A stretch of DNA of 36,551 bases from Thioalkalivibrio sp. (lineage in GTDB: Bacteria > Pseudomonadota > Gammaproteobacteria > Ectothiorhodospirales > Ectothiorhodospiraceae), in contig SKJG01000027.1 in the NCBI GenBank assembly GCA_007116035.1, positions 1 to 36,551 of the forward strand, in the 5' to 3' direction. The translations under genes were made by a program, and so were the position numbers. The notes beneath the pieces were generated by a model. The model did not search any database. It was not told the DNA's origin and worked only from the letters and a program-made list of their open reading frames with translations. Shown in pieces: positions 1-36,551 of the stretch. The stretch's first letter is position 1. Each line of letters starts with the position of its first letter.

Positions 1-821
1 AACTGGCCTCGGTACACGCCGCGATCGCGCCGCTGTCGTCCAATGCGCTCCTGTACGAGAAGTTCGCGGACAGCCCCGCCCCGATCGCCTCGGTGACCAA
101 GCTGATGACCGCGATGGTCGTTCTGGACTCGGGCGCGCCGTTGGATGAGTGGCTGCAGATCGTGCAGCGCTCGGATGACCCGCCGAAGAACGCCTTTTCA
201 CGGATGCGAATCGGCTCCGAAGCGAAGCGCGGCGACCTGCTCCGCATCACGCTGATGTCCTCCGAAAATCTGGCCTCGTATGTGCTGGCCCAGAATCACC
301 CGGGCGGGCTGGACGCCTTCATCGAGGCCATGAACGCCAAGGCGCGCGCCCTCGGGATGACGCAGACCCGTTTCGTCGATCCCTCGGGGCTGTGGCCGGA
401 GAACATCGCCACCGCCAGCGACCTGATGAAGATGGTCGAGGCCGCCTACGAATACCCCGAGATCCGCGAGATGTCCACGGCTTCGCAGCACCGGGTTCAC
501 TTCCGCGGGCCTCGCTACAGTCTGGACTACGGCAACACCAATGCCCTGGTGAGTTCCTCACGCTGGGACGTCCACCTGAGCAAGACCGGCTTCCTGAACG
601 AGGCCGGCCGTTGTCTGGTCATGGTGGCGGACGTCGGGAGCGGACCCCTGGTGATGGTGCTGCTGGATTCCCTCGGCACCCGGACTCCGCTGGGCGATGC
701 CGGACGCATCCGGCGCTGGCTGGAAACCGGCAACGGCGGCGCCGTCGCGGGCGCTGCCCTGGACTACGAACGCGCCCGCATCGGCGCACTAACCGCAGAA
801 GCATCCGCACAGAGCCACTGA
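1..821 (+). CDS. pbpG: D-alanyl-D-alanine endopeptidase (PBP7/PbpG type), 5' end missing
   Basis: Low-molecular-weight penicillin-binding protein of the S11 serine peptidase family, acting in the periplasm on peptidoglycan cross-links or stem peptides. The frame is open from the window edge (codons in phase with base 3), so the signal peptide and first residues lie outside. All three active-site motifs are visible: SVTK (bases 90-101, nucleophile Ser and Lys), SSEN (S-x-N type, near 259-270) and KTG (near 582-590). The region around LGMTQTRFVDPSGL is typical of PBP7/PBP5 enzymes. The GTG inside SVTK (93) must not be taken as the start, since that would remove the catalytic serine. The gene converges with the TVP38-like gene. 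PBP7 endopeptidase is preferred over PBP5 carboxypeptidase because the protein ends soon after the catalytic domain, without an obvious C-terminal beta domain. Confidence 0.88.
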   Translation, partial: LASVHAAIAPLSSNALLYEKFADSPAPIASVTKLMTAMVVLDSGAPLDEWLQIVQRSDDPPKNAFSRMRIGSEAKRGDLLRITLMSSENLASYVLAQNHPGGLDAFIEAMNAKARALGMTQTRFVDPSGLWPENIATASDLMKMVEAAYEYPEIREMSTASQHRVHFRGPRYSLDYGNTNALVSSSRWDVHLSKTGFLNEAGRCLVMVADVGSGPLVMVLLDSLGTRTPLGDAGRIRRWLETGNGGAVAGAALDYERARIGALTAEASAQSH

Positions 822-832
822 CAGCCATCATC

Positions 833-900
833 GAGTGCGGGAGCCTGCTCCCGCTTTCGACGCCGGGCCCGGCCAGAGCGGCAGCAAGCTGCCGCACTCC
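833..900. repeat. Inverted pair of REP-like palindromes
   Basis: Two related palindromic units lie in opposite orientation at 833-858 and 875-900. Each has the form GAGTGCGG-(G/C)AGC-n-GCT-(C/G)-CCGC. They fill most of the 134-bp gap between the convergent pbpG and TVP38 genes. The position and the back-to-back arrangement are typical of bacterial REP/BIME elements. The first unit also forms a terminator-like hairpin. Confidence 0.6.
837..857 (+). terminator. Possible rho-independent terminator of pbpG
   Basis: GCGGGAGC (837-844) and GCTCCCGC (847-854) pair into a GC-rich hairpin with a very small loop, followed by TTT (855-857), 16 bp past the pbpG stop. The T-run is short, so termination may be partial. 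The sequence is also one unit of a palindromic repeat. Confidence 0.4.
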
Positions 901-955
901 AGAGGGGCGTCCCGGGCCGCATGGACCGTCCGAAAGCGGAGCAGCGTCCCCGCGC

Positions 956-1621
956 TCAGAAATCCGTCTCGCCGTTGCTCTTCAGCCGCCGGATGAAGCC
1001 TGGCAGGAACAACAGCAGCGCGATCAGCGCCAGCACGCCGAGCAGGACCTGGATCAGGCTTTCGGCGCCCGACATCGCCTGGCGCGTCGCGTGTCCCAGC
1101 CAGGTGTACGCCGCGAGATTCGGGATCAGCGCAATGCCGGTGGTCCAGGCATAGCTGTGCAGGCGAATGCCGGTCAGGCCCAGCGCATAGTTGGTCGGGG
1201 CAAAGGGGAAGACGGGGATCAGCCGCGTCATCGCCACCACCCGCCAACCCTCTGCGTCGACGCCGCGCATCACCTGGCGCACACGGGGTCCGGAGTGGGT
1301 CCTCACGTAATCGCGGGCCAGGAAGCGACCGATCACGAAGGCGAGCACCGCCGCGACGGTCGCGCTGAACACGCTGAGCACGGTCCCCACCAGCGGTCCG
1401 AAGAGGCTGCCACCCAGCAACACCCAGAGGGTGGAGGGAATGGGAAACATCGCCAGGACCACGAAGGCAATCACGAACAGCAGGTAGGCCCAGACACCGA
1501 AGGCCTGGAACCGTGCTTCGAGGACGACGACGTCGACCGCCTCGATCGGGATGCGCGCGATCAAGTGGATGACGACGACCGCCGCCAGCAGCAGGCTCAG
1601 CCCCCAGATCCACGTTTTCAT
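956..1621 (-). CDS. TVP38/TMEM64-type (VTT domain) membrane protein
   Basis: Inner-membrane protein of 221 residues with the VTT/SNARE-associated domain shared by DedA, TVP38 and YdjX/YdjZ proteins; some relatives act as lipid scramblases or flippases, but the substrate here is unknown. An N-terminal TM segment (about 5-22) is followed by a second hydrophobic stretch, the family signature with PIPSTLWVLLGGSLFG, the FxxxR-type region around ARDYVRT, the re-entrant-like RLIPVFPFAPTNYALG, and C-terminal TM segments. The start ATG (1619-1621) overlaps the rarA stop as ATGA, so translation is probably coupled to rarA. In E. coli, serS occupies this position after rarA. The protein ends close to a palindromic repeat shared with the convergent pbpG. 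Confidence 0.85.
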   Translation of the reverse strand: MKTWIWGLSLLLAAVVVIHLIARIPIEAVDVVVLEARFQAFGVWAYLLFVIAFVVLAMFPIPSTLWVLLGGSLFGPLVGTVLSVFSATVAAVLAFVIGRFLARDYVRTHSGPRVRQVMRGVDAEGWRVVAMTRLIPVFPFAPTNYALGLTGIRLHSYAWTTGIALIPNLAAYTWLGHATRQAMSGAESLIQVLLGVLALIALLLFLPGFIRRLKSNGETDF

Positions 1622-3024
1622 TCGCCTGCCCCTGACCCGGCATCCTCTTCGCGGTCCTGGCGCAGGGTTTCCAGGCGCTCGGCCAGCACCCGCTCGGTGC
1701 CGGCGCGGCCGGGCCGATAAAAGCGCCGACCCAGCAGGTCCTCGGGCAGATAGGTCTGGCCACGCGCAAAGCCGTCCGGCTCGTCGTGATCGTAGCGGTA
1801 GCCCTTCCCGAAGCCCTCCTCGCGCATCAGCGCGGTCGGCGCATTGCGCAGGTGCAGCGGCACCGGCAGACTGCCCGTTTCCGCCAGCGCCGCACGCACC
1901 TGGCTCAGGGCGACGTAAGCCGCGTTGCTCTTGGGCGCGCTGGCCAGTTCGATCGCGGCCTGCACCAGCGCGAGATCGGCCTCGGGGCGGCCCAGACGCT
2001 CGACCGTCTCCCAGGCGGCGAGCACCCGGGCGGCGAGGCCCACGGCGGCCAGGCCGATGTCCTCGTAGGCCATCCGCAGCAGCCGGCGGCCGAGATAGCC
2101 GGGATCGCAACCCGAATCCAGCATCCGCACCAGCCAGTAGACCGCGGCGTCCGGATCGGAGCCGCGCACGGACTTGTGCAAGGCGGATATCTGGTCGTAG
2201 AAGGCGTCCCCCTGGCGATCGAACTGCAGCGCCTGGGCGCCCATCACCGCACGCAGGGCCTCGGACGTGATCGCCCCGTTTTCGGCGAGGTCCGCCGCAG
2301 TCTCCAGCCAGTTCAGCGCCCGCCGGGCATCGCCGTCGGCCGCCGCCGCCAGCCGCTCGATCCAATCGTCGTCGAGTTGCAGCTTCTTGCGTCCCAGCCC
2401 GCGCTCCATGTCGGACAGCGCCTGCCGCAGCAGGGTCGCGATCACGGGCACGGTCACGGGCTGCAGGCGGTAGACGCGCAGCCGTGACAGCAGGGCATTG
2501 TTCAGCGCGAACGAAGGATTCTCGGTGGTCGCACCGATGAAGCGGATGGTGCCGTCCTCGATGTGCGGCAGCAGCGCATCCTGCTGGGCCTTGTTGAAGC
2601 GGTGGATCTCGTCGATGAACAGCAGGGTTCCCTGCCCCCGGGCGGTGCGCCGGGCGCGGGCCTGATCAACCACCGCGCGCACGTCCTTGACCCCGGCCAG
2701 CACCGCCGACAGGGTCGCAAAGGCCAGCGCGCCGGTTTTCGCCACGACCCGGGCCAGGGTCGTCTTGCCGCAGCCCGGCGGCCCCCACAGGATCATCGAC
2801 GGCGGCTGACCGGCCTCGATCGCCCGACGCAGCGCGGCGCCGGGCGCGAGCAGGTGGTCCTGGCCCAGCACCTCGCCGATCTGGCGCGGGCGCATGCGCT
2901 CGGCCAGCGGCACCGAATCGTCGAAACCGGCCGCTGCGGCGGGCTCCCCCACCCCGACGGCCTCTTCCGCGTCCGCATCGGGCGGAGCGCCGAAGAGGTC
3001 GCCGCTGCCGGTCCTCCGAGTCAC
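1618..3024 (-). CDS. rarA: Replication-associated recombination protein A (RarA/MgsA), AAA+ ATPase
   Basis: Homologue of E. coli RarA and eukaryotic WRNIP1/Mgs1, a clamp-loader-like AAA+ ATPase that acts at stalled replication forks. The 468-residue length is typical. Visible motifs are Walker A GPPGCGKTT (81-89), Walker B LLFIDEIHRF (134-143), sensor-1 GATTENPSF (164-172) with the following SRLR arginine, and the C-terminal oligomerisation domain (RRLLRMAYEDIGLA, then SNAAYVAL). The N-terminal 35 residues carry an acidic, Ala-rich stretch before the conserved PLAERMRP. The start is GTG (3022-3024), overlapping the lolA stop as GTGA; with the ATGA junction downstream, lolA, rarA and the VTT gene look translationally coupled. 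The ftsK-lolA-rarA order is the standard gammaproteobacterial one. Confidence 0.95.
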   Translation of the reverse strand: MTRRTGSGDLFGAPPDADAEEAVGVGEPAAAAGFDDSVPLAERMRPRQIGEVLGQDHLLAPGAALRRAIEAGQPPSMILWGPPGCGKTTLARVVAKTGALAFATLSAVLAGVKDVRAVVDQARARRTARGQGTLLFIDEIHRFNKAQQDALLPHIEDGTIRFIGATTENPSFALNNALLSRLRVYRLQPVTVPVIATLLRQALSDMERGLGRKKLQLDDDWIERLAAAADGDARRALNWLETAADLAENGAITSEALRAVMGAQALQFDRQGDAFYDQISALHKSVRGSDPDAAVYWLVRMLDSGCDPGYLGRRLLRMAYEDIGLAAVGLAARVLAAWETVERLGRPEADLALVQAAIELASAPKSNAAYVALSQVRAALAETGSLPVPLHLRNAPTALMREEGFGKGYRYDHDEPDGFARGQTYLPEDLLGRRFYRPGRAGTERVLAERLETLRQDREEDAGSGAGE

Positions 3025-3656
3025 GGTCGGTAGACGTCGGTACCCGCTGGCGGGGTGAACTGGAATTCCGCCGGCCCCAGGGATGGATTGCGCCGCGCCT
3101 CCCGCAGCCGGATCTCGGTACGCTGACCGAAGACATCCTGAAAGCTCAGCGCCAGCAACTCGCCGTCCGCGGTCAGGTCCAGCTCCAGCCGGGTGAAGTC
3201 GGCCTCCCGCGTCTTCGGCAGCAGGACCAGCCGAAGGTGGTCGGGTGCCGCCTCCTCGACGACATCGAAGCGCTCGTCCAGGCGGTGCGGCTGGGTCAGC
3301 AGCGCGAGCGGCGTGGCCCCCAGTGCCTGCTCCATCGGGCGGACCGTGGCCTGCCGAAGCTCCGGATCATAGGTCCACAGGTGTTCTCCGTCGGCGACGA
3401 TCGACTGCTCGAAAGGAACATCCAGTTCCCAGCGCAGACGGTCCGGCAGTGCAAGCGAGAACCTGCCCTCGGCCTCCTGCAGGACGAAGTCGGTCTCGTC
3501 GGTGAGCGTCTGGCTGAACTCGGCCGAAAACGTCTCGAGACCGTCGAGAAAGCGTTCCAGCGCCGCCCGACCCTCTCCCGCAACGCCCAGAGGTGCGAAG
3601 AGCAACCATCCGAGGGCCACCATCGCTGCCAAGGTTCCCGAAGCATTCTGTTTCAT
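3021..3656 (-). CDS. lolA: Outer-membrane lipoprotein carrier protein LolA
   Basis: Periplasmic chaperone that takes lipoproteins released by LolCDE and hands them to LolB at the outer membrane. Starting at ATG 3654-3656 gives 211 residues with a clear signal peptide (Lys near the N-terminus, hydrophobic core AAMVALGWLLFAPLG, cleavage near VAG/E). The mature protein shows the LolA pattern: FSAEFSQT near the N-terminus, GRFSLALPDRLRWE, the FEQSIVADGEHLWTYDP block and the C-terminal FTPPAGTDVY. The frame stays open upstream to an ATG at 3752 that overlaps the ftsK stop, but that version would bury the signal peptide behind 32 charged or polar residues, so the inner start is preferred; a GTG at 3665 is also possible. 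Confidence 0.93.
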   Translation of the reverse strand: MKQNASGTLAAMVALGWLLFAPLGVAGEGRAALERFLDGLETFSAEFSQTLTDETDFVLQEAEGRFSLALPDRLRWELDVPFEQSIVADGEHLWTYDPELRQATVRPMEQALGATPLALLTQPHRLDERFDVVEEAAPDHLRLVLLPKTREADFTRLELDLTADGELLALSFQDVFGQRTEIRLREARRNPSLGPAEFQFTPPAGTDVYRP

Positions 3657-3748
3657 GGGTCTCACCGTTTCATCTGTGGATCGTGAGCCCATGATGCAGC
3701 CGGGGTCGTTAACCCCCGCTGAATTCCCGGAGCATTCTCGCGTTTCCG

Positions 3749-6046
3749 TCATTCCCGTCCCCCGGGTGCCAGCACCTCGCGGTTGCCGTTGGACTGCACC
3801 GGGCTGACCAACCCTGCGGACTCCATATCCTCGACCATGCGCGCGGCCCGGTTGTAGCCGATCTTCAGCCGCCGCTGGACGTAGGAGATCGACGCCTTGC
3901 GTGACTCGATCACGATCTGCACGGCCTGATCGTACAAGGGATCGCCCTCGGCCTCGGCCGTAGCCGGCTCCAGCCCCGGTATGGCGGCCGCGCCGGACTC
4001 CGGCTCGTCGAGGATGCCGTCGTCGTAGTCGGGTTCGCCGGTGCTCTTCAGGTACTCCACGACCTTGTGCACCTCGTGGTCGGCGACGAACGCCCCGTGC
4101 ACCCGTTCCGGCAGCGCCTTGCCCGGCGGCAGGTAGAGCATGTCGCCATGGCCGAGCAGATGCTCGGCCCCCATCTGGTCGAGGATGGTCCGTGAATCGA
4201 CGCGCGACGAGACCTGGAAGGCGATCCGGGTCGGGATGTTCGCCTTGATCAGGCCGGTGATCACATCCACCGACGGGCGCTGCGTGGCGAGGATCAGGTG
4301 GATGCCGGCGGCCCGCGCCTTCTGCGCGAGGCGGGCGATCAGTTCCTCGACCTTCTTGCCGACCACCATGATCATGTCGGCGAACTCGTCCACGACGACG
4401 ACGATGAACGGCATCCGGCCCAGCACCGGCGGCTCGACCTCGGCGACCTGCTCGTCCGGATTGAAGGTGGGATCGGGGATCGGCGCACCGGCCGCGTCGG
4501 CATCGCGTACCTTCTTGTTGTACCCGGTGATGTTCCGCACGCCGAGCTGGGACATCAGCTTGTAGCGCCGCTCCATCTCGGCCACCGCCCAGCGCAGGGC
4601 ATTGGACGCGTCCTTCATGTCCGTGACCACCGGCGCGAGCAGGTGCGGGATGCCCTCGTAGACGGACAGCTCCAGCATCTTCGGGTCGATCAGGATCAGG
4701 CGCACGTCCTCGGCGGTGGACTTGTACAGCATCGACAGCAGCATCGCGTTGACCCCCACCGACTTGCCCGAACCCGTGGTGCCGGCGACCAGCAGATGCG
4801 GCATGCGCCCGAGATCGGCGATCACCGGCGCCCCGCCGATGTCCTTGCCCAGGGCGAGGGTCAGCGGAGACTTCGCGGTCTCGAACAGGTTCGAGCGGAG
4901 AATCTCGGAAAGCGACACCAGTTCACGCTGCTCGTTGGGGATCTCCAGCCCGACGGTGGACCGCCCCGGGATGACCTCGACGATGCGCACCGCAATCACC
5001 GACAGCGACCGCGCCAGGTCCTTGGCCAGCGCCGAAATCCGCGCCACCTTCACCCCCGGCGCCGGGTGCAGTTCGAAACGGGTGATCACGGGCCCTGGCT
5101 GCACCGCCACCACCTCGACATCCACGCCGAAGTCGCGGAGCTTCAGTTCCACCAGCCGCGACATCGCCTGCAACGATTCCTCCGAATAGCCGCTGACGGC
5201 GGGTGGCGGGTCGTCGAGCAGCGCCAGCGGGGGATGGGGATCGCTGATGTCGCCGGTGAACAAAGGCACCTGCTTCTCCTTCATCACGCGGGGGCTCGGC
5301 GCCGGCGCATCGATCCGCGGCTCCACCCGGGAGGGCGGCCGGTGCGCGACGCGCGCACGCTCACGCTCCACGCGCATCTCGCGCTGCTCCTTCTCCAGCG
5401 CGCCGATCCGCTGATCCCGGAACGCATCCAGCCGCGCCCGCAGCCGATCCAGGCCGTCCAGCACGGCCTGGCCGAGCCGATCCATCAAAGCGAACCAGGA
5501 CAACCCCGTGAACAGCGTAAACCCGGTCAGAAACAGCGCCAGCAGCAGCAACGTCGCCCCGACCAGCCCGAGCCCCGAGGCCGTCAGCCCTGCGATCAGT
5601 TCGCCGAGGATACCGCCGGCATTGACCGGGAGGTTGCGCGGCAACCAGTGCAGCGCGGCCAGCGCGGCACCCGACAGCAGCGCGACCAGCAGGGCCAGGC
5701 CCCGCAGGCTCAGTTCCAGCGGACTGGCGATGCGCGCATCGCGGCGGTGGCGGAACAGCCACCAGCCCACCCCGATGAAGACCAGCGGAATCAGGTAAGC
5801 CAGGTAGCCGAACAGGTGGAAGACGACATCGGCGAACCAGGCCCCGGCGGCGCCGCCCAGGTTCCGAATTCCCTCGCCGTCCCCGGTGTACGACCAACCC
5901 GGATCGCCCGGGTGGTAGGTCAGCAGCGCCACCAGCAGATACACGGCCACCATGCCGAAAACCAGCAGGGCACCCTCGCGCAGCCCGCGCAGCAACTGTC
6001 GGCTCAGGCTGTTCTCGGCCCGGGTCTGTACCTTGGTTCGAGGCAT
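3749..6046 (-). CDS. ftsK: DNA translocase FtsK
   Basis: Divisome-anchored hexameric motor that pumps chromosomal DNA toward dif and activates XerCD. The 765-residue protein has four TM segments in residues 25-185, a short charged linker (about 200-290), then the RecA-like motor: alpha domain with [16 protein letters not shown], Walker A GTTGSGKS (422-429), [18 protein letters not shown], Walker [11 protein letters not shown] (549-558), and [24 protein letters not shown] (identified by its ends). The gamma winged helix (about 702-760, [19 protein letters not shown]) reads KOPS polarity. The linker is much shorter than in E. coli FtsK, a normal state in many other gammaproteobacteria. lolA follows 92 bp downstream. 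A candidate promoter lies at 6222-6249. Confidence 0.97.
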
Positions 6047-6221
6047 CGGTGTGTCCGTTGAAACTGCGTTGGCTCAGCGGGCGGGGGGCCTGAGCGGTTG
6101 CTGGCAGAGACCGCACGCGTCGGGTGGGCCGCCGGCGCGGCGGGCCATCGGAAATCCCGCGGATCCCTGGAACGGTTCTCGGGCCGCATCGGAATCTGCT
6201 CAGGGAGCGTTCGAAGATCCG

Positions 6222-7391
<1,170 letters not shown>

Positions 7392-7434
7392 AGCGCCCCA
7401 ACCTTCACCGGGAACAGCCGATGTCGGTCGCGTC

Positions 7435-8598
7435 ATGACCAAAGCCGAAATACCGGAGCTGCGCGTCGAGATTCGGGACAGTCTCGGCGCGGTGGACGCC
7501 GCGGCCTGGGACGCGCTGACCGGGGGGCGGGAACCCTTCCTGCGCCACGCCTTCCTCGAGGGGCTGGAACGCCACGAATGCCTGGGCCGGCGCTACGGCT
7601 GGTTCCCACAGCACGTGCTGATCTTCGACGCCGATACCCTGGTGGCGGCGGCGCCCTGCTACGCAAAGACGAACAACTACGGCGAGTTCGTGTTCGACTG
7701 GGCCTGGCAGGCGGCGTGGGAGCGTCACGGTCACCCCTATTACCCGAAACTGGTGATCAGCGTGCCTTACACGCCGGCCACCGGACCGCGCCTGCTGGTG
7801 CACCCGGACGCGGCCGAACCCGAGGTCCTGCAACGGCGCTTGCTCGCAGCGGCCATGTCACGCGGCAGCGAACTCGGCGCCTCCGGCGTCCACCTGCTCT
7901 TCCCGCCCGAGTCCGAGGCCGCCCTGGCCAACGCGACCGGACTGTTGCGGCGGACGGGCTGCCAGTACCACTGGCACAACCGAGGCTACGCGGACTTCGA
8001 GGGCTTTCTCGAGGCGCTCAGCTCGAAGAAGCGCAAGAACGTGAAACGGGAACGCCGGCGCGTCGCCGAACAGGATATCGTCTTCCGCACGCTGACCGGC
8101 GCAACCGCCGGTCGGGAAGACTGGTCCCGGTTTCACCGCTTCTACGAGGACACCTTCGAAAAACACATGGGCATCCCGACGCTGTCCGAGGCCTTTTTCG
8201 TCGGCACCGCCGCCGCGCTCGGGCCGCAGGTTGTGCTGTTCGAGGCCCGGCGGGAGGACCAGACCATCGCCGCCGCACTGTGCTACCGCAGCCATGACAC
8301 CCTCTATGGCCGCTTCTGGGGCTGCAGCGCTGACCTCCCCGATCTCCATTTCGAGACCTGCTACTATCAAGGCATCGAGTTCTGCATCCGTGAGGGCCTG
8401 TCCCGGTTCGAACCGGGCGCGCAGGGGGAACACAAGATCCCACGCGGCTTTCTGCCGGTGCCGACGGCCTCGGCCCACGCCATCCTGACCCCCGGATTCC
8501 GCAGTTCCGTGCAGGACTTCTGCGAGCGCGAAACCAGGATGATGGAAGCGCAGTGCGCGAACCTGATGCAACGCTCGCCCTATCGGCAAGAGGACTGA
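7435..8598 (+). CDS. FemAB-like GNAT-fold acyltransferase (DUF482/PF04339 type)
   Basis: Cytoplasmic protein of 387 residues resembling the family once called DUF482, annotated as FemAB-like peptidoglycan biosynthesis or GNAT N-acyltransferase proteins. Supporting features are the N-terminal PFLRHAFLEGLE and LVAAAPCYAKTNNYGEFVFDW, the basic segment LSSKKRKNVKRERRR (about residues 199-213), and the C-terminal YGRFWGC, HFETCYYQGIEFCIREGL and GAQGEHKIPRGFLP. Such genes commonly sit next to aat, as here. FemAB and Aat folds are related through the GNAT superfamily and both can use aminoacyl-tRNA, so an aminoacyl-transfer role is possible, but acceptor and donor are unknown. No strong ribosome site precedes the ATG, so coupling to trxB is possible. 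Confidence 0.82.
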   Translation: MTKAEIPELRVEIRDSLGAVDAAAWDALTGGREPFLRHAFLEGLERHECLGRRYGWFPQHVLIFDADTLVAAAPCYAKTNNYGEFVFDWAWQAAWERHGHPYYPKLVISVPYTPATGPRLLVHPDAAEPEVLQRRLLAAAMSRGSELGASGVHLLFPPESEAALANATGLLRRTGCQYHWHNRGYADFEGFLEALSSKKRKNVKRERRRVAEQDIVFRTLTGATAGREDWSRFHRFYEDTFEKHMGIPTLSEAFFVGTAAALGPQVVLFEARREDQTIAAALCYRSHDTLYGRFWGCSADLPDLHFETCYYQGIEFCIREGLSRFEPGAQGEHKIPRGFLPVPTASAHAILTPGFRSSVQDFCERETRMMEAQCANLMQRSPYRQED

Positions 8599-8610
8599 GA
8601 GCCTGCGGCC

Positions 8611-8673
8611 ATGACGACGCTGACCCCGCTGCGCGACGAAGGGCCGAACGCGGTTTGCCCGAGGCGGCCATGA
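8611..8673 (+). CDS. Possible 20-residue leader ORF overlapping aat
   Basis: An ATG at 8611 opens a 20-codon frame with the product MTTLTPLRDEGPNAVCPRRP; its TGA (8671-8673) overlaps the aat ATG (8670) as ATGA. Such overlaps can couple translation. The ribosome site is weak (GAGAG about 9 nt upstream) and the peptide has no recognisable similarity, so it may be chance. Confidence 0.22.
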   Translation: MTTLTPLRDEGPNAVCPRRP

Positions 8674-9425
8674 GCGCGCAATCCCGCAGAATGATCACCT
8701 GGCTCCACGCCGGCGTCGTGGGCGAACCGTTCCCGCATCCCTCCCGAGCATGGCTCGACCCAAACGGCCTGCTGGCCGCCGGGGGCGACCTGTCGCTGCC
8801 GCGCCTGCTGCGCGCCTACCGCCAGGGCATCTTCCCCTGGTACGAGGCCGGACAGCCGATCCTCTGGTGGAGCCCGGACCCGCGCACCGTGCTCAGACCC
8901 GGGGATCTGCGCATCACGCGCAGTCTGCGCAAGTCGATCCGCAATGGCGCCTTCGAGGTCAGCTTCGATCGCGACTTCGAGGCGGTGATCCGCGCCTGCG
9001 GTGCCCCACGCGCCGGGGCGACCGGCACCTGGATCACCGTGGAGATGCGACACGCCTATCTGGAACTGCACCGTGCCGGGTACGCTCACTCGGTCGAGGT
9101 CTGGCGTGGCGGTGAACTGGCCGGCGGCCTGTACGGGGTCGCGGTGGGTCGGCTGTTCTGCGGAGAATCGATGTTCTCGCGGGCAACCGATGCCTCCAAG
9201 GTGGGGCTGGCCTGGCTCTGCCGCCACCTGGCCGCCTGGGACTGGCCCCTCATCGACAGCCAGACCCCGACGCCACACATGCTGGCCATGGGTGCGTCCG
9301 AGGTCCCGCGCGAGCGCTTCCTGGAGCAGGTTCGGCGACTCGTGGACCAGGACCCCGGCCCCCGCTCCTGGCGGCTCGATCCCGCACTCCATCCGCTGGA
9401 CGCCGACTGGCGGCAAGGGGATTGA
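8670..9425 (+). CDS. aat: Leucyl/phenylalanyl-tRNA--protein transferase
   Basis: Aat attaches Leu or Phe from aminoacyl-tRNA to proteins with N-terminal Arg or Lys, marking them for ClpS/ClpAP (bacterial N-end rule). The 251-residue protein shows the family blocks: FPHPSRAWLDPNGLLAAGGDL is the N-terminal signature region, then YRQGIFPWY (50-58), WWSPDPR (66-72), GTWITVEMRHAYLELH, GGLYGVAVGRLFCGESMFS and the C-terminal LIDSQTPTPHMLAMGA. The ATG at 8670 has GAGG just upstream; an internal ATG at 8691 lacks a ribosome site. In many relatives ate (arginyltransferase) and infA follow; here an oxidoreductase pair follows instead. Confidence 0.95.
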   Translation: MSAQSRRMITWLHAGVVGEPFPHPSRAWLDPNGLLAAGGDLSLPRLLRAYRQGIFPWYEAGQPILWWSPDPRTVLRPGDLRITRSLRKSIRNGAFEVSFDRDFEAVIRACGAPRAGATGTWITVEMRHAYLELHRAGYAHSVEVWRGGELAGGLYGVAVGRLFCGESMFSRATDASKVGLAWLCRHLAAWDWPLIDSQTPTPHMLAMGASEVPRERFLEQVRRLVDQDPGPRSWRLDPALHPLDADWRQGD

Positions 9426-9465
9426 GCGTCTGGAGACAACCCGACAGGCTGCTGGGGTCGGGCAA

Positions 9466-10728
9466 ATGCGCCTGATCGAGTGGCGGGACCGAACCGCGCC
9501 GCTCCCCGATGCCGTTGCCCCGCTCCTGGCGCGGGGCAACGGGCGCAGCCGTGGCGATGTCTGCCGGAACGACGGCGGCGTCCTGCTGCTGACCCGGGGC
9601 ATGGACTGCATGATCGCCTTTGACCGCGCTACCGGGATCCTCGACTGCGAGGCGGGCATGCTGCTGGGCGATCTGCTGCACTGGTGCCTGCCGCAAGGCT
9701 GGATGCTGCCGGTGGTACCGGGCACCCGGTTCGTCACCGTCGGCGGCGCGATCGCCAATGATGTCCACGGCAGGAACCACCGTGTCGCCGGCAGCTTCGG
9801 CCGGCACGTGCTCGAGATGGACCTGTTGCGTTCCACCGGCGAACACCTGCGGATCGGTCCGACGGAGCGGGCGGATCTGTTCGCTGCGACCATCGGCGGT
9901 CTCGGCCTTACCGGACTCATCACCCGTGTGCGCCTGCGGATGATCCCGATCAGCAGCAACCTGATGCTGACCGAGAGCATTCGCTTCGGGCATCTGGACG
10001 CATTCTGGGAAATCAACGACCGGCTCGGCCCCGAATGGGCCTACACGATGGCTCGCATCGACTGCATCACTCGCGGACGCAGCCTGGGCCGGGGGGTCTT
10101 CTTCGCCGGCCGGCATGCGCCGCCGCAACCGGCCGGAACGCGGGTTCCCGGCTGGCGCGATCGTTCCCGCTCGCTTCCCTTCGACCTGCCATCCTCACTC
10201 ATCAACCGCTACACCGTACGTGCCTTCAACGCGGTGTATTACCGCACGGCGGCATTTGCGGGGCGACGTCTGCAGCACGTACAGGGTCACCTGTTCCCGC
10301 TCGACCGCGTCCACGACTGGAACCGCATCCACGGGCGCAGGGGTTGCTACCCCTACCACTGCGTACTTCCGCACGCGCACGCGCGGGACGGCATCCGCAC
10401 CTTGCTCAAGCGGATCGCGGCCAGCGGCCAGGGGTCCTTCCTCGCCGCGCTGAAGACCTTCGGAGACCTGCCCGCCCCCGGGCTTCTTTCGTTCCCCCGG
10501 TCCGGTGTCACGCTCGCGCTGGATTTCGCCAACCGCGGATCCCGGACGCTGCGCCTGCTCGCCGACCTCGACGACATCGTGAGCGCCGCGGGCGGTGCCC
10601 TTTACCCGGGCAAGGACGCGCGCATGTCCGTCACCATGTTCCGGCGCGGCTTCCCGCAGTGGGAGCGCTTCGCCACGCTGGTCGACCCCGCATTTTCCTC
10701 CACCTTCTGGCGCAGGATGAACCCATGA
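9466..10728 (+). CDS. FAD-linked oxidase similar to DprE1 (decaprenylphosphoryl-ribose oxidase)
   Basis: Vanillyl-alcohol-oxidase-type flavoprotein of 420 residues. The FAD-binding segment VPGTRFVTVGGAIANDVHG (84-102) with NHRVAGSFG and EMDLLRSTGE closely follows mycobacterial DprE1, which oxidises the ribose C2 of polyprenyl-phosphoryl-ribose on the way to D-arabinofuranose. The C-terminal substrate domain also aligns: GQGSFLAALKTFG, SFPRSGVTLALDF and YPGKDAR. By my alignment from memory, Ala351 sits where M. tuberculosis has Cys387, the benzothiazinone target, while Lys383 matches the conserved Lys418. No obvious signal or TM segment is present. The stop overlaps the SDR start (ATGA), as expected for a two-step epimerase pair. 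The lipid substrate and final sugar cannot be read from sequence. Confidence 0.82.
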   Translation: MRLIEWRDRTAPLPDAVAPLLARGNGRSRGDVCRNDGGVLLLTRGMDCMIAFDRATGILDCEAGMLLGDLLHWCLPQGWMLPVVPGTRFVTVGGAIANDVHGRNHRVAGSFGRHVLEMDLLRSTGEHLRIGPTERADLFAATIGGLGLTGLITRVRLRMIPISSNLMLTESIRFGHLDAFWEINDRLGPEWAYTMARIDCITRGRSLGRGVFFAGRHAPPQPAGTRVPGWRDRSRSLPFDLPSSLINRYTVRAFNAVYYRTAAFAGRRLQHVQGHLFPLDRVHDWNRIHGRRGCYPYHCVLPHAHARDGIRTLLKRIAASGQGSFLAALKTFGDLPAPGLLSFPRSGVTLALDFANRGSRTLRLLADLDDIVSAAGGALYPGKDARMSVTMFRRGFPQWERFATLVDPAFSSTFWRRMNP

Positions 10729-11483
10729 GCGCAGCACCCCGACGGATCGCGATCTTTGGCGCCACCTCGCGCATTGCCACCGAGGCGGCCAGGCTCTGGC
10801 TCGCCAGGGGCGTGGCCCTGGTCGTCGTGGCCCGGAATCCCGAGCGCCTGCGCATGCTGACCGAAGACCTCGGCATCCGGGCCGGTGGCCTTGCCGAGGT
10901 CGATGCGATGACCGCCGATCTCGCGGACCTCGACACGCTGCCCGGCCTGTGGAACGCGCTGACGGAACGCTTTCCGGACCTCGATGGCGTGCTGCTCGCG
11001 CACGGCAGTCTGCCGGACCAGGCGCGTTGCGAGGCGACACCCGAGACGATGCTGCAGGAGATCCGCATGAACGCCCTCAGCGCGATGAGTCTGCTCACCG
11101 TGATCGCCAATGACTTCGAGGCACGCCACCGGGGAATCATCGCCGTGATCGGCTCCGTCGCCGGCGACCGGGGTCGCAGCCGCAACTATGTGTATGGCGC
11201 AGCCAAGGGGATGCTGGCGATCTTCCTGCAGGGTCTGCGCAACCGCCTGCACGGCAGCGGGGTGACCGTGATCACCCTGAAGCCCGGGTACGTGATCACA
11301 CCGATGACCCAGGGCTTCGACCGTGAAGGCCTGCTCGGGGCCCGACCCGAGCGTGTGGCAAGGGGCGTCGTTCGCGCCTTCGACCGCCGGCGCGACGTCG
11401 TGTACCTGCCGTGGTTCTGGCGCCCGATCCTGTGGGCGATCCGCCTGATCCCGGAACCGGTCTTCAAGCGCCTCCCTTTGTAG
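10725..11483 (+). CDS. SDR-family reductase, DprE2-like partner
   Basis: Short-chain dehydrogenase of 252 residues. It has an N-terminal Rossmann fold (IAIFGATSRIATEAARLW), an NNAG-type position reading LLAHGSL, the catalytic Ser in VIGSVAGDRGR, and YxxxK as YGAAK. The C-terminal part, TLKPGYVITPMTQG and YLPWFWRPILWAIRLIPEPVFKRLP, is typical of DprE2-like proteins, which carry a hydrophobic C-terminal helix and reduce the 2-keto intermediate made by DprE1. The 4-bp overlap with the oxidase gene supports joint function. A general SDR role cannot be excluded, but the tandem arrangement makes a polyprenyl-phosphoryl pentose epimerase the leading interpretation. Confidence 0.8.
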   Translation: MSAAPRRIAIFGATSRIATEAARLWLARGVALVVVARNPERLRMLTEDLGIRAGGLAEVDAMTADLADLDTLPGLWNALTERFPDLDGVLLAHGSLPDQARCEATPETMLQEIRMNALSAMSLLTVIANDFEARHRGIIAVIGSVAGDRGRSRNYVYGAAKGMLAIFLQGLRNRLHGSGVTVITLKPGYVITPMTQGFDREGLLGARPERVARGVVRAFDRRRDVVYLPWFWRPILWAIRLIPEPVFKRLPL

Positions 11484-11505
11484 CGTGAAAGTCGCGGCCC
11501 AGTTC

Positions 11506-11636
11506 TGTAGGTCGGGTCAGCGAAGCGCAACCCGACGTGCCGGGGGTGCCGAGGTGCCGGGGGACGATGCCTGGCCTGCGCCCATGGGCGGGTGCGGGAC
11601 CCGTCGGGTTACGCCTTTTGGGCTAACCCGACCGAC
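11506..11636. repeat. Two palindromic GTCGGGT...ACCCGAC repeats
   Basis: Unit one (11506-11536) has arms GTCGGGT (11511-11517) and ACCCGAC (11530-11536) around a GCGAAGCG-type loop. Unit two has arms GTCGGGTT (11603-11610) and AACCCGAC (11625-11632). Units of this form are, from memory, common interspersed palindromes in gammaproteobacterial intergenic regions. Together they occupy the space between the SDR gene and dnaE2 and may end upstream transcription. Confidence 0.6.
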
Positions 11637-11697
11637 AATTTCCGGCTTTTCACCATCAGGGGTGCCGCGCGCCCCCACCGGCATGAAAGTAGGGAGT

Positions 11698-11726
11698 TTG
11701 CTCTCTCGCGATAGAACTGTTCAAAT
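11698..11726 (+). promoter_or_regulatory. Candidate dnaE2 promoter
   Basis: TTGCTC (11698-11703), 17 bp, TCAAAT (11721-11726, four of six to TATAAT). The -10 lies inside the LexA-type box, as expected for SOS repression. Transcription would start around 11733, only a few bases from the ATG at 11737. Confidence 0.35.
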
Positions 11727-11732
11727 CAACAG
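11717..11732 (+). promoter_or_regulatory. LexA-type SOS box of dnaE2
   Basis: CTG (11717-11719), ten bases TTCAAATCAA, then CAG (11730-11732): an exact match to the gammaproteobacterial CTG-N10-CAG LexA operator with an AT-rich centre. It ends 4 bp before the dnaE2 ATG. The damage-inducible nature of dnaE2 elsewhere makes this site convincing. Confidence 0.75.
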
Positions 11733-11736
11733 CACC

Positions 11737-14700
11737 ATGGCGAAGAGCGAACCCCTTCCGGCCTATGCCGAACTGACCTGCTGCAGCAACTTCAGCTTCC
11801 TGCGCGGCGCGTCGCACCCGGAGGAACTGGTGGAGCAAGCGGCGCGGCTGGGGTACAGCGCCCTTGCAGTCACCGACGAGTGCTCGCTGGCGGGCATCGT
11901 CCGCGCACACCAGGCGGCGGCGGAGACCGGGCTGCAACTGATCATTGGTACCAGCCTGCAGATCCAGGACGGACCCCGCCTGACCCTGCTGGCGCGTTCC
12001 CTTGCCGGTTATCGCATCCTGTGCCGCCTCATCACCCATGCCCGCCGGGCCGGGCGCAAGGGGCAGTACCGGCTCGAAGCCGTTGATCTGCTCCGGCCCG
12101 AGTGGGCCGGGTTGCCGGACTGCGAGGTCCTGTGGCGTCTCGAGCCGGCAACGGCAGAGGCAGCCGATCCGGGACCCGCCGTTTCCGTGGCCGCTTCCGG
12201 AGGCGCGTCCGCGGGGCCAATCACGGACGCCGACCGGCACTGGGCCGGGTGGCTGCGCAAGGTGGTTCCCCCGGAGCGGCTGCACCTGGCCCTCACCCTG
12301 ACGCGCACGCCCATCGACGCGGAACTGCGGAAGCGGGTCCGGCGGCTTGGCGCGGAGACCGGGATCCCGGTGCTGGCCTGCGGCGACGTGCACATGCACG
12401 TACGTGGCCGGCGCGTGCTGCAGGACACGCTCACCGCGCTGCGCCTGAAACGCACGGTCGCGGAGGCCGCCCCTGCCCTGTTCCCGAACGGCGAGCGCTG
12501 CCTGCGCCCGCGCGACGATCTGGCCGGGCTCTATCCCGACGCCTGGCTCGCCGAAACAACGCGGGTCGCCGGGCGCTGCCGGTTCCGACTGGACGAGCTG
12601 CGCTATCGATACCCGGTCGATTCCATCCCGCCCGGCGAGGCGCCCGCGTCGTGGCTGCGGGGCCTGGTCGAACGGGGTTGCCGGCAACGCTGGCCTGACG
12701 GTACCCCGGCGAAGGTCCGTACCCAGATCGAGCACGAACTCGAAATCATCGCCGACCTCGGCTACGAACCCTATTTCCTGACCGTTCACGACATCGTCCG
12801 TTTCGCCCGTGGGCGCGGCATCCTCTGCCAGGGCCGGGGCTCGGCGGCGAACTCGGCGGTCTGCTATGCGCTCGGGATCACCGCGGTCGATCCGGCGCGC
12901 TCGAGCATGCTGTTCGAACGCTTCATCTCCCGCGAGCGTAACGAGCCCCCGGACATCGACGTCGATTTCGAACACGAAAGGCGCGAAGAGGTGATCCAGT
13001 ACATCTACCGGAAATATGGCCGCGAGCGCGCCGCATTAGCCGCCGCGGTGATCCGCTACCGGCGCCGCAGCGCCCTGCGCGACATTGGCCGAGCCCTGGG
13101 TGTGAGCCGGGCCCGCATCGACGCCCTGACCGCGAACATGGCCTGGTGGGACGAAGGCATCCCGGGCGACCGCCTGCGCGAGGTGGGACTGGATCCGGAC
13201 GGGCCGCTGGCCCGGCAGTGGCAGGTACTGGCGCAGATGCTGGTCGGTTTTCCCCGGCACCTGTCGCAGCACACCGGCGGCTTCGTGATCGCGGCCGGAC
13301 GCCTGGACGAACTGGTCCCGATCGAGAATGCCGCGATGCCCGAGCGTACCGTGATCCAGTGGGACAAGGACGACCTCGACGCACTCGGCCTGCTGAAAAT
13401 CGACATCCTCGCGCTGGGAATGCTCTCCTGCCTGCGCCGCGCGCTGGAACTGCTGGCCCTGCACCGCGACCAGCACTGGGGCCTGGCCGACATTCCGGCG
13501 GAGGACCCGGCGGTCTATGCGATGCTGCAGCGCGCGGACAGCGTCGGCGTGTTCCAGATCGAATCGCGCGCGCAGATGACGATGCTGCCGCGCCTGCGGC
13601 CGGAGACCTTCTACGACCTGGTGATCGAGATCGCCATCGTCCGCCCGGGGCCGATCCAGGGGCAGATGGTGCATCCTTACCTGCGGCGCAGGCAGGGGCG
13701 CGAGCCGGTCCGCTATCCGAACCCGGAGGTCAAGCGGGTGCTGGAGCGCACGCTGGGGGTGCCAATTTTCCAGGAGCAGGTGATCGAACTGGCGATGGTC
13801 GCCGCCGGGTTCAGCGCCGGCGAGGCCGACGGCCTGCGCCGGGCGATCGGCGCCTGGCGCCGCACCGGACGGCTCGCCGGCTATCGGGAGAAATTACTGC
13901 ACGGCATGCGCCGGCGCGGCTATCCGCAGGCCTTCGCCGAACAGATCTACCAGCAGATCCTGGGCTTCGGCGAATACGGTTTTCCGGAGTCACATTCCGC
14001 CAGCTTCGCACTGATCAGCTATGTATCCGCCTGGTTCAAGTGCCGGGAACCGGCAATCTTCGCCTGCGCATTGCTGAACAGCCAGCCGATGGGCTTCTAC
14101 GCCCCAGCGCAGATCGTCGCCGATGCCCGCCGGCACGGCGTCAGCGTACGACCGGTGGATGTCACCGTCAGCGCCACCGAATGTACCGTGGAGACCGTTC
14201 CGGGAAGCGGCGGTCGGCAGGGCGAGCTGGGACTGCGTCTAGGGTTGGGCATGGTGCGCGGGCTGCATGCGGAGAGCGGCGGGCGCATCGTTGCCGCCCG
14301 GGCCGAGGGACCGTTCCGCGACGTCGCCGAACTGGTGACCCGCGCCGGTCTGGACCGCGGCCAGGCTACGCGGCTGGCGCGGGCCGGGGCACTGTCGAGC
14401 CTCGCGGGGCACCGCTACCGGGCGCGCTGGGCGACCCAGGCGGTCGAGGCCCCGCTGCCGCTGTTTCCCCTTCCCGATGCCCGGGACCAGGCGGCCGTGC
14501 CGCTGCTACCCGCGCCGGGGGTCAGCGAAGACCTGGTTCAGGACTATGCCAGCACCGGGTTGACGCTGGGACCCCACCCGCTCGCCCTGCTGCGCGGTCA
14601 TCCGGGGCTGTCCGGGCTGCCCACCGCCGGGGATCTCACCGCCGTCGGCGCCCGCCGCGGGGTGCGTTACATCGGCCTGGTGATCACCCGGCAGCGGCCG

Positions 14701-14937
14701 GGCTCGGCCAAGGGCACCGTCTTCCTGACCCTGGAGGATGAGTCGGGGACCCTGAACGTGATCGTCTGGCCCACCGTGGTGCAGCAGGCACGTTCCGCGG
14801 TGATCCACGCGAATCTGCTGGAGGTGACCGGGGATCTGCAGCAGGAGGATGACGTAACCCACCTGATCGCGAAGCAGCTACGCGACCGCAGCACCTGGCT
14901 GGGCGAACTCACCGTCCGTTCCCGGGATTTCGGATGA
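11737..14937 (+). CDS. dnaE2: Error-prone DNA polymerase DnaE2 (ImuC)
   Basis: C-family polymerase used in SOS mutagenesis and lesion bypass, 1066 residues, usual for DnaE2. The N-terminal PHP domain begins AYAELTCCSNFSFLRGASHP, a hallmark of DnaE2. The palm carries PDIDVDF (405-411) with two catalytic aspartates; GFPRHLSQHTGGFVIA and QWDKDDLDALGLLKIDIL follow. The fingers region includes GVFQIESRAQM and PGPIQGQMVHPYLRRR. The C-terminal OB-fold is seen in YIGLVITRQRPGSAKGTVFLTLED (named by its ends), and the protein ends in the typical VRSRDFG. The ATG at 11737 is the only one matching the family start and has no Shine-Dalgarno; an earlier ATG (11683) lies in the repeat-derived region. ImuA and ImuB, its usual partners, are not adjacent. 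Confidence 0.95.
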   Translation: MAKSEPLPAYAELTCCSNFSFLRGASHPEELVEQAARLGYSALAVTDECSLAGIVRAHQAAAETGLQLIIGTSLQIQDGPRLTLLARSLAGYRILCRLITHARRAGRKGQYRLEAVDLLRPEWAGLPDCEVLWRLEPATAEAADPGPAVSVAASGGASAGPITDADRHWAGWLRKVVPPERLHLALTLTRTPIDAELRKRVRRLGAETGIPVLACGDVHMHVRGRRVLQDTLTALRLKRTVAEAAPALFPNGERCLRPRDDLAGLYPDAWLAETTRVAGRCRFRLDELRYRYPVDSIPPGEAPASWLRGLVERGCRQRWPDGTPAKVRTQIEHELEIIADLGYEPYFLTVHDIVRFARGRGILCQGRGSAANSAVCYALGITAVDPARSSMLFERFISRERNEPPDIDVDFEHERREEVIQYIYRKYGRERAALAAAVIRYRRRSALRDIGRALGVSRARIDALTANMAWWDEGIPGDRLREVGLDPDGPLARQWQVLAQMLVGFPRHLSQHTGGFVIAAGRLDELVPIENAAMPERTVIQWDKDDLDALGLLKIDILALGMLSCLRRALELLALHRDQHWGLADIPAEDPAVYAMLQRADSVGVFQIESRAQMTMLPRLRPETFYDLVIEIAIVRPGPIQGQMVHPYLRRRQGREPVRYPNPEVKRVLERTLGVPIFQEQVIELAMVAAGFSAGEADGLRRAIGAWRRTGRLAGYREKLLHGMRRRGYPQAFAEQIYQQILGFGEYGFPESHSASFALISYVSAWFKCREPAIFACALLNSQPMGFYAPAQIVADARRHGVSVRPVDVTVSATECTVETVPGSGGRQGELGLRLGLGMVRGLHAESGGRIVAARAEGPFRDVAELVTRAGLDRGQATRLARAGALSSLAGHRYRARWATQAVEAPLPLFPLPDARDQAAVPLLPAPGVSEDLVQDYASTGLTLGPHPLALLRGHPGLSGLPTAGDLTAVGARRGVRYIGLVITRQRPGSAKGTVFLTLEDESGTLNVIVWPTVVQQARSAVIHANLLEVTGDLQQEDDVTHLIAKQLRDRSTWLGELTVRSRDFG

Positions 14938-14966
14938 CGCCCCAAACCAAGCCCCCAAAGGCGACC

Positions 14967-15060
14967 GTAGAAGCGGTCTCCGACCGCGATTCCAACGCCG
15001 GGCAATGCCCCGCAACCGGGCCCGCTCAAGCACCCGATCGCGGCCGGAGGCCGCTCCTAC
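14967..15060. repeat. Inverted pair of GTAGGAGCGGCCTCCGG-type repeats
   Basis: Unit one at 14967-14990 reads GTAGAAGCGGTCTCCGACCG and on; unit two at 15037-15060 is the inverted form ending in CGCTCCTAC. The two facing copies of a roughly 24-bp palindromic unit resemble REP/BIME elements known from pseudomonads and relatives. They lie between dnaE2 and its likely terminator. Confidence 0.6.
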
Positions 15061-15070
15061 GGGGCCCGCG

Positions 15071-15105
15071 ACGTCCCGCGCGGCCGGTGCCGCGCGGGAC
15101 GTTTT
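15071..15105 (+). terminator. Strong hairpin terminator downstream of dnaE2
   Basis: A perfect 14-bp stem, ACGTCCCGCGCGGC (15071-15084) with its complement (15089-15102), and a 4-nt loop CGGT, followed by TTT. It lies 134 bp after dnaE2 and 13 bp from the end of the convergent DsrE-like gene, so it may stop transcription from both sides; only the plus orientation has a T-run. Confidence 0.65.
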
Positions 15106-15117
15106 GGTCAGGACGGG

Positions 15118-15588
15118 TCAGATGAACAGGCAGATATCGGATTCGCCTGCGAATTCGAAGAACGCCGCGGCGCCGGCGTACTCGACGCCGTCGATGAATT
15201 CAGCGGTATCCATCTCGAACAGATCGACCGTCATCTGACAGGCAATCATGCGCACCTCGGCCTCCTGGCAGAGATCGCGCAGGTCCTCGAGACTGGCGAC
15301 GCCCTTCGCCTTCATCTTCTGCTTCATCATCACGGTCATCATCTTCTGCATGCCTGGCAGCGCCTGCAGCAGAACGGGGACCGGCATCGGCATCGGCATG
15401 CCTGGATTGCCCAGGGAACTGACCTGGAGATCCAACTTCTTCTTCAGCAGCTGCAGGCCGTAGAAGGTGAAGAACACCTCCACCTCATAGCCCAGCGCAG
15501 CCGCCGTGGAGGCGAGGATGAACGGAGGATAGCCCCAGTCCAGGCTGCCCTTGGTCGCGATGATTGCAAGTTTCTTGGTGTCACTCAT
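15118..15588 (-). CDS. DsrE/DsrF-like (DrsE_2 family) protein
   Basis: Cytoplasmic 156-residue protein of the DsrE-like superfamily, whose members (TusD, DsrE, DsrE2) carry sulfur as persulfide on a conserved cysteine. Visible family features are IIATKGSLDWGYPPFILAST, GYEVEVFFTFYGLQLL (32-48), a Met-rich central segment with PMPMPVP, and MIACQMTVDLFEM with the probable active Cys117; Cys107 and Cys153 are also present. The start ATG (15586-15588) fits the family and has a GGGGAT-like ribosome site; an in-frame TTG five codons upstream is less likely. It is the last of twelve minus-strand genes. A sulfur-transfer role fits the sulfur-globule-like gene in the same run, but the tusA and rhodanese partners usual for DsrE2 are absent here. 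Confidence 0.85.
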   Translation of the reverse strand: MSDTKKLAIIATKGSLDWGYPPFILASTAAALGYEVEVFFTFYGLQLLKKKLDLQVSSLGNPGMPMPMPVPVLLQALPGMQKMMTVMMKQKMKAKGVASLEDLRDLCQEAEVRMIACQMTVDLFEMDTAEFIDGVEYAGAAAFFEFAGESDICLFI

Positions 15589-15876
15589 ATTCACTATCCC
15601 CAACTAGGTCGATGTACGGCGTGGCGACCGCCCTGCGGGCAAGTGCCACGGGATTCTTGGAACAACCGGCTGCCGGCTTCTCTCTCCGTCCTCGGAACGG
15701 AGCGGGAAGCGGACACCCGGCCCTGCTTCTACGGCAACCGCAACACCTGGCAAGACGACTGGGCCGATCCCTGGATCCTCGCGGCCGGGCCAAACCAACC
15801 GGCATGCAGCGCACGCTCCATCGTTTTTTCCCACACTGTCAGACGCCGCGCAGAGAGGCTGTCGCCCTCACGCTGC
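15589..15876. other. Spacer with no recognised gene
   Basis: A 288-bp gap between the small membrane-protein gene and the DsrE-like gene. A minus-strand open frame from GTG 15834 has no family similarity or ribosome site and runs into the DsrE gene region. No clear promoter was found; the DsrE-like gene may have its own promoter here. Confidence 0.3.
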
Positions 15877-16038
15877 TCAGCCATCCTTGCCCGGCGGTGT
15901 CTGCAACTGGCGGTCCCGTTGCCAATCGCGAACCAGTGCGCAACCCGCACAGACACCGAGCGCAGCCAAGCTCGCCCATACTGAAATGGGTACGAGGACC
16001 ATCGCCAAAACAAACATGATCCATGCCAGTATTGTCAT
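15877..16038 (-). CDS. Small single-span membrane protein, 53 residues
   Basis: A short gene read directly from the minus strand: ATG at 16036-16038, TGA at 15877-15879. AGGAG (16046-16050) lies 7 nt upstream of the ATG, one of the best ribosome sites in the window. The product starts MTILAWIMFVLAMVLVPISV, a hydrophobic helix of about 28 residues, then has a CxxC (CAGC, about 30-33) and a charged tail VRDWQRDRQLQTPPGKDG. I recognise no family. It lies between the dynamin-like GTPase and the DsrE-like gene, in the same direction. The CxxC at the membrane edge could be redox-active or bind metal, but nothing proves it. Confidence 0.6.
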   Translation of the reverse strand: MTILAWIMFVLAMVLVPISVWASLAALGVCAGCALVRDWQRDRQLQTPPGKDG

Positions 16039-16083
16039 TTCCTATCTCCTGCACGTGCCGCACGGGGTCCCCCGAGCGGCTAT

Positions 16084-16112
16084 ATTCCAATCGCACTGCA
16101 ACCAGCCGTCAA
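16084..16112 (-). promoter_or_regulatory. Weak candidate promoter for the 53-residue gene
   Basis: On the minus strand TTGACG (16107-16112), 17 bp, TGGAAT (16084-16089). The -35 matches five of six, the -10 four of six. It lies about 46 bp upstream of the small gene's ATG and downstream of the GTPase gene. Confidence 0.3.
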
Positions 16113-16285
16113 ATCCCGGCGGGCCATGCGGCCAGGCCGATCCCTGCAAAGCACGCCCCGGCGTCTCCGCGCAGGGCCGGCACGCACGGGATGATGGGCC
16201 GCTCCCGCTTGTCTCTCGCAGCACCCGCCGATCTGACGAAGCGGCGATCGGCTACCGCTCTTCCCGCATGATCGACCGACACGGA

Positions 16286-17812
16286 CTAACCGCGCGACTC
16301 CTGCCCGGTCGCCGGCGAGGCTTCGCTGCTGCTTTCTTCGCCCGCTTCGGGCTCGGATGACGGGGTCGGCTGCGCCATCTTCCGGGTTTCCTCGCGGGTC
16401 GCCCCCTCGTCCATGAACTGGTTATTCAGACGCTGCACATAGGCCTCGACCTGATCACGCAACGCATGTAGCTGCCGCACCGCCCCACGCCCCAGGCCCG
16501 CCGGCGATTTGCGGAAGATCGACCGCCAGAACACTGTGTTCTTCAGGAAAGCCGCCCGCCAGTTTCCGGAGGCGGTCTCATCCGGAAGGCTGCGCGCGAT
16601 GCGGCGCGCCGCCCAGCTCCGGTTGAAAAAGTGGATACCCAGCAGCGCGACGAGCAGGACGACCGCCGCCAGCCCGGAGGTGACGGGATGCTCCGGTATC
16701 GCCTCCAGCAGGGGACCAAAACCATCCGCCATGGCCTGTGCCGCATAGGCCACGACGACCAGGACCACCGCCATCATCGCGACATTGGCGCGAACGACCC
16801 AGCGGCGCCAGCGTCCCAGCGCACCCTTCAGTGCCGGGACGGCGTCCATTTCCATCGACTCGGCAATCGCCTGCATCGCGCCAACGATGCGGTAGGAGCG
16901 CGAGGAACTGATCTCCGCGATCTTGGCGTGGATCTCGTCGCGGTCGCGGGCGGCCTTGTATTCGTAACGCGCCCGGACCTTCTCATCGCCGATCTCGACT
17001 GCCGCGCCCGTGTTGTACAGGCAGTAGAAGCGGCCGGTGGCGTTACCCTGGCGTACCACCGCGCGTTGCCAGGCAGAGACGACCTCCTCGAGATTGTCCT
17101 CGCGCCAGGTGGTGTCGATCTGGTTCAGCACGAACACCAGCTTGGTGAAGTCGTTGCGCGCGGCAACCCGGTTCACCAGGTGCTCGAGCGTGTCGCGCAT
17201 CGCTCCCGGTTCCGGGTGGCGGGCGTCGAAGAAGACCAACACGAGATCGGAAAGGTCGATGATGTGATCGGTCAGCTGCAGGATCGTCGCCCGCTGCTCG
17301 TCGGCGTCGAATCCCGGCGAGTCGATCAGAATCCGGCCACGCAATCGCTCGGACTTGACCGTCTTCATCGCGAGGAAGTGATCCACGGTGCGCCCCGCAC
17401 CGTCGCTCAGACGCTCGATTTCGCTGCTGACTCGGTAGAAGGGAAAACGCGGATCCCCATCGAGAGCGAGACCGGGCAGTTCCTTCACCTGCTCGCTGGC
17501 GCCGTAGCTGATCACCGTGAAGCGATCGTCGACGGCCTGGCTGCCACTGCGCTGTACGGCCGCGCCGATGTACTCGTTGATGAAGGTCGATTTGCCCGCG
17601 GAAAAGGTCCCGAGCACCGCGATCATCGGCCACCACGAGATGGTGAAGGCGTACGACTCCTCCTCGGGATTCATCAGCCCGGCCGAATAACCGAGGCGGT
17701 CCAGGGCACGGAAAGAATCGACGACACCTTCCAGTGCCGGATTTTCCTCCGAGAGCCGATTGCTGAGCAAACTCAGCTGCTGGTTTACGCGGTTGCCGGG
17801 ACGATTGAACAT
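16286..17812 (-). CDS. Dynamin-like membrane GTPase
   Basis: Large GTPase of 508 residues. G1 is GTFSAGKS (68-75), a G2-like Thr lies in DDRFTV, G3 is DSPG (164-167) and G4 is NQID (230-233). Two hydrophobic segments (about 340-360 and 379-397) form a C-terminal membrane hairpin, a layout like bacterial dynamin-like proteins, which bind and remodel membranes. A basic/aromatic stretch follows, then an acidic Ser/Glu/Pro-rich tail (about 470-508). The ATG at 17812 has GGAG 6 nt upstream; a longer in-frame start at 17842 lacks a good site. It lies directly after the coiled-coil TM protein gene (36-bp gap) and probably shares its transcript. Bacterial dynamins often come as neighbouring pairs; only one is present here. 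Confidence 0.8.
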   Translation of the reverse strand: MFNRPGNRVNQQLSLLSNRLSEENPALEGVVDSFRALDRLGYSAGLMNPEEESYAFTISWWPMIAVLGTFSAGKSTFINEYIGAAVQRSGSQAVDDRFTVISYGASEQVKELPGLALDGDPRFPFYRVSSEIERLSDGAGRTVDHFLAMKTVKSERLRGRILIDSPGFDADEQRATILQLTDHIIDLSDLVLVFFDARHPEPGAMRDTLEHLVNRVAARNDFTKLVFVLNQIDTTWREDNLEEVVSAWQRAVVRQGNATGRFYCLYNTGAAVEIGDEKVRARYEYKAARDRDEIHAKIAEISSSRSYRIVGAMQAIAESMEMDAVPALKGALGRWRRWVVRANVAMMAVVLVVVAYAAQAMADGFGPLLEAIPEHPVTSGLAAVVLLVALLGIHFFNRSWAARRIARSLPDETASGNWRAAFLKNTVFWRSIFRKSPAGLGRGAVRQLHALRDQVEAYVQRLNNQFMDEGATREETRKMAQPTPSSEPEAGEESSSEASPATGQESRG

Positions 17813-17848
17813 ACGCACTCCGTGGTTGGGAACGGGATCCATGCCGCG

Positions 17849-18379
17849 TCAGCGGCCGCCGTGCTGCGGGTAGTAGGGTGCAGGGGAACCCGGAAACGGT
17901 CCCTGGCTGCCGCTAAACGGATTGAAGCTATTCATCATGCCGAGCGGCCCGGAGACGTTCCGGTTCAGGCTCCACATGTCGCGCTGCATATTGAGTGTCG
18001 AACCCGCCATGGTCGTGGTATCGCTCGACATGGAGCGGATATTGGCATTCATGCTGCCAATGTCGCGCGTCATCGCACCGATGTTCCGGTCCATCGATAG
18101 CATGTTGTCGTTGATCGAGACCATACGGCCATCGATGTCACCCATCTTCCTGGCCATCACCGTCATTTCCCGTTCGATCGTCCGGGTCATTGCCGACATC
18201 TCGATCGCGAGGCGGCTGACGTCCCTGGTCAGGCTGGTGATCAGCCAAAAACCATACACGGCCAGCACGACGAAGGCGACCAGCGCTGAATAGACGATCA
18301 GTTGTAGGCGCCGCGAGCGGACGTCGTAGTCCTCCGCGTCGACATGGCGTGCGTCGTTTCGGTAGTCAAAATCACTCAT
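17849..18379 (-). CDS. TM protein with regular Met/Ile heptad coiled coil
   Basis: Unrecognised 176-residue protein. An acidic cytoplasmic N-terminus (1-24) leads to one TM helix (about 26-47). A coiled coil (about 50-142) has unusually regular 4+3 spacing: segments such as MLSMDRNIGAM, TRDIGSM, NANIRSM and LNMQRDM put Met at one core position and Ile or Met at the other. A Gly/Pro/Tyr-rich tail (143-176, ending APYYPQHGGR) recalls the exported low-complexity proteins encoded upstream. The likely topology places coil and tail in the periplasm, but this is inference. It sits between the DUF302 and GTPase genes with short gaps. A structural or tethering role is plausible. Confidence 0.7.
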   Translation of the reverse strand: MSDFDYRNDARHVDAEDYDVRSRRLQLIVYSALVAFVVLAVYGFWLITSLTRDVSRLAIEMSAMTRTIEREMTVMARKMGDIDGRMVSINDNMLSMDRNIGAMTRDIGSMNANIRSMSSDTTTMAGSTLNMQRDMWSLNRNVSGPLGMMNSFNPFSGSQGPFPGSPAPYYPQHGGR

Positions 18380-18430
18380 TGTTCACTATCCAGCCAAAAA
18401 AGGTTTGCGTTCGAAAGGGGCGCGCCCACC

Positions 18431-19018
18431 TCACGAATCGGCTTCTGCAGCCCGGTCAACGATCTCGCGCAGCGTTTGCTGAAGGCCAAGCGCCTGCTCC
18501 TGCAACGCCAGCGGCAACGGCCGACCGCCGTGAAGCACGAGATCCAGATTGGGCGTCATCAGCCATATGTGTCCGTTATCGTCCTCGTGCACGATGACAC
18601 GGCAGGGCAAGAAAGCCGCCGTCGAAGGATTATGGCGAATCAGGTCTGACGCCAGATCGGGATCGCAGAAAAGGTGGATCTGCAGCAGGGGGAAATCGCG
18701 CCCCGTCTGAGCCAGGACCTGTCGCTGCACCGGCAGCGTACCCAGGGAGTGGAGCTCGAATTCTTTCGCCGCTCGGCCCAGTGCCGTTTCCACGTCGGCG
18801 ACCGACAGGCCAGGATCGGCTCTACGCTGATAAACCATCGCCTCCATCGGATCCCCGGTCTCGAGAATGGTCCGCGCCATCCCGGCATAAACCGCCAGGG
18901 CCGATTCATCCAGGCCACGGGCCTTGTTCACGTACGGTTCAAGAACGAGGATGGCGGCTCCCACCGCGACCAACGCGAGCAAACCGACCAGCGCAAGCAG
19001 GTTCCGCACCAGCCTCAT
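18431..19018 (-). CDS. Membrane-anchored DUF302 domain protein
   Basis: Protein of 195 residues with an N-terminal TM anchor (about 5-28), a variable region, then a DUF302 (PF03625) domain: the DFPLLQIHLFCDPDLASDLI block (about 108-127) and AFLPCRVIVHEDDNGHIWL (about 134-152) are the recognisable signatures. DUF302 proteins are small alpha/beta proteins of unknown function, often membrane-tethered. Cys residues in LFCDP and LPCRV are characteristic. The domain probably faces the periplasm. It follows the TPR gene by 109 bp and precedes the coiled-coil gene by 51 bp. Confidence 0.8.
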   Translation of the reverse strand: MRLVRNLLALVGLLALVAVGAAILVLEPYVNKARGLDESALAVYAGMARTILETGDPMEAMVYQRRADPGLSVADVETALGRAAKEFELHSLGTLPVQRQVLAQTGRDFPLLQIHLFCDPDLASDLIRHNPSTAAFLPCRVIVHEDDNGHIWLMTPNLDLVLHGGRPLPLALQEQALGLQQTLREIVDRAAEADS

Positions 19019-19127
19019 GCTGAGTCCCCAGAATCATCGTCGGTCCGACTCCGCGGGGGCAGGCGGAAGCTGGGCCTTGAGCGTCGATGCACGGCATCTC
19101 ACAGTGGAATAACACGACGTACTTATT

Positions 19128-19901
19128 CTACCTGAATTGATCGAGGTGCGAGCGGCCGGCCGGATGGTAGCGGTCGTAGAACGGCGCCAGCTGGCGCAGC
19201 ATCGCGGCCCGTTCCTCGGCCGGCAGGATCCGGAGAGCAGAATCGTAGGCCGCCAGTGCAGCGGTGAAATTTCCGGCCGTGAAGTGGTAATTGCCCATCT
19301 CCCCGTAGAGGTCCGCGCGTTCCGGAGCATCGTCCGGGAGTTCGCGCAACCCGGCTGCCAGCACCGCTGCGGCAGCGCCGGGCCCACGACTGCGGGCCAC
19401 GGAACGCGCCCGGGACAGCAGTTCGGCAGGTTGTTCGACAGCCGCTGGGGCGGCGGCTTCCTCGCTGACGACTGGCGGTTCCGTCATTGGGGTGGCGGTG
19501 ATGGGCGTTTGAGGCTCCGCAGCAGGACGATCCACTTGCGCTTCCGCCGCAGCCTCGGCTTCCGGAACGCGCTCAGGAACGCTCGGCGCCGGTTCGGGTT
19601 GCGGCGTGACGCTCACCTCGGGCTCCGGTACCGGGGCAACGGCTTCGGGCTGCGGTGCGGGTTCCGGCTCCGCCGGCGGCGTCTCCGGGGCCGGCGGAGG
19701 AGGCTCTGCAGCGGCAGCCTCTTCTTCTGCCTCTACGTCCCGGACAGCAGGGGCAACCTCGATGGGGGCTTCCTCGGCATATGCATCCTCACCCGCAGGA
19801 GCCTGCCCCGCAAGCCAGTCCCGGTTGGCCCAGGCGATGACCCAGAGAACGATGACGATGAGAATCCAGTATTTACCCAGAAAGGTGCGCGCTGCAGCCA
19901 T
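19128..19901 (-). CDS. TM-anchored protein with Pro/Glu/Ala-rich linker and TPR-like C-terminus
   Basis: Unrecognised 257-residue protein of modular build. One TM helix (about 10-25, ILIVIVLWVIAWAN) is followed by a long low-complexity linker (about 35-165) rich in Pro, Glu and Ala, reminiscent of TonB-type periplasm-spanning segments. The C-terminal helical region (about 170-250) has TPR-like features in the GEMGNYHFTAGNFTAALAAY motif. The ribosome site AAGGTG precedes the ATG. It is encoded 48 bp after parA. A role as an adaptor linking the inner membrane to a periplasmic partner is plausible but not shown. Confidence 0.7.
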   Translation of the reverse strand: MAAARTFLGKYWILIVIVLWVIAWANRDWLAGQAPAGEDAYAEEAPIEVAPAVRDVEAEEEAAAAEPPPPAPETPPAEPEPAPQPEAVAPVPEPEVSVTPQPEPAPSVPERVPEAEAAAEAQVDRPAAEPQTPITATPMTEPPVVSEEAAAPAAVEQPAELLSRARSVARSRGPGAAAAVLAAGLRELPDDAPERADLYGEMGNYHFTAGNFTAALAAYDSALRILPAEERAAMLRQLAPFYDRYHPAGRSHLDQFR

Positions 19902-19949
19902 GATTCACCTTGGTCCTTTTGCTTGCTGAAGGTTCGGTTTTCGGCCGTG

Positions 19950-20585
19950 TTACCGGCGGGACTTCCGATAGATCGCCTTGGCCAATTCGTCGAGTTCGAG
20001 GGACGCCTTGCTGCGGCGCTCCAGCTCCTGGACCGAGAGCCCCTCGCTGAAGGAGCGGCGGAACGCCATACGCTGGCTCAGACGCGGGCGCAACGCCCGT
20101 ATCCCCTCGATCATTCCGAGGGCACCGAAGGCCTCGTCCGATTCGCGGACGGCCTGGTGGGTATCGGCCCTGTTGATGAAACCGATGATTTCCGGTTTTG
20201 CCCGGTCTCCGCGCAACTCCAGAATTTTCTTCGCGAAACGTTGCGTCGACCAGACATCCGCCTGACTGGGGGGAACCGGGATGATCACCTGGTCGGCCGC
20301 CAGGATCGCCGCATACATGGTGCCGAGGTCGGACGGACCGACATCGACGATGATTTCTTGATAGGTCTCTGCCGCCTTGATCGCCTCTTCGAGGCTTTGC
20401 GAGAGTTCCAGGGACGGGGAATACCCTTCTTCCTCACGCACCCGGATCACGTCGGTCAGTGTGGCCTGGGGATCGAGATCCACCAGCAGCACCTTCCGTT
20501 TGTTGCCTACTGCCCACAGGGCCAGATTGAAGGCCACCGTGCTCTTGCCGGTACCGCCTTTCAGATTGCCGATAACAGTCAGCAT
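19950..20585 (-). CDS. Orphan ParA/MinD-type ATPase
   Basis: ATPase of 211 residues in the ParA/McdA/PpfA class that positions cargo by nucleoid- or membrane-bound gradients. The deviant Walker A KGGTGKST (9-16), Walker A' VLLVDLDPQ, and Walker B-like IIVDVGPSD are clear, and the C-terminal part is rich in Arg and Lys (RRSKASLELDEL, IYRKSRR), as expected for DNA contact. There is no N-terminal HTH and no ParB or parS nearby, so it is not a chromosome-segregation ParA. Orphan members position carboxysomes, chemoreceptor arrays and other bodies; neighbouring genes encode exported scaffold-like and membrane proteins. The cargo cannot be named from sequence. Confidence 0.85.
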   Translation of the reverse strand: MLTVIGNLKGGTGKSTVAFNLALWAVGNKRKVLLVDLDPQATLTDVIRVREEEGYSPSLELSQSLEEAIKAAETYQEIIVDVGPSDLGTMYAAILAADQVIIPVPPSQADVWSTQRFAKKILELRGDRAKPEIIGFINRADTHQAVRESDEAFGALGMIEGIRALRPRLSQRMAFRRSFSEGLSVQELERRSKASLELDELAKAIYRKSRR

Positions 20586-20610
20586 GCAGGGGGCCTCGAG
20601 GCAACGAGTT

Positions 20611-20638
20611 GGAAAAGACCTACCCGGCCGAGGCCGGG
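20611..20638 (-). terminator. Likely terminator after the sulfur-globule-like gene
   Basis: CCCGGCC/GGCCGGG palindrome (20623-20638) followed on the minus strand by TAGGTC and TTTT (20613-20616), 22 bp after the 20660 stop. It may separate or attenuate the upstream exported-protein genes from parA. Confidence 0.5.
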
Positions 20639-20659
20639 CAGATCACCCTTTCGAGGAAC

Positions 20660-20998
20660 TTACCAGCGCGGGCCGTAGCCGTAGCCGGGGCCGTAGCCGC
20701 CGTAGCCGGGATGTCCGTAGCCGTAGGCATCACCACGCCCATAGCCATGGCCGCGGCCAGCACCACGTCCGGACATGCCGAAGTCCATGTCGCTGAACAT
20801 GTCGCCCATGCCGAACATGTCGCCCATTCCACGGCCATAGCCGGGGCCGTAGCCGCCGTAGCCAGGCGCGTAGCCAGGACCGCCGTAGCCAGGACCACCC
20901 CAACCCGGGCCGCCCCACTGGGCAGACGCCAGCATCGGAGCAGCGGAGAGGGCAGCAACGGACGCGGCCAGAACGATTGCCTTAACGAACTTACTCAT
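20660..20998 (-). CDS. Sulfur-globule-type Gly/Tyr-rich exported protein
   Basis: Small exported protein of 112 residues. A signal peptide (1-26) with hydrophobic core and ASA/Q cleavage site is followed by a mature part built almost entirely of Gly, Tyr, Pro, Trp and Met repeats such as GGPGYGGPGYAPGYGGYGPG (about 38-57), a Met/Asp/Phe patch (MGDMFGMGDMFSDMD, 58-72), and further GYG repeats to the end. This composition matches sulfur-globule proteins (Sgp) that coat extracytoplasmic S0 in purple and chemotrophic sulfur bacteria. The ATG at 20998 has GGAGG 6 nt upstream. Similar low-complexity composition occurs in other structural proteins, so the Sgp assignment is likely rather than certain. 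Confidence 0.65.
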   Translation of the reverse strand: MSKFVKAIVLAASVAALSAAPMLASAQWGGPGWGGPGYGGPGYAPGYGGYGPGYGRGMGDMFGMGDMFSDMDFGMSGRGAGRGHGYGRGDAYGYGHPGYGGYGPGYGYGPRW

Positions 20999-21020
20999 GA
21001 AAACCTCCAATGGAGTTTAT

Positions 21021-21054
21021 GCCCTCTTGTCAATGGTGCGCCGGCCGAGAGGGC
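21021..21054 (-). repeat. Inverted repeat in the leader of the Gly/Tyr-rich gene
   Basis: GCCCTCT (21021-21027) and AGAGGGC (21048-21054) pair into a 7-bp stem about 25 nt upstream of the 20998 start. It could be a weak terminator of the gene above, an mRNA-stabilising leader hairpin, or an operator. A TTGACA lies in the loop on the minus strand but has no -10 partner. Confidence 0.3.
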
Positions 21055-21080
21055 TACCAGCCAGCGCACTTCACTCGTCC

Positions 21081-21617
21081 CTAGAATGGCATACCGTACA
21101 TTGGGACAGTTCCAAAGGATGAACCGTACAGCGGTGACAAATGCCCCGGCGTCAAAAGACCCGAACCCGGGAAGAGCATACCACTACCCGGATAGACGCC
21201 ATAAGGCGACAGGCCGGGGTAGCCCGAGCCCGGAATCCCGTAAAGGCTCTGGGACCAGGGACTTCCGATGCCAGGCTCTGCGAAACCGAACCCGCGGGCA
21301 TCAGGGGCCGTCAGAATTCCCATGGACGGATACTGGAGATGCCCGGGAATCCCCGGTTGCATGCGCTGCGCCGGATCCCCCAGGCGCGGATCGCTCCGGC
21401 GACGATCGTTGACGGGATCGTAGTCGCGAGGGGCGAACCGCCCATCCGCGTTGGGCCGCATCCCCGGCGCAGGAGCGCGCTGCTCTGGCGTTGCCCAGGG
21501 ATTGCCCCGATCCCGTGCCTCAAGATCGACCGCGAGGAACAGGCTACTCGCCAAGCCAAGCACAAGTAGCCAGACCACGCTTGGCCAGAGATTCCACACG
21601 GTTCGCACTCGGTTCAT
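21081..21617 (-). CDS. Exported Pro/Gly/Tyr-rich low-complexity protein
   Basis: Unrecognised 178-residue protein. A hydrophobic N-terminal segment (about 12-30, VVWLLVLGLASSLFLAV) serves as signal peptide or anchor. It is followed by an Arg/Asp/Pro-rich stretch (about 35-85) and then a Gly/Pro/Ser/Tyr-rich C-terminus with repeated motifs such as YPGLSPYGVYPGSGMLFPGSG and PLYGSSFGTVPMYGMPF (shown by their cores). No cysteines are present. Composition and location between two other exported low-complexity proteins suggest a structural component of the same body or coat. Codon use and GC content look like the neighbours, so there is no sign of recent transfer. Confidence 0.65.
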   Translation of the reverse strand: MNRVRTVWNLWPSVVWLLVLGLASSLFLAVDLEARDRGNPWATPEQRAPAPGMRPNADGRFAPRDYDPVNDRRRSDPRLGDPAQRMQPGIPGHLQYPSMGILTAPDARGFGFAEPGIGSPWSQSLYGIPGSGYPGLSPYGVYPGSGMLFPGSGLLTPGHLSPLYGSSFGTVPMYGMPF

Positions 21618-21686
21618 CGCACGGGGTCGACCTTCGGCTCATGGACGCGCCGTTGCAGGCTGCCCATGGCCGACAGGAGTCCCTCC

Positions 21687-22370
21687 TTACTCCGCTGAAC
21701 CCTGGTTCCCGCGGCGCTCTTCCATCATCTTTTCAATGGCCTCGCGCTGCTGCTCCATTTCAGCCATGAAGGCCTCCCGACCCGCCTCCATCGCCTTCTC
21801 GCGGGCCGCGCGCATCTCTTCCATCTGCTGCATCTGCTTCTCGCGCTCGGCCATCATCTCTTTCATGCGCTCCTCGCGCTCGGCGATCGCCTCCCGCATC
21901 TCCTCGGGCAGCGCGGACATGTAGGCCTCGCGCGCGGCCTCCATCGCCTTCTCCCGAGCCTCGCGCATCGCTTCCATCTGTTCCATGTAGGCTTCGCGCT
22001 CAGCCTGCATCGCCTTCATGCGCTCTTCACGCTGGGCTTGCATGGCCTTCATGCGCTCTTCGCGCTCGGCCATCATGGCCTTCATCTGCTCTTCGCGCTC
22101 GGCCATCATGGCCTTCATCTCCTCGGACATCTCGCCGTCATGGCCCTCACGAACCCATGGCGGCGCGGCGCGACCATGCGGCGAACCAAAACCGCGGTCG
22201 GGGCGGCCATATCCGTAGCCCATCGGTCCCTGAGCGGCACCGGGGGCGCCATAGCCCTGACCGTACTGGCGCTCACCCGCCTGCACCGTCCCGGCCAGCG
22301 CCAGGGTCGTTGCCACGGCCAGCGCCGTCAGCGAGAACGTACCGAAACGTTTGGTCATTTGATGCTTCAT
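21687..22370 (-). CDS. Exported Met-rich protein with 11-residue coiled-coil repeats
   Basis: Protein of 227 residues with a signal peptide (1-31, VQA/G cleavage), a Gly/Tyr-rich stretch (32-65) like the sulfur-globule-type neighbour, and a long, highly charged Met/Glu/Arg helix (79-220). The helix has hendecad repeats: MKAMMAEREEQ (85-95), MKAMMAEREER (96-106), MKAMQAQREER (107-117) and MKAMQAEREAY (118-128). A larger unit is also duplicated: EKAMEAAREAYM (140-151) returns as EKAMEAGREAFM (191-202). Hendecads form nearly straight, right-handed coiled coils. An ideal ribosome site AAAGGAG precedes the ATG. No family is recognised. Extracytoplasmic Met-rich helices may bind soft metals or act as filament or coat proteins. 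Confidence 0.75.
   Translation of the reverse strand: MKHQMTKRFGTFSLTALAVATTLALAGTVQAGERQYGQGYGAPGAAQGPMGYGYGRPDRGFGSPHGRAAPPWVREGHDGEMSEEMKAMMAEREEQMKAMMAEREERMKAMQAQREERMKAMQAEREAYMEQMEAMREAREKAMEAAREAYMSALPEEMREAIAEREERMKEMMAEREKQMQQMEEMRAAREKAMEAGREAFMAEMEQQREAIEKMMEERRGNQGSAE
21987..22118. repeat. Four tandem 33-bp coding repeats
   Basis: In-frame tandem repeats encoding residues 85-128 of the Met-rich coiled-coil protein, with repeated CATGGCCTTCAT / CTCTTCGCGCTCGGC cores on the plus strand. Near-identity of adjacent units at DNA level suggests recent expansion and likely copy-number variation between strains. Confidence 0.75.
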
Positions 22371-22410
22371 AGATACATCTCCTTTGGTTAGAGAGTCGTC
22401 GTGGATGGAT

Positions 22411-25400
22411 TCACTTCAAGCGGATGCCACGCCGTCGACGGGCATTCCCTGTCGGCCCACCGGAGCCGGCGGGTTTCTCGACGCGGCCGGATACCGCATC
22501 GGTGGGCTGCTCCTTGGCACCCGCGGCCTTGGCCGTCGCGCCCCGTGATGACACAGAAGAGTCCTTCCGTTCCACGGCCGCCTTTTTCGGCTGTCCTTTT
22601 TTGCGCTCCTGCGAAACTGCGGGATCCTGCTGCGCGGCAGGAGCACCGTTGCCGGTGTCCTCGGGCCACGCAGGCGCGCCCGTGGATCTTCCTGGCTCTG
22701 CAGACGGCGAGGCTGGTTCACGTGCCGCTGGCACGGCGGCGCCCTTCGCGGGTGCGTCGGAGGCTCCGCCGCTGACAGCCGAATCCTTCGCTCGACGGGG
22801 CGCAGGGCGCTTCGGTTCCGATCGCGCCTCGTCGCCCTGCACGCCGGACGGAGCGGCGGCGTCCGGGCCCGACGACCCACCACCGCCGGTGCCGGGAGAC
22901 CCGGTTCCGGGACCGCCGCCCGTACCCGGTCCAGGCGGGCCATCGGAGCCGCCCCCGACCAGTCGCAGGATCAGTCGCGCGATGGCGCGCAGGAACTGCA
23001 TCACGCCCTCGACGAAGCTGGCCCCCAGCGACTTCAGGTAAAGCAGCAGCAGCCCGATGGCATTGGCGACCGGTCCACCCGAAGGATCGGTCATCCTGCG
23101 CGGTGCAGCGGAGGCACTCCCGCCCGACGGCCCGGGTCCGTGGTCCGGTCCCATCGCCGTCAGCGTGCCGTCGCCACCCGGGCCCTCGCCTTCATGGCGA
23201 TCCAGGGACTCGAAGGTCTTGCGGGCACTGATGCAGCCCAGCGGGATGACCAGCAACGTCAGCAGAGTGGCCACGATCGTCCCGAACATCAGCGAAACCG
23301 CCATGCCCTGGAAGATCGGGTCGAACAGGATGACGCTCGAGCCCGCAAGCAGCGCGAAGGCGGTGATCACGATGGGTCGCGTTCGTGCCTGGCAGGCGTT
23401 TACCATCGCCTGCATCACATCCTCTCCTTCGGCGACCTGGTGCCTCGCGAAATCCACTAGCAGGATGGAATTGCGCACGATGATCCCCGCCAGCGCGATG
23501 AATCCGATCATCGAGGTCGCGGTGAACTCCGCCCCGAGGAGCCAGTGGCCCGGAATGATCCCGATCAGTGTCAACGGGATGGGAGCCATCACGATCGCCG
23601 GCAGCAGGAAATTGCCGAACTCCCAGACCACCAGCATGTAGATCAGCACCAGTGCGATGGCGAAGGCGATCCCCATGTCCCGGAAGGTTTCGTAGGTCAC
23701 GGTCCACTCGCCCGTCCACTCGAAGGCGACGGAACCGTCATTGGGGGGAGGACCCACCCAGTAGGATTCGAGAGTCCCGCCGCCGGGGAGCCGGTAATCC
23801 GCGAGTTGCTGCTCCACCTCGAGCATGCCGTAGATCGGTGCCGCCAGCCGGCCCACCGTCTCCGCCGTCACATACTCGACAGGCCTCAGGTTCTTGTGGA
23901 ATACGGGTTCGTCCTGCGGGATCCGTACGAACTCACCCAGTTCCGACAAGGGCACGGAACCGCCAGCCATGGCAGGAACCGGCAGCAGCAGCAGGCGCTC
24001 GATGTCGGAACGGACCTCCATCGGGAGGCGCAGTCGAATCATGTGCGGCTCGACCAGGGAACGGGCCTTGACGTCTCCCAGCAGCTGGCCGCCGACGGCC
24101 GCCTCGAGTGTGCGGTTCACGGCGTCCACGGTCACACCGCGACGCAGCGCCTTGTCCCGCTCCACGTTGAAGTGCCAAACGTCATACGGCGCTTGCAGGA
24201 AGCTGTCCACGTCATCCAGATGAGGGGCGTTCCTGAACATCTGCTCCATGTCGAGGGCGACGCGCCGGCGGATCTCGGCATCCGGCCCATAGATCTCGGC
24301 AACCACGGACTGCAGGACCGGCGGGCCGGGCGGCATCTCGACGACCTGGATCCGCGCCCCCGCGGCCTGCGCCATGGGCGCAAGCAGTTCCCGCGCCTCG
24401 ACCGCGATCTGATGGCTGGTGCGGCGCCGGTCGCCCTTGTCCAATAACTGAACCTGAATGTCCGCCTGCCAGGGCTGCTGACGCAGATAGTAGTGGCGCA
24501 CCAGGCCGTTGAAATTGAACGGCGAGGCCGTACCCACGTAGGCCTGTACCGCGGTGACCTCCGGCAGTTCCCGCAGGACCATCGCGAGCTCGTGGGTCAG
24601 GGTCGCCGTCCTCGGAAGCGCGGTGCCTTCAGGGAAATTGATGACCACGTTGAACTCGGGCTTGTTGTCCAGGGGCAGCATCTTCACCGACACGTCCTTG
24701 GTGACGAAGAGCATCACGGTCAGAAAGAAGACGACGACGATGCCGATCAGGAACCCCCAGCCATAGGTGCGATTGTTCACCAGACCCGGGATGGCCTTGG
24801 CGAAGAACCGGCCCATCATCTCGTTCTGCTTGTGTTCCTTCTCCTCGGCGCGCTGCAGGTATTCCATCGAAGGACGGAGCCGCCATGCCAGCCACGGCGT
24901 GAAGAGGAAGGCGGCCACCAGGGAGAACAGCATCGCGACGGAACCCAGCGCCGGGATCGGCTGCATGTACGGCCCCATCATGCCGGTCACGAAGCCCATG
25001 GGGAGCAGTGCCGCGATGACGGTGAAGGTCGCGAGGATGGTGGGGTTGCCGACCTCGGCGACGGCATCGACCGTCGTCTCGGTGTCGACGCCCCGTTTCA
25101 TCAGCCAGCGCCGGTAGATGTTCTCCACCACGACGATCGCGTCGTCGACCAGGATGCCGATCGCGAAGATGAGGGCGAAGAGACTCACGCGGTCGATGGT
25201 GTAACCCATCAACCAGGCACTGAAGATGGTGAACAGCAGCACGACCGGGATCACGATCAGCACGACCAGTGCCGCGCGCAGGCCGAGGAAGATGAAGACG
25301 AGCACGGTGACCGCAGCCGTGGCGATGAAGAGCTTGAACATCAGCTCGTTCACCTTGGCGTTGGCGGTTTCACCGTAGTTGCGGGTGACCGAGACCTCGA

Positions 25401-26442
25401 CGTTGTCCGGAATCACCTGCCCCTTCAGCAATTCGAGACGTTCCAGAATCCCATTGGCCACAGCGACGCCGTTGCTGCCCTCCTTCTTCGCGATGGCGAT
25501 GGTCACGGCGGCCGCCCCGACGGGGGCGACCTCGGCCTGATCCCCGGCGACTCCGGTGTAGTAGCGCACGAAGCGGTCCACCGGTCCGGGACCGTAAATC
25601 ACCTCGGCAACGTCACGGACGTAGACCGGGCGCCCCGCGTCGACGGTGATCAGCAGACGTCCGATGTCCTCGGCGTCACGCAGGAATGACCCGGTGTATA
25701 CCGGAATGCTGTCCGAGCCCACTTCGATCGATCCTGCGGTCCGCTCCGAGTTCGCGGCCTGCAGCGCCTGCGCGATCTGTTCCATGGTCACGTTGTGACC
25801 GGCGAGGCGCTCCGGCATCGGCTGGATCCGCACCATCTCCTCGCGCCCGCTCACCACGAAGCTCTGGCTGGTGTTTGGCACCTCGTTCAGGTACTGAAGG
25901 CTGTCCAGCGCGATCTGCCGGAGCATGGCGTCGTCGACTTCATGCGACCATAACGTCAGGGTCACCACCGGAACGTCGTCCACTCCCTTCGGCTTCACCA
26001 TCGGCTCAGACACGCCGGGCGGCATCAGGTCGCGGTTGGACATCAGCCGGTCATGCACCTTCAGGATCGAGGCTTCCATCTCCTCGCCCACGTCGAACTG
26101 AACGGTCACCATCGCCTCGCCGCGATGGGACATCGAATAGACATTGTCGACGCCCGAGATCTCACTCATCAGGCGCTCTAGCGGCCGCGCAACGAGACTG
26201 ACCACCTGCTCTGACGGCACGCCGGGGAACTGGACAAAGATGTCCACCATCGGCACCGAGATCTGCGGATCCTCCTGGCGAGGCGTGATGAGGAGACCCA
26301 GGATGCCGATCGCCAGCGTGGCCAGCAGCAGCAGCGGAGACAGCGGCGAGTGGATGAACGTCTGCGCCATCCGGCCGGCCAGCCCGAGGTCCTTTCCAGG
26401 TTCCCCGCCACCGGCGGCATGCTGATTGTTATGCTCGGACAT
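22411..26442 (-). CDS. RND efflux permease with a long cytoplasmic C-terminal tail
   Basis: Inner-membrane proton-driven RND transporter of 1343 residues, against about 1030-1070 for typical HAE1 pumps. The core has the N-terminal TM1, periplasmic porter domains, TM4 with LVDDAIVVVEN (431-441) whose paired Asp433/Asp434 match the AcrB proton-relay aspartates, and TM10 with GIIVRNSILLVDFA, where Arg replaces the Lys of AcrB. The core ends near residue 1080. The tail (1081-1343) has an amphipathic/hydrophobic segment (about 1125-1163), then a Gly/Pro/Ala-rich, increasingly basic disordered region ending NARRRRGIRLK. The membrane-fusion gene lies upstream; no outer-membrane factor is present. 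The substrate is not predictable; HAE-type rather than metal-type is likely from the TM4 motif. Confidence 0.9.
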   Translation of the reverse strand: MSEHNNQHAAGGGEPGKDLGLAGRMAQTFIHSPLSPLLLLATLAIGILGLLITPRQEDPQISVPMVDIFVQFPGVPSEQVVSLVARPLERLMSEISGVDNVYSMSHRGEAMVTVQFDVGEEMEASILKVHDRLMSNRDLMPPGVSEPMVKPKGVDDVPVVTLTLWSHEVDDAMLRQIALDSLQYLNEVPNTSQSFVVSGREEMVRIQPMPERLAGHNVTMEQIAQALQAANSERTAGSIEVGSDSIPVYTGSFLRDAEDIGRLLITVDAGRPVYVRDVAEVIYGPGPVDRFVRYYTGVAGDQAEVAPVGAAAVTIAIAKKEGSNGVAVANGILERLELLKGQVIPDNVEVSVTRNYGETANAKVNELMFKLFIATAAVTVLVFIFLGLRAALVVLIVIPVVLLFTIFSAWLMGYTIDRVSLFALIFAIGILVDDAIVVVENIYRRWLMKRGVDTETTVDAVAEVGNPTILATFTVIAALLPMGFVTGMMGPYMQPIPALGSVAMLFSLVAAFLFTPWLAWRLRPSMEYLQRAEEKEHKQNEMMGRFFAKAIPGLVNNRTYGWGFLIGIVVVFFLTVMLFVTKDVSVKMLPLDNKPEFNVVINFPEGTALPRTATLTHELAMVLRELPEVTAVQAYVGTASPFNFNGLVRHYYLRQQPWQADIQVQLLDKGDRRRTSHQIAVEARELLAPMAQAAGARIQVVEMPPGPPVLQSVVAEIYGPDAEIRRRVALDMEQMFRNAPHLDDVDSFLQAPYDVWHFNVERDKALRRGVTVDAVNRTLEAAVGGQLLGDVKARSLVEPHMIRLRLPMEVRSDIERLLLLPVPAMAGGSVPLSELGEFVRIPQDEPVFHKNLRPVEYVTAETVGRLAAPIYGMLEVEQQLADYRLPGGGTLESYWVGPPPNDGSVAFEWTGEWTVTYETFRDMGIAFAIALVLIYMLVVWEFGNFLLPAIVMAPIPLTLIGIIPGHWLLGAEFTATSMIGFIALAGIIVRNSILLVDFARHQVAEGEDVMQAMVNACQARTRPIVITAFALLAGSSVILFDPIFQGMAVSLMFGTIVATLLTLLVIPLGCISARKTFESLDRHEGEGPGGDGTLTAMGPDHGPGPSGGSASAAPRRMTDPSGGPVANAIGLLLLYLKSLGASFVEGVMQFLRAIARLILRLVGGGSDGPPGPGTGGGPGTGSPGTGGGGSSGPDAAAPSGVQGDEARSEPKRPAPRRAKDSAVSGGASDAPAKGAAVPAAREPASPSAEPGRSTGAPAWPEDTGNGAPAAQQDPAVSQERKKGQPKKAAVERKDSSVSSRGATAKAAGAKEQPTDAVSGRVEKPAGSGGPTGNARRRRGIRLK

Positions 26443-26535
26443 GGCTGTTTTCAGTCTCTTGTGTCTTGATATCCCTGCGCCCTGGCAGGGACAGCGCCGC
26501 CGCCAGAACCTCGATTGGGAACTTGCCTTCCGGCT

Positions 26536-27714
26536 CTAGCGGAAACGGGGGCCGGGCCGCGGGGCCTGGGTCCCGTTGACACGATCGCCGGAACGGATGT
26601 TGGCGTCGGGTGAATCGAGGATGCGTTCCCCTGCCTCTAGCCCCGACAGCACCGTCACCATGTCCCCCTGCACCGAGCCAAGCCGAATCATCCGCACACG
26701 TGTGGTTCCATCGGCCTCCACGACCGCAACGCGTGGCAGGGCACCCCCCGGCACGATCGCCGAGAGCGGGATACGCACCACCCCGGGACTGGTCTGGGTA
26801 CCGGGAAGATGCACGTCCGCATACATGCCAGGCCCGCCGGGAACACCTCGCGGCAGATCGAACTTGACCGTTACGGTATGCCGCTGCGGATCCGCGATCG
26901 GGAAGATCTGCGCCACGCGGGCGTCGACTTCCGTCTTCCCGACGTCGAGGGTCACCCGGACCATGTCGCCGACGGCCAGCCGACCCACGAGGCGCGCCGG
27001 GATATCCGCCTCCACCCGGAGGAATTCGACATGACCGAAGGTGACCAGGGGATGCCCCGGCTGCACGGTATCGCCCTCCTCCACATGCTTGCGCATGATC
27101 AACCCCGAGAACGGGGCCACGGAGCGCGTATCGCGGATCGCCGAATCGATCTCCTCGAGGCGCGAGCGCGCCTGGTGCCAGCGCGAGCTCGCCTGGTCGA
27201 TGCCGACCTGGCGGGAGAAAAGGTCGGCATGACGCTCGACCGCGGGGTCTCCGAGGCCGGCGATGGCGCCGGCCGGTCGGGTGATCAGCTGGTCGAACAT
27301 GGAGGGAATGCCCATCCCCGGCATCTGGCCGATGTCCCGGCTGCGCGGCGCGGCGACTTCTCGCCCGAACTGCATCTGGGCCTCGCGCAGGGCCGCCTCG
27401 GCCGAACGCAAGTCCGCGATGGCCGCCTGGCGCTGTGCCGCCAGCCGTTCGTCGCTGATGGCGACCAGCACCTCGTCCCGATCGAAGAAGTCGCCCTCGG
27501 CGCCGGCGACCAGGGTGACGCGTCCCCCGATCTGCGCCGTCAGCGTCACCTCGCGGAACGGCACCACCGTCCCGCTGATGGTCTGGTCCCCCGCGGTCGC
27601 GGCCTCGACCGTGACCATCCTGCTGAACTGGGCCGCCGACGTGCCCGCGAAAATAAGAACTGCTGCAGCCAGGGCAGCCAGGAACACTCTGGTTGGAGTC
27701 ATGGTCTTCTTCAT
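26536..27714 (-). CDS. RND periplasmic adaptor (membrane-fusion protein)
   Basis: HlyD/AcrA-family adaptor of 392 residues that would link the RND permease to an outer-membrane channel. It has an N-terminal signal or anchor (about 10-30), a first lipoyl half (QTISGTVVPFREVTLTAQIGG), a helical hairpin, the second lipoyl half (VAPFSGLIMRKHVEEGDTVQ), the beta-barrel (LVGRLAVGDMVRVTLD) and the membrane-proximal domain. The hairpin is interrupted by about 45 residues rich in Met, Pro and Gly (GQMPGMGIPSMFDQL), so its tip is unusual. The ATG at 27714 is chosen for the signal peptide; longer in-frame starts reach back to 27870 and an alternative ATG lies at 27702. This is the first gene of the twelve-gene minus-strand run. 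Confidence 0.87.
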   Translation of the reverse strand: MKKTMTPTRVFLAALAAAVLIFAGTSAAQFSRMVTVEAATAGDQTISGTVVPFREVTLTAQIGGRVTLVAGAEGDFFDRDEVLVAISDERLAAQRQAAIADLRSAEAALREAQMQFGREVAAPRSRDIGQMPGMGIPSMFDQLITRPAGAIAGLGDPAVERHADLFSRQVGIDQASSRWHQARSRLEEIDSAIRDTRSVAPFSGLIMRKHVEEGDTVQPGHPLVTFGHVEFLRVEADIPARLVGRLAVGDMVRVTLDVGKTEVDARVAQIFPIADPQRHTVTVKFDLPRGVPGGPGMYADVHLPGTQTSPGVVRIPLSAIVPGGALPRVAVVEADGTTRVRMIRLGSVQGDMVTVLSGLEAGERILDSPDANIRSGDRVNGTQAPRPGPRFR

Positions 27715-28027
27715 GTCGTTGGTTCTAAGTGTAGGCGCTGGCCGATCCGTCCGCAGGCCGAGCAGCGCCCCAGTGCAGGCATCCGACCCGAACAACCCTC
27801 TCTTTTTACCACAACCCACGGCCTCCGTGTGTTCGCGCCGCGGGGAAAACGGCCCCCGCAGGCTGCCCAATAACCACGCCGATCCATTCGATTCTCATTC
27901 CTGACCACTGACCTCAAAGATACGCGAAAGCGCTCGGAAATTAGTGCGATTCGTTGCAACGTTGGTTCCCTTCAACGGACGGGGAAATCGAGTCATCACG
28001 ACTTGGAACAGAGGGTTGGGAGCTTCC
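27715..28027. other. Divergent control region between the RND run and its likely regulator
   Basis: These 313 bp separate the adaptor gene (minus) from the Fis-type regulator (plus). A 10-bp palindrome CGTTGCAACG lies at 27952-27961. A pyrimidine/T-rich stretch at 27797-27809 is not preceded by a hairpin. No consensus -24/-12 (GG-N10-GC) promoter and no good sigma-70 promoter was found for either gene, and no additional gene is visible. Confidence 0.4.
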
Positions 28028-28043
28028 ATGGAACAGTTGCAAC
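27953..28043. promoter_or_regulatory. Two GTTGCAAC palindromes flanking the regulator start
   Basis: Perfect 8-bp palindromes GTTGCAAC lie at 27953-27960 (extended to CGTTGCAACG) and 28036-28043, 83 bp apart, about eight helical turns, on either side of the regulator ATG. They could be operator half-sites for autoregulation. The evidence is only their symmetry and repetition. Confidence 0.25.
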
Positions 28044-29455
28044 ACTTCTGGCATCCTGTTGCACAAGCCCGCCGGATTCCCGCCATGAACGCAGAAACGC
28101 TCGCCGAACTGGTACGTAGCCTGATACAGCCCAATCGTGACGGGGTCATGGTCATCGATGATCAAGGCCGCATTGTCACACACAACACAGCCTTGGTTGA
28201 ACTGCTCGACCAGCCCCACGGCACCCGTTTCGAGTCCACCCTCCGCCTGGGCCCGGTCAACCTGCAACGCCTGCTGGTCCGGGCCGCCATTGCCGCCGGC
28301 CAACAGGATGTCGTCGGCCGTCCGCGCTGGCGGGCACTGGATTTCAGGACGGAGTTGGATTTCCGTGACCCGCCGCTTCCGGTGCGGGTCACCAGCAACG
28401 CGTTGCCACAACTTGCGAACGACCGGAAACTCAGGGTCGTAACCATCCTCCCGGACCTCGCGGCCACCGAAATCGCTGCCGATCCCGGGGGGTTCACGCC
28501 GGGCTCACCGTTGGAATCGGCCGACGCCCAGTGCCAGTCGCGATTGGATCATGCCCTTCGCGCGGCGACGGCCGGGACGAGACTGCTGTTGCTCGGCGAG
28601 ACGGGAACCGGGAAGAGCCTGCTGGCACAGACGCTGCACACCTCCAGCCGCCGCGGGACCGGACCCTTCATCGATGTGCACTGCGCCGCCCTCCCTGAAC
28701 TCACGTTGGAGTCCGAACTCTTCGGACATGCCCGTGGGGCATTCCCGGGTGCCAGTGCCGAGCGCACGGGACGTCTGGAGGCGGCCGCAGGGGGCACCCT
28801 GCTGCTCGAGCAGGTGGACGCGATGTCGCCGCATCTGCAGGGTGCCCTGCAGCGCACGCTGAGCGAGGGCCGTTTCGAACGCGTGGGAGAAAACCGTGTC
28901 CGCCATCTCGACGCGAACATCGTCTCAACGTGCAGCCTGGACCTGCGCCAGCATGTTGCCGGCGGCCGGTTTCGCGCCGATCTCTATTACCGCATCGCGG
29001 GCATCTGTGTCCTGTTGCCGCCATTACGAGAACGTCCGGGCGACCTCGATACGATCGTGGAACAGTGGTCCGGCCACAATCGGATTGCGATCACCAAGGC
29101 TGGCCGCCGCCGTCTGCACGAGCACCCCTGGCCCGGCAATTTCCGCGAACTGCGCAACCGGCTCGAAGCCCTGCGCCTGGGAGCCTCTCCCGGCAGCCGT
29201 CTGGGCGAGGCCGAGATCGGCGCAGCCCTGTCCAGTCCCCAGGAGGGATCCCTGCCGAACACGTTCCTCGATCCTGACCTCGGCCACGGCGAAGCCCCTG
29301 CTCCCTTCTCCCCGGACGAAGAGCGGGAGCGCGAGACGCTGCGCGCAGCGCTGGCGGCGCACAACGGCAACCGTTCGCAGGCCGCCCGCAGCCTGGGCAT
29401 GGACCGCACCACGCTGTGGCGCAAACTGCACCGCCTGCGCCTGCGTTCGACATGA
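28028..29455 (+). CDS. Sigma-54-type AAA+ transcriptional regulator with altered GAFTGA loop
   Basis: Regulator of 475 residues: N-terminal PAS-like domain (about 35-150; DGVMVIDDQGRIVTHNTA), AAA+ domain with Walker A GETGTGKS (190-197), Walker B-like GGTLLLEQVD, the R-finger region FRADLYYRI, and a C-terminal Fis-type HTH (about 434-475; NGNRSQAARSLGMDRTTLWRKL). The loop that contacts sigma-54 reads GAFPGA (237-242), Pro replacing the conserved Thr, and Walker B ends EQVD instead of the usual DExx. Both changes suggest weakened ATPase or sigma-54 coupling, so it may act through another polymerase or as a DNA-binding repressor. The ATG at 28028 has GGGAG upstream; an in-frame GTG (27944) would add 28 residues. 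It is divergent from the RND run. Confidence 0.85.
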   Translation: MEQLQHFWHPVAQARRIPAMNAETLAELVRSLIQPNRDGVMVIDDQGRIVTHNTALVELLDQPHGTRFESTLRLGPVNLQRLLVRAAIAAGQQDVVGRPRWRALDFRTELDFRDPPLPVRVTSNALPQLANDRKLRVVTILPDLAATEIAADPGGFTPGSPLESADAQCQSRLDHALRAATAGTRLLLLGETGTGKSLLAQTLHTSSRRGTGPFIDVHCAALPELTLESELFGHARGAFPGASAERTGRLEAAAGGTLLLEQVDAMSPHLQGALQRTLSEGRFERVGENRVRHLDANIVSTCSLDLRQHVAGGRFRADLYYRIAGICVLLPPLRERPGDLDTIVEQWSGHNRIAITKAGRRRLHEHPWPGNFRELRNRLEALRLGASPGSRLGEAEIGAALSSPQEGSLPNTFLDPDLGHGEAPAPFSPDEERERETLRAALAAHNGNRSQAARSLGMDRTTLWRKLHRLRLRST

Positions 29456-30297
29456 AACACCCCATCAAGCGCATCGCCGCCGCCCTGGAGCGCGCCTTCC
29501 CGCCGTTCGGCACCGCCCCCTCAGGTCGCTACCGGGCCTGGGCCTTCGATGCCGACCGCGGCTTTCGTCCCATCCAGCGCATGCAACTGCCTTCGCTCGA
29601 TGATCTGCTGCATCTCGACCGCCAGAAGAACCTGGCGGAACGCAACACGCGGCAGTTCGTCAACGGACTGCCCGCCAACCACATGCTGCTTTGGGGCGCC
29701 CGGGGCACCGGCAAGTCCTCGCTGGTCCGCGCCCTGTTGCAGCGCTTTGGAGACGCCGGCCTGCGCCTGGTCGAAGTCGACAATCGCGGCCTGAATCGGC
29801 TGCCGGAATTGGTCGAACCCCTCGCCGCTCGGCCGGAGCGCTTTGTGATCTTCGCTGACGACCTCGCCTTCGACGCCGACGATGCTGGCTACCGGGCGCT
29901 CAAGGCTCTGCTGGACGGGCGTCTGGGTGGACTGCCCGAGAACGCCCTGCTGTACGCGACCTCGAACCGGCGCCACCTGATACCGGAACCGCGCCACGAA
30001 AACGACGCAGGCCCGGACCAGGAACTGCACCCGCAGGAGGCAAGCGAGGAACGCATTTCGCTGTCGGAACGCTTTGGCCTGTGGCTCGCGTTCCACCCGC
30101 TGTCGCAGGATCAGTACCTGGACATCGTGTGGCACCACCTCGCCCGCCTGAACGCCACCGTCGCGGAGCACGAGCGAAAGGAACTGGCGATCGAAGCGGT
30201 GCGCTTCGCAACGCTGAGAGGATCACGCAGCGCACGCGTCGCCAGCCAGTTCGCCGCCGATCATGCAGGGCACCGGCTCCTGAACAGCGTTCGCTGA
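29452..30297 (+). CDS. DUF815-family AAA+ ATPase
   Basis: Cytoplasmic P-loop ATPase of 281 residues of the DUF815 (PF05673) family, function not established. It has the family start (RYRAWAFD, IQRMQLPSLDDLLHLDRQK), Walker A GARGTGKS (82-89), a Walker B-like FVIFADDLAFD, a sensor-like LLYATSNRRHLIP, and a C-terminal lid (SLSERFGLWLAFHPLSQDQYL). The ATG overlaps the stop of the regulator gene as ATGA, so the two are translationally coupled. In other gammaproteobacteria the gene is mostly found in unrelated contexts, so the link to the regulator is positional only. Confidence 0.88.
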   Translation: MKHPIKRIAAALERAFPPFGTAPSGRYRAWAFDADRGFRPIQRMQLPSLDDLLHLDRQKNLAERNTRQFVNGLPANHMLLWGARGTGKSSLVRALLQRFGDAGLRLVEVDNRGLNRLPELVEPLAARPERFVIFADDLAFDADDAGYRALKALLDGRLGGLPENALLYATSNRRHLIPEPRHENDAGPDQELHPQEASEERISLSERFGLWLAFHPLSQDQYLDIVWHHLARLNATVAEHERKELAIEAVRFATLRGSRSARVASQFAADHAGHRLLNSVR

Positions 30298-30368
30298 GCC
30301 GCCCGTTGGCAAGGCTGGCGCCCCGGGGCCCGCCAGGAACCGCGAAAGACCGGGGCCCGGCGGGTTTC

Positions 30369-30463
30369 GGCAGCAGGGATGCTGCCGTCAAGCCTACGGG
30401 GATGTATTCACGGCGTCCCGACGGAAGGCCGGCGGTCCTCGCTCCAACCCGGGGGCGAGGACC
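30369..30463. repeat. Palindromic elements between the DUF815 gene and thrC
   Basis: GGCAGCA-GGGA-TGCTGCC (30369-30386) is a perfect 7-bp stem, and GGTCCTCGC (30434-30442) with GCGAGGACC (30455-30463) is a perfect 9-bp stem 15 bp beyond the thrC stop. They sit in the 180-bp gap between convergent genes. Neither has a T-run, so they are annotated as repeats that may stabilise 3' ends or aid termination. Confidence 0.45.
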
Positions 30464-30477
30464 TGGGCCCAGCCGAT

Positions 30478-31620
30478 TCAGACCATATTGTCGTGGATGG
30501 CCCGGGTGACGGCGTCGATTTCCGCCGGCACCTTGATCGGCGTCCGGCTGGCCTGCGCGATGGCGGTGTCGGGATCCTTCAGCCCGTGTCCGGTCAACGT
30601 GCAGACGACGCTGGACCCGTCCGGAATCTTGCCCGTGCGGATGTCGCGCAGTGCGCCCGCCACCGACGCCGCCGACGCCGGCTCGCAGAAGATCCCTTCC
30701 TTCTCCGTCAGCAACTTCTGCGCAGCCAGGATCTCGTCGTCGGTGCACTCGTCGAACCAGCCGCCGGACTCCTCGCGCACCTTCCAGGCGACATCCCAGG
30801 ACTGCGGATGACCGATCCGGATCGCGGTGGCGACCGTGTCGGGATTGTCCACCATCGCGCCGCGCATGAACGGCGCGCTGCCGCTGGCCTGGTAGCCGAT
30901 CATCTTCGGCCGCTGCCCGGCGACGCCGCCGCCGGCGTAGCGGCAATGGCCGCTGCAAAAGGTACAGGCGGCCGTGACATGGTCTCCCGAATGCGCGGCC
31001 AGCTCGGAGTAGCCGATCCAGTGCGCGGTGATGTTGCCCGCGTTGCCCACCGGCAGGCAGTGGAAATCGGGCGCCCGCCCCAGTTCCTCGACGATCTCGA
31101 AGGCGGCCGTCTTCTGACCCTGCAGGCGGAACGGATTGACCGAGTTGACCAGCGTCACCGGGGCCGCACTGGCGACCTCCTTGACCAGGCGCATGCCGTC
31201 GTCGAAGTTGCCTTCGATCTGGATCACCACCGAGCCGTGCATCATCGCCTGCGCCAGCTTGCCCATCGCGATCTTGCCGTCCGGTATGACCACGAAGGCG
31301 GTGATGCCGGCACGGGCCGCATAGGCGGCTGCCGCGGCCGAAGTGTTGCCGGTCGACGCGCAGATGATCGCCTTGGAACCCTCTTCCACGGCCTTGGTGA
31401 CGGCCATCGTCATGCCCCGGTCCTTGAACGAACCGGTGGGATTCAGGCCCTCGAACTTGATGTAGAGTTCGACGTCGCGCGAGAGCTCCCGGGGGATGTT
31501 GTTCAGCCGGATCAGAGGCGTATTGCCCTCGCCCAGCGAGATGATCCGGGTGTCGTCGTGCACCGGGAGACGGTCCCGGTAACGGTCGATGAGGCCGGTG
31601 TAGCGATGTCCAAAAGCCAT
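30478..31620 (-). CDS. thrC: Threonine synthase with cysteine-rich insertion
   Basis: PLP enzyme converting O-phospho-homoserine to threonine, 380 residues. The PLP lysine lies in SFKDRG (64-69, Lys66). Other signatures are SLGEGNTPLIRL, ASTGNTSAAAAAYAARAG and the phosphate-binding VGNAGNITAHW (191-201). An insertion at about 208-236 carries CTFCSGHC (Cys219, Cys222, Cys226) and RYAGGGVAGQRP before the conserved MIGYQASGSAPF. It resembles a small metal-binding site. It follows hom by 34 bp; alaC-hom-thrC is a common gammaproteobacterial arrangement. Confidence 0.95.
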   Translation of the reverse strand: MAFGHRYTGLIDRYRDRLPVHDDTRIISLGEGNTPLIRLNNIPRELSRDVELYIKFEGLNPTGSFKDRGMTMAVTKAVEEGSKAIICASTGNTSAAAAAYAARAGITAFVVIPDGKIAMGKLAQAMMHGSVVIQIEGNFDDGMRLVKEVASAAPVTLVNSVNPFRLQGQKTAAFEIVEELGRAPDFHCLPVGNAGNITAHWIGYSELAAHSGDHVTAACTFCSGHCRYAGGGVAGQRPKMIGYQASGSAPFMRGAMVDNPDTVATAIRIGHPQSWDVAWKVREESGGWFDECTDDEILAAQKLLTEKEGIFCEPASAASVAGALRDIRTGKIPDGSSVVCTLTGHGLKDPDTAIAQASRTPIKVPAEIDAVTRAIHDNMV

Positions 31621-31654
31621 GGTGAGATATTCCGTTGGGAGGGGCGGGTTGGAG

Positions 31655-32968
31655 TCAGCGGGCCAGGGCTTCCATGCGGATCCGGGTCACCGGCGAACTC
31701 AGGTGTGGAAGCGCTTCGATCTCGTCGATGGCGCGCTGCATGTCGCCTTCGCGGACCTGGTGGGTCAGGATGATGATGGTGGCCTCGCCACGTTCGGGAT
31801 CCGGTTCCCGCTGCAGGATCGCCTCGATGCTGATGCCCTGGGCGCCCAGCACGCGGGTGATGTCGGCCAGCACCCCCGGCCGATCATGGGCACGCAGGCG
31901 CAGGTAGAAGGAGGTGCGCACCTCGGCCATGGGCAGAATTGGGAGATCCGATAACGCGCCGGGCTGGAAAGCCAGGTGCGGCACCCGGTTCTCCGGGTCC
32001 GCGGTCAGCGCACGCACCACGTCGACCAGGTCGGCGACCACGGCGGAGGCCGTGGCCTCGGCCCCGGCACCGGCGCCGTAATAGAGCGTCGGCCCGACGG
32101 CATCGCCCATCACCAGCACTGCATTCATCACGCCGTCGACGTTCGCGATCAGACGCCGCTCCGGGATCAGGGTCGGGTGCACGCGCAGTTCGAAGCCGCC
32201 CCCCGCCCGGCGGGCGATCCCCAGATGCTTGATCCGATAACCCAGTTCGCCGGCAAAGGTCACATCCTCCCGGGTGATGCCGCTGATGCCCTCGATATGG
32301 ATGCGCTCGAACTGCAGCGGGATGCCGAAAGCAATGGCCGCGAGTATGCACAGCTTGTGGGCCGCGTCGATGCCCTCCACGTCGAAGGTCGGGTCGGCCT
32401 CGGCATAGCCAAGGCGCTGCGCCTCGGCGAGAACGTCGCCGAAATCCCGCCCGTGATCGCGCATCTCGGTCAGGATGAAATTTCCCGTGCCGTTGATGAT
32501 GCCCGCAACCCAGTCGATGCGGTTCCCCGCGAGGCCCTCGCGCAAAGCCTTGATGATCGGGATGCCACCGGCCACCGCGGCCTCGAAGGCGACGACCACG
32601 CCCTGCTCCTGCGCCCGAGCGAAAATCTCGTTGCCGTGCAGCGCAATCAGGGCCTTGTTGGCGGTGACCACGTGCTTGCCCGCTGCGATCGCCCGCAACA
32701 CCAGCGTCCGTGCCGGCTCGGTGCCGCCCATCAACTCGACCACCACCTCGACGTCCGGATCGTCCACGACGGAGGCCGGATCGTCGGTCAGGCGCACGCC
32801 ATCGAGGTCACATTCGCGTTCGCGCGTCAGATCCCGCACCGCCGCGGCGACCACGACAATACCGCGTCCCGCGCGCCGTGCGATCTCGTCGCCATTGCGG
32901 GCGAGCACCTGCACGGTCCCGCAGCCGACGGTTCCCAGGCCGAGCAATCCGATTCTGACGGGCTTCAT
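31655..32968 (-). CDS. hom: Homoserine dehydrogenase
   Basis: NAD(P)-dependent reduction of aspartate semialdehyde to homoserine, the branch point to threonine and methionine. The 437-residue monofunctional form has the N-terminal Rossmann motif GLGTVG (10-15), the VELMGGTEPARTLVLRAI block, the catalytic region GTGNFILTEM and ADPTFDVEGIDAAHKL, and a C-terminal ACT domain (about 350-437, RAHDRPGVLADITRVLG), which normally binds threonine for feedback control. GGAAG precedes the ATG. It is encoded between alaC and thrC. Confidence 0.96.
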   Translation of the reverse strand: MKPVRIGLLGLGTVGCGTVQVLARNGDEIARRAGRGIVVVAAAVRDLTRERECDLDGVRLTDDPASVVDDPDVEVVVELMGGTEPARTLVLRAIAAGKHVVTANKALIALHGNEIFARAQEQGVVVAFEAAVAGGIPIIKALREGLAGNRIDWVAGIINGTGNFILTEMRDHGRDFGDVLAEAQRLGYAEADPTFDVEGIDAAHKLCILAAIAFGIPLQFERIHIEGISGITREDVTFAGELGYRIKHLGIARRAGGGFELRVHPTLIPERRLIANVDGVMNAVLVMGDAVGPTLYYGAGAGAEATASAVVADLVDVVRALTADPENRVPHLAFQPGALSDLPILPMAEVRTSFYLRLRAHDRPGVLADITRVLGAQGISIEAILQREPDPERGEATIIILTHQVREGDMQRAIDEIEALPHLSSPVTRIRMEALAR

Positions 32969-33033
32969 TCGAGGGCTTCCTTTTTACAGCCGATTACAGC
33001 CGAGGTTGGTCGTGGGTGAGCGTGAAAACACAG

Positions 33034-33110
33034 CCATGGAATAACACGGACATCACGGAAAATGAAGGGCATTCAAACTCTTTTCCGCGTGTTTCCGTGT
33101 TCTTCCGTGG
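33034..33110. repeat. Imperfect inverted repeat between alaC and hom
   Basis: A left arm (33034-33062, with AACACGGACATCACGGAAAA) pairs imperfectly with a right arm (33081-33110, with TTTTCCGCGTGTTTCCGTG). The arms are about 29 bp with an 18-bp spacer. It is AT-richer than its surroundings. It looks like an interspersed or miniature repeat inserted in the alaC-hom spacer and could attenuate transcription between the two genes. Confidence 0.55.
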
Positions 33111-33159
33111 CGCGCCTTTTCATCGTCAGGGGTGGCCCAGGGCCATGCCAGTCAGCGGG

Positions 33160-34389
33160 TCAGTGGGCCGTCCGCGCAGCATCGGGTTCTTCCGCCCTGG
33201 CGTTCGCCAGAATGGAATCCGCGCGGAACATCGCCTTGATGCCACGCAGGGCCTGGCGGGTGCGCTGCTCGTTCTCGATCAGGCTGAAGCGCACGTGGGT
33301 ATCGCCGTAACTGCCGAAACCGACACCCGGCGAGACCGCCACCTTCGCGTCGCGCAACAGTTTCTTGGAAAACTCCAGGGAACCCATGGCGCGGTAGGGT
33401 TCCGGGATCGGCGCCCAAACGAACATCGTCGCCTTCGGCTTTTCGACCCTCCAGCCCATCGCGTTCAGGCCGTCGCAGAGCACGTCGCGACGGGACCGGT
33501 AGAGTTCGCAGATTTCCTGCACGCAGTCCTGCGGCCCTTCCAGCGCTGCGATCGCCGCGACCTGGATCGGGGTGAAGGTGCCGTAGTCGAGGTAGGATTT
33601 CATCCGCGCCAGCGCCGCGACCAGGGTCGGGTTCCCGCACATGAAGCCGACGCGCCAACCCGGCATGTTGTAGCTCTTGGAGAGCGTATAGAACTCGACC
33701 GCGATCTCCTTGGCGCCCGGAACCTGCAGGACGGAGGGCGCCTTGTAGCCGTCGAACACGATCTCCGCATAGGCGATGTCGTGCACCAGCCAGATGTGAT
33801 TCTCCCGGCAGATCGCCACCACGCGCTCGAAAAATTCGAGATCGACGCACTGGGTCGTGGGATTCGCCGGGAAATTGAGGATCAGCATCTTCGGACGCGG
33901 CCAGGAGTCCTGGATGGCACGATTGAGTTCGGCGAAGAAGTCGACATCCGGCGTCAGCGGCACGTGGCGCACGTCCGCCCCGGCGATCACGCAACCGTAG
34001 GGGTGGATCGGATAGGCCGGGTTCGGCACCAGAACCGCGTCGCCGGGGCCGAGGATGGACAGCGCAAGATGCGCAAGGCCCTCTTTGGAGCCGATCGTCG
34101 CGATCGCCTCTGTCTCGGGATTCAGATCCACGTCGTAGCGCGCCTTGTACCAGCGCGTGATCGCGCGGCGCAGGCGCGGGATGCCTTTGGACACCGAATA
34201 CCGGTGCGTATCGCCACGCTGCGCCACTTCGACCAGCTTGTCCACGATGTGCTGCGGAGTCGGCTGGTCGGGATTGCCCATGCCGAAGTCGATGATGTCC
34301 TCGCCCCGGGCTCGGGCCTCTGCCTTCAATTGGTTGACGATATTGAAGACATAGGGCGGCAGGCGCTCGATGCGGGGAAAGACGTCCAT
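33160..34389 (-). CDS. alaC: Alanine transaminase AlaC-type aminotransferase
   Basis: Class I/II PLP aminotransferase of 409 residues, most similar in pattern to AlaC, which makes alanine from pyruvate and glutamate. It shows [15 protein letters not shown] (31-45), [37 protein letters not shown], the PLP lysine in [16 protein letters not shown] (Lys238) and the C-terminal [21 protein letters not shown]. The ATG at 34389 is preferred to the GTG one codon upstream. A near-consensus promoter lies 77 bp upstream. Aspartate aminotransferase activity is an alternative, but the order alaC-hom-thrC supports AlaC. Confidence 0.9.
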
Positions 34390-34465
34390 CACGGATGGGT
34401 TCCTGGCTCGTGGATTGGGGCGGTATGGCCGTGGGCATCCGGCCGGTTCAACACAAACGGGTGAA

Positions 34466-34492
34466 AGTATAACCCGCCTGTCGCAGTGTCAA
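34466..34492 (-). promoter_or_regulatory. Strong candidate promoter of alaC-hom-thrC
   Basis: On the minus strand TTGACA (34487-34492, perfect) and TATACT (34466-34471, five of six) separated by 15 bp, shorter than the ideal 17. It is 77 bp upstream of the alaC ATG. The plus strand of the same stretch offers TATAAC (34468-34473) for the divergent Mth938 gene, so the two promoters may overlap. Confidence 0.55.
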
Positions 34493-34581
34493 CGCAAAGC
34501 GGCGGCAATCCACCCGATGCCAACACCCGCCGCTGCAGGGGACGCTTGCCGCATGGGGCCGATGCCGGTAGCTTTGCATGC

Positions 34582-34956
34582 ATGCAGTTCACGCAGATCA
34601 CCGACGACGAACAGAACATGATCACCGGCTATGCGCCGGATCATGTCGCGGTCAACGGGGCCCGCTACGCCCATAGCCTGATCCTGCGCCCGGACCGCCT
34701 GCTGCCGTCGTGGCCGGTGGCCGCTGTGGATGCCCTGAACGTCGAGGCATTCGCCTGGGTGCATGCGCACCCGCCGGAGATCCTGTTGCTGGGAACGGGA
34801 CGGCGCCAGATCTTTCCCGAGCGCGGGCTGTGGCGGGAACTCCGTGCGCAGCCGTGGGGGCTTGAGATCATGGACACCGCCGCCGCCTGCCGCACCTACA
34901 ACCTGATCATGGCGGAGGGGAGGATGGTCGCCGCAGCGTTGATCATCGACCGCTGA
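34582..34956 (+). CDS. Mth938/Xcc1710-like domain protein (DUF498)
   Basis: Small cytoplasmic protein of 124 residues in the PF04430 (DUF498) family, whose mitochondrial relative NDUFAF3 helps assemble complex I; the bacterial role is unclear. It shows ITGYAPDHVAVNG near the start, LILRPDRLLPSWPV, PEILLLGTGRRQIFP (the conserved LGTG) and MDTAAACRTYNLIMAEGR with the conserved TYN/R pattern. The ATG at 34582 fits the family length. It is divergent from alaC and convergent with rpoS. Confidence 0.9.
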   Translation: MQFTQITDDEQNMITGYAPDHVAVNGARYAHSLILRPDRLLPSWPVAAVDALNVEAFAWVHAHPPEILLLGTGRRQIFPERGLWRELRAQPWGLEIMDTAAACRTYNLIMAEGRMVAAALIIDR

Positions 34957-34975
34957 GGCGCCTCACCCGGGCGCC
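34957..34975. terminator. Short hairpin between the Mth938 gene and rpoS
   Basis: GGCGCC (34957-34962) and GGCGCC (34970-34975) are self-complementary arms around a 7-nt loop directly after the Mth938 stop. There is no T-run, so termination is only possible. Confidence 0.3.
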
Positions 34976-35003
34976 GTCTGCCCCGGTCTGGTGGCCTCGA
35001 AAT

Positions 35004-36038
35004 TCAGGGGCGCGGCAGCAGCACGTCCTCCGACAACCCGCGGGCCCGCAGCAGGCGGCGCAGGCGCTTCAGGGCCTCCATCTGGATCTGCCGCACCCGC
35101 TCCCGGGTCACCCCGATCTCGACTCCGACCTGTTCCAGCGTACAGCGCTCGAAGCCGTGCAACCCGAAGCGGCGCACCAGGACCTCGCGCTGCTTCTGGT
35201 CGAGTTCCTCCAGCCAGGCGGCGACGAGATTACGGATGTCTTCGTCCTCCAGGAGCGCCGAGGGCCCCGCTGAATTCTCGTCCGGCAGGATCTCGGTCAA
35301 CGACCGGTCGCCGTCCGGCCCCACCGCGATGTCGATGGAGGTCGAGGGTTCGGACATCGCCCGGAGCTTCTGGATCTCGGCCACGGGCTTGCCCAGCCGG
35401 TTCGCCAGCTCCTCCTCGCTGGGGTCCCGTCCCAGTTCCTGCATCATCCCACGCGCCACCTTGCTGTGGGCGCGCAGTTCCTTGCTCACATGCACCGGTA
35501 TGCGGATCGTCCGCGCCTGGTTCATCAGCGCGCGTTCGATGGTCTGGCGGATCCACCAGGTCGCGTACGTGGAGAAGCGAAAGCCGCGTTCGGGGTCGAA
35601 TTTCTCCACCGCGTGCATCAGGCCGAGGTTGCCCTCCTCGATGAGGTCCAGGAGCGCCAGGCCCCGGTTCATGTAGCGACGGGCGATCTTGACCACCAGC
35701 CGCAGATTGCATTCGATCATCCGCTGGCGGCCCTGGGGATCCCCCGCCCGCGCCAGGCGGGCAAAGTAGACCTCTTCCTCCGGGGTCAGCAGCGGGCGGA
35801 ATTCGATGTCGCGGAGATAGAGCTGGATGGCGTCGAGTTCCGCCGGCCCGGCGTCCTGTTGCAGGCGCCCCGCAGCCGCCACGCGAATGGGATCGGCCTC
35901 GACCGGGTCCGCGTCATCAACGGGGCTGTCGACCGCGTCCGCCTCGGCGCCGTTATCGTCATCTTCCGGAGAGGGGCCCGCTTCAGGATCCATCGGGTCG
36001 CCGGGGACCCGTTTCAGAAATCGGTTCTGTGAGGACAT
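35004..36038 (-). CDS. rpoS: RNA polymerase sigma factor RpoS
   Basis: Stationary-phase/general-stress sigma factor, 344 residues. An acidic N-terminal extension (about 10-65) precedes the sigma-70 core: region 1.2 ([21 protein letters not shown]), region 2 ([41 protein letters not shown]), region 3 ([16 protein letters not shown]), and region 4 with the HTH ([21 protein letters not shown] and on). RpoS rather than RpoD is indicated by size, by the [20 protein letters not shown] signature and by linkage to nlpD. In related bacteria its main promoter lies inside nlpD, which is only partly in the window. The ATG at 36038 is 32 bp after nlpD. Confidence 0.95.
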
Positions 36039-36070
36039 GGTGCAGAACTTCTCCGTCTGAGTGCCAGGAT

Positions 36071-36551
36071 CTACCGCCGCGGAAGATAACGCGTCGGGTC
36101 GACAGGCGCACCATCGACCCGGATCTCAAAATGCAGCATGGGGCGGTCGGCCCCGGAATCGCCCAGCAGTGCGATCTTCTGGCCGGCGCGCACGGTCTGG
36201 CCTTCGCGCACCAGCAATTCGTCATTGTGCCCGTAGGCGCTGATGAATCGTGCATCGTGCTTCAGGATGATAAGCCTGCCATAACCGACCAGTCCACTTC
36301 CCGCATAGACCACCTCCCCGTCCGTGGCGGCACGCACCTCGTCGCCGCGACTGCCGCCGATGGCGATACCGCGGCGCGTGGCCGCACTGTTGGAGAACGG
36401 ACGCAGCACGGGGCCGTCGGACGGCCACTGCCATTGCAAGGGCCCCCGCGCAGCGACCGTCCCGCCTCCCGTGGCCGGACGCGCCGGTGGCTGGGTGACC
36501 GTGGGCGCCGCATCGCCGGTACGCGCGATGGGCGGTTCCGCGGGCCGCGGC
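36071..36551 (-). CDS. nlpD: NlpD-type LytM-domain lipoprotein, 5' end missing
   Basis: C-terminal part of the periplasmic division factor NlpD, which activates amidase AmiC. The frame is open to the window edge: a Pro/Ala/Thr-rich linker (36440-36551) leads into the LytM/M23 domain ([13 protein letters not shown] to DPTRYLPRR at the end). The metal-binding positions of active M23 peptidases are degenerate: the usual HxGxD region reads RRGIAIGG and the HxH reads LHFEI, as expected for a non-catalytic activator. [13 protein letters not shown] and [17 protein letters not shown] match NlpD closely. The lipobox and LysM domain must lie beyond the window. Confidence 0.92.

Follow-up and report, generated by a model that had tools for sequence, protein, structure and literature searches.

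A conserved locus of an RND exporter, three exported low-complexity proteins and a small ParA ATPase in Thioalkalivibrio

The 36,551-nt stretch of Thioalkalivibrio sp. DNA analysed here (the window; contig C117, SKJG01000027.1, of the 3.03-Mb genome G000) carries three adjacent genes for exported low-complexity proteins, P1, P2 and P3, next to an RND exporter and a small ParA ATPase, raising the question of what these proteins form and what ties them to their neighbours. We propose that the trio are extracytoplasmic structural proteins of zero-valent sulfur deposits, co-operonic with the exporter and ParA, a reading to which we assign a probability of roughly 0.65. It draws directly on the genes and the constraint acting on them, the conserved order of the trio, the descent of P1 and P3 from sulfur-globule proteins (SGP), the link with sulfur-oxidising genomes and the all-or-none co-occurrence of ParA with an RRGIRLK motif in the exporter. 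The less expected and larger result is the conserved exporter–trio–ParA locus itself, with its co-varying RRGIRLK tail.

Three genes between an exporter and a ParA ATPase

A preliminary description of this DNA had picked out three neighbouring exported low-complexity proteins, and the corresponding ORFs were found there, all on the minus strand and transcribed in the order P3, P2, P1. The features of the locus are as follows:

15118-15588, minus: DsrE2-family protein, candidate sulfur carrier (PF13686, 182 bits; position kept across the genus)
16286-17842, minus: dynamin-like GTPase with membrane segments (Dynamin_N, 60 bits)
17849-18379, minus: small membrane protein, DUF948-like below cut-off (profile, synteny)
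18431-19018, minus: DUF302 protein with an N-terminal membrane segment (PF03625, 55 bits)
19128-19901, minus: membrane-anchored TPR-like protein (weak TPR matches below cut-off; syntenic)
19950-20585, minus: small ParA-family ATPase with deviant Walker A KGGTGKST (NF041546, 129 bits against a cut-off of 180; AAA_31, 61 bits)
20660-20998, minus: P1, 112-aa exported Gly/Tyr-rich protein of SGP (PF17228) type, core SDMDFGMSGRGAGRGHGYG (profile, alignment, dN/dS)
21081-21617, minus: P2, 178-aa exported 'NPW' Pro/Gly/Tyr-rich protein without a Pfam family (dN/dS 0.19-0.30)
21687-22370, minus: P3, 227-aa exported protein with a short Gly/Tyr head and a Met-rich helical rod of 11-residue repeats (dN/dS 0.11-0.22)
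22411-26442, minus: RND (AcrB/HAE1-type) permease with a low-complexity C-terminal tail of about 250 aa (Pfam ACR_tran, 489.5 bits)
22414-22440, minus: C-terminal RRRRGIRLK of the RND tail, co-varying with the ParA gene (comparison of loci and tree)
26536-27870, minus: periplasmic adaptor (MFP) of the RND exporter, true start probably internal at about 27717 (TIGR01730, 154 bits)
27944-29455, plus: divergent sigma-54-dependent activator with a Fis-type HTH (PF00158, 168 bits)

P1, P2 and P3 are real genes under purifying selection. Against congeners, dN/dS was 0.03-0.09 for P1, 0.03-0.07 for ParA and as listed for P2 and P3, with L058 left out of the P2 range because its synonymous sites are saturated. 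The plus strand also holds longer open frames across the trio (for example, 20609-21412), but P1 and P3 have ribosome-binding sites on the minus strand, and conservation and constraint likewise favour minus-strand coding. The conserved order and dN/dS values led us to reject the view that these low-complexity ORFs had clustered by chance. Export signals had been assigned to all three N-termini; read by eye, those of P1 (ASA-Q site) and P3 (VQA-G site) are clearly of the Sec type, while that of P2 is hydrophobic with a less canonical cleavage site.

From the exporter through ParA, the gaps between genes measure 40-82 bp, with P3 starting 40 bp past the permease stop, and no terminator-like site was found on the minus strand between 22411 and 19950, which together suggest a single operon. 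The sigma-54 activator, or the DUF815 AAA protein encoded upstream of the exporter genes (29416-30297, plus), is a possible regulator of this operon; a scan for sigma-54 promoters gave a result at chance level. On the far side of the locus, a DNA polymerase III alpha-type gene (11485-14937, plus), probably encoding an error-prone DnaE2, adjoins DsrE2 in part of the genus.

P1 matches were found in 26/30 genomes of the genus, and the P1 search gave no match in the nearly complete congeners G001, G005, G021 and G029. Wherever enough sequence was read, one order is kept genus-wide: adaptor, RND permease, P3-P2-P1, ParA, and further on DUF302, small membrane protein, dynamin-like protein and DsrE2. 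The trio is thus part of an exporter–ParA–dynamin–DsrE2 locus, which goes beyond what the preliminary description had read in this DNA.

Searches with the RND permease recovered loci from Magnetococcales, Rhodospirillales, Magnetovibrio, Rhodobium, Chromatiales, Thiotrichales, Sedimenticola and SUP05. Many of them encode, between the permease and ParA, exported low-complexity proteins, namely a PPPGPY-type, an NPW and an SGP-core protein, often joined by one of DUF4412 type. The earlier suggestion that the three genes travel together was therefore borne out, by an order kept within the genus and by similar cassettes in distant taxa. From these comparisons, the trio is an ancient cassette flanked by the RND exporter on one side and the small ParA on the other, with versions in Gammaproteobacteria, Alphaproteobacteria and Magnetococcales. 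A recent mobile cassette was rejected from gene order, which is the same in distant lineages. In five Magnetococcales loci (L103, L104, L111, L118 and L141), two adjacent Asn/Gly/Trp-rich SGP-like proteins with WGNNGWGNN repeats precede ParA.

Relation of the trio to sulfur-globule proteins

P1 had been described as a sulfur-globule-type protein, and this identification is well supported by its relatives. The predicted mature chain is 42% Gly and 14% Tyr. Alone, P1 scores 16.1 bits against the Pfam SGP profile PF17228 (E 0.021), below the curated cut-off of 26.7 bits, but this cut-off is exceeded by the orthologue from congener G023 (29.2 bits) and by three paralogues encoded in the same genome as P1, on contigs C73 (48.7 bits), C125 (45.8 bits) and C36 (27.8 bits). 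SGP also matches 23/30 P1-position proteins from distant taxa (E up to 0.1; best E 6.9e-25), the same 30 proteins giving one chance match to any other Pfam family. Scored singly, 7/10 same-position homologues pass the cut-off with 31.7-88.1 bits, including L077 (34.6), L254 (39.9), L120 (43.9) and L121 from Magnetovibrio (88.1). Thus, P1 belongs to the sulfur-globule type by transitive homology and not by its own score. In the alignment of the P1 set, an AxA cleavage region and aromatic/Gly repeats accompany a core that reads GDFSMSFSGRGxGxGYG, of which P1 carries the version SDMDFGMSGRGAGRGHGYG. Outside the locus, SGP-type paralogues of P1 lie on C53 and C173 as well as on the three contigs named above.

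SgpA and SgpB (CV1/CV2) of Allochromatium vinosum resemble P1 in being small, exported, Gly/Tyr-rich and tied to sulfur-oxidising genomes, and the Pfam profile of the SgpA/SgpB kind is the one that covers the orthologues and paralogues of P1. P1 differs from them in its core, FGMSGRGxGxGYG, and in its location in an exporter–ParA operon; the A. vinosum genes sgpA, sgpB and sgpC are dispersed (Alvin_1905, 0358 and 1325; PMC10386293).

P3 had been described as a Gly/Tyr segment fused to a Met-rich coiled coil, and both parts were recovered. The mature protein is 21% Glu and 15% Met, and its self-identity peaks at lags of 11 (0.46) and 22 residues (0.42), revealing an 11-residue repeat. AlphaFold2, run with 13 sequences (pTM 0.38), predicted two long helices, 83-153 and 156-223, mostly at pLDDT >90, and a disordered head (pLDDT <50). 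In the other clade of the genus, a basal form of P3 carries a full SGP-like core, SGDFSFGMSGRGHGQGYGRG, ahead of the helical part, and one such protein reaches 22.8 bits with the SGP profile (E 1.7e-4), short of the cut-off. The P3 proteins of L066 and L067 retain a partial core, GGMSFGGRSSARGQGYG, and in the window P3 the core is reduced to QGPMGYGYGRP and the rod is lengthened. This series suggests that P3 arose from a protein with an SGP core through the gain of a helical rod built of 11-residue repeats, its Gly/Tyr head being the decayed core, a point that the preliminary description had not reached. The sulfur-globule reading of P3 is moderately supported. NCBIfam profiles gave chance coiled-coil matches only for P3 and no match for P1 or P2.

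The Met content of P3 and its position directly after the RND permease also bear on a different explanation, in which the exporter serves to expel metals or toxic compounds and P3 is a SilE/PcoE-like periplasmic metal binder without a role in sulfur storage; RND pumps with Met-rich periplasmic partners are known. We consider this very unlikely. The permease scores higher with multidrug-type RND models than with CusA/CzcA (427 versus 267 bits), the Met residues of P3 track the helical repeat as would fit a coiled-coil core, basal P3 combines an SGP core with fewer Met repeats, and the neighbouring genes are of SGP type and DsrE2. With RND multidrug exporters (AcrB/HAE1, RND_permease_2) the permease shares a full ACR_tran domain and an adjacent adaptor gene. 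It differs from them in its long low-complexity C-terminal tail ending in RRGIRLK and in forming a separate subfamily, whose members are 53-76% identical, the next RND protein reaching at most 48%.

A closer parallel to P3, under the reading of the trio as structural proteins of sulfur deposits, may be SgpD of A. vinosum (Alvin_2515), an exported, predicted helical protein found on globules in vivo and encoded beside a hydrophobic/amphiphilic exporter (PMC10386293), with BLAST relatives, according to its authors, almost only in Chromatiaceae (PMC10386293). Compared with this published description, P3 is likewise exported and repetitive, with predicted helices flanked by disorder, and its gene also has an exporter as neighbour. 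Unlike SgpD, P3 lacks a central region of regularly spaced PxxPxxP prolines (Pro makes up about 4% of the P3 studied here); its rod is much longer, and its head derives from SGP. We do not assign P3 as SgpD, the likeness resting on SgpD's description. The published sgpD terminator sequence, sought in the loci examined to locate the A. vinosum locus, was found in none. Elsewhere in Chromatiaceae, the SgpD-like protein of L247 gave weak matches only, probably driven by composition. In that locus (genome G450), a Met-rich coiled-coil protein comparable to P3, with PPPPGPY, directly follows the RND relative, and in L256 (G240) a Gln-rich counterpart of P3 does so.

P2, of which the mature form is 17% Gly and 17% Pro, matches no Pfam family. 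Its hallmarks are an NPW motif shortly behind the signal and a C-terminus rich in Pro, Gly and Tyr, and P2-type proteins hold the same position in Alpha- and Gammaproteobacteria. Because they align poorly (mean column identity 21%), it is position and the NPW motif that speak for common descent, and on these grounds we place P2 in a putative unnamed 'NPW' family. Its sulfur-globule reading is by association only. By E-value P2 had seemed specific to one clade; this was overturned when an NPW protein of P2 type was read in loci of the other clade.

Association with sulfur oxidation

We surveyed 369 evenly drawn gammaproteobacterial genomes for SoxB (E up to 1e-100) and DsrA (E up to 1e-30); the window's own genome encodes both. 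The RND subfamily was present in 74/369 genomes. SoxB and/or DsrA occurred in 72/74 of these compared with 92/295 of the others (odds ratio 79, p ~9e-28), SoxB or DsrA in 54/55 genomes with SGP (p ~1e-20), and SGP co-occurred with the RND subfamily at p ~2e-35, all p values that count genomes as independent and so overstate significance. The preliminary description had named the trio's presence in organisms without sulfur oxidation as counter-evidence; in general this was not seen, nearly all genomes with SGP or the exporter encoding SoxB or DsrA, the exceptions with the exporter subfamily being G351 and G391. In G391, the locus (L259) contains the exporter and ParA together with a PPPPGPY protein and two exported proteins rich in Gly. 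A search for rusticyanin in G391 and its relative G186 returned matches below cut-off only.

These counts also bear on the possibility that the trio is a general surface layer, adhesive or matrix material, of use to haloalkaliphilic sulfur bacteria yet not bound to sulfur, the sulfur-gene link reflecting shared ecology. Exported proteins rich in Gly, Tyr and Pro occur commonly in surface and matrix materials, extracellular sulfur deposition is reported for many Thioalkalivibrio, and the trio is missing from this locus in Chromatiaceae. Against this stand the family of P1, which is the Pfam sulfur-globule family with its near-complete confinement to SoxB/DsrA genomes, and the presence of this association in soda-lake, marine and magnetotactic lineages alike. 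On balance, we regard a general surface material as unlikely.

Chromatiaceae are the classic globule formers. Their loci L232-L246 keep the exporter, the motif and ParA, with the trio replaced by exported proteins with YRFRP-like repeats; the exception is L238 (G489), which retains the trio. Since exporter, motif and ParA persist there with other exported proteins, the locus and the globule coat appear separable.

For Thioalkalivibrio, electron-dense globule envelopes have been reported (PMC10386293), and Tv. paradoxus ARh 1 stores sulfur inside the cell (PMC5328954). G012 is one congener genome that carries the trio. Other members of the genus are reported to deposit their sulfur extracellularly, so a coat need not be periplasmic. 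Ectothiorhodospiraceae have been stated to lack sulfur globule proteins (PMC8877833; PMC10892978). Our profile scores argue against this for Thioalkalivibrio, as at least three proteins of the window's own genome lie above the Pfam SGP cut-off and same-position homologues pass it too.

The exporter tail and ParA

By analogy with AcrB, the low-complexity RND tail is probably cytoplasmic. Among 92 distinct exporter loci, a same-strand ParA gene lies within 7.5 kb in 66, and the exporters of all 66 carry the motif. The motif is missing from nine loci that offer enough sequence and have no ParA. In three others it is present with no ParA nearby, and the genomes of these three encode a ParA relative elsewhere (41-52% identity). 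In the motif-less genomes G240, G450, G116 and G343 and in that of L106, ParA is absent or distant (27-32% identity, at most 55 bits). Scored by presence of ParA, 67 of 77 exporters have both motif and ParA, 10 have neither and none is mixed. On a tree of 85 exporters, built by a quick method and containing some long branches, at least four changes of the motif are required, and 4/4 independent pairs are concordant with ParA (sign test p = 0.125, the events being too few to reach 0.05). L106 has a 378-aa tail with neither motif nor ParA, which argues that the motif, and not the tail, follows ParA. The tail thus appears matched to a ParA-type positioning protein, with which it may be in contact.

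The small size of this ParA, its deviant Walker A and its single operon with putative cargo genes recall ParA/McdA-type cargo-positioning ATPases, as does the co-conservation with ParA of a basic low-complexity candidate partner segment, here the RND tail. What differs from those systems is the candidate partner, here the tail of an exporter in the inner membrane, and the location of the supposed cargo, which is extracytoplasmic. A literature search returned no paper with both 'sulfur globule' and 'ParA', subscription papers being mostly outside its coverage.

If the trio does belong to sulfur deposits, P1 would form a coat on zero-valent sulfur, the role that SGP proteins have in A. vinosum. 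In a way conceivable for an SgpD-like component, the SGP-derived rod of P3 might join coat units to one another or to the envelope, and P2 could act as a flexible partner in a putative co-assembly of the three. The RND exporter and its adaptor would handle hydrophobic sulfur and deliver it to the coat, or hold the deposit site. ParA, bound to the exporter tails, would distribute exporters and globule sites both along the cell and when it divides. The same envelope site may be where the DUF302, dynamin-like and membrane TPR proteins act, and DsrE2 would fit a cytoplasmic sulfur carrier.

The part of this scheme in which ParA binds the RRGIRLK tail, so spacing the exporter and a coated extracytoplasmic sulfur deposit along the cell, would amount to an undescribed envelope machine, and we advance it tentatively, at clearly less than even odds. 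If true, it would to our knowledge be the first case of a ParA positioning an extracytoplasmic storage body via an exporter tail. The locus names candidates for sulfur delivery, deposit placement and sharing at division, namely the exporter, ParA, the dynamin-like GTPase and the three coat-type proteins, a set conserved from Thioalkalivibrio to magnetotactic bacteria.

Another reading, in our view also less likely than not, is that the trio are coat proteins and that the exporter and ParA serve a separate function in a shared operon, RRGIRLK being used otherwise, for example in membrane insertion or degradation control. This would fit the Chromatiaceae loci, where exporter, motif and ParA persist without the trio, and G240 (L256) and G450 (L247), where the exporter and full trio are kept and motif and ParA are both gone. 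It sits less well with the order of exporter, trio and ParA, identical in three distant lineages, and would leave the strict co-occurrence of motif and ParA unexplained.

Tail-less exporters of the same subfamily with no ParA alongside were seen in L248-L253, L122, L130, L136 and L139, including second copies in Chromatiaceae and SUP05. For the Chromatiaceae second copies, ParA was scored by adjacency only, because these genomes may hold ParA beside another copy.
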